Assembly: GCF_910592395.1 (NCBI RefSeq)
Contig: NC_088316.1
Span: 10,294,001 to 10,358,000 of the forward strand
Length of the DNA: 64,000 bases
From: Lineus longissimus
Taxonomy: Eukaryota > Nemertea > Pilidiophora > Heteronemertea > Lineidae
Reading direction: 5' to 3'
The notes under the pieces were generated by a model. It was given only the letters and a program-made list of their open reading frames with translations. It had not been told where the DNA came from and made no database searches. The position numbers were made by a program, and so were the translations under genes. Shown piece by piece: positions 1-64,000 of this stretch. Position 1 is the stretch's first letter; each line of letters begins with the position of its first letter.

Positions 1-101
1 AATTGCCTCAGTGTTGCACCAGCAAAGGTTGTTCTCTCCAATAGAATTTTTGAGATGAAAAGGACAAGAAGACAATTTTATGTTGTGTACTGAATTTGCA
101 C

Positions 102-277
102 ACAGTCCAAATCACAAGTGTTATCCCTAATTTTGCGTCATTGACGCGCTACCCAGCCTGTAGGTCACGTGTAAATACATGAAACGCAGAGATAAGCGTG
201 TCACAGGTGTGAAATTCGCGCATACGTTGCGTGTCAATGACGCAAAGCAGGATGGATGTCATTTGTGATTTGGACTG
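102..277. repeat. short palindromic MITE
   Basis: The two ends are inverted copies of each other: ACAGTCCAAATCACAA at 102-117 and TTGTGATTTGGACTGT at 262-277. A second inner pair around GCGTCATTGAC and GTCAATGACGC lies at about 136 and 232. It has no coding capacity. It sits less than 40 bp upstream of the splice acceptor of the first visible N4BP2 exon, so it contributes part of that intron's 3' end. The superfamily is not clear because no target duplication is obvious. Confidence 0.7.
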
Positions 278-314
278 TAGTATTGGTTGTATTATTTTGT
301 TGTGTTTTTTTTAG

Positions 315-748
315 AATCACTTTGCCCTGATGATCTCAAGATCAGTCTGAGTTACAATATCGCACGTCTGCTGCACGAGGCCTGGGCAAAAACGCTGGAG
401 GAGAAGATGGTGAAGGAAGAAGACTCTATCACACAGATGCTCAAGTCGGATCTTGAATTAGCCCAGCAGCTGCAGAGTGAGGAAGAGGCTATGCACCATG
501 TCACAAAGATTATCACAATGCCACGAAGAAAGGGATCTGCTTCAAGTCATTTCAGCCCACAGCGTAGTCATTCCCCAAAAGCTGGTCAGTCACCGAACAC
601 GCATCGAAAATATACAGATGCTCCGTCAAGCGGTATCACTTTCAAGGAGGAGTTTCCCAATCGTCTGCCACGTTCTTTGTCACCAAGCACAAGTCTGCAG
701 CAGATCATGGAAGAAGAACTGGCCATGAAGAAGAAGAGAGAGGAGGAG
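315..748 (+). CDS. N4BP2 exon: helical Glu/Ser-rich region
   Basis: Acceptor TTTTTTTTAG ends at 314 and donor GAG|GTAAAT begins at 749. About 144 codons, entered in phase 1 (two bases complete the first codon) and left in phase 0. It starts DDLKISLSYNIARLLHEAW, a helical stretch resembling the part of N4BP2 before the CUE/DUF1771 region, followed by acidic and Ser/Pro-rich linker and ending in a Glu/Lys helix. No catalytic motif is visible. The intron that follows (749-2010) shows no gene or recognisable repeat. Confidence 0.82.
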
Positions 749-3700
749 GTAAATAGCCATATGATAGATTGTTTAGGATATTCGTAATTCAAAAGGGTGT
801 GTCTGCCAAGACGGTTTATCCCGTTAGGTGCTACACTAATTGTCTGATTTTACTGCTGGATTACGTTATTTTATACCTCAATGAGGCTGAAGCAATTAAC
901 ATTTTCCAAAAAAACATTCTGTAGATTTGATAACTTTTGAGTGTGTTATCATATGAATGAAAGTTACTCACATGTAGCTCATTTTCACCCACTAGTGATG
1001 AGATCTGCTATGCAATGGCACATCATTCGATCTTGAGACGAAGTGCTTGACAGCTGGCAAAATCAGCTAAATGGGTAAAATACAGGAATTTCTTTAAAAA
1101 TCTCCTGTGCAAGTAGCTGAAGGGTTAAACATTAAAGGAAGTAGTGTAAAAAAAGTTACTACCGATAATCAAACAAAGAAAAAATTCATTTTGAACGTCC
1201 TCGTTAGGAGGATCAGGAAATAATGCCATGTCGGCGGTTATGATCGAGTGCGCTTCAGCTTTGCATCTAAAGTCTGCAGAGATACATGTTAGTTGTTGGT
1301 AGAGTGTTTGGCTAAATTTTCGGATATATCAAAATGTCGTCTGCCATACACTAACAGGTATTCTGTGAGCTGCATTAGTGCTGGCCAACTATTATTGGCT
1401 GCAACTCCTTTAATTGCAATAATGAAATAGTGAAACACTGGATGTGAGTAGAAAGTTTTCAAAGCAGGTTCAATAAAGCTGCTTTCTCTTTGTTTAAGAG
1501 TGACAAGTGAGTTTGATATTATAATCAGTATAATCTGTATATCTACCCAAAATCTTTGCTGCCTGGTTAGTTTAGCTACTGCTTCTATACTTAGCGGAAC
1601 CCCGAACTTAGCAGAACCCCTTTAAGGAGCCATCACGGTTTCACAACTTAACAGAAGCATTGGGGCAGCTGACCCTAAATGGAGGGACACCAAGATCACA
1701 ATGGTCTGCACCACCGTTAGCAGATAGTGGAGCTGTGAACAACCGGGCCGTGGTGTGCTAATTTTTCAGTTGACTGTTTCTGTTGTGATCTGTCTTTTCA
1801 AGGAATGTGCGTTTGTGCAGTCAAGCTATTTAAACCAGGTGTATGGTGCGTGGTCAGACACACTTTGCCACATTCATGACATTCATGTCGATTTTCAGCT
1901 TTGATGTGATGTCAAAGTATGATCTGAGAGTTCTTATTGTCTCTCCCTGTGGTAATACTGGTACTAAACTTCCTCGGCCTATCCTGACGATTCTAGCATT
2001 TCATTTTCAGATGGAGAAGCTGACAACATCTGCCTCTCATGACACCATGGCGAGGAGGATGAAACGACAAAAACTCTACGAGCTGTTCCCAGGACTCCAG
2101 GAATCCATTCTAGACGAGATATTCGAAAGTTGCGGCCACGCCCTGGGGCCAACGGTCTCCGCTATCCGTGGGCCGACAGAGGAGAATCCGCAGTCAGTTT
2201 TCACATCGAGTAATTTGTCAGATTATGAGGAAATTCTTGTGAGGGAGGCAGAGGTGGAGAGCAAGAACCCAAAGGTATGAAAAGTGCTAAGCACTCTCTA
2301 CTGTTTAAACAATGTGATATTTATGCGAGCTCTCTTGTGGGTGGGTTTTTTCCTTAATATCGGCTGTTGCACTTTGACCAGGTCACATTGGGTTTCCACT
2401 GATCTTGGTGCTGTGATCATTATTATAAACTGTGGGACAAAATTGCATTGAAGTATTTAAAAGTAGTGGGGTTCAGTACCAAGAACATGCTTTAGTGCAC
2501 GTGCTATTACTTTTTCATATCAGCTTGGTCTTGATATAACGCTTTCGACTCGCATCCCTTTGTGATTGTCAATCCCATTCTTATACTTGTAGTATCTCGG
2601 CAAGTCTTCTGCTGACTACCAGACCTTCGAAGACCCCGACTACCAAGACTATCGTGCGGAGGCCACGCTTCACTATAATATCCGGTGTGAATGTTTCCAA
2701 AAGGCCCAAGAGGCTCACAGGAGGGGAAAGAAGCAGGTTGCCACTTTCTACTCGCAACAGGTGAGGGACGTTTTAAAATATACTCTGTCACATCAGTGCA
2801 GCATACTTAACTCTTTGCCTGCCAAACTCGTTCTAGAACGACTGTAACTTCCCATCTGTTCCCTGCCGAACTCGTTCCAGAACGAAATGGTTAGTTCTCC
2901 GTCATGATACCAGAGGTCATCTCGGTACTGGACCAGGAAATCGAACTTTCGAAGATGAATGGTGGAACCATTTGAAACGTCAAGATGACTATCAACGTCT
3001 GATTGTATGAGAATTAAGTTTAGTTCTATTTCTTCTCTTCAGGGTCATATGCACACTGAGAAAATCAGGGCGGCGAACAAAAGAGCATCTGAGAAAATGC
3101 TAGAACACAGGTTGGTAATATCATATTTTGGTGTATGCTTATTTTTATTATAGTTTTTTAGTTGTTAAAGGTACAATAGAGGCAGCAGCTAGGCAGGCTA
3201 GATAAAGTTACACAAAGCCACCAATAGGGGTCTCTCACATCTCACAGTAATTCGAAATGATTCGCACTCGTACGAGGGATATATTCAGTGCTAAGTATTA
3301 CATGACCAAGGGCCCTTGCTGTGTATACTAGTCACTTGAAGATGGCCAAATTAGCCCCTCTCCTCCTGCCTTTAGTCCCCCTTTAACAGTCAAGGTTACA
3401 GGTGTTCACAGAAAAAGTTAATAACAATGTTTTCGTTATAAAAATTCCTGACAAAATGAGATATCAGATGCTAAAATGTACAATGTGCATGTGAAAGATG
3501 ATACTTAGTTTAAAATGTTAGTGATTAAAATAGTCTATCCGGTAGTGTTAAATGCCCTAAATTCACCCGTATTAGTCCTTTTTTAAAGCTGAACTGCATG
3601 CACAAAACCAGAGCACCCCGTGCGGCAATAGTAAGAAATTCAAACGATCGAAAGGTCCTTCTGAATACGGCCTGAAACATGATAGACCTCCAATGCTTCG

Positions 3701-6700
3701 AAGCGCTTGATTTCCCAAACCAGCAAGCCATGGGACGATGCGGACCTTCGCAGAGAATTATGGAAGGAAAAAAATAAAAAGGTCCTCTCATCGGGACTAG
3801 AACTCGAGACCTCTGGTTTTATTTGCCAACACTCTTATCCTCAAGTCCACTGGGCTGCTTGAAATGCCTGTCGTTTAATACGCCTTTATAGAATGTGCAA
3901 ACATTTGTGTGTAATCTTTGTTCAACATCTTTGAGCGGCTTCCAATGGGCAACTGCAGGAAGAAAGTCTTTTTTTTTGCTGTGCGTGATTATGTATGCGG
4001 AGTCTACGTTTTCTCTTAGCAATGTTCACCTTTGTCTTGGTGTCTTCTTCTATTACATGTACTTCAGAAACTTTCTGGTTCATCTCTCAAAAATAAAGCA
4101 TAATCGCCATTCATATAAGATATATTTGCTGGCAGCAGTTCACAAGAAAGCCCCCCTAGCTCAGACGGTTAGAGCGTTCGTATTCTGAGCCCGAGTTCCT
4201 GGGTTCGAATCCCTGGAGAAGATTTTGATTTTTTTCTCTTCCATAATTCTCCGACACTGTCCGCATCGTCCTGTCGCTTGCTGGTTTGTGAAATCAAGCG
4301 CATCGAAGCATTGGAGGTCTATCATGTTTCAGGCCGTATTCAGAAGGACCTTTTGATCGTTTGAATTTCTTACTATTGCCCTAGGGACGCTCTGGTTTTG
4401 TGCATGCAGTTCAGCTTTAACTGCACCCCTTTGGGAAACATGATGCTGCCAAAAAGGCAAAAAGAACTTTTCTGAGTTTTTTCGCTGAAGTCTTTTAATC
4501 TCAAACTAAGGGTCTATCAATGTGAATTTCTATGAATGGGAATTTCTATCAATGTGAATTTCTCATATTGCAGAAGCGGTAAACTACAAAAGTCGAACAC
4601 TTTAGATCTGCATGGGTTACATGTTTCTGAGGCCATCGAAGCACTGGAAGATATACTCACACGGAGGCAAAATGGTAAGTGGAATCCTTGGGGAGTTGTT
4701 TGGGAAGTTCACGTTTAGTATTTACAAATGGTGGGATCCTTGCCGACTTATCGGCGGTGAATATCAGTCCTAAATCTCCTCCTTTCAAAGCCGACACAAG
4801 GGGCCAGGAAATCCGTCGGAGGCACCATCATAAACGGGTGACCAATCAAATTGCTCGACACAAAGTTATTGAACGACGGCCTGAATTGATAGGATCAGGT
4901 TATCTATTCTCCTATACAACATGCACTGTGCATTTGGGTCAGGTCAGCATCCCTGGAACTGTTACTCATTGAACTCATTATGATGGCTTTCAGTGTGTGT
5001 CTCGCGGGACAACTACGAGTGATTGTAATGTTCAGGGCGACTGCTGATAAAGTAACAGTCCTTCTGATGGCCAATCAGGAGGGAGGTTATCGGCGTGAAG
5101 GATGGATATACGCACAACGACGGTAGATCGGGATCTTGTCATCATAAAATTGTGCTGGGGGGCAGGCTACATGTACATGGAGGCACAATCATTCAGCATA
5201 TTTCAGGCTATTTTACCTGAGTGAGTGTCTGAATGTGCTGGTACATGTTTGCATGCGAGTGAAATATTCAACATCACCTTTATCATCATTTTCAGAAAAT
5301 GCCGAGCGACCAGACAAGAGGAAGTTGCACTTGTACGTAGTGACTGGACGAGGAGCGCACAGCAAGGGTGGCATTGCTAGAATCAAGCCGGCAATTGTTG
5401 GCTACTTGAATCGCAATGGATATAGGTACATGTCGCTAGTTAGGACCCCTTAGACTGCATATCCTTAGGCCTTTCCTTCTGAACTTGTGGAATTGTGGTG
5501 TTGCTCTGGAGACAATGGAAGCTTATTCCTGCCTTAGGTTTTAACCGGGTCGTTCAAAACCCCCCATAGCATGTTTGCTGGTACACCTTTCACTCAACAG
5601 TAATTGTTTCCATCATTTCCATTGCACACAAACTGGATAGATTCGAAATCTGACTGAATTATTACCCTTTACCAATATTTTGATAGATAGTTCCATAGCA
5701 TGTTCGCTGGTACAACCAATGGGAATATCCAGTAGGCCGAGCAAAGGTTCATTTTGTGTGTAGCAGTCGATAGGTCACAAGTGAACACGAAACAAGAGGA
5801 AATGCCACAAGCAAATAGTCTGGATATGCAACCTTTGGCAATTGTGCTGCGGGGTATATCGCCAAGTTTTCTGTCTGTGGGTCTGTCTGTGCGTGGGTCG
5901 GTCTGTCTGTCTGTCTGTCAAAGAAAACTTTAAAGTATATCGGCCCAATGACTCAATGCCTGCTGTTATAATTTCAAAGTTATGTCAAGGGTGTAGTGTT
6001 TAATCCTTTTGCTGTGCAACCTAATATTTTGTTGTAACCGTGCTTAAAGGCCTCCGCCATTCGTTAAAAATTTGTAATTTGTAATTTGAATTTAAAAATG
6101 TTCAATTGTGCTAATTCATTCTAAATATAAATTTCAACATTGCCGGTGTGTAGACTGATATACAAATACTATGAATACCAGGTTTAAATAAATTTGAACA
6201 CATAATAACTGCACTACAGCATTGTGTATTAGTGGATTTCTATTTAATTGGACCACAAGTAATTATGAACGGCGTACCCCTTTAAATCAAAATTGGCATC
6301 AGCACAGAGGGCTCACCTGGGTCAAAATAAATATCTATCAAAATATCGGCAAAGGGTAATAATTCAGTCAAATTTCAAATTTATCCAGTTTTTGTGCAAT
6401 TTGATGATGGAAACAATTACTGTTGAGTGAAAGGTAATTGGGTAGCCAACAGCTTGGTGATGATGCTCTTAATAAGGCTGTTGGTCCTTCAAGGGTCAAG
6501 TAGCTAGTTGGTGTACAACTGATGGGTCACTTTGGTTAAATTGCCGATTGACATACGTTCAAATGTTAGTCTAAAACAAGTAGGGGATATATTCGTGCGG
6601 ATCAGCATACAGCTGCCTGGCAATCATTTCATGTCACTGACTGGCCCACATATGGACCAAAAGGGTTAGAACAACGTAAGAGAGGTTTGATGGTCTCTCT

Positions 6701-7101
6701 CCGTTCATTCAACACAGCCAACATTTCTGTTATCTTGGGCAATTCATATCACGCAGCAGAATCTAACGGCCGGGTTTCACATTCCAAGCTCTCCAAGTTC
6801 AGCAACTTATAGTGGAAGTTAAGAGGAGAATAGCAGGGAATATTGTCGGTTTGACATTAATGCTAAGGGTTCCATGTTCCATGCTGACACTGTTGATAAC
6901 CTTCAAGAGTGTACCCAGCTCCTTCATGTCCTTCTGCATTTTCAGCATGGCTGATTTGGAGAATGTTCATGTACACTGTTCCTAAATTTCAAAAGAGCCG
7001 TTAATGTAATTTAATGTAATTTCTCTGCATTATTTTCTTCCAGGTTTTCAGAGCCTCAGATCGGGATGCTGCGCATCAATGTAAATCAGTTTGCTCAATG
7101 A
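315..7101 (+). CDS. N4BP2-like protein, C-terminal part (seven exons)
   Basis: C-terminal coding part of a NEDD4-binding protein 2 (N4BP2/B3BP) type gene; the 5' part lies outside the window. Exons read from the sequence: 315-748, 2011-2274, 2593-2760, 3043-3110, 4574-4674, 5296-5425, 7044-7101 (stop TGA 7099-7101). All introns are GT..AG and all phases fit (0,0,0,2,1,2). Domain order: a Glu/Ser-rich helical exon, a CUE-like ubiquitin-binding segment (KLYELFPGLQESILDEIFES), DUF1771 (YQDYRAEATLHY ... ANKRASEKMLEHR), then an Smr domain (TLDLHGLHVSEAIEAL, TGRGAHSKGG, IKPAIVGYLNRNGYRFSEP). In known members Smr is a nicking endonuclease or RNA-binding module and the full protein also has a 5'-polynucleotide-kinase domain, expected upstream. 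The DUF1771-Smr order is diagnostic. Confidence 0.93.
2011..2274 (+). CDS. N4BP2 exon: CUE-like segment
   Basis: Exactly 88 codons between CATTTTCAG and AAG|GTATGA, phase 0 on both sides. Residues 18-50 carry a CUE-type pattern (LFPGLQESILDEIFESCGH), a three-helix ubiquitin-binding fold. It is rich in acidic residues afterwards. An ATG opens the exon, but it is inside the frame continuing from the previous exon and need not be a start. Confidence 0.85.
2593..3110 (+). CDS. N4BP2 exons: DUF1771 domain
   Basis: Two exons, 2593-2760 (56 codons) and 3043-3110 (phase 2 end), together encode the DUF1771 helical hairpin: YRAEATLHYNIRCECFQKAQ, then GKKQVATFYSQQ, then GHMHTEKIRAANKRASEKML. DUF1771 nearly always precedes an Smr domain in eukaryotic N4BP2 and SMR proteins, as here. 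Donors are CAG|GTGAGG and CAG|GTTGGT. Confidence 0.92.
3585..3860 (-). repeat. tRNA-derived SINE, antisense copy
   Basis: Read on the - strand it begins with a tRNA-like head: A box near 3850-3835 (AGTGGACTTGAGGATAAGAG) and B box near 3812-3800 (CGAGTTCTAGTCCCGA). A body of about 210 bp follows that is nearly the same as the body of the + strand SINE at 4150-4440. The heads of the two copies differ clearly while the bodies match, so they belong to two subfamilies with a shared body. Confidence 0.78.
4150..4440 (+). repeat. tRNA-derived SINE, sense copy
   Basis: The head at 4150-4221 looks like a tRNA, with A box TAGCTCAGACGGTTAGAG and B box GGGTTCGAATCCC. It is followed by a T-rich stretch and then a body (CTTGCTGGTTTGTGAAATCA, TTGGAGGTCTATCATGTTTC, TTTGAATTTCTTACTATTGC) that is also present in inverted orientation at 3585-3800. 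It lies in the N4BP2 intron 3111-4573. A functional tRNA gene is unlikely because of the fused body and the poor acceptor-stem pairing. Confidence 0.82.
4574..5425 (+). CDS. N4BP2 exons: Smr domain, main part
   Basis: Exon 4574-4674 (R..SGKLQKSNTLDLHGLHVSE..) opens the Smr domain with the conserved LDLHG motif. Exon 5296-5425 carries LHLYVVTGRGAHSKGG, containing the TGRGxHS motif that is the other hallmark of Smr, and IKPAIVGYLNRNGY. Splice borders are TTGCAG|AA, ATG|GTAAGT, TTTCAG|AA and TAG|GTACAT. Both signature motifs are intact, so the domain should be folded and possibly active. Confidence 0.94.
5585..6435. repeat. foldback/MITE with ~100 bp inverted arms
   Basis: The arm at 5585-5690 (ACCTTTCACTCAACAGTAAT...) returns inverted at 6330-6435 (...ATTACTGTTGAGTGAAAGGT) with only a few differences. 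The middle contains a GTCTGTCTGT microsatellite at about 5870-5920 and an AT-rich stretch. A relative of the stretch 6050-6290 is found again at 47150-47360 (shared GAACGGCGTACCCCTT and CTATTTAA.TGGACCAC). It lies in the last N4BP2 intron. No ORF. Confidence 0.75.
7044..7101 (+). CDS. N4BP2 last exon and stop
   Basis: Acceptor TTTTCTTCCAG ends at 7043. Nineteen codons complete the Smr domain (FSEPQIGMLRINVNQFAQ) and end at TGA 7099-7101. Ending a few residues after the final strand of the Smr fold is normal for the family. A candidate polyadenylation signal AATAAA lies at 7754-7759, giving a 3' UTR of roughly 0.65 kb; 7102-8306 otherwise shows nothing recognisable. Confidence 0.9.
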
Positions 7102-8306
7102 ACTTTGCCTCGCCAACTGTTTCCTGGACTACCTGATGGGGGAGCTATTCCTCAGTGTTTGTCAATTACCAGCAGGCATTAACCCTTTAAAACTCCATCA
7201 TTTTAATTGTTTTTCTATCTGTTCCTCAAGAAAAATTTCAACAGGACATTTGTAGTATTACTCGTCAGTATAAACGGATAACTCCATTGACTGAGCAGAA
7301 GTTCGGCTCCGAACATTGGCTCAAGTAGAATGATGTTTTGATTCCGCACTTTCATGGCAGATGTCACCCCTAAATTGCAAGCGTCCACGGGCATTTGAAG
7401 GTAAAAGCTGCGGGTTATGAAGGGCTAATGGGTTAAATAATACTGTAACCAAGAACATTTCTGCAGGTGTTTAATTTTGTGGTAACAAGCGGTAAAATAT
7501 ACACATGCACAATGTGCCTTTTGCGGTAAAACATCTAAAAGGTAGGGAACAGCAAATAAAACTTATCGCAAAAATTTTTCGAGGTTACTGCCAACATTTC
7601 CTAGTCAACTGTGATACATCGACATAGATGGTTAGATATTGTGATGACGTATTTTATATTTCAAAAAGGTAGAGATAATTAGCCAGCAGGTTTGGAAGTT
7701 TTTAGAAATTTGTACTTTTCATTGTTAGTTTTATTGACAAGTTGGGTGTGACAAATAAATACAAATGTTATGTTTGTGCTGACATGCAATGTAATGGTAA
7801 TTTAATCAACCTGGTTCTGGTGTGTTCGTTGTTCATGTTTACAAAATATGCCCAGAAATAGAAGACAAAAGTCCATTCATACATGTTAATGTTATGTCTG
7901 CATCATTTGGAGCTACAAGGTGCAAAATACTGGTTAGATTTCTTGAAAGTTTAGTTTTTATTGTTCTCAGTTTTGAAGCCAAACAGAATTTTTATGTAAC
8001 AGGATTGTCAGTGCACTGAGGTCACAAGGCGGTTTTATGATTGATGATTTATCTATTCATTGAAACTGATCGAAATGAAGTTGTAAGATGAAGTTTTGAT
8101 AAGCAAGTTGTTGAATATTTTTCCAACAATGACTGTGTAACCTTTGAATTTCAATTGCAATCAGTCCATCGAGACCAAATTCGATATATGACCAATATGG
8201 CCTAATATTCAGCAAAAATTCTGAGACTAGTGATAACATCCAATTTTCACTGTAAAAGTAAGCCTATAGCGAAACACTTATCAAAATGGGGAGTTTTGAG
8301 GTATGC

Positions 8307-8369
8307 TTTTTAGCTCACCTCTTAGCAGAGGTGAGCTTATCCCATACCGTGGCGTCCGTCGTCCGTCGT

Positions 8370-8401
<32 letters not shown>

Positions 8402-9452
8402 CGTCGTCGTCCGTCGTCCGTTAGCAGGGCACGTTTCGTAACTGTTAGAGCTATTGAGTTGAAACTTGGTACACATGTACCCTTATGTAATGACACCTTG
8501 GAGACCAAGTTTCGGTCCGATTCGTTTCATGGTTTGGCCACCAGGGGGCCAAACGTTAAAAGTGAAAATATGCAATATCTCCCTTAATAGTAGTCGGGAA
8601 ATTTTGAAAAAAATATGGTAGGTACTTCTAGCAAAGGTGCATCATATATCATCCGGGTTTTTGATTTGACCTCCTTTTCAAGGTCACAGAGGTCAAATGG
8701 TGTAAATTGGCCGTTAGGATGTAACGATGGCACGTTTCTAAACTGCAATGACTATTGATACCAAATTTGGTACACATTTACCCCTTAGTCAGGTGATCTC
8801 AGGGACCGAAGTTTGGTCCATTATGATTCACCACTTGACCACCAGGGGGCAAAATCCAAAAACCTTAAAAATGTGATTATTCCTTAACTTCTTGCCCGAT
8901 TGCCACCAATTTGATATCATGGGTACATCTAACCACCATACAGTATATGTCACACAGGTTTTTAATTTGACCTTCTTGTCAAGGTCACAGAGGTCAAATG
9001 GCTTAAATTCGCCGTCAGGCCGTAACTATGGCACATTTCTTAACTGCAATGATTATTGATCACAAATTAAGTACACATGTACCCCTTGGTCAGGTGATCT
9101 CAGGTACCGAAGTTTGGTGCGATCTGATTTGCCGTTCGGCCTCCAGGGAGGGGGCCGAATCCTAAATTCTTCAAAGTGCCATTATTCCTAGTAATGACTT
9201 GCCCGATTGGCACCAATTTTATATCATAGGTACATCTAATTCTAGCAACCATTCAATGTGTCACCCGGGTCTTCTTTGATTTGACCTACTTTTCAAGGTC
9301 ACAGAGGTCGAATGTACTGTAAATTGGCCATTTTGGGGAAATTGTAATTGCTTGGACCTACATCAAACCTAACACTACATGACACAATACCATGCTCTTT
9401 ATCCATCTTTCCTCCACATGAGGTGAGCACAATGGCCCTGGCCATTTCATTT
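8307..9452 (+). mobile_element. pearl-like non-autonomous element, copy 1
   Basis: Starts TTTTTAGCTCACCTCTTAGC, followed by a short hairpin (CACCTCTTAGCAGAGGTG) and a CGTCGTC microsatellite at about 8350-8415. Then come about three tandem core units of roughly 300 bp, each with GGCACGTTTCTTAACTGCAA, GGTACACATGTACCCCTT, CCACCAGGGGGC and TTTGACCT..CAAGGTCACA. It ends with the hairpin AATGGCCCTGGCCATT plus TCATTT. No coding capacity. This architecture (fixed 5' end, microsatellite, tandem cores, 3' hairpin) is that of pearl/Helitron-like non-autonomous elements of molluscs. The flanks share AGGTATGCT (8299-8307 and 9454-9462). A near-identical copy is at 57541-58654. Confidence 0.85.
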
Positions 9453-10599
9453 CAGGTATGCTACACCCAGCAGGGGTGCCACTCTCTATTAGATCTGTGG
9501 AGTGTCAGCGTCTTTGTAACTTGAGTTTTAGATTGCCCCCCTCCAGTGGGTGCAGCAATCCTTTCACTGGAATATTTCTCTTCCAGGCAAGCTCTTTCCA
9601 ATGTAGCTGGTTGATTAGCCACCAGCCAGTAAAATATAGGGTACCAACTGCCTTCTTGCCAAGCGCCTGGCATCAGAGATAGTTTGGACGTGAAGAGTGT
9701 TTCATAAGCCAAAACTGGCTGGCCTTTTCGTTAGGGACGACACTATAATAAACAAACTTTACTTTACCCCTTTAAACTCAAGACCTGAACTTCATAATTG
9801 TATTATATGCATTTAAATGTAAATTGTAATTATTTGGTCTGGTTTCTTTGTAATGAAAATACAATAGTACCTGGTGCTGTGCTTTTCAATGTACATTACT
9901 GTCAAGGCTCACAAGAGTTTTAATATTCATTTTGACATGAAGCTGTGTGGCTGGATTTGCTAGGCATTTTATATTGTGCACATTTTATATTAGAAAAAGA
10001 CAGCGGAGTTTTCTACTCAAAATTTTATTTGTTGATAAACAATATTTTGATCTCAAAACGTATTTGTTGCTTTTATTTGAAATTTGGAAATAAATATGGT
10101 TATTAGCAAGAAAAAACTATTGTGTTGTTTAATTATTATGTGCAAGGGTTTAGGAAAGATTGCTTTAGTCGACCTGTAGCAATGACGCTAATCCTGGATC
10201 TTCCTTCTTTAGCCTTTCTCTGAAAAAGTACTTTATTGGGACAACTTTGGTGTAGGAATACCTGGCCTGGAGGATAATACCCCTGCTTGACACCATGCGT
10301 GCCACTGGTAGTGGCACACTAATGCTGATCTTTGTTAATAGTTTTCGCCATGTTGCGAGACAGTCTTAGACTTGCCTTGCAAATTTCAGGCAGGCCTAAG
10401 GCTACACCCAGTTTTACTGCATTGTTTATTGCTAAGCAGTTCAATGATTTTTCAATAATCCTATTGGGAGAAGTTGCAGTCCTGCTGGAAGCCAGTTTTG
10501 TATGGAAAACCAACACATCTTGTGTACAAGTTTGCCCTAGTATGAAGTGCCACAACTCCTTGACACAATTGGTTTAGATTTAGCATATAGTAGTGACCA

Positions 10600-10830
10600 G
10601 TTAAGACTACGGCTGTAGTTCAACAGGAGAGCAGGCAGTTGTGGACCACTGCCGTTTTGTACTTGTGTCCTTGAGCAAGGCACTTAACCCAACTTGCCTC
10701 TCTGCACAGGAGTAACGGGTACCTAGCTGGCAGCAAGACGGGTAAGTGTGAATGCCAGTCTCAATCACTGAATGGATGCAGCTTGGACATTTGATCGATC
10801 TTGCCAGGGAATTGAGCATGAATCCCTAAG
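10600..10830. repeat. SINE-like fragment
   Basis: Contains TGTCCTTGAGCAAGGCACTT followed by AACCCAACTTGCCTC, a motif widely found in tRNA-derived SINEs of aquatic animals. The adjoining GGCTGTAGTTCAACAGGAGAG could be a decayed A box. The ends are not clear. The preceding 9453-10600 holds no recognisable gene. Confidence 0.5.
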
Positions 10831-10924
10831 GAAAAGCGGGGGTAATATGTCGAGGCACATTTTGTCACATTTGGAATGAGTTTCAGCTCCTCTCACATAG
10901 TCCTATTCCAGGTGACTTTGGGTC

Positions 10925-11090
10925 GACCTCATTTTCTCTTTCCCTAGGGGGTCCAATGCAGGGCAGTCTTTGGTATGGTGCTTGGGTTCATCCGGAGGAC
11001 ATGCCCAAGCCATCTTAGTCTGCGGCGTCTGATTTCATCGGCAATGTCCTCTTGGTCTTTCGTGCTCAAAGATCTAGACCCACCTCGAGT
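10925..11090 (-). pseudogene. non-LTR retrotransposon RT C-terminal scrap
   Basis: On the - strand a short open stretch reads KDQEDIADEIRRRRLRWLGH followed by VLRMNPSTIPKTALHWTP. The R-R-x-RWLGHVLRM pattern is the typical end of the reverse-transcriptase ORF of many invertebrate non-LTR retrotransposons. Nothing of the rest of the element is nearby, so this is a 5'-truncated dead fragment. Confidence 0.7.
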
Positions 11091-11479
11091 GTTCTCCGAA
11101 TAAATCGCAAAAAATGCTATGACCTCCGCTACACGTGGCCTTAACAAATCGATACAGTGAATGATAAGTGTCTACACAACATGGCTTTCATGGCAAATAC
11201 AATTTTCGTGACCAAAACGCATATAAACAGCAATTCGGAAGATGACAAACCTTTTAGTTCAACGTTCTATTGACCTCAGGAGCAACCTTGAAGAATCGAA
11301 GCGTTTCCTATCAAGTAAAAAGCATAAGCTATGCTTTATTCATATGCGTTGGCTTTTACTTGTAGCAAAAACTTCCGAGCATTTGCTACGGTTTTAATTT
11401 TATTCATATGAGTAACAGCAAATGCTTTATAATCGGTAGAGAAAGCAAATACTAGTTTTTATTCATATGGCCCAATGTC

Positions 11480-11810
11480 ACATCCAGTACCAGAAAAGAC
11501 AGTGTCAGCACCAGTATTAAATGAGACAGTGTCCGCTACGTAAAAACAAGGTCACATCATCTACGAGATAAGACTTGACACTATCGGCAGTCCAGATAAG
11601 ACAATTTCACCTCCAGAATCAAATTAGAAACTGTCAGCTACAGTACAAGGTAAGATATCGTCACCTCCGGTACCAGATAGACACTATCAGCTACAGTACC
11701 AGATAAGACAATGTCACATCCAGTGCCAGATTAAACATTGTCAGCAACAGTCCTACGACAATTTCACCTCCAGTATCAAATTAGACACTAACAATGGTAC
11801 AACCAGTAAA
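11480..11810. repeat. degenerate tandem repeat (CCAGTACCAGATAAGACA)
   Basis: About six imperfect units of roughly 50-60 bp, recognisable by CAGTACCAGATAAGACA..TGTCA followed by CTCCAGTA. Spacing and sequence drift strongly. No coding potential. 11100-11480 just before it is AT-rich with two related motifs (TTTATTCATATG) but no gene. Confidence 0.65.
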
Positions 11811-12029
11811 TTTTTTAATTTTGAACAGATCGAGGGCAGATGTGGTCCTTTCGATTGACCAGTTTAAAAATATCACTCCCAGGCAGTTGGTTAAAAGATA
11901 TGTGTCGATGTTATAGGCGGGTGCGTAAACATCGCCAGCCACTGCTTTGGGAAGGTTTTGACATGTCAACTTGACCACAAAGGCTTTAGTATCTTATCGG
12001 TTTAACTCTTGGCCAGCCTAGCTCCAGCA

Positions 12030-12430
12030 TATAGTAGATAGATTTCGATCAACACAAAGATAAATAGGCTTATTAAAACACAGACTAACATGTACGGATG
12101 ATAGAACATCAACATCCATTAGATGGTTGGTGCAAAGAAATAAAGAGATTGTCAAGGTGAAGTCTTACGGATGCTCCAGCATCTATTAGATAGGGTTTAA
12201 CACAATGATAAATAAGATTTATTAAACTGCAAACTAAGATGTATGGATGATAGAGGATCTATTATATGGTTGCGCAAAGAAATAAAGAGAAATTGTCAAT
12301 GTGAAGCCCTATTAGATAAGATTCAACAATAAGATTTATTCAATTGAAGACTACGATGTATGGATGATAGAGGATCTATTATATAGTTGGCGCAAATGAA
12401 TAAAAGAAATTATCAAGGGAACTGCCTTAC
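12030..12430. repeat. degenerate ~130 bp tandem repeat
   Basis: Three units marked by GATGTATGGATGATAGA, GGATCTATTATATGGTTG and GCAAAGAAATAAAGAGAAATT. Each unit is about 120-140 bp. The remaining stretch to 13937 holds only short open frames with no family resemblance that I can support. Confidence 0.65.
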
Positions 12431-13937
12431 CAATCAATGGCTCAGCATCCCTTTTGCAAACAGGCCCTACAACAATGGACCTACAACACGACTTCGTAAT
12501 GTATCGAAATGACCTGATAGTGTCAGGATAATGGCTCAGGCGCATCCTTAGCATCTTGACCCGCAATATTTTGAGATTGCTAAATCACTCACTTCTACTT
12601 GTTTGTGGATCTCGATAGTGGGGACGCAAACGCATGAGAGTCAGGATGCATCCTTAGGCAGGCCTATAGTCCAGTTCACGGGCATGAGTCCAGTTCAAAA
12701 TGGTCTCCGTGGGAATTTTGTTATGTAGGTTGCCGACTGGTCTAGATCGACAGAAAATTTTGCTGAGAACAAGAAAAAATTTGTGGGCAATTTCGGAATT
12801 TCCTCTGTATATGGCCGTTACCATGGAAACGGCTTACGAAAAATGTGTATTTTTTGTAAATCCCAATATATTCCGACTTACGCTAGGTTGAAAACCAGTT
12901 ATACGTATTCCTTGTAGCATATGTACATATATGTAAAGAAGTTATAGAGTAGTTTATACGAACTTAAGAAGATGTCAGGTTAATAATTTAGAGAGAGTTG
13001 GCATTCTGCAAGTTCACCGCGCGTGTCAACTGATCGAGTAAGCGCATTGGTCCAACAAGAAACATGACGGGTTGATAAATTGCTGACAGAGTGTACTTCA
13101 GGGCAACCATTCCAACGAGATAAAAAGGTTTTTGTTAAATGAACAGCCTGAACTAACTTTGACAACTCATTCTCAGATGATGAAACTTTCCATGATCTTC
13201 AAGTAACACAACGCATGCAGCGTATACCTGAGCGACAAAGCGACCGCATCCTGAACTTCAGTGCAACGCTCAGCACTACTGACCGAACTACGATTGACTC
13301 TGGTATTTGAGGATGCAGCGACCGGATTTTTCGGTCTGGATGATGTCCGACAGCTCCAGTTTTGACTAAGTGTTATTTGGTCACCACCGTTTCAGGACAA
13401 GATCCAACACGGTTTGTTTGATATCGCGGCGCAGTGCTGCGCCGTTTACTATCTTGAAAACCAAGCGCTCACTGTCTCGGAGCCAGCCGCTGTGACTCTC
13501 GGTGACCAATGTGAACCACGGTGTGTGCGCGCACGCTGCAACACATTTCTTGAACAACTTTGACACAAACGACAATCATTATCAATTCTATTTTAAAAGC
13601 CGACACACGCAACATCATCGCACTCAGGACAGATATTGTTACCATCTCCTTGATTATTAGCCGTCCCGATGCCGTCTTTCACACTATTCTCTAGAGTGAC
13701 CCGCAAAGATGTAATCAGCTACATTTTCAGAGGATCTTAGGCTGCTTATTAACACCAAAGTGATATCATGTCAACCTGCCGAGAGATTTTCTATCAGCCT
13801 GACATATTACAGTGATGCCGGTTTGATGCCATTGCTGTTAGAGTGGGCCAACAAATTTTCATTGGCATGCAGCTCAGACTGCAGCATGAAGCTGTCTTGC
13901 AAAGCCGGTGTGATGTTTTTTCTTCAGGTTGATTCAC

Positions 13938-14798
13938 TCAAAGTAAAGGTTCGTATGAATGGACTGCTGTAACATGCTTATGGTTATTCGTTGCTCTCAC
14001 CACTTGGAGAAGGTAGCCCGATTCACTCACATGAAAAAAAGGCTGCCGTCCATCTCTGGGACGCGGAGTCAAAGAAACGGCGATATTTTCAAAAGCAACA
14101 CCATCCATAGGAGGTACCGAATCGCAGACCAATCTCAATGCACCTAAGCGGTGATATGGAAAAATAAGCATAAGGACATCCAAGGCATCATTGACTAGGA
14201 ATTTAAGCAGTCTGCTCCATTGGTAATTCAACTCGAAGGAATGGTAAAGCACTTTATAGTTGTCCTTTCTGTAACCCACCGCACTCATCAAATTTCCTTT
14301 GCCATCCTTTTTTGAAGAGGCAAATATTATGACGTCACTGGAATCAGACAATTTCATGCCATTGTACACATTACTCACAGTGAGACCTGTTCCGTTGCAC
14401 AAGATAATATCTCCATCAGTGATGCGATGAAAGTCATAGATAGTTGTCGCGATTTGACGTTGTAGCGCACAACTGAACAACATTCTTGTTTTGAAGAACT
14501 GTATGATGAGAGCCTGTGTCGTATGCGCCGTTATTTGCGGTTTGCACCGATCCGTGCTTGGAATCACCAGTCTCCCTGCCAAACTTCCTGTGAAGTAATC
14601 AAACATCGGCAAAGCATCGCCCTTTGAAATTTGCATTTGGATATAAAATCTGCCAAAGAACACGTGTCTTGGTTTAGTTCGTGTTACACCTAGCCTACTT
14701 ATTGTCACTGAATATCGAAGCCTGTAAGTGCTATCTTCATTATTTTGATTATATACATGAAATAACATTTTAGTTTGGGCGGCGGTTGTAAATTTCAT
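13938..14798 (-). CDS. uncharacterised ORF, paralogue of the ORF at 15360-16295
   Basis: An open frame of 286 codons with no recognised family. It shares a pattern with the neighbouring ORF: PMFDYFTGSLAGRLVIPSTD versus PMFIYMTGEMKGNLTLPKTD, TIYDFH followed by a Gly/Asp turn, ILCNGTGL versus VLSNGTEL, and SDVIIFASS versus SDVLLFTTQ. The composition (alternating hydrophobic strands) suggests a beta-rich domain. A possible donor (CAAGTG|GTGAGA) just before the C-terminal region at about 13995 means the last 17-20 residues and the stop may be intronic. Start codon uncertain; it could be one exon of a larger gene shared with its neighbour. I do not know the function. Confidence 0.5.
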   Translation of the reverse strand: MKFTTAAQTKMLFHVYNQNNEDSTYRLRYSVTISRLGVTRTKPRHVFFGRFYIQMQISKGDALPMFDYFTGSLAGRLVIPSTDRCKPQITAHTTQALIIQFFKTRMLFSCALQRQIATTIYDFHRITDGDIILCNGTGLTVSNVYNGMKLSDSSDVIIFASSKKDGKGNLMSAVGYRKDNYKVLYHSFELNYQWSRLLKFLVNDALDVLMLIFPYHRLGALRLVCDSVPPMDGVAFENIAVSLTPRPRDGRQPFFHVSESGYLLQVVRATNNHKHVTAVHSYEPLL

Positions 14799-15359
14799 GA
14801 TGCGCTTTTCTCTATCAGGGATATGGATTGTCTCATCTTGCCCAATATGAATCGTTGGGACAATTCTGTATCGTTTGTGAAAATGATAATTGATGATCGA
14901 CGTCTTTTCCTGACAAGAAGGATATTTTTCAATTTATATCTAAGAAGACAGCATATCCTTTAATGAAGGGAGGTATCTGATATGATACTTATCATAGTAT
15001 ACCATCAAGTAGGTGGCCTTTAAGGCCGATAAACATACTTGGTTCCATGAACGGGGAAAAAAGGTAACAGTGCTTCTTTCTCATTACTTTTCTGGGCTTT
15101 GGAACAATCCATTGGAGTTTATTATAGACGTTGGCGTATAAACTCGTTTAGTCACCAGCGTCCTTTACCACGATGGTTATATCAATCCAATACCGGTTAC
15201 GGGCCACATAGACTCGTCTGAATCCTTTGTGACTGGTGAAATTTGGGGCGAAAGGAATTGAAGAGGTGCCTTTGATCCCTGTAGATCTGACAAAAGATTA
15301 CAGGGATCTATCACCCCGTAAACCAATCAATATCTTCATTTGAATAACCAGCATGTTTA

Positions 15360-16295
15360 TTATATACGAATGTGATGGTGAACTTCCCGAACCATCCACC
15401 GCCTCGCACGTCTGCCACCATTGGATCTGACCTTGAGTACGAGTGGAAAGTAAAAACTACCATCACTGAGGTTAAACACGATGTGAGAGGTTCTGTCTCC
15501 GTGGTCTAATTTCACCGATACATGAAGTTTGTCAACAGTGATAATATTTTCTATTGTCGGCGCCCTCTTTGCGCAGCGTAACTTAAGAGCGGCCAATACC
15601 CGCTTATGGTGATTGATTAGAATTAGAATACCAACAGCGTCACCGACCAAGTCTAAAGACTGGACATTCCCAATTGTTTCATGTAACACAGACTTGTAGG
15701 CGGCTTTATAACCGCTGCTTTTGAAAAATAAGACAAGATTTAGATTTTGATTATGATCTGACCTTTGTGTTGTAAAAAGGAGAACGTCACTCGAAGTGGC
15801 GAGTGATGGTATGACAAACCTCGATGGTACCAATAACTCTGTGCCGTTAGAAAGCACCATGCCTCCATCGCCCAAATGAAAATCATAAATAGTTCTGAAG
15901 ATTTTCCCGTGAATCATGCAAGCAATTTGTATCATTCTTCCTGCGAAACAAAGAACTATTCGTTGGTTAAGGTTAATGTTCTTTTTGCAAGCGTCGGTTT
16001 TCGGGAGTGTCAAGTTGCCCTTCATTTCTCCAGTCATGTAAATAAACATGGGCAAGAACACTGTCCTAAAACGACTGCATTTGATTATCACGTAAATTGA
16101 AAATATCCCGAGAAAATTTATACCAATCAAACTTGTCTGTCTTGTTTCTGATTTACTGACCAAACGGAAGGAGTTGTCTCTCTCTGCGTACACCGATATA
16201 TTTGATATGTCGTCAAAACCGCTACTGAACTTCATTAGTATCAGGTGTTTTAAAGGAAAGTTGAACAACTGCAGCGTGCCTCTATGATGAAGCAA
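15360..16295 (-). CDS. uncharacterised ORF, paralogue of the ORF at 13938-14798
   Basis: An open frame of 311 codons, unusually long for this AT-rich stretch, with no recognised family. It aligns over about 130 residues with the downstream ORF (PMFIYMTGEMKGNLTLPKTD, FRTIYDFHLGDGGMVLSNGT). An upstream hydrophobic run (GINFLGIFSIYVIIKC) is buried between charged parts and is not convincing as a membrane segment. An acceptor-like GCTGCAG lies in the first 10 codons and a donor-like CTCAAG|GTCAGA near the end. It may therefore be an exon joined to the cysteine-bearing exon at 16838-17105. The function is unknown. Confidence 0.52.
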   Translation of the reverse strand: MLHHRGTLQLFNFPLKHLILMKFSSGFDDISNISVYAERDNSFRLVSKSETRQTSLIGINFLGIFSIYVIIKCSRFRTVFLPMFIYMTGEMKGNLTLPKTDACKKNINLNQRIVLCFAGRMIQIACMIHGKIFRTIYDFHLGDGGMVLSNGTELLVPSRFVIPSLATSSDVLLFTTQRSDHNQNLNLVLFFKSSGYKAAYKSVLHETIGNVQSLDLVGDAVGILILINHHKRVLAALKLRCAKRAPTIENIITVDKLHVSVKLDHGDRTSHIVFNLSDGSFYFPLVLKVRSNGGRRARRWMVREVHHHIRI

Positions 16296-16837
16296 TGGCG
16301 GAATTAAGTGATATCGTTTTCGGAGGCGAAATGCAAGTTGTTGGTTACCAAGCTGGTTTTTGAAGGCACATGGTCAACAGAAAACGGAATATATACACGG
16401 ATCAATTATATGTACACGTATATTCGCAGCTATAGGCTACTCTATAAACCTATTCTAGCGCCTAATAGTCCATATTGGGCTGATAGTCCATATTGCGACT
16501 ACGTTAGCCTTTCGCGCGCAAACAGGATCTACAATGACCCTATCCGAATCGATTGGCGTGGACTGACCGGCCTAACTACTTGGGACTATATGAGATGAGC
16601 AATAATTCATGGTTGTTGACTTAAATATATGCATACACAGGCGAGAGTGAGATCGAAAGTACAATATTAGTCTTAAACATTGAAATGGGACATTGATTCA
16701 TAAAAATGATACCGTCTTCAGTTGATGATCGTGAGGTAAAATAGTGAGACGCATCCTTCTAACTACCAATGGACCGTCTTTGCTCCATTAATTGACTTTT
16801 ACGTTTAATATTTTACGACAGTGTTGACTCGTACAGA

Positions 16838-17105
16838 TAAAGAAAAAAGAACGAAAACAGACCTTTTTCTGAAAAACACGACTGTCGTCCACCTTATAAA
16901 AATCGTCGATGCATTGCCATTTCCTTGCGTCGAATTGACAGTTAAACTGGGCGGCAAAGAAAAGCAGGGAGGTCGTCTTACACTTCTCCAGCAGAAGACA
17001 CTGGAGAACACAGCCAATGTGCGAAACGGCGGATGAGAATCCCAAGCGAGGTTCGGCCGCGATTATTTTGTTTCTTGCCATAAGAATGAAATTCGTGGTC
17101 CCCAT
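16838..17105 (-). CDS. possible PAN/apple-like domain exon
   Basis: Open on the - strand from about 17105 to a donor-like AAG|GTCTGT (gt at about 16837-16836). It reads HIGCVLQCLLLEKCKTTSLL, then FNCQFDARKWQCIDDFYKVD. The spacing C-x3-C-x5-C, then a hydrophobic strand, then C-x9-C, resembles PAN/apple-type domains of secreted invertebrate proteins, which bind proteins or sugars. No signal peptide is visible here, so an upstream exon would be needed. It may be the first part of a gene continuing into the ORF at 15360-16295. The family call is tentative. Confidence 0.4.
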
Positions 17106-17214
17106 TTGTCAGCCGCAGCCTCGGGTGCCTTTAGTTAGCCAACATGTAGCCGTTGAAGTGAAAATGCAAGGGCAGAAATTGAAAATACTTATTTCCGGAC
17201 TCTTGCTTTACATA

Positions 17215-17342
17215 AGGTAGACTGGGGTAATTGTAGCCCAGGTTTAATTGTAGTCTCTGCCTATATGATATTGATTGATATCCCCATAACTAAGCAGGGG
17301 CTACAAATAAACCGGGTCTACAATTACCCCATTCTATCCTAC
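17215..17342. repeat. small MITE, copy 1
   Basis: A 128 bp palindromic element with ends TAAGGTAGACTGGGGTAATT and, inverted, AATTACCCCATTCTATCCTA. The inner arms read TTGTAGCCC..GGTTTA and the centre CTATATGATATTGATTGATA. A second copy is at 38536-38671. No coding capacity. Confidence 0.8.
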
Positions 17343-18069
17343 ATCTTCTTTGCCCGTCTTCAGTTTTTCTCTTACTTCTAAATCTGCCGTCAGATGGTGC
17401 GCTGGCGAGGACTGTACTGGCAAAACATGCTTCGTCATGATCACCCATGACTGAATTAAATTTCATTCGAGGTTTGGAAATCCGGCTGATAAGGGTGATG
17501 GGTGACAGTGGCAGACTTTCAGCACTGGAGCATAATACGAGGGTTCCAAGTCTGCCAGTGCCACTGCTTCACCAGAAAAACTCCCACGGCATAACTGAAA
17601 TGCATAAGCCTCCGAGCACGCCCGAAGCCTCGTCGATGACAATCAAAACAAAGGTATAATGCGTAGATTCTGCCATCGTGGTCTCACATATACTATACCT
17701 TCAGGCCACGTACAAAAATGATGCAGTCATTGTCTTTCTATGGGTAGGCCCTATATATATATTTATAAGACTCGACCTTGAGTTGTTCTCCAAGCTTAAA
17801 CGGCCTGGATGCCCATTTATTTAGGTTCAGAAAAAGCTAAATAAAATAAAAGGTAGCCTACAGATTTGTTTGAATGGCTTGATCAATTGAAGAGTATTAT
17901 AAAAAAGGAATAACAATCAAAACCGTACCACAGAAATCTATGCCCAATCGTTATCTTTTTTCTACCTGGCAGAATAAGTAATTCATTCCTTATCAATTAA
18001 TTGATATTTTATACCCGTGTTATGGCATAAAAGATTTCTTTAAATTGTGAAAATATAGAAAATAAATTT

Positions 18070-19108
18070 ACTGGCTAAAACATGTCAGAAGGACGGGGAT
18101 TCGGGGGCTCCCCCAAGTCAAACAGTTGTGTGAGTTCACTAGAGCTTGCACTTTACATAAAGTGCATGATGGGTGACAGTGGCAGACTGTACGAGCCCCC
18201 CAAACCCCTCCTGACAGTGACATAGCCAGTGCATTGGCCCTGTTATTGCAGTATTGGGGGGGGGGGGGGGGTCCTCCCCGCCCCCGTCCTTCTGACAAGT
18301 TTTAGCCAGTGCATTGGGGGCAGGCCCCCCAAACCCCCCATACCCCACCCCCATTGGACTTTCAATAAGTCCTTCAATAAGTCCTTCTCATTTTACATAA
18401 AGTGCATGAACAATTTGACTAGTAGGGGTGTTTGATGTGTCTAGATCTCTTTTCAGAGGGTGTGCCTACTTGTTGAGCCGAAGACAATATAGATTTCGCG
18501 GCATATGTGGAGTCATAGATAAAAGTTTATCATCCAACAACATGAAAAAAAGAATTCTGCAAATTTCTGCGAATTGGTTCTGAAAAAAGCTGCCAAAGTG
18601 CTGTTTTAAAGGTATGGAGCAAGTATTTGCACCCTTAAAATGTTGACAACAAAGTTGCCAACTGTACCTGAGTATTGTAGTTGCTATGTATTCAGGTATT
18701 TCACGTTTTGAGAAACGAATATTGAATGAACTTGGGAAATGGAAGTTCAGCCATCCTCTGCTGTCTGCACCGTCGGTATTTTGCAGTCTGGCGCCTCGCC
18801 CTCGGGCATCCCCCGCATGCTCGGGCGCAGCATAGCAGTCAGTATGCACTCGGCAGTATTTGGTATGTACAGTGCGAGCTCTAGTGAACTCGCACAACTG
18901 TTTGACGTGAGCCCCCCAAACCCCTCCTGACAGTGACATAGCCACTAAGCCAGTGCATTGGGGTTCCGGTGCATTGGCCCTGTTATTACAGTATTGGGGG
19001 GGGGGGGAGTCCTCCCCGCCCCCGTCCTTCTGACAAGTTTTAGCCAGTGCATTGGGGGCAGGCCCCCCAAACCCCCCATACCCCCCCATTGGACTTTCAA
19101 TAAGTCCT
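18070..19108. repeat. duplicated G/C-rich repeat block
   Basis: The block at about 18193-18375 (CCCCAAACCCCTCCTGACAG, CAGTGCATTGGCCCTGTTAT, a G-run of about 17, CCCCGCCCCCGTCCTTCTGA, TGGACTTTCAATAAGTCC) is repeated at 18908-19108. A part in inverted orientation (AAAACATGTCAGAAGGACGG at about 18077) opens the region. The long open frames here on the - strand follow from the repeats and are not genes. The G-runs could form quadruplexes and are prone to assembly error. Confidence 0.7.
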
Positions 19109-19140
19109 CAGACGCTTATCCCGAGGCGATGTAGTGGAAC

Positions 19141-19956
19141 ATAGGCCCCTGAATGCTAATTAGCGGGATTAGGCTACCGGGCTAAACAATGGGATTAGCT
19201 AGGAAATAATATATAGGGAGTTAAAAAACTAAAGGTAGGCAAGCGAGGACCAGATTTGAAGCGAGAGACACCTCCACTTCGGACCTCTCGTACGACCAGA
19301 AAACGCCGAGAAACGTAATATTTGTTGATCACCACGCCATCTATAACACTCCAATTTTAATCCCATGCCTTCTGTCAGCCATCAATCGCATATTAACAAC
19401 ATTGTCGGCATCGTTTGATGGTGGTGAAAGCGAATAAATTCAGAAAACTCTCCGCCGACCATCCCCCTCCTTGGTAACCTGAACTCGCAGTGAATGGAAT
19501 CCCGTGCGCTGATTGGCTAGAAATAAACACATAATTCTGCCAGGTCGCTGTTTACAAGCGAAAAGCCAATCAGCGCACGGGATTCCCTTCACTGCGGTGC
19601 GATGCTGGCGTCATTCTGATTGGGTTACCAAGGAGGGGGATGGTGGGCGGAGAGTTTTTTGAATTTATTCGCTTTCACCACCATCAAACGATGCCGACAA
19701 TGTTGTTAATATGCGATTGATGGCTGACAGAAGGCATGGGATTAAAAATTGGAGTGTTATAGATGGCGTGGTGGGCAAAAAATATTCTGTTTCTCGGCGT
19801 TTTCTGGTCGTACGAGAGGTCCGAAGTGGAGGTGTCTCTCGCTTCAAATCTGGTCCTCGCTTGCCTACCTTTGTTTTTTAACTCCCTATATATTTTTTCC
19901 TAGCTAATCCCATTGTTTAGCCCGATAATCCCGCTAATTAGCGTTCAGGGGCCTAT
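19141..19956. mobile_element. 816 bp foldback element with ~340 bp arms
   Basis: The left arm 19141-19490 returns inverted at about 19620-19956 with high identity (ATAGGCCCCTGAA..GCTAATTAGCG against CGCTAATTAGCGTTCAGGGG-CCTAT; CATCAAACGATGCCGACAAT is in the right arm, its complement in the left). The direct repeat AGTGGAA at 19133-19139 and 19958-19964 is a candidate 7 bp target duplication, one to two bases off the arms. A second, shorter inverted pair (CCCGTGCGCTGATTGGCT against AGCCAATCAGCGCACGGG) lies in the middle. No ORF worth naming. Confidence 0.85.
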
Positions 19957-19969
19957 GAGTGGAATCATT

Positions 19970-20277
19970 CATGCTATTGTTAATCTCAACCATAACGCTT
20001 CCTTTTCACCATGCTATTGACAACCTCAACCATGACACTTCCTTCTCATAGTCATACATGCTAGAGCTATCTCTAACCATGACCTTCGATTTTGATCAAA
20101 TTGATGCTATTGCTAAACCCAACAATTACCCTGCCTTTTTATGCTATAACTAACCCCAACCATGACCCTTCCTTCCCATAGTCATACATGCTAGAGCTAT
20201 CTCTAACCATGACCTTTGGTTTTGATCAAATTGATGCTATTGCTAAACCAACAATTACCCAGCCTTTTTATGCCTAA
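19970..20277. repeat. minisatellite, left part
   Basis: Units of roughly 60 and 130 bp built of CATGCTATTG, CCCCAACCATGACCCTTCCT, TCATAGTCATACATGCTAGA, GCTATCTCTAACCATGACCT and TTTTGATCAAATTGATGCTA. The array stops at the left end of the DDE transposon and continues with the same units after its right end (25060-25370). The transposon therefore jumped into an existing array. Confidence 0.85.
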
Positions 20278-23200
20278 GGCCCCATAAAAAAAAATGTCAG
20301 TTTATCATCCCCGCCCGCATCACTTTTTTGACCCGCATCAAAAAAATTTTAATTTTTTAATTTTCAATTTCAATCTCTAAATTAGGCTTTCAGCAGGTAA
20401 GAATTGATTCACTATCTATTCAGTTGCATTTCTGATGAAATTCTCTTTCCAATGATACCAGACATGTCTACTTTGGTTCATTTTAATCAACTGTTATTCA
20501 CTTTTATATGAGGAAACTCGCCCCAGCGTAGATGACGGCCGGCGGCATGCCGAACGGACGACGATTGATTTGGCGCGGAAAACGCTACACTCATCAAATA
20601 TGCCAAACACCATTGACACATCAGAGTTTTCAGCGTAACAAACAATATCACAGTGATTTTAGATAGTCAATGCTGTTTTACAATACTTTTCAAGGAGGTT
20701 CAGAGGAATTTGTTGAAAGATTTTGTCTTCAATTGCCAAATTCGCGCCTTTTTCAGAACACGTGCTCTCCCGGCGCTAAATGTATAGCGCGCCTCTCATG
20801 GCGCCTCGTTGAACTAAATCTTCCACTTTTTGATACTAGCTGCCAGAATGCCGTTTGTCGTGTTACAGATTGTGCATAAAGCACGTATTTTGAAGGCGTG
20901 GTACGGAACATCTGTCCCGCCTCAAGCCACAATGAGTGACATTTATTCTGAGTTTTCAAGTGGCACAATCGGCCATGGTCATGGACTCGATGAAGAGTAC
21001 AATGGATGCAAGGTAAGGCATTGTATGGTCATCACGCATGCTCCATCGTCTGCTATCGCTACACGCTGCATACGGGGCTTGCTTTGTATGACGTCAGTTG
21101 GGTTTTCGCGGGAACGTGGATGTCCCCACGTGCACGGATGTCAAATGTGCACTGAAAGACGCTAATCCTGTTATGCGTTAAGATCTGCAATATCAGGGTG
21201 TGGCGGTGGGGATAGGGGGGGGGGTCAGGGACGGTTCAGGGCAGGGCCTTTAATCATCGTCAGAATATCATCAACGGCAGTGCGCCGGCAGCATATCTTC
21301 CATTGCAACTTTGAAATCAAATCTTCCGACTTTGCTGTATTGTATCTTTATGACATCCATTGTAGCTGCAAAACATGTGGTTTTTTTGTGACATTTCGAG
21401 ATGATAGGCCTAGAGACCTAGGCAAAGATATTTTCAGCTCAGTATTATTAAACCCTTTTTAACCAAAACTAGTTCGTTAATTTTACATCCCCTTGGTGGG
21501 CGTCCATTGCAACATGTATACCAAGTATTTCTTTCTAGGTTGTCGCTAAAATAGGGAACTCCAAAGAACAGCAGTCAATTGAAGTAGAACCTAGGACGAC
21601 TATTGTTGATGCAGTTGCTGCTGGGATCTACATCACATTCTGTGTAGATCCTAATATCATTGCAGATGATTTGGGAGAAGGCACATCTACTCAGGCACGT
21701 CAGCCCGCTTTGCGATCTGCTTTCGACGTGCTTATGGCCTCTGCTTCTCAAAAGCTTCTCGTTCCCGAAAAACCTGTAAATGAGAACATGAGATCACAAC
21801 TTGAGGGAAGTATCATTGATTGGCTGAAAGATAATAATTTAGGTTGGTCGCAGCAGTCGGTTCAAACGCTTGGCAAAGAATTTGTCAACATTCTTTCAAG
21901 CACTCTCTGGTATGTAGATGGTCACCACGAAACTCTTCACCAACGAGCCCACCCCATCCCTTCCATGTTTACCAAATTTGATGGGTATAACCGGCCCGCG
22001 GCGCACAAGCATCGCAAGAGGGAGCGCACCAATCTGTCCTCATCTGTCCTTCAAGAGAAGTCTTCAGCATTGTTTAGGTTGTGTGGAAGTACCTACCTGA
22101 AGGGTAAAGCGCCATCTCCATGGGTCTCCGTGAAGGAGAACTTGCTAAGGTTGGCCAATAGCCTACGTTTGCAATCAGAGTATCTTGACAGACAAAACAA
22201 CACTATGACTGTGGAACACAAGAAGAAGGTGAGACGTACAGACGAGTACGAGTGGGAAGTTTACAGTGGTAAGCAGATATGGCCTGCCACGAAAGCTCGG
22301 TACGGGGCGCTCCATGATTGCCTTTTGAACGCTTCTGCCTACACGCCTCTGTTTCTCAACGATTTTGCCCCAACTGATGCAAGGAGGAGGTTCGAATTTA
22401 TCAATGGTTTGGTTTTTCCATGTAAAACCGTACGCTTCTCTTACACCAGCTGCAGGGAGCACCTTCATTTTGCGTGGAAAGTGCAGGACGGCGACAGCGA
22501 GACATTTCTTCTTCAGAAGAACGATGAAGTGAGCGACGCCCTAAAGCAGATTTCCCCAAGTATTTCACGAGGTCCATGAGGAGAACATTTCTGGACACTT
22601 TTGGCAGAGTGAGTGCAGTCAAACCCGCTCTCCTCAGAAACATGTTCAAGACCTTGACTGGTGATGTCTCCAGCGCGACAAACACCCACGAAGCTGAGAT
22701 CGACGCGAGAATGGCACAATTTATTGATGATGAGGACGAGACCCTTGTATGGGACTTGAGGGTGAACAATGGTCGGCCAGAAATGTATGTTCCCTTCCTT
22801 GAACGCTGTCAGCAGTACCTTGATAGCTGTGTGGAGATGTCGGTCTCCGACCGAAGGCATGATGATGTCGTTGATGGTGACGTGGTTACACACATGGCCA
22901 CTGCCTTGAATGCAACCGATTTTTATGATCAAGTGATCAAGACCTGCCCTGCTGATATGGCTATACCTTCTCTGCAATGGCTTCGCTGGCAATTCTGGCC
23001 AAGACGACCAGGATCTGCTGCTTCTAAGAGGTACACTGGTCGCATTCGAGTAAAGTATATGATAATGGCACGACAGATGAGAGAGGACCACATTGACCAG
23101 CACTATGCATCATCCGTCTTTCGATACCAGAAAGAATTTTGCGTCAGATTCCATGACTACACTTCCCTTGTTTGTCATGATGACAAACATACCATAAAAG

Positions 23201-25059
23201 TAGGGGAACCTGGACTACCAGTATCTGCTGTTGAAAGGGGGAAACAGGTTTTAGTCGCCAAAGGTCAGACATTTCAGGTAGCAGATCATGATTTTACGAA
23301 GTTCTCTCTTTCCCCATCTGTTTCTTTCAAAGTTGATATCCCGTACGATATGACGGGTAGTTTCTATGAAGGCGTGGTCTACGTTGGCTTGAAGGAAAAT
23401 GCATTCGAGCCATCATCCTGTCTGAGGCATCTGGCAGAATATAGTGCCACTGTACCTCGTGACAACCCAATAGAATGTCACTATCACGACGGTGGACCAG
23501 ATCACAACGTTCGTCACATGCGCAACAAACTGGCGAACATTGCTTACTTCCTAGACAGAAATTTAGATATGCTCAGCAGTGTTCAAACTCCTCCCAAACA
23601 CAGCTGGAAGAACCCTGCGGAGCGCTGTATGTCCATTCTGAATATTGGACTCCAGGGGATTGGCATGATGCGACATGCAACTGAAACCTGTGAAGCTAAA
23701 CTGAAAAGTGCCAGTAACCTAGGGGCCATACGTAACCTTGAAGCTACTTTGCCACAAATCAGGCAGGAGGTACTTGATGCAGTCCAGCCTATGAAAGATT
23801 TGCTAGGGGATGTTTTCTCACGTTTGAAGCTGAAGAATGAAGCACTGCGGCCGTTTCAAGCAGCGTCACGAGATGATGTCTCTGCTCTTGCTCGAACCCT
23901 TACCAAGATAGACCCAGACTTTGATGCATCTGTGCTGACCGACACCAAAAGAACAGTGAAACCGGGCATATTAATCAAAGATTTCATCACAAAACATTGT
24001 CTTGAAAGACACTACATGTTCAGCATAAAGCGATGTGGTGATGCAGATTGTGTTTGTGGCAAGGCAAGTCTACCAGAGGAGATATTCCGTGACCTTCACC
24101 ACCTTCCAGATCCGATTCCATCTGCTACAGAAGCGGACAGGTTTATGAGTTTTCAGGTATGACAACGGTTGAGGTGCTTGAAATTCTTCTGGTATTTAAA
24201 CTCAAAGTCATGATATACCTCATCTTCATTGCCAAATCATAAGTTTCCTTTCATCGGTTCAAAGAGATAGTGGGAGACAAAGAAATAACTTCAACATTTG
24301 CTTTCAAATCTAGGAGGCATACGGCAAAGTCCACACCGATGAAGAAATGTTTCTGCCCTCGAAGCTGCAGAAACGCGGTGAAAAGAACCACTGCATGCCC
24401 TTCCCACCAAGCTCCCAGTATGCAAAGAATACAAAAAGTGTCATCCTGGTATGGTTTTCTGTTCACAATATTTTGGTCAACCTGTGTTCTAAACATGTGT
24501 GCAGTGATTGTTCAGTCCAAGTGTGGATTCATTCTTCTCCTCCATTTTCAGTGCGACGAATGTCAACGATGGCGCTGTATTTATAGTAAGAAGGCTTTAA
24601 AACGGGACGATCGCGACAAGCTTAATCGAGAGATGGATACCCTGCTATACTCTTGTGGCACATCATTCAGTGACCTGGAGGAATTGCCAGAAGACTCTGT
24701 CCTTACAGATGAGGATTTGTGCATCTATGATGCCAAGAAGAACTTCCCATTGTGTGAAAGGTGCAGGGGTACTGGAAAAACCTTCCAGGAAAGGCGAACA
24801 AAGGCCTTCGCACCTCGGGGGGCGGGGGGGAGACTAACTTTTCACTTGTGAGAATGACGTCAGGCCTGTAGGACAATGAAAGAGGCACCAGGGTGTAGTT
24901 AAGCATAAATTTATAGCATCAATTTCATGTTCAATTGTTCATGTTGCTTTCATTTAAATACCCGTTTCTGTTCTGAAAAAATAAAAAATAAAAACCGCCC
25001 TCCCTCATCACTTTCTTCAGAAAAAAGGATGATAAACTAACATTTTTTTTTATGGGGCC
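20278..25059 (+). mobile_element. 4.78 kb DDE DNA transposon, TAA target duplication
   Basis: The ends are 33 bp inverted repeats with a single mismatch: GGCCCCATAAAAAAAAATGT.. at 20278-20310 and its complement ending at 25059. TAA flanks both sides (20275-20277 and 25060-25062). The inside encodes one multi-exon transposase on the + strand (20848-24851). A 3 bp TWA duplication is typical of PIF/Harbinger, but the encoded protein does not look like Harbinger transposase. The element stands about 1 kb upstream of the COQ2 start, inside a minisatellite. Confidence 0.85.
20848..24851 (+). pseudogene. DDE-type transposase, one frame break
   Basis: Exons: 20848-21012 (starts MPFVVLQIVHKARILKAWYG), 21539 onward, continuing to 24156, then 24314-24448 and 24552-24851, with GT..AG introns in phase 0. 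About 1,300 codons in all. The likely catalytic residues are Asp in VCHDDKHT (23179-23184), Asp in YHDGGPDHN (23488) and Glu in WKNPAERCMSILNIGLQ (23620), giving D-~103-D-44-E. A CDECQRWRC..C..CERC cysteine module ends the protein. I recognise the SDGGPDHN/NPVER and HLPDPIP pattern from many 'uncharacterised' invertebrate proteins. Near 22545-22575 the frame slips by one base, so this copy is probably not functional unless that is a sequence error. Confidence 0.78.
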
Positions 25060-25370
25060 TAACCCCAACAATTACCCTGCCTTTTTATGCTATAACTAGC
25101 CCCAACCATGACCCTTCCTTCTCATAGTCATACATGCTAGAGCTATCTCTAACCATGACCTTTGGTTTTGATCAAATTGATGCTATTGCTAAACCAACAA
25201 TTACCCAGCCGTTTTATGCTTAACCCCAACCATGACCTTTCCTTTTCATGCTATAGCTTACCCCAACCATGACCCTTCCTTCTCATATGTTATAGCTAAC
25301 ACAACCATGACCTTTGATTTTGATGCTGGTGCTAACTCCAACCATTAACCATCCTTTTTATCAAAACTAA
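25060..25370. repeat. minisatellite, right part
   Basis: Continues the array of 19970-20277 with CCCCAACAATTACCCTGCCT, AACCATGACCCTTCCTTCTC and TTTTGATCAAATTGATGCTA. After 25370 the sequence is unique. 25371-26023 shows no gene other than the presumed COQ2 5' flank, including a short GC-richer stretch at 25860-25920. Confidence 0.8.
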
Positions 25371-26023
25371 ATGAGGTGAGGATACTTTTTTTGGGAGACA
25401 CCCTGTAGTACAGAATAAATCCCAACATTCTCCGACACCAAACAATCAATTTCAGAACAAATATAATGATTTAAGTGCACTGATGGTACTTTACAGATAA
25501 ATTGACAAATGCCGAAAGTTATCCACTCGCTGGTCAATGTTGTTTTCATCTTCGTGAGGAGAGAAATTGCATGTTTGTTAATAAAAATAATCATCTGCTT
25601 CAAAAGACTAGCTGCCCGGTAAGTGTGGAAATGAACAAGTTATTGTTTATTTTTTGGACCAGAACGAATTTGTAAAAAACATGAAATATTGTCAATAAAA
25701 CATGTTATCATATAAATCAATAATAGGACTTTTGATTAGTTTATTTTCTATGAGGATCAATCCAACAAAAAAACAAATTTAAACTTCAGAGCAAATAAAC
25801 TAACATTGACATTTTTCGTCTCGTCTTGTGTCGATGTTTTCCTTCCCCTTTTTTTTGAATTTCCCTCTCCGGCGCTGCCGCAACTTGGTCCAGACGCTGC
25901 CGAAATCACGAAATTACCGGAACTAGAATTGTCATGGGTGAACAAAACAATTTCAGATTCATGGACATTCTCAGTCAATTATATCTTTGAATTCTCATTG
26001 CAGGAATGTAAATAACTATCAGG

Positions 26024-26552
26024 ATGGGAGCACTGTTCTGGATTGCCAGTCACTTGCTGAGGTCCTCGACAAGGCTGCCATCATTTCACAACTACATTGC
26101 CATAGTTTGCCACCAACACCTTCATCTTCACAGACCAGTTAAACCAGGTTTATTGCTGCAGTCCCAACAAAATATGTGCCATCGAGGGTTAAAAGACAAA
26201 AGTTCAAATCTCCAAATGGCACATCTTCGCAATGTCCATTTCAAAAGATCTCCAGAGCTATTGGTCACGTTAGGGAACATTGACTTGTTGACAAGTACTG
26301 GTGCTTTCCATTCAGACAACAGCATTCTTGTACGAACTTCAAAATCCTGTAGGAGTGCATCAGTTGAACAAAGAATGCTTTTTCATGGCTTGTGCAGTCC
26401 TAGACATCATGGATTGATTTGTAATAATCTGAGGACTCCGTTGTCGCTTCAAAGTCGTACGACATCATTATTTTCTTTGACGAGGATACTTGATGCTGCA
26501 CCTGTTTGTGTCCAGCCATATCTGCGCCTCGTACGCTTTGACAGGCCTATAG
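26024..26552 (+). CDS. COQ2 exon 1: targeting peptide and entry to UbiA fold
   Basis: ATG at 26024 opens 176 codons, ending in [19 protein letters not shown] with the donor ATAG|GTAAGA at 26553. The N-terminus [20 protein letters not shown] is hydrophobic and basic, as expected for import. Most of the exon (residues 20-155) is not conserved; only the last about 20 residues match COQ2 strongly. Start chosen as the first ATG of the open frame. Confidence 0.9.
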
Positions 26553-29500
26553 GTAAGAAATACTGACGAGTGGAGTTAAAGGGTAACTCGTGTCAAATTT
26601 CACCATCTAATGTTTTAGCTGTTTTTAGCTCAGCTGACAAAGTCAGCGGAGCTAGTCAAATAGCTATTCGATTGGTGTCCGTCCTTCCACCCATCCTGCC
26701 ATCCTTCCATCATGCCATCTGTAGACAAAGTTGGGCATTTTGTAATCATACAACCGAGGCACTTCAAATCTAGTCTTGCTTATAAACACCGCAGAAAATG
26801 TTGCTTACGGAAAAAAATTTGGGCGATTCGACTCAAATTCAGCTCCCCAGGGGGCAAAATGCGTAAATGAAAAAACAATTTTTTGACGCTCTATTCCAGC
26901 AGATAAAAGCTTAAAATAAAGTTGAAAAGGTCTTCATGATACAGAAGTTTTGATATAAAATAGATTAGTGTCGATTTATATCACCAGTTGGCGGTAGTGA
27001 GCAAAACTGTTGTTTGACCCCGGATGACCCCGCTTTAAATTTCCCGCCGAGGTTACCTGGAGTACTATCGTCAAAAAAATGGCGGTGACATTTTTATTTC
27101 TACCGGAGCGATGATTTTGTAAGTGACGAATTTTCTTTTTTAAGCCTTTACGGAAACGTATTTTGGTACGAAACTTCACACGTTTATAGAAAAGATCAAC
27201 GAGAATGTGTTCAAATGCCCTCATAACGATGAGTTCAACAGAATTTGGTCAAAACAACCTTCGAATGGAGTCAACTTTCTTTGCGAAATTGAAGCGACGA
27301 CCTCATTATTTATCGTAATTTATGCAGATCTGAGTCCAGCTGATGGGTGATGTTCTGATTTGTGTTCAAACTATTGGAAACTTCGGAAATTAGTTCTATT
27401 AGTTCTCCTATTCTGCAGGAGTATATTATAGCCATTGATGTTGACAGCTAAAAGCACGAAAACTTTGTTCAGGTTTCTCGTCCAATCACGTGACCTCTCC
27501 AACACTCGATAATGCACTCTTTTCGTCCACGTTTTAGGCCAATCTTCGGCCTGAACATGAAATCTAATAAGCGCAGTACTTAAATCAGATGTTTCTCTCG
27601 CCTTGAAAACATTCCTGGGTAAAATCCATTGAGATTAGCCGAGTTAATCCACTTTTTCCGTGCCTAAAATCTCTGCCGCTGAATTCTATAAATAGAAACT
27701 ATTAACATCGCGGCAGTGTGGTTCCCATTGTGCGCCCTCCCACTTCACACCATGTCAGGAACTTTTACGGAGAGAGAGGGCGTGCGGTAAGAAGAATGGC
27801 CAAAATGACGTCATGTTTTCCTGGCAATGTCTCTTGCCAGCATCTTTACAGACAACGTTAGAACTAGAAAACGAATATGTTAATTTGCAAAATTAAAAGC
27901 AGATTTCACCACTAACCAGCCAAATCGGAATACGACGGCGCAAAATGTTCTCGCTTTCCTCCTGCTAAAAAACCTTGTTCCCGCACTCCTATTTTAATTT
28001 ATGCCAAGGAAAATGATATGATCTGTTTTCACTTTTTTGTAATTAAATGGTATTCATATAATGAGATCAATAGTAGTGTCCGTGTCAGATCCCATCATGG
28101 AGGTATAAATAATTATTTATACCTCCATGATCACATCGTTCAACTAGTCTTCTCTCCCCAGCCCAGGTGCCTCACACGGACCTTCACGTCCCCATACTCA
28201 AGACCAACTCTTACAATATTGCCCTCAAAACAACCCTGGAGTCATGAATTCACAGGTGCTCCTGTGAAATCTCAGTTCTAGTTTATTTATCAAACTTTAT
28301 CGAGGGTTATCGAATCGAATGGATGTGTCGATCGTCGGGGCGGATTGTATGTGGTTAGGTTGTGCGTCCAAGGCGATTAGGTCATTCAGTTAGTTTGAGA
28401 AAGATCATGATCATGAAGATGCGTGTTGTGTTATCATAACTGGAAAATAAGTTGAAGTTACTATTAGTACTACGATTCTTACATGAGTAAAAAGTAGACG
28501 TTTTAAGCAACACAATAATGTTTTCGGGGACCACGGAACCAGCCCGAAATTGGCGAAACTTGCCGGCTAAATAACGGAAAGAAACCCTCGTGTTTCTATT
28601 TTACAAATCTAACTCTTTTATTAGCACCTTTAAAATGTAAAAACAATAGGAGAGCTCCAACAAGTTTAGTGGCGGGAAAGACAAAAAGGGGGTTTGGTTA
28701 CAAACTACAATCACAGATGGCGACACAGCATTAGGCCTAAGATTAAACTAAGAGGTCAATCTCCAACATTCTCCCCACCTTGGAGGGATCCAATATCACT
28801 CCAATTTAACCTAGAGGGAAAATATTATACTATACATGAAAATCATACTTTCCAAGTGAGAGTTCAATGTAAGCATTACTCAAGAGCAACAAATAACCAA
28901 CGTCAGAATTAGACAAACGCACTAAGGCACCAAAAACCAACAGCTCAAGACTAATCAATAAATCATGCCTACATTAAAGTCTACACCCAGAGCTACTATT
29001 ATTAGACTGAAAGAAAAGGTTCAAAGGGGTCTAGTTTTAACCAGCTTTACAGTAAGGAACAAAGTTGCTTCTCTATTATACATAGCTATCTGAGAGAAAT
29101 CCAAAATACCAGCGGTGCTTAAAACAAGAAATCATAAACACTAAAGATTTTAACTTTACCATACATACATGTAAAAGTGGTATGATTACAACCAACAGTC
29201 AACAAATCCTACAACTCAAATTACACAAGTATGAAACATACTACAACCCAATAGTCACAGGCTTACTGTTGCTAATTAGTAGTCAACTTAGACACACATC
29301 CAATTCAGAAATTAACCCTAGTTTACCTAAACATTCATCTCTGCATACAAATTACTGTAAACTCCAACAGGTCATGTCTGTCCACTTAGCAAATATTGAC
29401 AATACTCAAACATGGCAACCTTAATTTAGCACAAATCTTACCAGCTGCCCTTGAACACAATGTAGGGGTAAAGAGACCTTAGCAGCTAACACACTCTTCT

Positions 29501-32500
29501 ACTCCCAATGAGCATACAACTTCTCCCAGTCAGACAAATTACCTAGAAGCAGATACACTCACAAATATCCGGGTACTTACAAATGTTACACACAGTGTCC
29601 CTTATCAAACACGTCTCTACATGTATGTCACATTCTAATTTCCTCAGCAAATACAAATCTAGGAACATCCAAATTGGGTGCACAACTGGTACACGGTTTA
29701 CCTTACAGTATCAAACATTTCAAATCACAATCAGAAGAAATCTTGCTCAAATGGCGCTTCTGAGTAAAACACTGTACACAATACAAAATTACACCTCAAT
29801 ATCACTGATTCTGTGTTGTACATGTAACACATACAGGCGAAACATACTAATAATCATGCAGTTATCATGGAATACACAAATATTCTTCACATTCACCAAT
29901 AGAAACTGTCTCTGATTGTACCTATACCCAATATTGTGGCAAATTCAGCACATCCTACTAAAATCCTACAATTACTGGTAGAAGAAAGTGTATCAGACAG
30001 ATAACCAATGCAGACAAATTCAAGTTCAACAGCAAGAGTACGGAATTTACAGAAAGTCACCTTTAGAAACTCAACGCACCTCAAGACAGATAGTTACACT
30101 ATACCATATCTTCACAGATCCAATCTATCCCGTGGTCTAACGACCCGGCCAGTTCTAGTAGTCTTCGCTACAGCAACGCTATCATCAGATTCACAACTAG
30201 GCCTAGAGGGGGTCTCTGTGCTTGTCTCAACGACAGAGACTGCCTCAGTGTCAACATCAGTATCAAGATTTTCTCTCAAGTCAGCGACAAGGTCCTGACT
30301 GAAGGATTCATTCAAATCAACATTATTGGTTTCAGAAGCATCAGAATCTTGGTTAGGCAGGGGTGCACTGATTTCAAGGTCATGTAATCTCTGAACAGAT
30401 CTAGTGAGAAACCCAGTGGCAGTCTTCAGGCGAACACTTCTCACAATGCCATCCCTACCAGGAAAGGTCTCAGTGACCACAGCTAGGGGCCAAGACATCC
30501 GAGGGACATGATCCTCTCTGATCAACACTACTGATCCAACCTTCACATTGCAAGAAGCCTGAAATTTCTTAGACACAGGGGGAAGGTTTCTCAAATAGTC
30601 ATCGCTCCACACCTTCCAGAAATCATCCAGCCTAGCTTGACGGACTGCTTCTCGAGCACCCAAATCCTTCGCGTGCACAACCTCAGGATTATTGAGAGAA
30701 TCCTTCGCAATCTCAACTTGAAATCCAGCGGGCCTACCAATGAGGAAGTGTGAAGGTGTCAAGGGGTTTGGGGAATCCAAACTGTCACCAACGAAGGTCA
30801 AAGGTCGCGAGTTGACATTTGCCTCTACCTCATGCAACGTAGTCTCAAGCTCTGATCGAGTCAGTGATTTCTTACCCAGCGATTTCCTCAGAGACCGCTT
30901 CACTGAACCCACAAGCCGCTCCCAGAACCCTCCCCACCATGGGGACCTTGGGGCGATGAAATTCCACTTTGGACTATGGGGACCAAAATACTGCTGCAAC
31001 AAAGTATCTGCCCCAGTGAACGTGGCTGCATTATCAGAATGGAACTCAGAGGGGAGACCCCTCCGAGCAGCAAACCTCCGAATCGCCAGGATACAATCAG
31101 GTAGGTTCAATGAGTCTGTGAGCTCAAGGTGGACAGCCCGGACCACCGCGCAAGTGAACAACAGGATATAGAATTTCTTCTTGGGAAAATCTATACAAAA
31201 CAATGGGCCACCATGGTCAAGGCCAGTGACCGCGAAGCAAGGAGCATCCTTTACTCGAAATCCGGGGAGGGGGGCCATGACTTGATTACATGCCCTCGCC
31301 TCAACTATTCTGCATGGAACACATTCCTTACAGACATGTTTGGCCAACTGTCTCAGGCCTACTATCCAGTAGTTGGACCTCAAGGCAGTCAGTAGAGTGG
31401 TGACTCCAGCATGTTTCATGAGGAAATGCTGAAATCTGACCAGCAAGTAGGACACTCGTCCCTTGGGCAGAATGATTGGGTGTTTACTATCATAACTGAG
31501 CTCAGAAAACTTGAGACGTCCCTTCATTCTCAACAATCCAGTCTTATCCAAGAAGGGGTCCAACTCCTTGTGAGCAGAATCCCTTGGGAGGGGTTTACCC
31601 TTTCTCAGAGCTTCTATCTCACAGTGATAAGAAGCATCCTGCATCAACCTGAACAACTGAACCTGGGCCTTCGACCTCTCATCCTGAGACAGCTGTCCTA
31701 GCCTTCTATCACAAGCAGCAGACCGTAGGTTGTGACAGAACCTCATCACTAAAGCCACAAGCCGAATTGTCCTTGGATAGGACTTCAAGTTGTTCAAGTC
31801 AAACAACTGAGAGATTGCCGGTTCCTGTTTCACAACTTCACCACCAACAGGCACTAGAAGACTTGAGACCGATTCATCACAATTCTCCAATTCCGAATCT
31901 TCCTCAATCAAGTCAACCGAGTCTGAAGACGACGCCAACCACACAGGACCATGCAACCACGACTCAGAAGTGATCAATTTCTTGGCTGATAACCCTCGCG
32001 TAACCAGGTCTGATGGGTTTTCAGGACCTGGACAATGTGACCAGTGAGAGGGCGAGGTGAGCTGTTGAATCTCACCAACCCTGTTCGCTACAAAACTTTT
32101 CCATCGACAGGGGTCTCCCTTGATCCAAGCTAGAGCAACCTGAGAATCTGAATAACAGTGATACGTCGTATCTTCTGGCAACTTCAGGGCTGAGCGAGTG
32201 AACACAAGAATTCGAGCACACAACAGGCTGGCTATGAGTTCCAATCGGGGCAAGGACACAGGCTTGACAGGGGCAACCCTGGCCCTGGCAAACACCAGCG
32301 ATACTTCATAAGTACCATCAGACTTGGGAATCCTAAGGTACACACAAGCTCCATATCCAAGGGTCGAAGAATCTCCAAATGCATGCAGCTCCAGACCCAC
32401 AATGCCCTTCCAAGGCCCACCTGATGTGTAACATCTGGGAATTTTCCACTGTTTGATGACACTAATGCCATCCAACCATGAGATGAAACGCAGCTTCAAC

Positions 32501-35500
32501 TCAGGGGGCAACTCTTCATCCCAACCCAACCCAAGGCGCCAGATTTCTTGGAAAAGAATCTTTGCCATCATGATGAAAGGGCTAAGAAGCCCCAGGGGGT
32601 CGAAGAGTCGAGCAGTGAAACTCAACACAACACGCTTTGTACAACTGAGTTCTGCGGAGGGAGGAAGGGGAATGCCCTCAAACACAAAGCAATCCTCACG
32701 GGAAAGCCAACTCATACCCAGTACCTTTACAGACTCACTGTCCACATGCTTTGAACCAAAGTCGCTCCGAAACTTGTCCACCAACACCTTGTTGTTGGAC
32801 GTGCACTTAGCAAAGGTCAACTCTGCTTCACCCATCACCTCTTGTGCCTCATCGAATACCTCACACCCTCTGGTAGCCTCATCGCAACCTGAAAGGAAAT
32901 CATCCATATAAATATTATCCTTCAACTCCTGTACAACTTCAGAGGGGGGATAACTATCCAAGTGATGTCTTATCGTCGCATTCAGGAGGAATGGGCTTGC
33001 TTTGTTCCCAAAGGGGACCCTGACAAACTTCATGACTCGTACCCTACCACCATCATCCCATAGGAAACGATGTACATCTTGATCTTCGGGTCGGACTCCT
33101 ATCTGTAGGAAAGCTTTCGTCACATCTGCTGTGATCGCTACAGGCCATCGCCGAAAGCGAATCAGGATATCTACCAGACTAGCAAGCAATGAGGGTCCAG
33201 TCTCCAAACAGTCGTTCAAGGACACCCCATTATAACCTGATGCCGAGGCATCAAACACCGGCCTAACCTTGGTAGTCAGGCTGTCTTCACGGACGACTGG
33301 CCGATGAGGCAGATAGAATGTGGGGTTGGGATTTTCCATCTCATGAGCCAGCACCTCCACTATGAAACCACTAGATTCATACTCACGGAATACTTGGTCA
33401 TACCTTTGCTTCAGCTCAGGGTCTCCATCAAATCGCCGGTTCAGCTGCTTCAACCTTTTCCAAGCCATTGCCTCGTTGTTCAGCAGTCTGCCCTTGGCTG
33501 TTTCCGATTTCCAAGGCAGCGCCACCTGGTATCGGCTCCCATTCTTCTGGACGTTCTCTGAAAAATGCTTCAAAACAGGATCAATTTTGGGGTTCAAAGT
33601 TTCCTGTTCAGTGAGAGAGATCCCAACGGACTCCAAGTCCCAGAATCTACGCAGATCAGAGTCACCGACATTCCCCAAGCACATCAACTGAGGGGAGACT
33701 GAACAAGCACCTGATTGAACAGACTGAACTCCACCACCTGAATCTGACCACGAACCTGATAAGACCCATCCAAAACACGACTCCTGAGCAACCAGCCCAC
33801 CAACCTGTCTGAACCTCTGTGGCTTCATGAGTTTCCAATAAAGATCTAAACCGACGAGGATATCCACTGTAATCTCTCTGTTCTCTGAGACTGAGTCAGC
33901 CAACTGGATGTCAGAGCCGAGAATGTTCAGCAGTTCGCACGGGACCAAGGGCCTCACCAATGGGTTACAAATGACTGGTACCTCGGCGACATTTAGAGAA
34001 ATGTTCTCACCTGAACCTGTGTGGCTGCCACTCAAATGCACATTGTATATATTACACTGGCGTTCCACACTAGGAGTGTTGCACCCAAAGGCTGCATAAG
34101 AAATGGGTTCTGTGCCAACCCACTCCGGTTTCACTCTCTTTACCATTGATGAGGTGATGTATGACCTGTCTGACCCACTGTCAAACATCAATGTTGCCTC
34201 AGTGCAGCCCTGCCTGCCCACTATCTTTACCTTGGCTGTCTGTAGCACAGTGTTCACCCTACTACCTGAATTAACACTGCTACCTGCTGAAATAGAATGC
34301 ATATTAGCTTTCATCGTACCAGTATCCTGACCCTTAGACTTCTCAGGTGTCTTGACCCCAGTATCACTACTACTAGATTTACCTGTCCCCTTACTATCAC
34401 CACTCTGGGTTTTGCTAACAGAGGGTGAACCACTTTGCCTAGCCTTGTTCACTTTACCACTACCACCACCACCATTGCACAAAATGGCATGGTGTCGACC
34501 CTTACACTTTGAACATTGTGCAATACAACCCTTGGCAAAGTGTGACTTACCCAAGCACCTGAAACACAACTTACATGACTGCACCTTCGAATGTCTCTCT
34601 GAAACTGGGAGGTTTAACAATCCCCAGCATTTCTCAGTCTGGTGGGTTTTCCCACATACACCACATGAATTACCACCAGAATGTGAGGCTACACTAGGTG
34701 ACTGCAAGGCGGATGCAGTCGCCACACGTTGCTTGTCCTCAGCCATGTCAGCTGTTGCATCAATCCCATGTCCCTGGGTACCAACATTGTCAGTCTTGGT
34801 CAAAACCTTAAAGGTTTCCGATCTCTCTCGTCGATTTATCTCCCTCTTCATGAAGTCTAATAGGAACTCCAAATCCGCTTCCCTTCCGTCACTCTCCCGT
34901 GCCCACTCCATACGTATGTCATTAGGCAAGCGTGACAGAATCAGGGGGGTCAGTAGGAAACCATATTCCGATCCCTCTATACCGAGGGCTTGGAGGCTGC
35001 GAATGTGTAGCAATAGTTCGTCCTGCAACCGCCAAAGTGCTGAAACTCGATTTCCAACCATCTTTCCACCCTGTCCGTGTCCAGGCATAGACGCATTTAA
35101 CAAGGCCTGAACATGTGTGAAAATAATCCTTTCACGTCTTCCATACCGATCCGTTAGCAACTTGCTTGCGATGTGATAGTTCTCCTCCGTCACTGGGAGA
35201 CCCTTTATCACACACTTAGCCTCACCTTCGAGCAGCGAAGAGAGGTACGAGAACTTGCTTATCTCCGGTATACTCTCGTTTTCATCGACAAGTGCGGTGA
35301 ATTGGTCCCAGAATGACTGCCATTCCGTTATCACCCCTGAAAAGGTTGGCAGTTCCAACTTGGGAAGGCGTACCCTTCCCATCGACGCCATGGAGCTGTT
35401 CGAGGCACAACTTGCCCCGTCATCGAAATCGTCATTACTGTCTTTCGATTTTGGACCCTTTGACATACGGGTCACAATCTCTTCCAACATAATCTGTGCC

Positions 35501-38500
35501 TCGTGCCTAGACTGCTTTGCCTCAGATATGAAAGCAAAGGCCTGATCAATGTCTTGCTCTTGTGCAAGCTCATCTTCGATTGTCATTTCAACTTCCGATT
35601 GGGCCTTCTCAAATGACACCAAATATCGATCGAAGTCATTGATACAGCTTTCTATTGCCACTTTACTTACGGCATCCTTCCCAAACGGTTGACGTGCATC
35701 CTTACATGCACGCTTCAGTGCATTGGATGCACGCGTCACCCAGCCTTTCGCCGCTGAGCGTGATTTTCGGACCGCATCACGTCCTTCAGGAACTCCGGCC
35801 TCGTTCTCCGGCATTTTCGCCAAACAAGTGTTCAAAACCTTCTTAAGTTCTTACTCTCCCGGGTTTCGGCACCACAATTTCGGGGACCACGGAACCAGCC
35901 CGAAATTGGCGAAACTTGCCGGCTAAATAACGGAAAGAAACCCTCGTGTTTCTATTTTACAAATCTAACTCTTTTATTAGCACCTTTAAAATGTAAAAAC
36001 AATAGGAGAGCTCCAACAAGTTTAGTGGCGGGAAAGACAAAAAGGGGGTTTGGTTACAAACTACAATCACAGATGGCGACACAGCATTAGGCCTAAGATT
36101 AAACTAAGAGGTCAATCTCCAACAAATGTTACTCCCATAAAAAAACTGTCAATTCTCCTTACCACTCACAGAAGCCAAGCGATTGCTGTTAAGTTATGCA
36201 GGGGCTTAATCAATTACTTGCACTCCATGTGGGGTGAATAACATTACCTTTTGAACGGCTGGCTGTAGGGGGATGATTGGAACAGCCGGTATACCTGCTG
36301 ACCTGCTGAACCGAGGTTAATGTTATTTTCAATCCACGATTGCAGGTCACCTGATTTTCGAGATTTCGCGGAAAATGAAATTGTAAACAAACGCATGTGT
36401 GCAGTTCAAATGTAAACAAAAATGTATTTTTGGTACTTTTGGTTGCTGGACTTGGGTTTTCCCGCAGTTAGGAGCTGGATCAAATTGGTGGTCTATTGCT
36501 GTTTTAGTCAGAGGTAGCCCTTGATTATGAAGGGATTTTCAAATTAAGGTGACCATAGTCTTTTATGTGCTCAGCTCACCACAGCTTTCAATACTTGATG
36601 TATCTGAAGAGGCGCGCGGAACCTGACATGGCCTTACCAAGGAGCTGCTAACTTTGCCTTTTTGGCTGAGACATTGCTTCATGTAGGACTAGGAGGAGCA
36701 CGCATTTTAAAGTTCTAGTAGTGATAGTTGGTTCGAGCCATTTGGAAGCCGACATGTGAAGGCCTATCTGGGTTCTCCTTCTTCTCCGTATAAAAAGGGG
36801 CATATTGCTGACTAAGGAACAAGGCATATTGACATTGCCTCATCATCTCTATGGGACCAATTGATATACTTTTATATGCACGCATACATCGTGCCATTTC
36901 AGGGTCCGAGTCTGTGGACAATTGGTTTGATTAATTTGTCTCTTCGATATTGCTCCTTTATTGCATTAGATTTTCATCGCAATTCGATCTATTCAAGATA
37001 TAGCCAATTTGAACCTGTCTGCGCCAAGGATAGATTGGTTCCAGATCGACTCACTATGACTAGGAATACGCAGTAGAGCACAATGTCATGAAAAACGACC
37101 CTTTGTATTGTAAATTCCAATCACCTGCAGGACAGGTCAATTTCTCTCAATAAAATTAATTTTGTTGACTCCTGTAATCTCTACCTTATTAAAAAAAAAA
37201 GAAAGTGGTGCTAGTCCCAAACTGGTAATTTCTATTTATTTTGACCTCTGTTAAATCATGATACCTCTCAATTACAGACAGCATTTTGTATCCTTGTGCT
37301 GTACAACCCAGCCTGGACATACCACAGTTGTCCATGGAGAAGTCTCATCCTCTCTGACACTTTTTTTCTGTAAAGCTACTGATACAACATGCTGAACTAG
37401 GGATATCTTCCGTTGCCTCCTGTAATGTTTACATACCATGGCTGATTAGTTCAATCATATTTCATCCACCTGGCAGCTCTGCATTGGAAATTTTAGTGGT
37501 ATAACGTGTTCTCTTGACCTTCAAACAGTAGTATAAAGCCGATATTTACTACTTTATACCCTCAGTCCTATGTTATTAGGTCATCCAGCTGAGCGCCAGG
37601 CCCTTGGGCCTCTTGTTGACAAATGACTACGTCACTTTCTCATAAATCGGTAAGGTTTTCGAATCGAAATGCACATTTTCTAGAAATTGATGGTTTAATC
37701 CCGCCTTGACGGCTCGCTTCGATGCCGTTTTCGTTGATGACGTCACAACATGAACATTTTCGTGGTCCCGGTGGTTTACTCTCAGCGATTTTATAATAAA
37801 TCTAATCAAAAATGGAAAATTTGAGCTTTACATTTGTGATCAACAATTAAAAACGGACGTATTTCCGCAAAGTTGTAAATCACATCATAGTATCACTTTA
37901 AGTGTTGCGAAGCTTTGAGAGTTGTCGAATAAATTAATTCATCCCATGCAGTGGCATCAGTTGTTTACACTGACCTCACCGCATCCCCCAATGTACTGCT
38001 GTTGGGAAGCAGACTAATATTCAGGACGGAAACCATTTGGAGGCACCTTCTAGTTCAACTCTTTCTTCCTGATGTGAGAAGCCGTGAGAAGTGTAGGCTG
38101 TATTTAGGAAAATTCTCGTTGAGCATTGCCTCCTGAAAAAAGGCTGGACACTGATCATGCTATGATTTTTTTACTTGGTGTTACTGGACGATTTAAAATA
38201 CTGTCAGTGTCACTAGCAGTGTATGGCCTCCAGGCCTGGGCTGTTAGTGTTAGAGAAATAGAACTCCGACGATACAAAATGTACTGTATGATTCACATGA
38301 CCCCTTCTTATTCATCTTCCTCTTTTCAGGCACATGGCTCCTCTACCTGCCATGTATGTGGAGCATAGGCCTGGCGGCTGATGCAGGACACTTGCCCGAC
38401 TTGCGACTGCTAGCATTATTTGGTGTTGGTGCTTTCCTGATGAGAGGGGCAGGCTGTACGATTAATGACATGTGGGACAGTGACATTGACAGCAAGGTGA

Positions 38501-41500
38501 GGCAACTCTAAGAGGGATTTTGTTGGTTCCATTATCAGGTAGAATGGGGTATTTGTACCCCCCCCCCCCCGGTTTAATTGTAGCCCCTGGCCCTGCCTAT
38601 GATATTGATTGAGATGGATCCCCATGCATCAAACAATGCAGGGGGGCTACAAATACCCCATTCCATCTTACTTGGTATTCAGATTTGTCAACAGTTAGTA
38701 CGCACCTATATCAAGCCAATGGTAACGCTTCAGTATAGCTGAGATAGTTAACTGGTGACGTTTCTATCGATAAAACGCCAACACTCCTAAAACTGACAGG
38801 GGTTACTGTAGTGGTAAGAAGGGGGAGGGGAGCTTTAGATATGGTCACCAAAAACCCATTTGCAACTGAACTCGCCGAACAATAATGATGTCTATTTCAA
38901 TTCCATTCTTTATTATCTAAGCTACTCTCCGATATAGAAGTTTTGTCACTAATGCTGGTGTTAACTCATTTTGGTGTTATCTCTGTCTGTTAAGTCCATT
39001 AGACTTTCAACGCCATGTTAATTTGACGCCAGCGTTAGTGACAGAACTTATCTTGATTGAACAACCAGGGCCTTATCACATTTACAAAATAAAAAAGTAC
39101 ATCTTATCACATGAAATAAGTAGCTTTTCAGCCAACCAATCAGCACACAGCTACATCAACTCTGCCTTATCCACCTCATAATATGAAACATGGGAGTAAA
39201 ACAAAGGTCTGATACCCAAGTGCTAATGAACAAGTTAAAAAAGGGTCACACAGTTTGATTGACGATGATAAACAAAACAATGGAAGAGGCCACTTGGAGT
39301 TTTCCTGCAAGTGCAACATCTGTTTGTCATTGCAAGCCTAGTCCGGGAGCAGAGCGACTTTAACCAAGATTAATTCCTAACCACCAAATATCTATACGGC
39401 GAGCACAATGGCTCCTGGCCGTTTCATCTTATAAAAGGCTATTACATAATGAAAAACTCGTGCAATGACATTTTTGCCAGTGCCATAATGTATGATCAGA
39501 AAACAAAAATTTTTGAATCTGACATCATGCCAAAAAAAGCATTTGAATTTTGTGCATTGGTTTGCAAGATATCATACAAAAGTACAATACATGTAGGTGA
39601 TGACATTAATTTGATCTGAGCTGTATATGGTAGCTATGATTTGCCAAAATAAACATGACATGCATCTAAATACTGACATTTTTTAGCTCACCTGTGAGCC
39701 TTTACCATCACGCAGCGTCCGTCGTCGTTAGACATGGGTGGCACGTTTTGTTACCGCTGAAGCCACTGAACTGAAACTTAGTACACATGTACCCCTTGGT
39801 GACCACTACTCAGAGACCAAAATGCGGTCTCATATGTTTCACGGTTTGGCCACCAGGGGGCCAAAGGTAAAAAATGAAGAAATGCGTTTTCTCCCTTATT
39901 ACTGGTCCGAAAAATTTGAAAAAAATATGGTACTAGGCACTTGTACTAATGGGACATCACATATCCTCCGGGTTTTTGATTTGACCTAATTTTCAAGGTA
40001 AAATAGGTCAAAGTTCGCCGACGGCACCGCTGTTAGTCAATGGTGGCACGTTTTGTAACCGCTGAGGCTATTGAACTCAAACTTGGTACATATATACCCT
40101 TGGGTGACCTTTACTCAGAGACTGAATCGTGGCGTCATACGATTTACGGTTTGGCCAATAGGGGGCCAAAGGTCAACAATGAAAATATGCGATTACTCGC
40201 CTACGTCTGAAAAATTTGAATAAAATATGGCAGGTACTTCTTGCAGTGTTACATCATATATCCTCCGCATTCATTTTTTGGCTCACCTGCCCCTTTTCCC
40301 CCCCCCCCCCCCCGACCCACCCACCCCTGACCCTACCCCTGACCCCACCCCTGACCCTACCCCTGACCCCACCCCTGACCCCACCTCCTCCCCTCCTCCT
40401 CCTTCCCCTCTTACAACACTAGAACTCTAAGAACTTCCAAGGCAGGTGTAACTACAGAGTGAGAGCAGACCAGACCCCATTTTAGCAATGCATTAACCCC
40501 TCTACCATTTATTGCTTGAGGCCCTTGTGGTTATTGCACAATTGGTCAGATTACTACAGAGAGTGACATATTAATTGTTTATGCATCACCCTGATTACCA
40601 CACCACACAACTGATTACCACACCAAATTAGACCTTGTATTTACAAATGCACATCATGTGCACCATACAGGGATCATTGACAATTGCTGGTCTGACCATA
40701 AAATGATATATACAGCTTTACCAATGTCAGAATCACTGACTCCATAGCCTCCCCTTTGACACAGGTGAGCAAATGGTCCCTGGACCATTTCATTTATCAG
40801 TCCATCTAATAAATTGTGTGCTCTCGACCGATGTCACATAAAATTGACATGTCTCCACTACATATATATAGCAGAGCTTGATTAGGATAATGACAGTTTC
40901 GATGCTTTCTATGTCTGTGTGTATCATATTTGTTTGGACATCTAGTTTAACTTTAAGTCCCTAACAAATGTGACCCGTCACAGCAAAACCAGGCGCATGT
41001 CGCACAGAAGATGAGCCTAAATAACACCAGGAGATAATGGAAGATATTGATGTGCTCATTTCACAAAAGGCAGACAATAGAGAAATGAATAAACAGTCCG
41101 TCTCAACCTGCCAAGCTCAGAGCGACATGTGCCTGGTTTTGCTGTGACGGGTCACAAATGTGTGTGCGATTGATGTTGCGTTCATCTGTAGTTTCCACAA
41201 TTGACGTTAATGTTATGGGGGAAAAGGGACTAGTGGTAGAAATAAGTTGGAGTCCTGTAGGTTCTGTTCACTTCTTCTAATTCAATAAACTTTCATGAAA
41301 GCAAATTCATTGACAGTTACAATTACAAATACAGATTGGAAGTCCAAATATGTGTGTTCACAGTCTAATACTAATCATAAAACCATTGTTTAAAGGATAG
41401 CTCCTGGAATAAATCGCTATAGCGATAATCGGGAAAACTAACGCACCTGCATATTTCGTATATCATTATTATTCCAATATAGGACTGTATATCGCTCAAA

Positions 41501-44500
41501 AATTTGCGTTTGTACCAATAAAGGTGTTTTAAATCCACTAAACACAGAGTTCATGGAGGGCGCCATTTTCTCACTTTTTTCGCGATCTCTCCTCCAAAAC
41601 CGGAGAATCGTGACGTCACGTGTGCAATTCACATTGTCAGTATTGTCACAATAGCAGTCAGCCGATTGATATTTTGAGATCGTGTTATTGTATTGTTATC
41701 AAGGGGGCTTCAGATGATGAAAGCTACGTTGACAGCAGTGACACTTCGATGAGCAGCGGGAGTTATGAAGATTTGGATGTAGGGGGAAATGTTGGTGTAC
41801 AGGGCTACCAGTTTGAGCCGGAATATGAAGAGGGGGAGCTTGAGTCATTGACGGCAATGACACTATGGCTCAAGCTATTGAAGATGCAGCTGGACCCGAT
41901 GTTGATGGCCAAACTGGACTATGCACCGAGGCATTTTGCATTCAAGCAATCCATATATTACGCGAATGTCCAAATAAAACGAAATTAGAATGATTTAATT
42001 GCGTGAAATCTTGAGACATGCGAGAGAGATCGCGAAGAAACGGATATTGACATGGATTCACACACTGCGCACGCGCGAAAAGCGGTGACAAGCCCACAAT
42101 ATGCACGATCGGTGCTTCGGAATTTCAGCCAATCACTGCCATTGCACACACCGCGTCATCACCGAGGGAAATTTGACTCAAAATGGCGCTGTCCATGTCA
42201 GTAAAATAGGGACTATTAATATCAATTTTTCTCCCTGAACTATTATATTTCTTCCACTTTCAAAAGGTTTGTGGTAAAGAGGAATACTCATTTAATATAT
42301 TTCCATTGGTTTCGTTCAAAAAGGCTGCCAACGATTTATTCCAGGAGCTATCCTTTAAATGTAAATCCTGACCAAGCTGTGTTAAGTCATATCAGAAGGT
42401 ACAAGTAAAATTGGAGAATGATTGTGTTTAGAAATATAGAATAATGAACAATATACATATCTTCCAAATCGTCAAAGATTTGCACCATAAAAGACTCCTG
42501 CTGTTTTAATATCAAATTCGCTCCTGTGAATTGCGTGCTGTCTACAAAAGACATGATTAAATAACAGTATAGATGAAATTACAAAATGAAGTCACTAAAG
42601 ACGAAACCATATAAAAGTATAGATGAAATTGCAAAATGAAGTAACATGAAATTCAATAATTGAACATAATTCTTCACACTATTCTATAGTCAAAATAGCT
42701 ATATTGTGCACATAAAATCATCAAAATGAAAGTCAATTTTATGATTCATATTATCTTTTTCGAGGCAGATGGAAATAGTTGCGTCTTCAGAATATGGCCA
42801 GAAGCCCAGTATAAATGTCAAACGCAGTTCAAATCATTTCATTGTTCTAAAATTCAGTTTATATTCAGTGTCATGTGATAACAAAATTTACTCCATAAAA
42901 TTTCCTCAACACCGACCGTATGCCCCTCGAACTGCTTTTGCTTTTGGCTTGCCACGTGAGTGACGAATTTGGTCCACCGTCACTTTGTGCTCATATCGCT
43001 CAATCATACTTTTAATGGTCGCCTCTGGAACATCATGACTGTTGCGCCTAAAAATAACAATCATATACATTTTTTTAATTCATTGAAAAATTTACGATGT
43101 AATGATGTTAAAATAACTGATTGGAAGACAGCCTATCTTAACATCATCAGTAAATACCCATGAATGCATGGAATGTAATCTTGTCTGGCAGTGTACTCAC
43201 GGCTGTAATCTTTTAGCCGAATTAATTCAGTCAGAACACCAAAGAACACTATCTCGGTAAGAAATTTGCATTCTGTTTACAATATTATTTCACAACCATA
43301 TTTTCCTAGGTCAGAAACATCCCACATTTGCTCTTGGTCAACAAACCACAGTGGTAAAATCCTGTAAAAAGAATCAGTATTGTATCAATTTAACATTTAG
43401 CCTTGATTTCTATTCACTTGGTGGAATTGAAACTGAAAGAATATACAAAAGTATTAACGATAAACCTACCGTGCAAGTTCACCAAGTTCAAATTTCCAAG
43501 GGGTGTTCGGTTCGAAGATTTCTACCTTGTAACCATGTTCAATTCCCTGATAAAAAAGTGAAATTTATCAAGATGCATTTCAAAAGGATGATACATCTCA
43601 TTGACACCAGTGGTCGATTTTTAAGCACTCTGCTAATGGGCGATTTTGGTCAGTACAAACTGAAAATTATCACTGCGATGAGTGGTGAATGATCTCCCAG
43701 GTGACTTTCAGCATCCGTCGTCGTTGTCGTCGTCCGTATTAGCAAGGCACGTTGTGTAAAGTACTGGAGCTATCAACATGAAACCTGGTGTAGAGTAGAA
43801 CCTCTCTTAAGGACACCCTTGGGACAGACAAGTGCTGTCCTTAATAGAGAGGTGTCCTGATTAGAGAGGTCAAATTGAATGGAAACAACCAATTTGGGAC
43901 CAAAACTAAAGTCCTCAATAGAGAGGTTGTCCTTAATAGAGAGGTGTCTGCTACGAGAGGTTTTAGCGTATATGTTCCCCAACAGGGCTTTCCAACTTCT
44001 CCTCAGAGTGGGTCGTCGCTGATGGACTCATGAGTGGAGATAGTGCCGCGAAAAAAGTTTGACTACCCCTAACTCACTTTTTGAGATTGATTTGTATGCA
44101 TTATTTAGCTCTAATATGGAAGAATTTGAGGCTGCAACAGACGTTTTTATACTCATTTGCCATGTGTTTGGTGGTTAAAATGTGATTTGGGAGTCAAAAA
44201 AAATAAAATAAATTAAAAAAATTCTCTACTTATCCCAGCAGCCTCTTGGCCCCTGGGGCAGCCTGTCATCCCCTGGGATAGCCTGTCATCCCCTGGGATA
44301 GCCTGTCAGTTTTCTGGTGCCCCCTGGTTCAGCCTGTCACCCCGTAGTTGGAATGCCCTGTCCTATAAAATGACACCAGAGACCAAATTTCGGTCCGGGT
44401 CCGGTTCGATTCCTGATTTTGCTGCTAGGTGGCTAAAACTGAAAACAAAAAGTGCTATATCTTCCTTACTAAGGGCCTCCTCGATCATCACCAAATATCA

Positions 44501-47500
44501 CCTTGCCTATTATTGCTGCTGAGGTAATAAATTTAGTCACATCTTCAAACAACTGGTCCCCTCCCTCTGTCCAACCTATAAGTAATCCTATCGTACTTAC
44601 TTGTATGACATATGGCTTCATTTCCCAGGTTTGAGTGTTAGTATTATCGATGATGATGGGGTTGACACCACCCTTCATTTTTTCTAGAGCACGCTTTTGA
44701 TTCCATTGATGTGCATCTCCTATCTTCTCTTTTCTGAATAGGTAACGGCCATTTTTGGTGAAGTAATCATCCGTAGAGAGAATCACACCACTAAACTTGA
44801 GCTGGCTGAAACACAATTTGTAAATGAATATGATCCTTTTTAGCATATTGGGGAACCAGGAAAAAGCTTATGATTTGATGTCAAAGTATTAGTCTTGGAA
44901 TGTTGCTTTTACCCTGGCTGACACATTGCAAACAGCACTGCCATTGTTAATGATAAAACCCATAAATCTGATGCGCTTGACTAAAATGCTTGGAAAACCA
45001 CTGGAAAGTCAATCATGAGTCAAGATGAAGTCGAAGGGAGGAACTAGCAACATGTGGCGTTTTTTATTCCTCGGGCAGTAAACGGTGCGTCAATTGGCAC
45101 GTTTCAATTAGAATTTGCTTTTCAAAAAATTGGTGTTGTACATTTCCTCAATGTCAAAGTCACAATGAAGTTGGCATGTTATGCTGTACTCTTAAGCCCG
45201 CAGCACACTAGCCGCCAACTTCGGCGTTCACAGGCGTTTTTTGCCGCAAGAGTCCTGAACGCCTGAAAAATCCCTAGTCTGCTACAAACGGCGTCGGCGA
45301 ACGCGACTTGCTGCAACTAAACGCCAAATATCTAACATGTTTGATTTTTGACGCGTGTCGTCGCCTTTGAACGCAAGAAGAAGCCAGGTGTGCTACGGAT
45401 GGCCGCCTGACTTGGCGTCGGCGGCGAGGCTATGGCCAATCAGCTGGCGTCTTGATGTCACATGATTTGAAAATGGCAGCCTAAAGTGGCGGAAAAGGCG
45501 CTACTGGATGCCAATTCTGGGCAGGTGTGCTCTGACCGGGATCCACTGGCTGCCAACTATGGCGTCGAGAGGCGTTGGCCGAACGTTTCTTGTCGCCAAA
45601 GTTGGCGGCTAGTGTGCTACGGGCTTTAGAAATAACGTTTTTTAGGTTTCGAAGAACTTAGGGTTTTTTTAGCGAGCACAAATTTACTGCCTGTTTTTCT
45701 TGAGCGAAAAAATCTTTATTTCCAAGAGTCAGATAGTAGTTGTTACTATTAGATAGAAATGAGGAAGAGGAAATGACGTCAGAGGGCGACACTTCCTTGG
45801 GCATAAGTAGCAAGGTAGTCTTAACTTCCCAAAAAGTAATCAATATAAACTCGTCGTGGCTGCTATTGTTGAATTTGTATTGAATATATTTACGTTGACT
45901 GTTTTGCGCTAACTCCCTTACATGATGATGAGCCTTTTGGTTATCCATTTTTGCATTGCCTTTTTAAGACTGTTTTTTTACAGTTTGATCACTGCTGGTG
46001 ATTGGATTCTCGCAATGATTTCTTGGAAATAGAACCCAATCTCAGGTGGCTTTTTAGCTCAGCTGACGAAGGTCAACAGAGCTGGTTAAATAAAGATTCA
46101 GAATGGCGTCTGTCCCTCCACCATGACCGACAGAAGAACTATCATCAGCTTACAGGGGTGGCACAAGTCACCATCTTCAGAATTAGAGGCGGGCATAACA
46201 GGATGCAGTGCCACCTATTCGACAAATACAAACTAGGAGACACCGACCAATGCTCTTGCGATATGGGACCGATGACCCATGTCCTATCGTACTGCCCTCT
46301 GCACAAAGCCCACAGACAAGATATCTGGCCAAATGGTGCTACATGCAGGATCAACTGTATGGAGACTTGGTGGAATTGCAGAGGACGACCAAGTACATCC
46401 GACGAACAGAATTGACTGTATGAGGTGAGCGTCAAGAAGAAGAAGAACTGGAAATTGCATGTACATGTATACACTGTAGGTCTAAAATGAAAAATAAAAG
46501 AGGTTGAAAATAATTGAAGTTGAGATACATTCTCAACTTCCTTGGCAAAAAAGATTCCTCGAAACGAATCCTGGCGGAAATCCTGCTGATTAATGGAACA
46601 TAATGGATTAGTGGATTAATAGATTAGTGGACCAAAGAAGAACAGTGGCAATGTAATGATTTTTCAAGTGTTTTTTCGCCCCAAATAAATACAAATGAAC
46701 CGTAGAGATTTTTCAGGGAAATGAGCATTCATGATCAACAGAGCAAGATTTGTTGTTGTTTTTGTTTGGTTGTTGCTATGAAAATCCTGCCCATCGCCGC
46801 TGTAACTGCTCCTACTATTTTACCAGTCAAACTCGACTGGTAAATGTAAAAGCTTTACATCTTGAAATCAATTCCAATGCCTGTTCCTGGTCTCAGTGAG
46901 TCTATGTTTGTTCATGTCTGCTCTCAACATGATCAAATGAGAATGGATACTATACACCTTGCCTTGATGCATCACTGTGCACTTACAAGGAAATAGATAA
47001 AGTTGAACCACATGTAAATACAATGTATATGTGAATGGACAGCATTCCCCTTTGAAGGTTTTCAGAATCTCAAAAAATTATTCATAAAATCTCGGCCAGG
47101 TGTAGATTTGTGTTGGTCGTAAAACCTTATAGGCCAATGTCATCCATTAAAAATGAAATTCAATTGGAAAATCTATAATTGCACAAATACTCACACAATT
47201 TAAATTTCAATATTGTCGTTGTGTAGATAGATGTACAAATACTATGAAATATTAAGTTTCAGCAAATTCATATGCATGATAATTGCACTACGGCAATGTG
47301 TATAACTGCGTTTCTATTTAACTGGACCACCAGTAATTACGAACGGCGTACCCCTTGAAGGTTTTTTAAATGCTCAAAAGCCTTTATGTCTAAATGGGTA
47401 CCTTGCTAGTGTTGTCTTCCCACTGCCAGGGCAGCCCCGCATCATGATCAGCAACTTGTCACCTTTGTCCAGATGCTGTCTCACCGTCTGTACTTGTGTC

Positions 47501-50500
47501 TCGTCTGCTGGCATTTCCCCAGTTGCTCCTGGGGCTCGTTCACAGCCAGTGTGTTTTCTTTGGGGACCCCTGCGATCTTCTAGGCTAGTTTTCTGAAATT
47601 GCCTATTTAGCTGCACATCTTCATTCTCTTCACTCGAGCGTTGCGATCTGTGTGGTTCATGACGACGCCGATCTGCTTGCGTTGTTGGCTTTCTGGTTAC
47701 ATCAGAATTGAAGCCACGGGGGACAGACATATGTGTAGATTTTGGCTGCTTATTGTAGCTGGAAGATGGTGATTTTCTGCCACGCTGGTTTGTTCTGTGT
47801 CCTTGTTCGTGCCCGTGCGCAGTTGCACCTCTATGATAAGCTGGTTTTGGCCGAACAGATGGCTGCTGGAAGCCTGGGAAAGGTGCTGACTTACCAGTCG
47901 AATTTCCCGGTACAAATTCTACTGCATCCACTGACAACTCAGATTTGTTACTTTTGACAACATCCACAGCTTTGTCTGCTCCATACTTATCCCTGATTTC
48001 CACTTTATCTTGCCTTTTATCCATGCTGCATTAATTTGTTATCCTCTGGTCCTTTGTATTTGCTATCTGCAGCAACTCCATAGCGTCCTCTCCTTGCTTT
48101 TAGAGTTGCATGTTGCTAGGGTCAGTGTTTAAACAGGCATACCATATACAAACAGATCGATAGCACTGCTTTTTTATGGAATTATTTCCCGATAATATCA
48201 CTGCACCATGACCATTATAATGATATCAATTTTGTGGATATTTTCTATGCATGCATGTCATGTGAACCAGCCGAGTGAATATGACAGACTATGAAGTGTT
48301 TATACTATCTACTTGTATGTAGGTCGTGCTATAATATATGTCGATGTCATTTTTTTAAAAATTCCTGATCAATGGCCCTATCAATGAAATTGCACAAATG
48401 ACAGTGCAGATGTTTTAACTCACACGGGTAAACTTATATCACGTCTTGGCCGAACTTGCGTCTGTCGTCCGCTATCCGGTTTCATCTTTGTCTGTCAACA
48501 ATGGTGGCACGTTTGCTCACCGCTATTTCTAGAAAGTTGAAACTTTGGTGTGTGGATGTTTTATGACAGCATGACTAGACGTACAAAAGATCATCACGAT
48601 TTAACCTACTTTCTGTTTGGGTTCTAGATGGCCATCTCCACCCTGGAGAATCGTTCCCCAGACTGTCGAGAATCATGTGGGCCTTTTCAATAAAGCTGGA
48701 AAAACTGTGTTTTGGAGTCTTTCAACGTAATGTTGTTGTGTTCATCTGGTTTAAGGTTCTTCAAGCATGATTTGCATCAAATATATAGAAATGCACCACC
48801 GGTTTGTCCTATGGATAGCCAACAAATTGGAAAATATGCATGGATTCATTTTGTGCATGGATTCAATTTAGTTGGAAATTTAGTCATATTGCCCATATAC
48901 CAACTAGATGGACACAGTATATTCTAGAAAATTTACCAATGAGCGCACATTGTGGCTGTTTTTTCTTCTGAGGCAGCCATTCTCCCCAGGCCTCAAGTAG
49001 CACTATCCAGGGCAGGCTGCTGGGTAAGTGGGAAGGCGTGATAAGATTTTTGGCAGTCTGGGGAATTGATTCTCCAGGATGATATCTCAGGCACGCTGAT
49101 AGCAAGACTCATGAAATTTTTACTGAGGGTACTTTTGATGTGACTACATGAAATAATTTCCCGGGTTTTTGATTTGACCTACTTCTCTAGGTCACAGAGG
49201 TCAAAATCGAACATTTTACCAAAGGAGGTAAGTTTTGTCACTATTTTTAGCTCAGCTGACAAAGTCAGCGGAGCTAGTCAAATAGCTATTCGATTGGTGT
49301 CCGTCCTTCCATCCATCCAGCCATCTGTAGACAAAGTTGGGCATTTTGTAATCATACAACCGAGGCACTTCAAATCTAGTCTTGCTTATAAACACCGCAG
49401 AAAATGTTGCTTACGGAAAAAAATTTGGGCGATTCGACTCAAATTCAGCTCCCCAGGGGGCAAAATGCGTAAATGAAAAAACAATTTTTTGACGCTCTAT
49501 TCCAGCAGATAAAAGCTTGAAATAAAGTTGAAAAGGTCTTCATGATACAGAAGTTTTGATATAAAATAGATTAGTGTCGATTTATATCACCAGTTGGCGG
49601 TAGTGAGCAAAACTGTTGTTTGACCCCGGATGACCCCGCTTTAAATTTCCCGCCGAGGTTACCTGGAGAACTATCATCAAGAAAATGGCGGCGACCTTTT
49701 TATTTCTACCGGAGCGATGATTTGTAAGTGACAAATTTTCTTTTTTAAGCCTTTACGGTAATGTATTTTGGTACGAAACTTCACACGTTTATAGAAAAGA
49801 TCAACGAGAATGTGTTCAAATGCCCTCATAACGATGAGTTCAACGGAATTTGGTCAAAACAACCTTCGAATGGAGTCAACTTTCTTTGCAAAATTGAAGC
49901 GACGACTTCATCATTATTTATCGTAATTTATGCAGATCTGAGTCCAGCTGATGGGTGATGTTCTGATTTGTGTTCAAACTATTGGAAACTTCGGAAATTA
50001 GTTCTATTAATTCTACTATTCTGCAGGAGTATATTATAGCCATTGATGTTGACAGCTAAAAGCACGAAAACTTTGTTGTTGATCGTCGGGGCGGATTGAT
50101 ATGTGGTTGTGCGTCCAAGGCGATTAGGTCATTCAGTTAGTTTGAGAAAGATCATGATTGTTGTGTTATCATAACCGGAAAATAAGTTGAAGTTATTATT
50201 AGTACTACGATTCTTACATGAGTAAAAAGTAGACGTTTTAAGCAACACAATAATGTTACTCCCGTAAAAAAACTGTCAATTCTCCTTACCACAGAAGTTA
50301 CAGTGTTAAGTTATGCAGGGGCTTAATCAATTACCTGCACTCCCTGTGGGGTGAATAACATTACCTTTTGAACAGCTGGCTGTAGGGGGATGATTGGAAC
50401 AGCCGGTAACCTGCTGAACCCAGGTTAATGTTTTTTTCAATCCACGATTGCAGGTCACCTGATTTTCGAGATTTCGCGGGAAATGAAATTGTAAACAAAC

Positions 50501-53500
50501 GCATGTGTGCAGTTCAAATGTAAACCAAAATGTATTTTTGGTACTTTTGGTATTGACATTGCCTCATCATCTCTATCGGACCAATTGATATACTTTTATA
50601 TGCACGCATACATCACGCCATTTCAGGGTCCGAGTCTGTGGACAATTGGTTTGATTAATTTGTCTCTTCGATATTGCTCCTTTATTGCATTAGATTTTCA
50701 TCGCAATTCAATCTATTCAAGATGTAGCCAATTTGAACCTGCTGCGCCAAGGATAGATCGACTCACTAGGGATAGGCAGTAGAGCACAATGTCATGACCC
50801 TTTGTATTGTAAATTCCAACCACCTGCAGGACAGGTCAATTTCTCTCAATAAAATTAATTTTGTTGACTCCTGTAATCTTTACCTTATTAAAAAAAAGAC
50901 AGTGGTGTTAGTCCCAAACTGGTCATTTCTATTTATTTTGACCTCTGTTAAATCAGGATACCTCTCGATTACAGACAGCATTTTGTATCCTTGTGCTGTG
51001 CAACCCAGCCTGGACATACCACAGTTGTCCATGGAGAAGTCTCATCCTCTCTGACACTTCTTTTCTGTAAAGCTACCGATACAACATACTGAACTAGGGA
51101 TATATTCCGTTGCCTCCTGTAATATTTACATACCATGGCTGATTAGTTCAATCATATTTCATCCAGCTGGCAGCTCTGCATTGGAAATTTTAGTGGTATA
51201 ACGTGTTCTCTTGACCTTCAAACAGTAGTATAAAGCCGATATTTACTACTTTACACCCTCAGTCCTATGTTATTAGGTCATCCAGCTGAGCGCCAGGCCC
51301 TTGGGCCTCTTGTTCTTCAAGTTTGATATGAAGAACTATACCGTATACCGCATATCATACACACTGTACGATAGGAAGAAAATCTAACCTTGCTAGTGTT
51401 GATTTGCCACTGCCAGGGCAGCCCCGCATCATGATCAGCACCTTGTCACCTTTGTCCAGATGCTGTCTCACTGTCTGTAATTGGCAGTAGTTTGCTGATA
51501 ATTCCTGGGATCTCAAGTTTCTTTTTTCTCTCTGCTGACAACTTGAAGTCTCCTGGGCTGATTTGGATGAAGATGTTGGTCCTCGTTCACTGCGATGGCA
51601 TTTCTTGGCTAATTTTGAAAACAGTCCACTGCTCTCCTTTGTATCATGTCCTGGTCCCTGACCCCTGAGTTGAGCTATCTTTTCATCACTGTGATAAAAC
51701 TCTTGCTGTTGGAAGCCTGGCATATCAGCAATTGAAAAAAAATTATATGGATCTGGCGGTGACCCCAAGGGTGGTCCAGTTACGCCACCTGGAATTATTT
51801 TTGGAGCGAAAAAGGCTGGCATCTTCCATTGCAGATCACTTGAATTTAACAAGTTGAGCTTGGGTAGTGGGAATATGCCACGAGGTGCTGACAAATCAGA
51901 ATGTTGACAAATTGCTCTCCGCAATTCTTCAACATCGGCTGACAATTTGGGTTCACTTTTGACATCATCACCATCATTCATCAACACCACAGCTTTGTCT
52001 GCTCCAGACTCGTCCCTGGGGGGTACTTTGTCTTGACGTCTATCCATGTTGTCGGTCACAATGAAATAGTATATCCTTATATAATGTCCTTCGGCATCTG
52101 CAACAAGCTCCCAGAGTGTCCGCTCCGTTTAGAATTGATTGTTGTTTGAGTCAGTGTTACATAGGCATACCTCATATGAAACAAAGTGATTGCACCCATT
52201 CTCTGTGGTGGATTCCGAGCAAAACAATATCCCTGTGCAATCACGGTCAAATATATTTTTTGATGGATATCATCTAAATGTCATACGAACCATCAGTGCT
52301 CTGATTTTGATTCGACAAAATATGATGCATTGTTTACAATGTATCGTCATATTTCTATATCATCATAACAGTTCTACTGTCAGCACGATTGCCCAATTGA
52401 CAATCCAAATATCCTGACTTATACTCAAGCATCAACATTAATTTTTCGATGACAGAATGCATAGGCCTACTGTTTTGCTTATTGCAGAATTGATGCCCTG
52501 GTCTTAGTATCCAAAGCCAAAGGGCATCGATCTTGTTGCACAAAATGTTCAATCTATTCACTGCAAAATTTACATGTTCCCCCTAGCCATGGTAGGTTTT
52601 GGCAGTGATTTTTATGGTAGATGTACATATTTAGTATAGATGAACGCTGTGACGTTGTTATCAACTTCAAATTTGAGCTGTAACCAGTTTTCTACACCAT
52701 ATTGTTATTTCAGGATTTTGATGAAAGACACTTTGTGTTTGAGGGAGCTGTCTGTCAGACATGAATGTTGGGACACAAGTTCAAAATGTTATTATCATGA
52801 TGATGTTGTAATTGCATTGTATATATATATCATTTAATTCTATCTCTTGCCTTTATTTAACAGATATCACCTATCCTGAAGTCGATCCTTATCTGCCTGC
52901 TCTTGTTCTTTGAGCAAAAGGCATCAGCTGTTTTCAGATGTAACCATTCTGCTTCTCCAACTTTGTGAAAATAATCAAAAAGGCATTCGTGCTGCTCTTC
53001 TCCAGGCTGACAGGCCTCTAAAGGATCATTGACAGCCTCTGCTGATATTTCAGGTTGCAAGAACCAGAGACCGTCCCCTTGCATGTGGACAGATCACCAG
53101 ATTTCAGGCACTTGTCTTTCTGGGTGGGCAGCTCTCCTTGGCGTTGATGGTCCTGCTTCAGCTCAACATGTACAGGTAATGATGCATTTCTCCCTCTCTC
53201 CCCAAGAAATCGAGGTGCTCTTATCTTCTGAAGTTTGGAATCAATAAATAACACATTTTTGGTGAGCAAGATAAGGTCAATTACATGCACATGTTTGCGA
53301 AGGTCATGGCTTTGCCTAAAGTGCCAAGATCGTGCGGCTGCAACCTAAACTTTTAAAGATATTTTAGTTCCTCCAGACGACACTAGGTGTTCTCAGCTAC
53401 TCGAATGTGTTGGTTTTTCTGGCCTGGGTCGTCCAAATTGAATATTTTTTTCGACTGAGAGGGTGGGGTGGGATCTGCCACCCCTCATTTTAGGTGAATA

Positions 53501-56500
53501 ATGGTGAAAATTGGCCAAAAATAGTCCCCCTTAAAAATTTGTAGAAAATAATCCCAATATGCCCCTACTTATTACTGTTGTTTTATTAAAACTAGCGGTA
53601 AAGACGAAGGTTTAGAAGAATTTTGTTGAGTTTATCTCAGTTATATCCTTGGCACTGAAAGAGTTAAACACGTTAATCATTAGTCACAGCTTACTACGAC
53701 CAGTGACCTGGGATCATCATCTGGGCCCGACTGTCTGTTGCAGGTACCTGCGATTTAAATCCTTCGTTTGCTGAGGACTGTCGCTCATTTGTGGGAGACC
53801 ATGTGATGAGTGCTCTGATCACGATTGCAGATTGCCACAATTTAAATCTCTCCACTGCTTGGCAGTTAAGAATCGTTCTTGCTGTGACCTGCTATGAAGT
53901 CAAATCTGGCAATGACAAATTTTACGCTCAGACAAGTTACTTTTTCATCCCAACTTTTAAATTTGCTTGCATCTGCCGAGGAAACAGGAAAATCAATGGA
54001 ATCCGTCATGGGTTTATGGAGCTCAATAGTGGTGATGCAAACACATGAGGGTCGGGATGGTGTCTGGGGCACTTCATAAATGTTCAAAATCTTTCTCTTC
54101 AGTATTATTCTTGGTGCAAGCTCGTTGGGTCTCGTGATTGTCTACCCATTGATGAAGAGGCTGACCTATTGGCCTCAGTTAGTTCTGGGTGAGTATATGA
54201 TTTGACATGGCTGCAAAATACTCTCACTCATGTGAAGAGGTTTATGATGAAATGAGCCCTCGGAGCCATATTGGGTTAGGTTAATCTTTGTAAATTTTGA
54301 CTTGGGTGTATTAAAAATGAATGGAGAAATGTTATATCTTTCAGTGCAATACTGGTACTGTACAGATTGACATTATGTAAATGCATGAAATTTCATGAAA
54401 CATCATCTATGAGATTTGTGGGCAATTTAAAGACCTTCCCTGCCATTGCTCTGAGGGGCTCAAATAATGTAGGGTTGCTTGCCAAATTCAATGTTATGGA
54501 CATATCGAAGTATTGTAGAGGACTTATATGTCTGGTTCACAATTACCATCTTGGTCTGAATTTTCATAATGTGAGTTTGAGTCTTCTCATTAATTCAGTG
54601 GGCCTGAGGAGTAAATAGGTTATTCGAGGAGCCTGTACTGACAAATAAATTCCGTCAATAAAAAAAATTCTTGTCCTCGTCATTGATATCTATACAGCCT
54701 TGCATCCATACAAAGTCGCTAAGCGTCACATGTCTCGTCATAATTGATTTAAAGGCGAGAATGAAGTTCTGTGCTTTTGATGTAATTCGCCTGAGCCGTG
54801 ATGCAAGTGATGCGGTCCTTGTATTCAAGATTATATTACCAGTAGGAGAGCCATCGATGAAGTCATAGCCTGTGTCATAACATCACTCCCATTGTCATGA
54901 TGGCATCTTTATATCATTTGGAAAAATGAGTATGACACATTTGAACATTTGAACTTGTTCACAACACATAAAGTTGTTTCAATAAATTGTCTTGTGAGAG
55001 AGAATAGAATGGATTGTCCAAAATGGGAAGTGACGTTACTGTGTACATAAACTCCCTCTGTTGTGGGTCATGGATGTTATGTATGCACCTCCTTTACATA
55101 TCCTTCGCACCAACTCTGTTTTGATGGGTAGCATATCGAGAACATTAGTATCTTTGGAATCTCTTAACACCTTTGATGCCCAATGATGTAAATCTACGTC
55201 TTTAACGCCCAACTGTTTGCTGCCCACTGACGTAGATCTACGTCGTTGGACAGGGGTCCCATCAACTGTGACAGTCGTCTTTTTGAAACCATTATGATAT
55301 AAACTACATGAGTTCCACCTGATTAGCTAACCCTGAACCAAAGGAATTTCCTTAGGGATCACGTCCAAAGTCTGCACGCGATATTCGCCGGCGAAATTCA
55401 CTCTACAGTATTTCGCCTGCGAAATCTGTCCGAAAATCGACCGGCGAATGTGAGGCGATAATATGAAATTGCCGGTATGTCAGATGCGAAATTCGCCCAC
55501 AATCGCGCCTATTCTTCAATTTCGCCCCAAAAATCGCTCCAGGCGATAATGGAGCGATTTTACAAAATTGGTGGCTCTTGCATGCTTGTCCGATTTTCGG
55601 AACGATTTCTCAACGACTTTCGCTTACGTTTATGGCCACAAAATTTTATTTTGATGACTTTATACCCGACTTTGTGTGTTGTGTACAAAAGAATCTATTC
55701 AACAACGTTGGTTTCATCATCGGGTGATTTTGATAGCTTCCCGAAAAAAAGACGATTTTTTCACCTTTGCTAGGGAAAGACATTTACAGTGGTTGCAGAA
55801 ATACTGTAGTTGCTGAAGGGTTTAGTATGTAGTTTCAGCTTAGACTAGAGACTATATTTTGAAATCCTGCTTGTCGCTTAACACATTCGAATTATGACCC
55901 GGATGAAAATATTTATCAAATTCTTGCAATGGCTGTTAATGGAATTTGGACAATAGTTGTCTATGCCCCCTGTTGGTGTATTATTGAACTATTTTCCCTT
56001 CCCAACAGGTATAACCCTAAATTGGGGTGTCCTCCTCGCTTGGTCTGCCATCACAGGTTCCGTCGACCTGTGCGGGTTAACCCTGTACATTTCAGCAGTT
56101 GCATGGTCTATGATCTACGACACGATCTATTCGCATCAAGTGAGTAGCCGTGGTAACTGTTGTCAGGGTAACCGTAGGTCACAAGCTATTTTATGTCGCT
56201 TTTGCTTTTTAAGATCAGATGCAAGATTTAAACCAGGGTTCTTGGTTCTTCAGTCTTCTGGCAATTTTCTAGTAAGATTTCTAGTTTAATGAAGTGTAAG
56301 CTACATGAAACACATGTGACAAAGTTCAAAAAAATACTGAATTCCCTTTCGAAAATTTTTGATATTTTTTCAGCCAATACCAATATGCACACCTTACATG
56401 TAGACGTTTTTCAGGGAAAGGAAAACAATTTAGAGGCATTTCAGAACCTTGAATAATTTCTCAAAAAAATCTATATTGTGTCTCAGGGGTGCATATTCAT

Positions 56501-59500
56501 GTAGGTCGAAGTTTCGAATCCATTGTGATATTGGGAACTTGTTACTATCAAAAAATATATTTTGGCGGATTTTTCTTGGCAATGGTTTTATCGTTTGATT
56601 AAATTCAAAATTTTGGTAACTATGAATATGTCATAAAGTGTGAGTCATGTCTGATGACTTGTAGCCAAGACCCTGCACAGATATCCTGCAGTCCCTTGTT
56701 AATAATTCACTATCCTGTGTCAAGATTTTACCTTGCTTTGCTGACCGTGGTTATAGATAGATGTCGCATTTACCGCTTCAAACCGCACCCATATCTTTAT
56801 CCTTGCTTTCTTGGTTGCGCTCGTGCGTTGCCAAGTTTTATCTCAAATGTTTGCATGTTGTGGAATGAAAGATGTCTTGGATCATTTCATCGACGGTGTC
56901 ATCTTAAGCTGTTCAGTACAGGCTCCTTTATCAACTCACACTCATTCTGTTTGACCTAACTTGAGGCTTTTGTTTCATCAAGCTGCCTACTCATTTGTAC
57001 TTTCACAGACTGGAGAAATCATAATTGATAATGTTCTCCAAAGGCAACATCCAATCAAGCTGGGATGTTTGGCCTCAGACATTTATCATGTTTATGACTT
57101 TAATACAGGATGTTGCAGTTCCCAACTTAAAGGGGACCTGAAATGGTTTTATTGAATTTTAACTTGCGGTATAAATAATAGGGCATAACATAAAAAAGCG
57201 TGAAAGCCGCATAAAAATCAAACTACTCATCTTAACGTAAAAGCAGTATGTAATTCAAACATTCCAGGTGGTGCAGGAAGAACAAATTGATGATGTACAT
57301 TGTGCTGTATTGAAATAAAGTTTTGATAGTTTCATGCTTATATCTTAATTACCTTGCCACAGGTATGAGCTGAGTGAACATGTTAATGTACACATTTAAA
57401 ATTTAGGCATGAAATTATAGTATAAACAACAATGTACATCATCAGTTTGTTCTTCCTGCACCACCTGGAATGTTTGAATTTTATACCTGCCATTACTAGA
57501 AGATGGGTAGTTCGATATTTATGCGGTTTTCACCACTGTGTTTTTAGCTCACCTCTTAGCAGAGGTGAGCTTATCCCATACCGTGGCGTCCGTCGTCCGT
57601 CGTCGTCGTCGTCCGTCGTCCGTTAGCAGGGCACGTTTCGTAACTGTTAGAGCTATTGAGTTGAAACTTGGTACACATGAACCCTTATGTAATGACACCT
57701 TGGAGACCAAGTTTCGGTCCGATTCGTTTCATGGTTTGGCCACCAGGGGGCCAAACGTTAAAAGTGAAAATATGCAATATCTCCCTTAATAGTAGTCGGG
57801 AAATTTTGAAAAAAATATGGTAGGTACTTCTAGCAAAGGTGCATCATATATCCTCCGGGTTTTTGATTTGACCTCCTTTTCAAGGTCACAGAGGTCAAAT
57901 GGTGTAAATTGGCCGTTAGGATGAAACGATGGCACGTTTCTAAACTGCAATGACTATTGATACCAAATTTGGTACACATTTACCCCTTAGTCAGGTGATC
58001 TCAGGGACCGAAGTTTGGTCCAATATGATTCACCACTTGACCACCAGGGGGCAAAATCCAAAAACCTTAAAAATGTGATTATTCCTTAACTTCTTGCCCG
58101 ATTGCCACCAATTTGATATCATGGGTACATCTAACCACCATACAGTATATGTCACACAGGTTTTTAATTTGACCTTCTTGTCAAGGTCACAGAGGTCAAA
58201 TGGCGTAAATTCGCCGTCAGGCCGTAACTATGGCACGTTTCTTAACTGCAATGACTATTGATCACAAATTAAGTACACATGTACCCCTTGGTCAGGTGAT
58301 CTTAGGTACCGAAGTTTGGTGCGATCTGATTTGCCGTTTGGCCTCCAGGGAGGTGGCCAAATCCTAAATTCTTCAAAATGCCATTATTCCTAGTAATGAC
58401 TTGCCCGATTGGCACCAATTATATATCATAGGTACATCTAATTCTAACAACCATTCAATGTGTCACCCGGGTCTTCTTTGATTTGACCTACTTTTCAAGG
58501 TCACAGAGGTCGAATGTACTGTAAATTGGCCATTTTGGGGAAATTGTAATTGCTTGGACCTACATCAAACCTAACACTACATGACACAATACCATGCTCT
58601 TTATCCATCTTTCCTCCACATGAGGTGAGCACAATGGCCCTGGCCATTTCATTTATCTTATGCCCTACAATTTTTTCCCTATGTTAAAAAGTGTTGCAGG
58701 TGACCTTTAATAAGAAGCATGAGAAGTGGCTTTACAGAGATTTGTAACGATGGCAAAATTGCCTTTTTCAAGTCTTCTTTCATTCCAGTGCTTACAGTTC
58801 TATTGTGAAGATTTCCAATGCAGGTGGAACATATATTTCCTGAAATTACTAGTTTTCCTTTCAACTCCTTGGTGGGTTGCTTTACTAAACGATAAGAATG
58901 GTGTTGACATTTATTTATGGATGGAACCAATGTTAAAAAAGGTATTTGTGTCACCAAAATGCTTGTGAAATATATGCAGAAATTGCCTGATGAAACTAAA
59001 GGAAGATTCTGCAGGAAAGTTATATGAAACCATCTGCATGTGAAGTCTTAGTCTTCCTGGTAGTGTTGAGCTGATCGTTTAACGGTAATTACAATTCTAG
59101 CCTTTGTTTTCATGCTAGGTATGACTTTCAACTGGGGGTGTTTGCTGGGCTGGTCTGCTGTCCACGGTTCATGCAATTTTGGAATCGTCTTGCCCCTATA
59201 TGTGTCAGGCATTGCATGGACGTTGTTGTATGATACTATATATGCACACCAAGTGAGTAGTCTGCTGTGTTAGATTTTTCTTGTGTTAATTCTTCCTTTG
59301 TCACTTGACTTCATTGCCCACCATTTGGCCAACATCGATATTGTAAATTTTTGAATTTTGCCCAACTTTAGAGGCCTATAACTTGAAAGCGGTAAACCCT
59401 ACTGCTCTGAGAAATAGGTCATTTCCAGTTTTCTGCTTAGGAAAACTGATAGTTTATAATTATATGACATTCCATTTTCGAGATGTAAGCCATTTCAATC

Positions 59501-61450
59501 TGGAAGGCAGATGTTCACTTGTTATGCGGCTTACTTTGACCACTGAAGTCGTGTGACACTGAAATTGCCAAATACAACTTTTCGTGGCAACTAGAAGCAC
59601 TTCTACCGAGGAGGAAGGGGGGTTATGTTTTTAGAGTAAAAAGCTCTGCCAAGGTTGTGATAATCGATTGTGAGTCTAGATCAGTTTGAGTGTCAGTCGC
59701 ACCTATTACTACTCGGTCTCTAGGTGCCAAATGGCGTCTTAAAAAGGGCAAGGGTTAAAGACATCTTGTCGGCCTGAACAGTCTTTTTATGTGAGCTAAT
59801 TCTCCAGGTGTCTGGCTTAAGATATGGTATGTACCAGTACTTCATATTATAATTTCAACGAGCATTTTGATATTGTTTTAAAGCCTTATTTGGCCCAACA
59901 GCTTATTTAAATCCCTGCTCTCCTCCTTGCTTAGCTTTGCTTTTAAAACTGCCATAAACGCTATATTGACCTACAACTGGACTTTTTTGGGCTCACTTGT
60001 ATGGTGAGTCTTTTTGGCTCACCCTAGGGGAGTCTTTACAATACCGCAGTGTCCGTTGTCGTCGTCGGCCGTCCATCGTCGTCGTCTGTATCCTGTTTCA
60101 AAAACCAGTGGCACGTTTCTTAACCGCTAAAGGTATGAACTTGAAACTTTGCACACAGGACCCCCAAGGTCAGGTGACCTCTGACAATGAATTTCGGTCT
60201 GATCTGATTCTTGACTTGACCACCAGGGGGCCAGAAGTGGAAACCTAAAAAGTGTAATATCTCTCTTTTAAGTGACTCATTCAATAACATTTTTATGGTA
60301 GGTTCTCCTGCAGTGTAGCAAGGATACATCACATATCATACAGGTTTTTGATTTGACCTAATTTTCAATTTACATAAATTGGTAGTTTGAGTGTATCTAT
60401 GGCACGTTTCTTAACCGCTAAAGCTAACAACTTGTAATTTAGTACACATGACGCTATAGGTCTGATACCTCCGACACCAAATTTCAGTCTAATATGATTC
60501 TCGACCTGGCCGCCAGGGAGCCAAACTGAAAAGGTAAAAAGTGCAATATTTCGTTTATTAGTGACTTGTTTTCAATAATATTTTTATGGTTGGTGCTCCA
60601 AGCAAGGATACATCACCTGTGATACCGACTTTGATTTGACCTATATACTATACAATAAGTAGCATGTTTCTTAACCAGCATGAACTCCTAACACCAAATA
60701 TCAATACGGTGAGCACAGTGGGCCCTGGCCTTTTCATTTAAGAGATTCACCATGCAAGTTAGCCCAAAAAAGACGACAGTCCCTGTGCTATAAAGGCTCA
60801 ATAGTCACAATTAGTAAGAAACAAAATGTGCCTGAAGTAAAACCATTCTTGACTAATTGAAATCACCGTTATATGGATAGCCAGGAAAAAACGCACCCAA
60901 CATTTTTAGGAGATAATCATCTCAAAGACGTTGCAATAAACTTCCATGAAACTGTACACATTAATGTATAAACCTGTTCTCTAATTTGGCTGAGAATATT
61001 GCATTCACAACGTTAAAACACAATATGTGAGATGAACTTAAGTTTACGCAACAGTCTATGAAATAATTTTGAGGTATTTGAAGTTAAAACTTGGTGCTGT
61101 TTCTTTGCCACTGGATATATTCGGCAAAATATCAGTCAATTATCATTATGATGATAGCTGAGGCAAAAACAAATTCATTTTTCTCTGGAGACTCTCTCTA
61201 TGTATTTACTTTTGATAATGATCAAGTTATATTTTTGCTAAAGACTACTTCCAATTTTCAGGACAAGGAGGATGATTTCCTCATCGGAGTGAAATCCACA
61301 GCTCTGAAATTTGGTGAAGACACAAAGAAATGGCTGACAGGTTTTGCCGGAGTGATGTTGAGTGGACTGACCCTGACTGGAGTAATGTGCAATCAGACAC
61401 TGGCCTATTATGTCGGCTTATGTGCCATTACTGCCAGTTTGACCAATCAG
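26024..61450 (+). CDS. COQ2, 4-hydroxybenzoate polyprenyltransferase, mitochondrial (3' end outside)
   Basis: COQ2 attaches the polyprenyl tail to the aromatic ring, the first committed step of ubiquinone synthesis, in the inner mitochondrial membrane. Coding exons: 26024-26552, 38330-38496, 53054-53175, 54103-54188, then either 56009-56139 or 59119-59252, then 61262-61450. The last exon lies beyond the window. Phases fit throughout (1,0,2,1,0,0); 409 codons are visible with the longer alternative exon. UbiA hallmarks: first Asp motif NDMWDSDID, second motif [13 protein letters not shown] spanning two exons, [22 protein letters not shown] and [17 protein letters not shown], all close to human COQ2. 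The first about 60 residues are basic and poor in acidic residues, fitting a mitochondrial targeting signal. Introns reach 11.8 and 14.6 kb. Confidence 0.96.
28522..28768 (-). repeat. BEL/Pao 3' LTR
   Basis: 247 bp, identical by eye to 35878-36124. In element orientation it is the 3' LTR, preceded by the purine tract AAGGTGGGGAGAA. Confidence 0.93.
30112..35835 (-). CDS. BEL/Pao gag-pol polyprotein (1907 aa, unbroken)
   Basis: A single open frame. Residues ~150-300: DUF1759 gag region ([20 protein letters not shown]). ~390-450: three Cys/His zinc knuckles ([40 protein letters not shown]). ~550: aspartic protease DSGSD. ~850-1050: reverse transcriptase with ADVTKAF and YMDD (near 974). ~1060-1250: peptidase-A17/RNase H region ([15 protein letters not shown]). 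~1475-1505: integrase zinc-binding HAGVTT..CKECVPC. ~1548-1640: integrase core with [12 protein letters not shown] and [12 protein letters not shown]. Then a DUF5641-type C-terminus ([20 protein letters not shown]). Every expected active-site motif is present. Start ATG is about 40 bp inside the 5' LTR, next to the primer-binding site. Confidence 0.95.
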   Translation of the reverse strand: MNTCLAKMPENEAGVPEGRDAVRKSRSAAKGWVTRASNALKRACKDARQPFGKDAVSKVAIESCINDFDRYLVSFEKAQSEVEMTIEDELAQEQDIDQAFAFISEAKQSRHEAQIMLEEIVTRMSKGPKSKDSNDDFDDGASCASNSSMASMGRVRLPKLELPTFSGVITEWQSFWDQFTALVDENESIPEISKFSYLSSLLEGEAKCVIKGLPVTEENYHIASKLLTDRYGRRERIIFTHVQALLNASMPGHGQGGKMVGNRVSALWRLQDELLLHIRSLQALGIEGSEYGFLLTPLILSRLPNDIRMEWARESDGREADLEFLLDFMKREINRRERSETFKVLTKTDNVGTQGHGIDATADMAEDKQRVATASALQSPSVASHSGGNSCGVCGKTHQTEKCWGLLNLPVSERHSKVQSCKLCFRCLGKSHFAKGCIAQCSKCKGRHHAILCNGGGGSGKVNKARQSGSPSVSKTQSGDSKGTGKSSSSDTGVKTPEKSKGQDTGTMKANMHSISAGSSVNSGSRVNTVLQTAKVKIVGRQGCTEATLMFDSGSDRSYITSSMVKRVKPEWVGTEPISYAAFGCNTPSVERQCNIYNVHLSGSHTGSGENISLNVAEVPVICNPLVRPLVPCELLNILGSDIQLADSVSENREITVDILVGLDLYWKLMKPQRFRQVGGLVAQESCFGWVLSGSWSDSGGGVQSVQSGACSVSPQLMCLGNVGDSDLRRFWDLESVGISLTEQETLNPKIDPVLKHFSENVQKNGSRYQVALPWKSETAKGRLLNNEAMAWKRLKQLNRRFDGDPELKQRYDQVFREYESSGFIVEVLAHEMENPNPTFYLPHRPVVREDSLTTKVRPVFDASASGYNGVSLNDCLETGPSLLASLVDILIRFRRWPVAITADVTKAFLQIGVRPEDQDVHRFLWDDGGRVRVMKFVRVPFGNKASPFLLNATIRHHLDSYPPSEVVQELKDNIYMDDFLSGCDEATRGCEVFDEAQEVMGEAELTFAKCTSNNKVLVDKFRSDFGSKHVDSESVKVLGMSWLSREDCFVFEGIPLPPSAELSCTKRVVLSFTARLFDPLGLLSPFIMMAKILFQEIWRLGLGWDEELPPELKLRFISWLDGISVIKQWKIPRCYTSGGPWKGIVGLELHAFGDSSTLGYGACVYLRIPKSDGTYEVSLVFARARVAPVKPVSLPRLELIASLLCARILVFTRSALKLPEDTTYHCYSDSQVALAWIKGDPCRWKSFVANRVGEIQQLTSPSHWSHCPGPENPSDLVTRGLSAKKLITSESWLHGPVWLASSSDSVDLIEEDSELENCDESVSSLLVPVGGEVVKQEPAISQLFDLNNLKSYPRTIRLVALVMRFCHNLRSAACDRRLGQLSQDERSKAQVQLFRLMQDASYHCEIEALRKGKPLPRDSAHKELDPFLDKTGLLRMKGRLKFSELSYDSKHPIILPKGRVSYLLVRFQHFLMKHAGVTTLLTALRSNYWIVGLRQLAKHVCKECVPCRIVEARACNQVMAPLPGFRVKDAPCFAVTGLDHGGPLFCIDFPKKKFYILLFTCAVVRAVHLELTDSLNLPDCILAIRRFAARRGLPSEFHSDNAATFTGADTLLQQYFGPHSPKWNFIAPRSPWWGGFWERLVGSVKRSLRKSLGKKSLTRSELETTLHEVEANVNSRPLTFVGDSLDSPNPLTPSHFLIGRPAGFQVEIAKDSLNNPEVVHAKDLGAREAVRQARLDDFWKVWSDDYLRNLPPVSKKFQASCNVKVGSVVLIREDHVPRMSWPLAVVTETFPGRDGIVRSVRLKTATGFLTRSVQRLHDLEISAPLPNQDSDASETNNVDLNESFSQDLVADLRENLDTDVDTEAVSVVETSTETPSRPSCESDDSVAVAKTTRTGRVVRPRDRLDL
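35857..35874 (-). other. retrotransposon primer-binding site (tRNA-Phe)
   Basis: The + strand reads TCCCGGGTTTCGGCACCA, which is the 3' end of the standard animal tRNA-Phe(GAA) with CCA. The element's RNA therefore pairs with it over all 18 bases. It starts three bases from the 5' LTR. Confidence 0.88.
35878..36124 (-). repeat. BEL/Pao 5' LTR
   Basis: 247 bp, TGTTGGAG..CCCCGAAA on the - strand, matching the 3' LTR throughout. It should contain the element's promoter. Confidence 0.93.
38330..38496 (+). CDS. COQ2 exon 2: first Asp-rich motif
   Basis: Between TCTTTTCAG and AAG|GTGAGG. It encodes [20 protein letters not shown], then [21 protein letters not shown]. The NDxxDxxxD motif binds Mg2+ and the prenyl diphosphate in UbiA enzymes. 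The first two membrane helices start here. All residues of the motif are present. Confidence 0.95.
38536..38671. repeat. small MITE, copy 2
   Basis: Ends AGGTAGAATGGGGTATTTGT and, inverted, ACAAATACCCCATTCCATCT; interior GTTTAATTGTAGCCCCTG and CCTATGATATTGATTGA as in the copy at 17215-17342. It contains a C-run of 14. It sits 40 bp behind the COQ2 exon 2 donor. Confidence 0.8.
39680..40795 (+). mobile_element. pearl-like element, divergent copy with insertions
   Basis: Starts TTTTTAGCTCACCTGTGAGC, has a CGTCGTC run, two core units (GGCACGTTTTGTTACCGCTG; CCACCAGGGGGCCAAAGG), and ends CAGGTGAGC plus the hairpin AAATGGTCCCTGGACCATTT. It has been expanded by a poly-C run with a 12 bp minisatellite (CCCTGACCCTAC, about 40300-40395) and by a non-LTR endonuclease scrap (40626-40730). 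A leftover of another element's 3' end is at 39400-39425. Confidence 0.78.
40626..40730 (+). pseudogene. APE-type endonuclease scrap of a non-LTR retrotransposon
   Basis: Reads [19 protein letters not shown], then [15 protein letters not shown]. The LDLVFTN..SDHKMI pattern is the C-terminal part of the apurinic-type endonuclease of non-LTR retrotransposons, including the catalytic SDH. Only about 35 codons remain. Confidence 0.65.
41394..42354 (+). mobile_element. 961 bp TTAA-flanked element with a small ORF
   Basis: Ends are 23 bp perfect inverted repeats (AGGATAGCTCCTGGAATAAA.. ), flanked by TTAA at 41390-41393 and 42355-42358. TTAA duplication is typical of Kolobok and piggyBac; the AGG start favours Kolobok. 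It contains an acidic open stretch at about 41702-41988 ([20 protein letters not shown], then [17 protein letters not shown]) that looks like the N-terminus of a transposon-borne protein also seen free in invertebrate genomes; the rest is missing. It ends 550 bp from the stop of the nested kinase gene. Confidence 0.8.
42906..43047 (-). CDS. nested kinase, last exon
   Basis: Acceptor TATTTTTAG|GCGCAAC (ag at 43049-43048). It encodes [20 protein letters not shown], then a basic tail rich in Lys/Arg/Ala, and TGA. RN-x-H-x-V and ERYEH are conserved in N4BP2-family kinases. Confidence 0.9.
42906..52059 (-). CDS. N4BP2L-like P-loop kinase gene nested in COQ2 intron 2
   Basis: A complete antisense gene inside the 14.6 kb COQ2 intron. 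Exons on the - strand: first coding exon either 52059-51389 or 48024-47402, then 44805-44601, 43546-43470, 43047-42906 (stop TGA 42908-42906). All introns are GT..AG with matching phases (2,0,2). The spliced product is about 349-365 aa. The kinase core matches N4BP2/N4BP2L1/L2: Walker [13 protein letters not shown], then [73 protein letters not shown] and [14 protein letters not shown]. The human relatives are polynucleotide-kinase-like ATPases of poorly known role. There is no CUE or Smr domain here, so it is of the short N4BP2L kind. Confidence 0.92.
43470..43546 (-). CDS. nested kinase, exon 3
   Basis: 77 bp between TTTATCAG and GCACG|GTAGGT. It encodes [20 protein letters not shown], then LGELAR, corresponding to the family's conserved GY-x-V-x-x-x-EP-x-T-x-W segment. 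Confidence 0.9.
43715..44460 (+). repeat. pearl-like fragment broken by a mariner-type MITE
   Basis: A degenerate pearl-like piece (CGTCGTCGTTGTCGTCGTCC, then GGCACGTTGTGTAAA at about 43745) is interrupted at about 43797-43970 by a short element with ends AACCTCTCTTAAGGACACC and GGTGTCTGCTACGAGAGGTT and internal GTCCTTAATAGAGAGGTGTC. The pearl-like sequence resumes at about 44370 (GAGACCAAATTTCGGTCCG). A 22 bp minisatellite (CCCCTGGGATAGCCTGTCAT) lies at 44255-44345. Confidence 0.6.
44601..44805 (-). CDS. nested kinase, exon 2
   Basis: 205 bp between TGTTTCAG and CAA|GTAAGT. It encodes [20 protein letters not shown], then [20 protein letters not shown] and [19 protein letters not shown]. It holds the DDYF and NTN motifs that define this kinase family and joins the Walker A exon in phase 2. 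Confidence 0.92.
45195..45625. repeat. Harbinger-type MITE (TTA duplication)
   Basis: Inverted ends AGCCCGCAGCACACTAGCCG and CGGCTAGTGTGCTACGGGCT, extended by CCAAC on the inside, flanked by TTA on both sides (45192-45194 and 45626-45628). 431 bp, GC-rich, full of short GGCGTC-type palindromes, no ORF. It lies between kinase exon 2 and the alternative first exon. Confidence 0.8.
46050..46430 (+). pseudogene. non-LTR retrotransposon tail in a truncated repeat
   Basis: A 5' piece of the TTTTTAGCTCAGCTGAC repeat (46050-46120) runs into a + strand frame reading [20 protein letters not shown], then [20 protein letters not shown]. This is the cysteine-bearing C-terminal region of a jockey/CR1-like ORF2. 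It continues in another frame at about 46350 ([20 protein letters not shown]), so a frameshift has broken it. Confidence 0.7.
47402..48024 (-). CDS. nested kinase, alternative first coding exon B
   Basis: ATG at 48024; 207 codons plus two bases to the donor CAAG|GTACCC. It begins [20 protein letters not shown] and ends [30 protein letters not shown]. Both ends closely match exon A (51389-52059); the middle, a basic Ser/Arg/His-rich linker, does not. It carries the Walker A loop, so either exon alone supplies the nucleotide-binding site. There is no frame damage. Confidence 0.85.
48430..49230 (+). repeat. degraded pearl-like fragment
   Basis: Short recognisable pieces: GGTGGCACGTTTGCTCACCG at about 48502 and TTTTGATTTGACCTACTTCT followed by AGGTCACAGAGGTCAAA near 49165-49204. 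The element's own ends are missing. Between 48025 and 48430 nothing is recognised. Confidence 0.5.
49244..51314 (+). mobile_element. TTTTTAGCTCAGCTGAC repeat, copy B (uninterrupted)
   Basis: 2,071 bp from TTTTTAGCTCAGCTGACAAAG to the 3' hairpin CCAGGCCCTTGGGCCT plus CTTGTT. It is highly similar to copy A at 26622-37618. At about 50245-50262 it shows the unoccupied target (AACACAATAATGTTACTCCC) of the BEL/Pao insertion in copy A. It lies in the first intron of the nested kinase gene, between its two alternative first coding exons. Confidence 0.82.
51389..52059 (-). CDS. nested kinase, alternative first coding exon A
   Basis: ATG at 52059 (a second in-frame ATG at 52047 aligns with that of exon B). 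223 codons plus two bases to the donor CAAG|GTTAGA. It begins [20 protein letters not shown] and ends [30 protein letters not shown]. The middle is Pro/Ser-rich and unlike that of exon B apart from a shared PGFQQ. Same exit phase as exon B, so both can splice to exon 2. No frame damage. Confidence 0.86.
53054..53175 (+). CDS. COQ2 exon 3
   Basis: Between GATATTTCAG and ACAG|GTAATG. It encodes [20 protein letters not shown], then [20 protein letters not shown]. The R-x-RP-x-A-x-G motif follows the first Asp motif in all UbiA enzymes; the second half is a membrane helix. Confidence 0.95.
54103..54188 (+). CDS. COQ2 exon 4
   Basis: Between CTCTTCAG and CTGG|GTGAGT. It encodes [20 protein letters not shown], then [10 protein letters not shown]. 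The YP-x-MKR-x-x-x-WPQ motif is characteristic of COQ2. It ends in phase 1, which both alternative exons accept. Confidence 0.95.
56009..56139 (+). CDS. COQ2 alternative exon, e-type (rhodoquinone form)
   Basis: 131 bp between CTTCCCAACAG and CAA|GTGAGT. It encodes [18 protein letters not shown], then [19 protein letters not shown]. Compared with the exon at 59119 it has Leu for Phe at the fourth residue and Ser for Ala just before the final His-Gln. The same pair of changes separates the e from the a exon of C. elegans COQ-2 (from memory residues 204 and 243), where the e form is needed for rhodoquinone. It is one codon shorter than its partner. It lies inside the second Asp-rich motif region that shapes the aromatic pocket. 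Confidence 0.9.
57131..58706. repeat. TTAA-flanked MITE split by a pearl-like element
   Basis: Left end AGGGGACCTGAAATGG after TTAA (57127-57130); right end TGCAGGTGACCT before TTAA (58707-58710). An inner inverted pair (CATTCCAGGTGGTGCAGGAA at about 57260 against TTCCTGCACCACCTGGAATG at about 57452) confirms the palindromic design, and GGGCATAACAT at 57181 is complemented by ATGTTAAAA/TTATGCCC on the far side. The pearl-like copy at 57541-58654 was inserted into it later. The composite fills much of the space between the two alternative COQ2 exons. Confidence 0.75.
57541..58654 (+). mobile_element. pearl-like non-autonomous element, copy 2
   Basis: 1,114 bp, nearly identical over its length to 8307-9452; the main difference is a shorter CGTCGTC microsatellite. 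Same start TTTTTAGCTCACCTCTTAGC and same 3' hairpin AATGGCCCTGGCCATT. No long target duplication here. High identity means recent spread of the family. Confidence 0.85.
59119..59252 (+). CDS. COQ2 alternative exon, a-type (ubiquinone form)
   Basis: 134 bp between TTCATGCTAG and CAA|GTGAGT. It encodes [18 protein letters not shown], then [21 protein letters not shown]. It is very close to the matching part of human COQ2 ([21 protein letters not shown]), including Phe and Ala at the two switch positions. This is the standard form. It has the same phase as the exon at 56009. Confidence 0.93.
59995..60739 (+). mobile_element. pearl-like element, divergent copy
   Basis: Starts near TTTTTTGGGCTCACTTGTAT, carries a CGTCGTCGGCCGTCC run, two cores (GGCACGTTTCTTAACCGCTA twice; CCACCAGGGGGCC), and ends GGTGAGCACAGTGGGCCCTG plus GCCTTTTCATTT. 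It is older than the copies at 8.3 and 57.5 kb judging by divergence. Confidence 0.75.
61262..61450 (+). CDS. COQ2 exon after the alternative pair
   Basis: 63 codons, phase 0 on both sides, between AATTTTCAG and CAG|GTAATT. It begins [20 protein letters not shown], completing the second Asp-rich motif (DTIYAHQ|DKEDD) that binds the second Mg2+. It continues through one membrane helix to ITASLTNQ. The expected final exon (human ..IYTLDIHRPEDCW..) is not found before 64000. Confidence 0.95.
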
Positions 61451-61556
61451 GTAATTATGCAGTTGTTGAAATGGGAGCCGCGGTGGTGTAGTGGCTTGGG
61501 TCTATGGCTGTAGTGGTCATGAGGTCCCTGGTTCATTGTCGGTGTGAGACTTTGGC

Positions 61557-63128
61557 CAGGTCTCTTTGCCTAACATGCCTAACTTCACCCAGATCTTTAA
61601 AATAAGTACTGTTGTCAGGAATGGTCAGGTCTCTTTGCCTAACATGCCTAACTTTACCCAGATCTTTTAAATAAGTACTGTTGTCAGGAATGGTCAGGTC
61701 TCTTAGCCTAAAATGCCTAACTTCACCCAGATCTTTTGAATAAGTACTGTTGTCATGAATGGTCAGGTCTCTTTGCCAGGCATGAGAGTTTTCCGGTAAT
61801 TTCCGGAAATCCGGTTATGAAGTATCGAAAAAGTTGGGTCCCGAGATTCGCGCAGATCTGCAATAAAAATTAGGGGGGTGAGGGGGGTAGAGGTGTTGAC
61901 CTGAACTGAAGAGCCAGCCACAAAACTTTCCGCTCGGCATCAAAATTGTCCGCATTATTCCCGCCAAAGCCAGAGCTAAACCCATCGAATCACCACGTGC
62001 CTTGGCATTCCCAAAGGCAGGCCGCATAATGTATATCGCGCTGTAGCCGTCAGTCTCTGAATCAACCGTGTGACTCGGCCTAGACAATGCTGTACCGCCA
62101 ATGGAACGTATGTGCAAGAGACTAAAATATTGAGCGATGCCGTGTGCTGTCTAAAAATAGCGCTGACCTCATCTTCACCGTACAAACAGCCAACGAACTG
62201 ACGAAACTTGGGGAATCCCCTCACAGCGCAAGGCACTGTGGGATATCCTCGCCTCATGATCGAAATGGCGCCATGAACACTTACAGCTAGTTGGGTGAAT
62301 AATGGTGAATTTTAAAAAGAAACCACGCACGAAATCTTTCTGGGGAGGACCCCCACACAATAAACAGAGCAGAATAACTCTGTAATTTGCCAGAAATTAC
62401 TCCCAATGCATTTGAAATTTGAACTTCTTCAGCGAGTAAGGCACCCCCTTGAACCCTCCCCATCAGAAAAATTTTCAGGTTGTGACCTCTCAGCTCACTG
62501 TCATGCCTGCTTTGCCTAACATGCCTAACTTCATCCAGATCTTTTAAATAAGTACTGTTGTCAGGAATGGTCAGGTCTCTTTGCCTAACATGCCTAACTT
62601 CACCCAGATCTTTTAAATAAGTACTGTTGTCAGGAATGGTCAGGTCTCTTTGCCTAACATGCCTAACTTCACCCAGATCTTTTAAATAAGTACTGTTGTC
62701 AAGAATGGTCAGGTCTCTTTGCCTAACATGCCTAACTTCACCCAGATCTTTTAAATGAGTACTGTTGTCAGGAATGGTCAGGTCTCTTTGCCTAACATGC
62801 CTAACTTCACCCAGATCTTTTAAATGAGTACTGTTGTCAGGAATGGTCAGGTCTCTTTGCCTAACATGCCTAACTTCACCCAGATCTTTTAAATAAGTAC
62901 TGTTGTCAGGAATGGTCAGGTCTCTTTGCCTAACATGCCTAACTTCACCCAGATCTTTTAAATAAGTACTGTTGTCAGGAATGGTCAGGTCTCTTTGCCT
63001 AACATGCCTAACTTCACCCAGATCTTTTAAATAAGTACTGTTGTCAGAAATGGTCAGGTCTCTTTGCCTAACATTCCTAACTTCACCCAGATCTTTTAAA
63101 TGAGTACTGTTGTCAGAAATGGTCAGGT
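61557..63128. repeat. 69 bp minisatellite, interrupted
   Basis: Units of 69 bp (GGTCAGGTCTCTTTGCCTAA, CATGCCTAACTTCACCCAGA, TCTTTTAAATAAGTACTGTT) run at 61557-61776 (about three) and 62510-63128 (about nine), broken by a 733 bp insert. Because 69 is a multiple of three, the array is open on the - strand as a 23-residue repeat; that is a by-product. Confidence 0.9.
61777..62509. mobile_element. 733 bp insert in the minisatellite
   Basis: Ends CAGGCATGAGAG and, inverted, CTGTCATGCCTG; CTTTGC flanks both sides (61771-61776 and 62510-62515). The CAGG start resembles hAT ends, though only 6 bp are duplicated instead of 8. The start contains TTTTCCGGTAATTTCCGG. No intact ORF. Confidence 0.7.
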
Positions 63129-63240
63129 TAGCGTTGATTGGGCAGCTATTCTGAGTTATACTGAAAGTTTCTGATATAATAGACTGGGGAATAAAAATAA
63201 AGCGCTTCAAGAATGTTGACCGTATGAAAGCGTCATATTA

Positions 63241-63647
63241 GGGCCTTTCAGACGACAGGAAAAAAGCCACATGCGATCCGATTGAATCCGAATGTGGTTT
63301 AAATTTTTCTCTTCTTAATGCAAAATGATCCGGATCTATGTGGTCCCATCCGGATTAAAAAAACACCATCCATCTAGATGCATCTGGATCAAAAGCGTCA
63401 TCTAAACCCAAATTGATACCGAATCCTGATTCATTTTACCTGGGCGCAGGCGCACTAACGTATTTTTTACACCTCCACAAGCAACCGGTATTGGAGAGTT
63501 CCACAACTGCAGAAATGAGTTCATATGAGAGCGCTTTGCACTGATTGTCTAAATGCGCACAATTTTGGAGACCTGAATGTTCTTCGATCAGATCACATCC
63601 GGATCCGATCCGAATGTGGTTTTTTTCGCCTCCCATCTGAATGTCCC
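63241..63647. repeat. 407 bp MITE with TATTA duplication
   Basis: Ends GGGCCTTTCAGACG and, inverted, CATCTGAATGTCCC, with further inner pairing (CCACATGCGATCCGATTG against GATCCGAATGTGG). TATTA stands on both sides (63236-63240, 63648-63652). No ORF. The rest of the window to 64000 shows no COQ2 exon. Confidence 0.7.
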
Positions 63648-64000
63648 TATTAGAACTTACTTTTATCTTTATGTATTGATTTATGATAAAAACCTAGAAA
63701 GAGAAAAAGTTAACTTGCTGCTTTGGGTTTTCATAAACGTACAATAAACCTTGCATGTATCAAGACTCACATAAACCTGATACATGTACTCACATATAAC
63801 AGACAGATTTTTATAAATCCCAGGTCCAGGGTTCCAATACTGTGGGTGATATGTGTACAATGGATTTTGTATATTATCATGGACAAAAATGCTGGCCCAG
63901 TTTACTGCAATATATGCAAGGTTTACTGTTTTTCCCTTTTGAAGAAGGTTACATCTCGTCCACCATCTCTCCAGCCAAGAGTATGGGTAGCAGGTCTGAT

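Follow-up and report, generated by a model that had tools for sequence, protein, structure and literature searches.

Two versions of one COQ2 exon stand in a single gene of the bootlace worm Lineus longissimus (Nemertea), and they raise the question of whether this animal carries the exon switch known from makers of rhodoquinone. According to the available text of Tan et al. 2020 (PMC7434440), COQ2 of nematodes, flatworms, annelids and molluscs has an a/e exon pair that differs at two residues, Phe204/Ala243 in the a form and Leu204/Ser243 in the e form. The same text reports that rhodoquinone in C. elegans requires the e form and that two parasites raise the share of e in their anaerobic stages. 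The rhodoquinone-making animals that it names are only helminths, annelids and molluscs, and it does not decide between an ancestral e exon and one with several origins. Nemertea is absent from the phyla named in the available parts of Tan et al. and of Lautens et al. 2021 (PMC8659336), and a literature search that took in few subscription papers, together with 15 of the 493 papers of a wider listing, found no work joining nemerteans with rhodoquinone. An earlier note on this DNA, written without knowledge of the phylum, had proposed the exon pair and had pointed to the C. elegans exons 6a and 6e, the residues 204 and 243 and the occurrence in flatworms, annelids and molluscs; on all these points Tan et al. 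2020 (PMC7434440) bears it out.

The COQ2 gene

The window, which is the whole stretch of 64,000 nucleotides analysed here, corresponds to C9:10294001-10358000 on chromosome 9. It carries every COQ2 coding exon except the final one, which lies at about C9:10358273-10358473 and whose match begins 273 bases beyond the window end. The gene is longer than the earlier note had said, as the exons listed below and the last exon past the window show. Across the assembly (391,118,348 bases in 30 contigs searched), 9 candidates gave 8 matches, which are the 8 exons of this same gene, and no other COQ2 locus was found. For comparison we used P0001, a record that stands for 3 member sequences and bears the NCBI name 4-hydroxybenzoate polyprenyltransferase, mitochondrial-like isoform X2 [Lineus longissimus]. 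The features within the window are as follows.

26024-26552, + strand: first coding exon of COQ2, with the ATG at 26024 and a long N-terminal leader (homology; identical to the P0001 residues)
38330-38496, + strand: COQ2 exon that carries NDMWDSDID, the first Asp-rich motif (homology and gene model)
53054-53175, + strand: COQ2 exon (homology and gene model)
54103-54188, + strand: COQ2 exon directly upstream of the alternative pair, exit phase 1
56009-56139, + strand: e-type alternative exon, 131 nt, with Leu/Ser at the diagnostic positions (L305 and S343 of P0001)
56140-59118, + strand: intron between e and a, 2,979 nt, with repeats and, at 57200-57533, a stretch that can form a hairpin
59119-59252, + strand: a-type alternative exon, 134 nt, with Phe/Ala at both diagnostic positions
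61262-61450, + strand: COQ2 exon downstream of the pair, opening with the second Asp-rich motif, DKEDD, entry phase 0

The gene belongs to the COQ2 / UbiA 4-hydroxybenzoate polyprenyltransferase family. Both Lineus isoforms score above the cut-off of the COQ2 profile TIGR01474, P0001 matches PF01040, and Lineus COQ2 shows the UbiA fold. The residues N222, D223, D226 and D230 of the first Asp-rich motif and D346 and D350 of the second are invariant across 52 rows. A search of the window against Rfam at gathering scores gave zero matches.

The alternative exon pair and its frame rule

The claim that two copies of one COQ2 exon lie between the same neighbours was confirmed at the places given for them. 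Both copies have an open frame, canonical ag/GT borders, entry phase 1 and exit phase 0. The upstream exon reads G-ITLNWG...YDTIYSHQ and the downstream exon G-MTFNWG...YDTIYAHQ, so the translations bear out the reported Leu/Ser in the former and Phe/Ala in the latter. The two exons are 56% identical at the protein level. With a human COQ2 query, tblastn gave an E value of 2.7e-19 for the a exon and 1.9e-13 for the e exon, and the same search found no third copy in the window. In the a exon 39 residues separate the two diagnostic positions, the distance stated earlier and also that of C. elegans; in the e exon, which is one codon shorter, the distance is 38.

The lengths of the two exons constrain how they can be used. 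Both 131 and 134 leave a remainder of 2 when divided by 3, so skipping both exons or joining both breaks the frame. Without either exon the splice product reaches a stop after VLGQGG, and with both exons a stop follows directly after YSHQV. The full enzyme can therefore be made only by choosing one exon. The product spliced with the e exon is identical to P0001 from residue 1 to residue 408, over all the residues that the window encodes. Isoform X2 is an annotation perhaps built on the same assembly, and hence it is not independent proof that the e exon is spliced.

Two homologous internal exons thus share their neighbours, follow a frame rule against neither or both, and carry Phe/Ala in a and Leu/Ser in e. 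The sequence, the frame logic, the matching annotated isoform and the tree described below all support the assignment of this pair as the COQ2 a/e mutually exclusive exons known from rhodoquinone makers. The likeness to C. elegans coq-2 is close. There, too, two homologous internal exons (6a and 6e) are used alternatively to swap the enzyme core, with Phe/Ala versus Leu/Ser at equal positions and a length that is not a multiple of 3. The C. elegans exons have 134 nt each, against 131 nt in the Lineus e exon, and splicing and rhodoquinone, which are predictions for Lineus, have been demonstrated in C. elegans.

Distribution and origin of the e exon

A search with the Lineus e region gave 116 proteins. 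The two positions held Phe/Ala in 90 of them, Leu/Ser in 21, Phe/Ser in 3 and Tyr/Ala in 2; 18 of the 21 Leu/Ser proteins are named and, with the phylum read off the record names, every one is spiralian or nematode. In a larger set of 327 proteins (from lists showing the best 120 of 2,557 and the best 120 of 7,889 matches, and hence not a survey), no named insect or vertebrate carried Leu/Ser. An e-like stretch with Leu was present in 56 of the 327, and the 50 named records divide into 26 from molluscs, 12 from flatworms, 11 from nematodes and one from Lineus. Among the matches listed there was no named annelid COQ2, and the brachiopod Lingula appeared with the a form only (P0213). The two residues do not always travel together: Ser accompanies Phe in the 3 proteins above, and P0307, one of the 6 e-like records without a name, has Leu with Ala instead of Ser. 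In annelids, the second residue (Ala/Ser) is not diagnostic according to the available text of the Alvinella genome paper (PMC12403961).

The molluscan e exons (e.g. Patella, Mytilus, Pecten and Aplysia) resemble that of Lineus in having Leu/Ser and 44 residues, both in all 26 named records. The closest named molluscan e rows among those listed are 61-66% identical to the Lineus exon. A difference is the Tyr in 10 of 13 molluscan e rows at the place where Lineus keeps Trp (AWSMIYD). The two molluscan gene predictions used with both exons (Elysia, Mytilus) have e before a, as in Lineus, and the same order was seen in 10 of 10 predicted proteins used that have both exons, a set chosen for allowing each exon to be excised. 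In annelids, too, the a and e exons are described as neighbours within one gene, in Capitella (PMC7434440) and in Alvinella and siboglinids (PMC12403961), in the available parts of these sources. What is new, going by the literature search described above, is the phylum, as Nemertea is added to the known list of carriers of the a/e pair. The complete set of alternative exons in one more phylum yields a directly testable prediction of rhodoquinone.

An exon tree was built from 51 rows (30 e and 21 a) and 45 columns, with rows hand-picked from the 327 proteins; molluscs and flatworms contributed only two a rows each. The 30 e rows formed one group (95/93), in which the Lineus e exon sits apart from its own a exon; the bootstrap was unsettled, and two rows were long (Strongyloides e and Toxocara a). 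When the two diagnostic residues were masked, the e rows no longer formed a single group. The e label then needed 3 changes, and the group appeared in 0% of 200 bootstrap trees. In the masked tree, 24 of the 30 e rows stayed together (98/95), namely Lineus, 13 molluscs, 8 nematodes and 2 unnamed rows, and the 6 flatworm e rows fell outside with the Elysia a row among them. A tree holding flatworm a and e together improved on the free one by 5.45 log units (p 0.64), and the masked AU test did not reject all e together (p 0.425).

Two readings would detach the upstream exon from the switch, or its history from that of other e exons, and the comparisons above bear on both. The upstream exon could be a duplicated a exon in decay, rarely or never spliced in, and in favour of this its identity to the e exons of other animals exceeds that to their a exons by little: the Lineus e exon has a median identity of 57% to other e exons (n 29) against 53% to a exons (n 20). 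The median nevertheless lies nearer to e, the exon groups with e, the 131-nt frame has stayed open between ag/GT borders with matching phases, and the public isoform X2 uses it, so that decay is scarcely credible. It is also improbable, though less so, that the nemertean e exon is an independent copy of the local a exon whose Leu/Ser is convergent with molluscs, flatworms and nematodes. In five AU tests with the residues included and p values uncorrected for their number, a clade of molluscan and nemertean a+e was rejected (p 0.00135, with two molluscan a rows), as was a molluscan a+e clade (p 0.0128). The tests were borderline for Lineus a+e (p 0.0514) and for the nematode pair (p 0.0614), and flatworm a+e was not rejected (p 0.43). 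The Lineus a+e clade thus barely escapes rejection on 45 columns, which is what an independent copy has to offer. Against it, the clade of molluscan and nemertean a+e was rejected again under masking (p 0.0196), the Lineus e exon remained with its 23 e companions in the masked tree, and the 44-residue length is common to all named molluscan e records.

We therefore return to a shared ancestry of the e exons, with a different strength for each group. Judged from these alignments, the e exons of nemerteans and molluscs very likely go back to one origin, which the nematode e exon probably shares, and the flatworm e exons could have arisen a second time. A caveat is convergent selection, as the stretch compared has 45 residues. 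The grouping of the nemertean exon with molluscan and nematode e exons without the selected residues favours an old single origin for those three. We set aside a single origin of all e exons as an established result, since its support came only with the two selected residues included and was lost when they were masked. Exon length was also set aside as proof of common origin, as three bacterial rows and the Toxocara e row have 44 residues as well. The wider proposal is that the e exon arose once before the split of nematodes and spiralians. The switch would then go back to early protostomes or bilaterians, with Nemertea retaining it and many other animals losing it, rather than being separately invented in helminths, annelids and molluscs; we hold the chances of this to be evenly balanced.

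A predicted switch between ubiquinone and rhodoquinone

The Lineus pair can most probably be read as a switch between the ubiquinone and rhodoquinone routes. By analogy with the a/e rule, splicing in 59119-59252 would yield COQ2a, the ordinary 4-hydroxybenzoate prenyltransferase of ubiquinone synthesis. Splicing in 56009-56139 would alter the enzyme core and place Leu/Ser at two active-site positions, giving COQ2e. This form would prenylate 3-hydroxyanthranilate and so open a route to rhodoquinone, which would keep complex I running with fumarate reduction at low oxygen. Regulation of the splicing and anaerobic use are expected on the same analogy. The earlier note described the DNA correctly, and its interpretation is very likely correct too, with rhodoquinone in Lineus standing as a prediction.

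The e exon might be truly spliced in an animal that makes no rhodoquinone, either because 3-hydroxyanthranilate is missing or because the isoform also prenylates 4-hydroxybenzoate, the exon being kept for another reason. A precedent is offered by the siboglinids, which keep the e exon although TDO, KMO and other genes of the kynurenine pathway were not detected, as reported in the available text of PMC12403961; the exon alone is thus no proof of the pathway. In Lineus, however, exons of tryptophan dioxygenase (TDO), the first enzyme of the kynurenine pathway, are present on the same chromosome as COQ2, and the e exon retains its open frame, canonical splice sites and both diagnostic residues. 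In C. elegans these two residues sufficed: when they were introduced into exon 6a of a strain lacking 6e, survival in cyanide, for which rhodoquinone is needed, was restored (PMC8659336, available text). We consider an e exon without rhodoquinone unlikely in Lineus, and the switch remains our preferred reading.

Further hints of rhodoquinone use were sought outside COQ2. A search for alternative oxidase gave no match, but its control gave none either, so it is uninformative. Lineus TDO carries a Pro (MTPHDF), which was dropped as a second mark of rhodoquinone since two other TDO structures, 4hka (which we take to be the Drosophila enzyme) and 9esd, have Pro too. In the available text of PMC8659336 this Pro is tied to rhodoquinone users, the residues reportedly having been checked against other invertebrates as well. 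The same text connects a change in ETFDH with rhodoquinone use. Lineus ETFDH has Phe in RPSFN where the pig enzyme (2gmh), the only comparison, has Cys. From this Cys/Phe difference, the Phe would correspond to residue 437 of C. elegans, and it weakly suggests that Lineus uses rhodoquinone.

A close match to the Lineus e exon

In the exon tree of 51 rows, with the two key residues included, the e exon of P0003, a 350-aa JGI protein among the fetched COQ2-like proteins, grouped with the Lineus e exon with a support of 97/94; the two exons are 80% identical. When the key residues were masked, they no longer paired. P0003 may come from another nemertean caught in an environmental sample.

A possible second mark in ETFDH

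The ETFDH match of Lineus lies elsewhere on the same chromosome, C9.

C9:2394739-2394906, minus strand, ETFDH exon (locus L014), reading RNVRPSFNTPLGLFGGMFYTG

This exon carries a Phe where the pig enzyme, the sole comparison, has a Cys. The Phe is possibly a second mark of rhodoquinone use.

Repeats and open frames in and around COQ2

Between the e and a exons, at window positions 57200-57533, one inverted repeat (65 nt, 91%) is nested with another (47 nt, 81%), and the two would form a long hairpin if folded. The stretch looks like a small mobile element and could influence the choice between the two exons.

Several other features lie within the COQ2 introns or upstream of the coding exons.

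22528-24162, plus strand, open frame of 544 aa, upstream
30112-35850, minus strand, single open frame of 1,912 aa, first coding intron
44469-44867, 47374-48030 and 51355-52128, minus strand, frames with AAA_33 matches, second coding intron
61553-61777, 69-nt unit, 3.3 copies at 94%, last intron
62510-63128, 69-nt unit, 9.0 copies at 98%, last intron

The Pfam search of the 544-aa frame gave no match. The 1,912-aa frame, on the strand opposite to COQ2, carries domains of the Pao type of retrotransposon: Peptidase_A17, RVT_1, integrase zinc binding, DUF1759 and DUF5641. An antisense open frame at the 69-nt arrays gave eight unrelated Pfam matches, all of which look spurious. The AAA_33 matches of the three minus-strand frames were below the cut-off; two of the three share a near-identical 18-residue end. 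These frames may belong to a gene that is nested within COQ2, or to a duplicated one, on the opposite strand.
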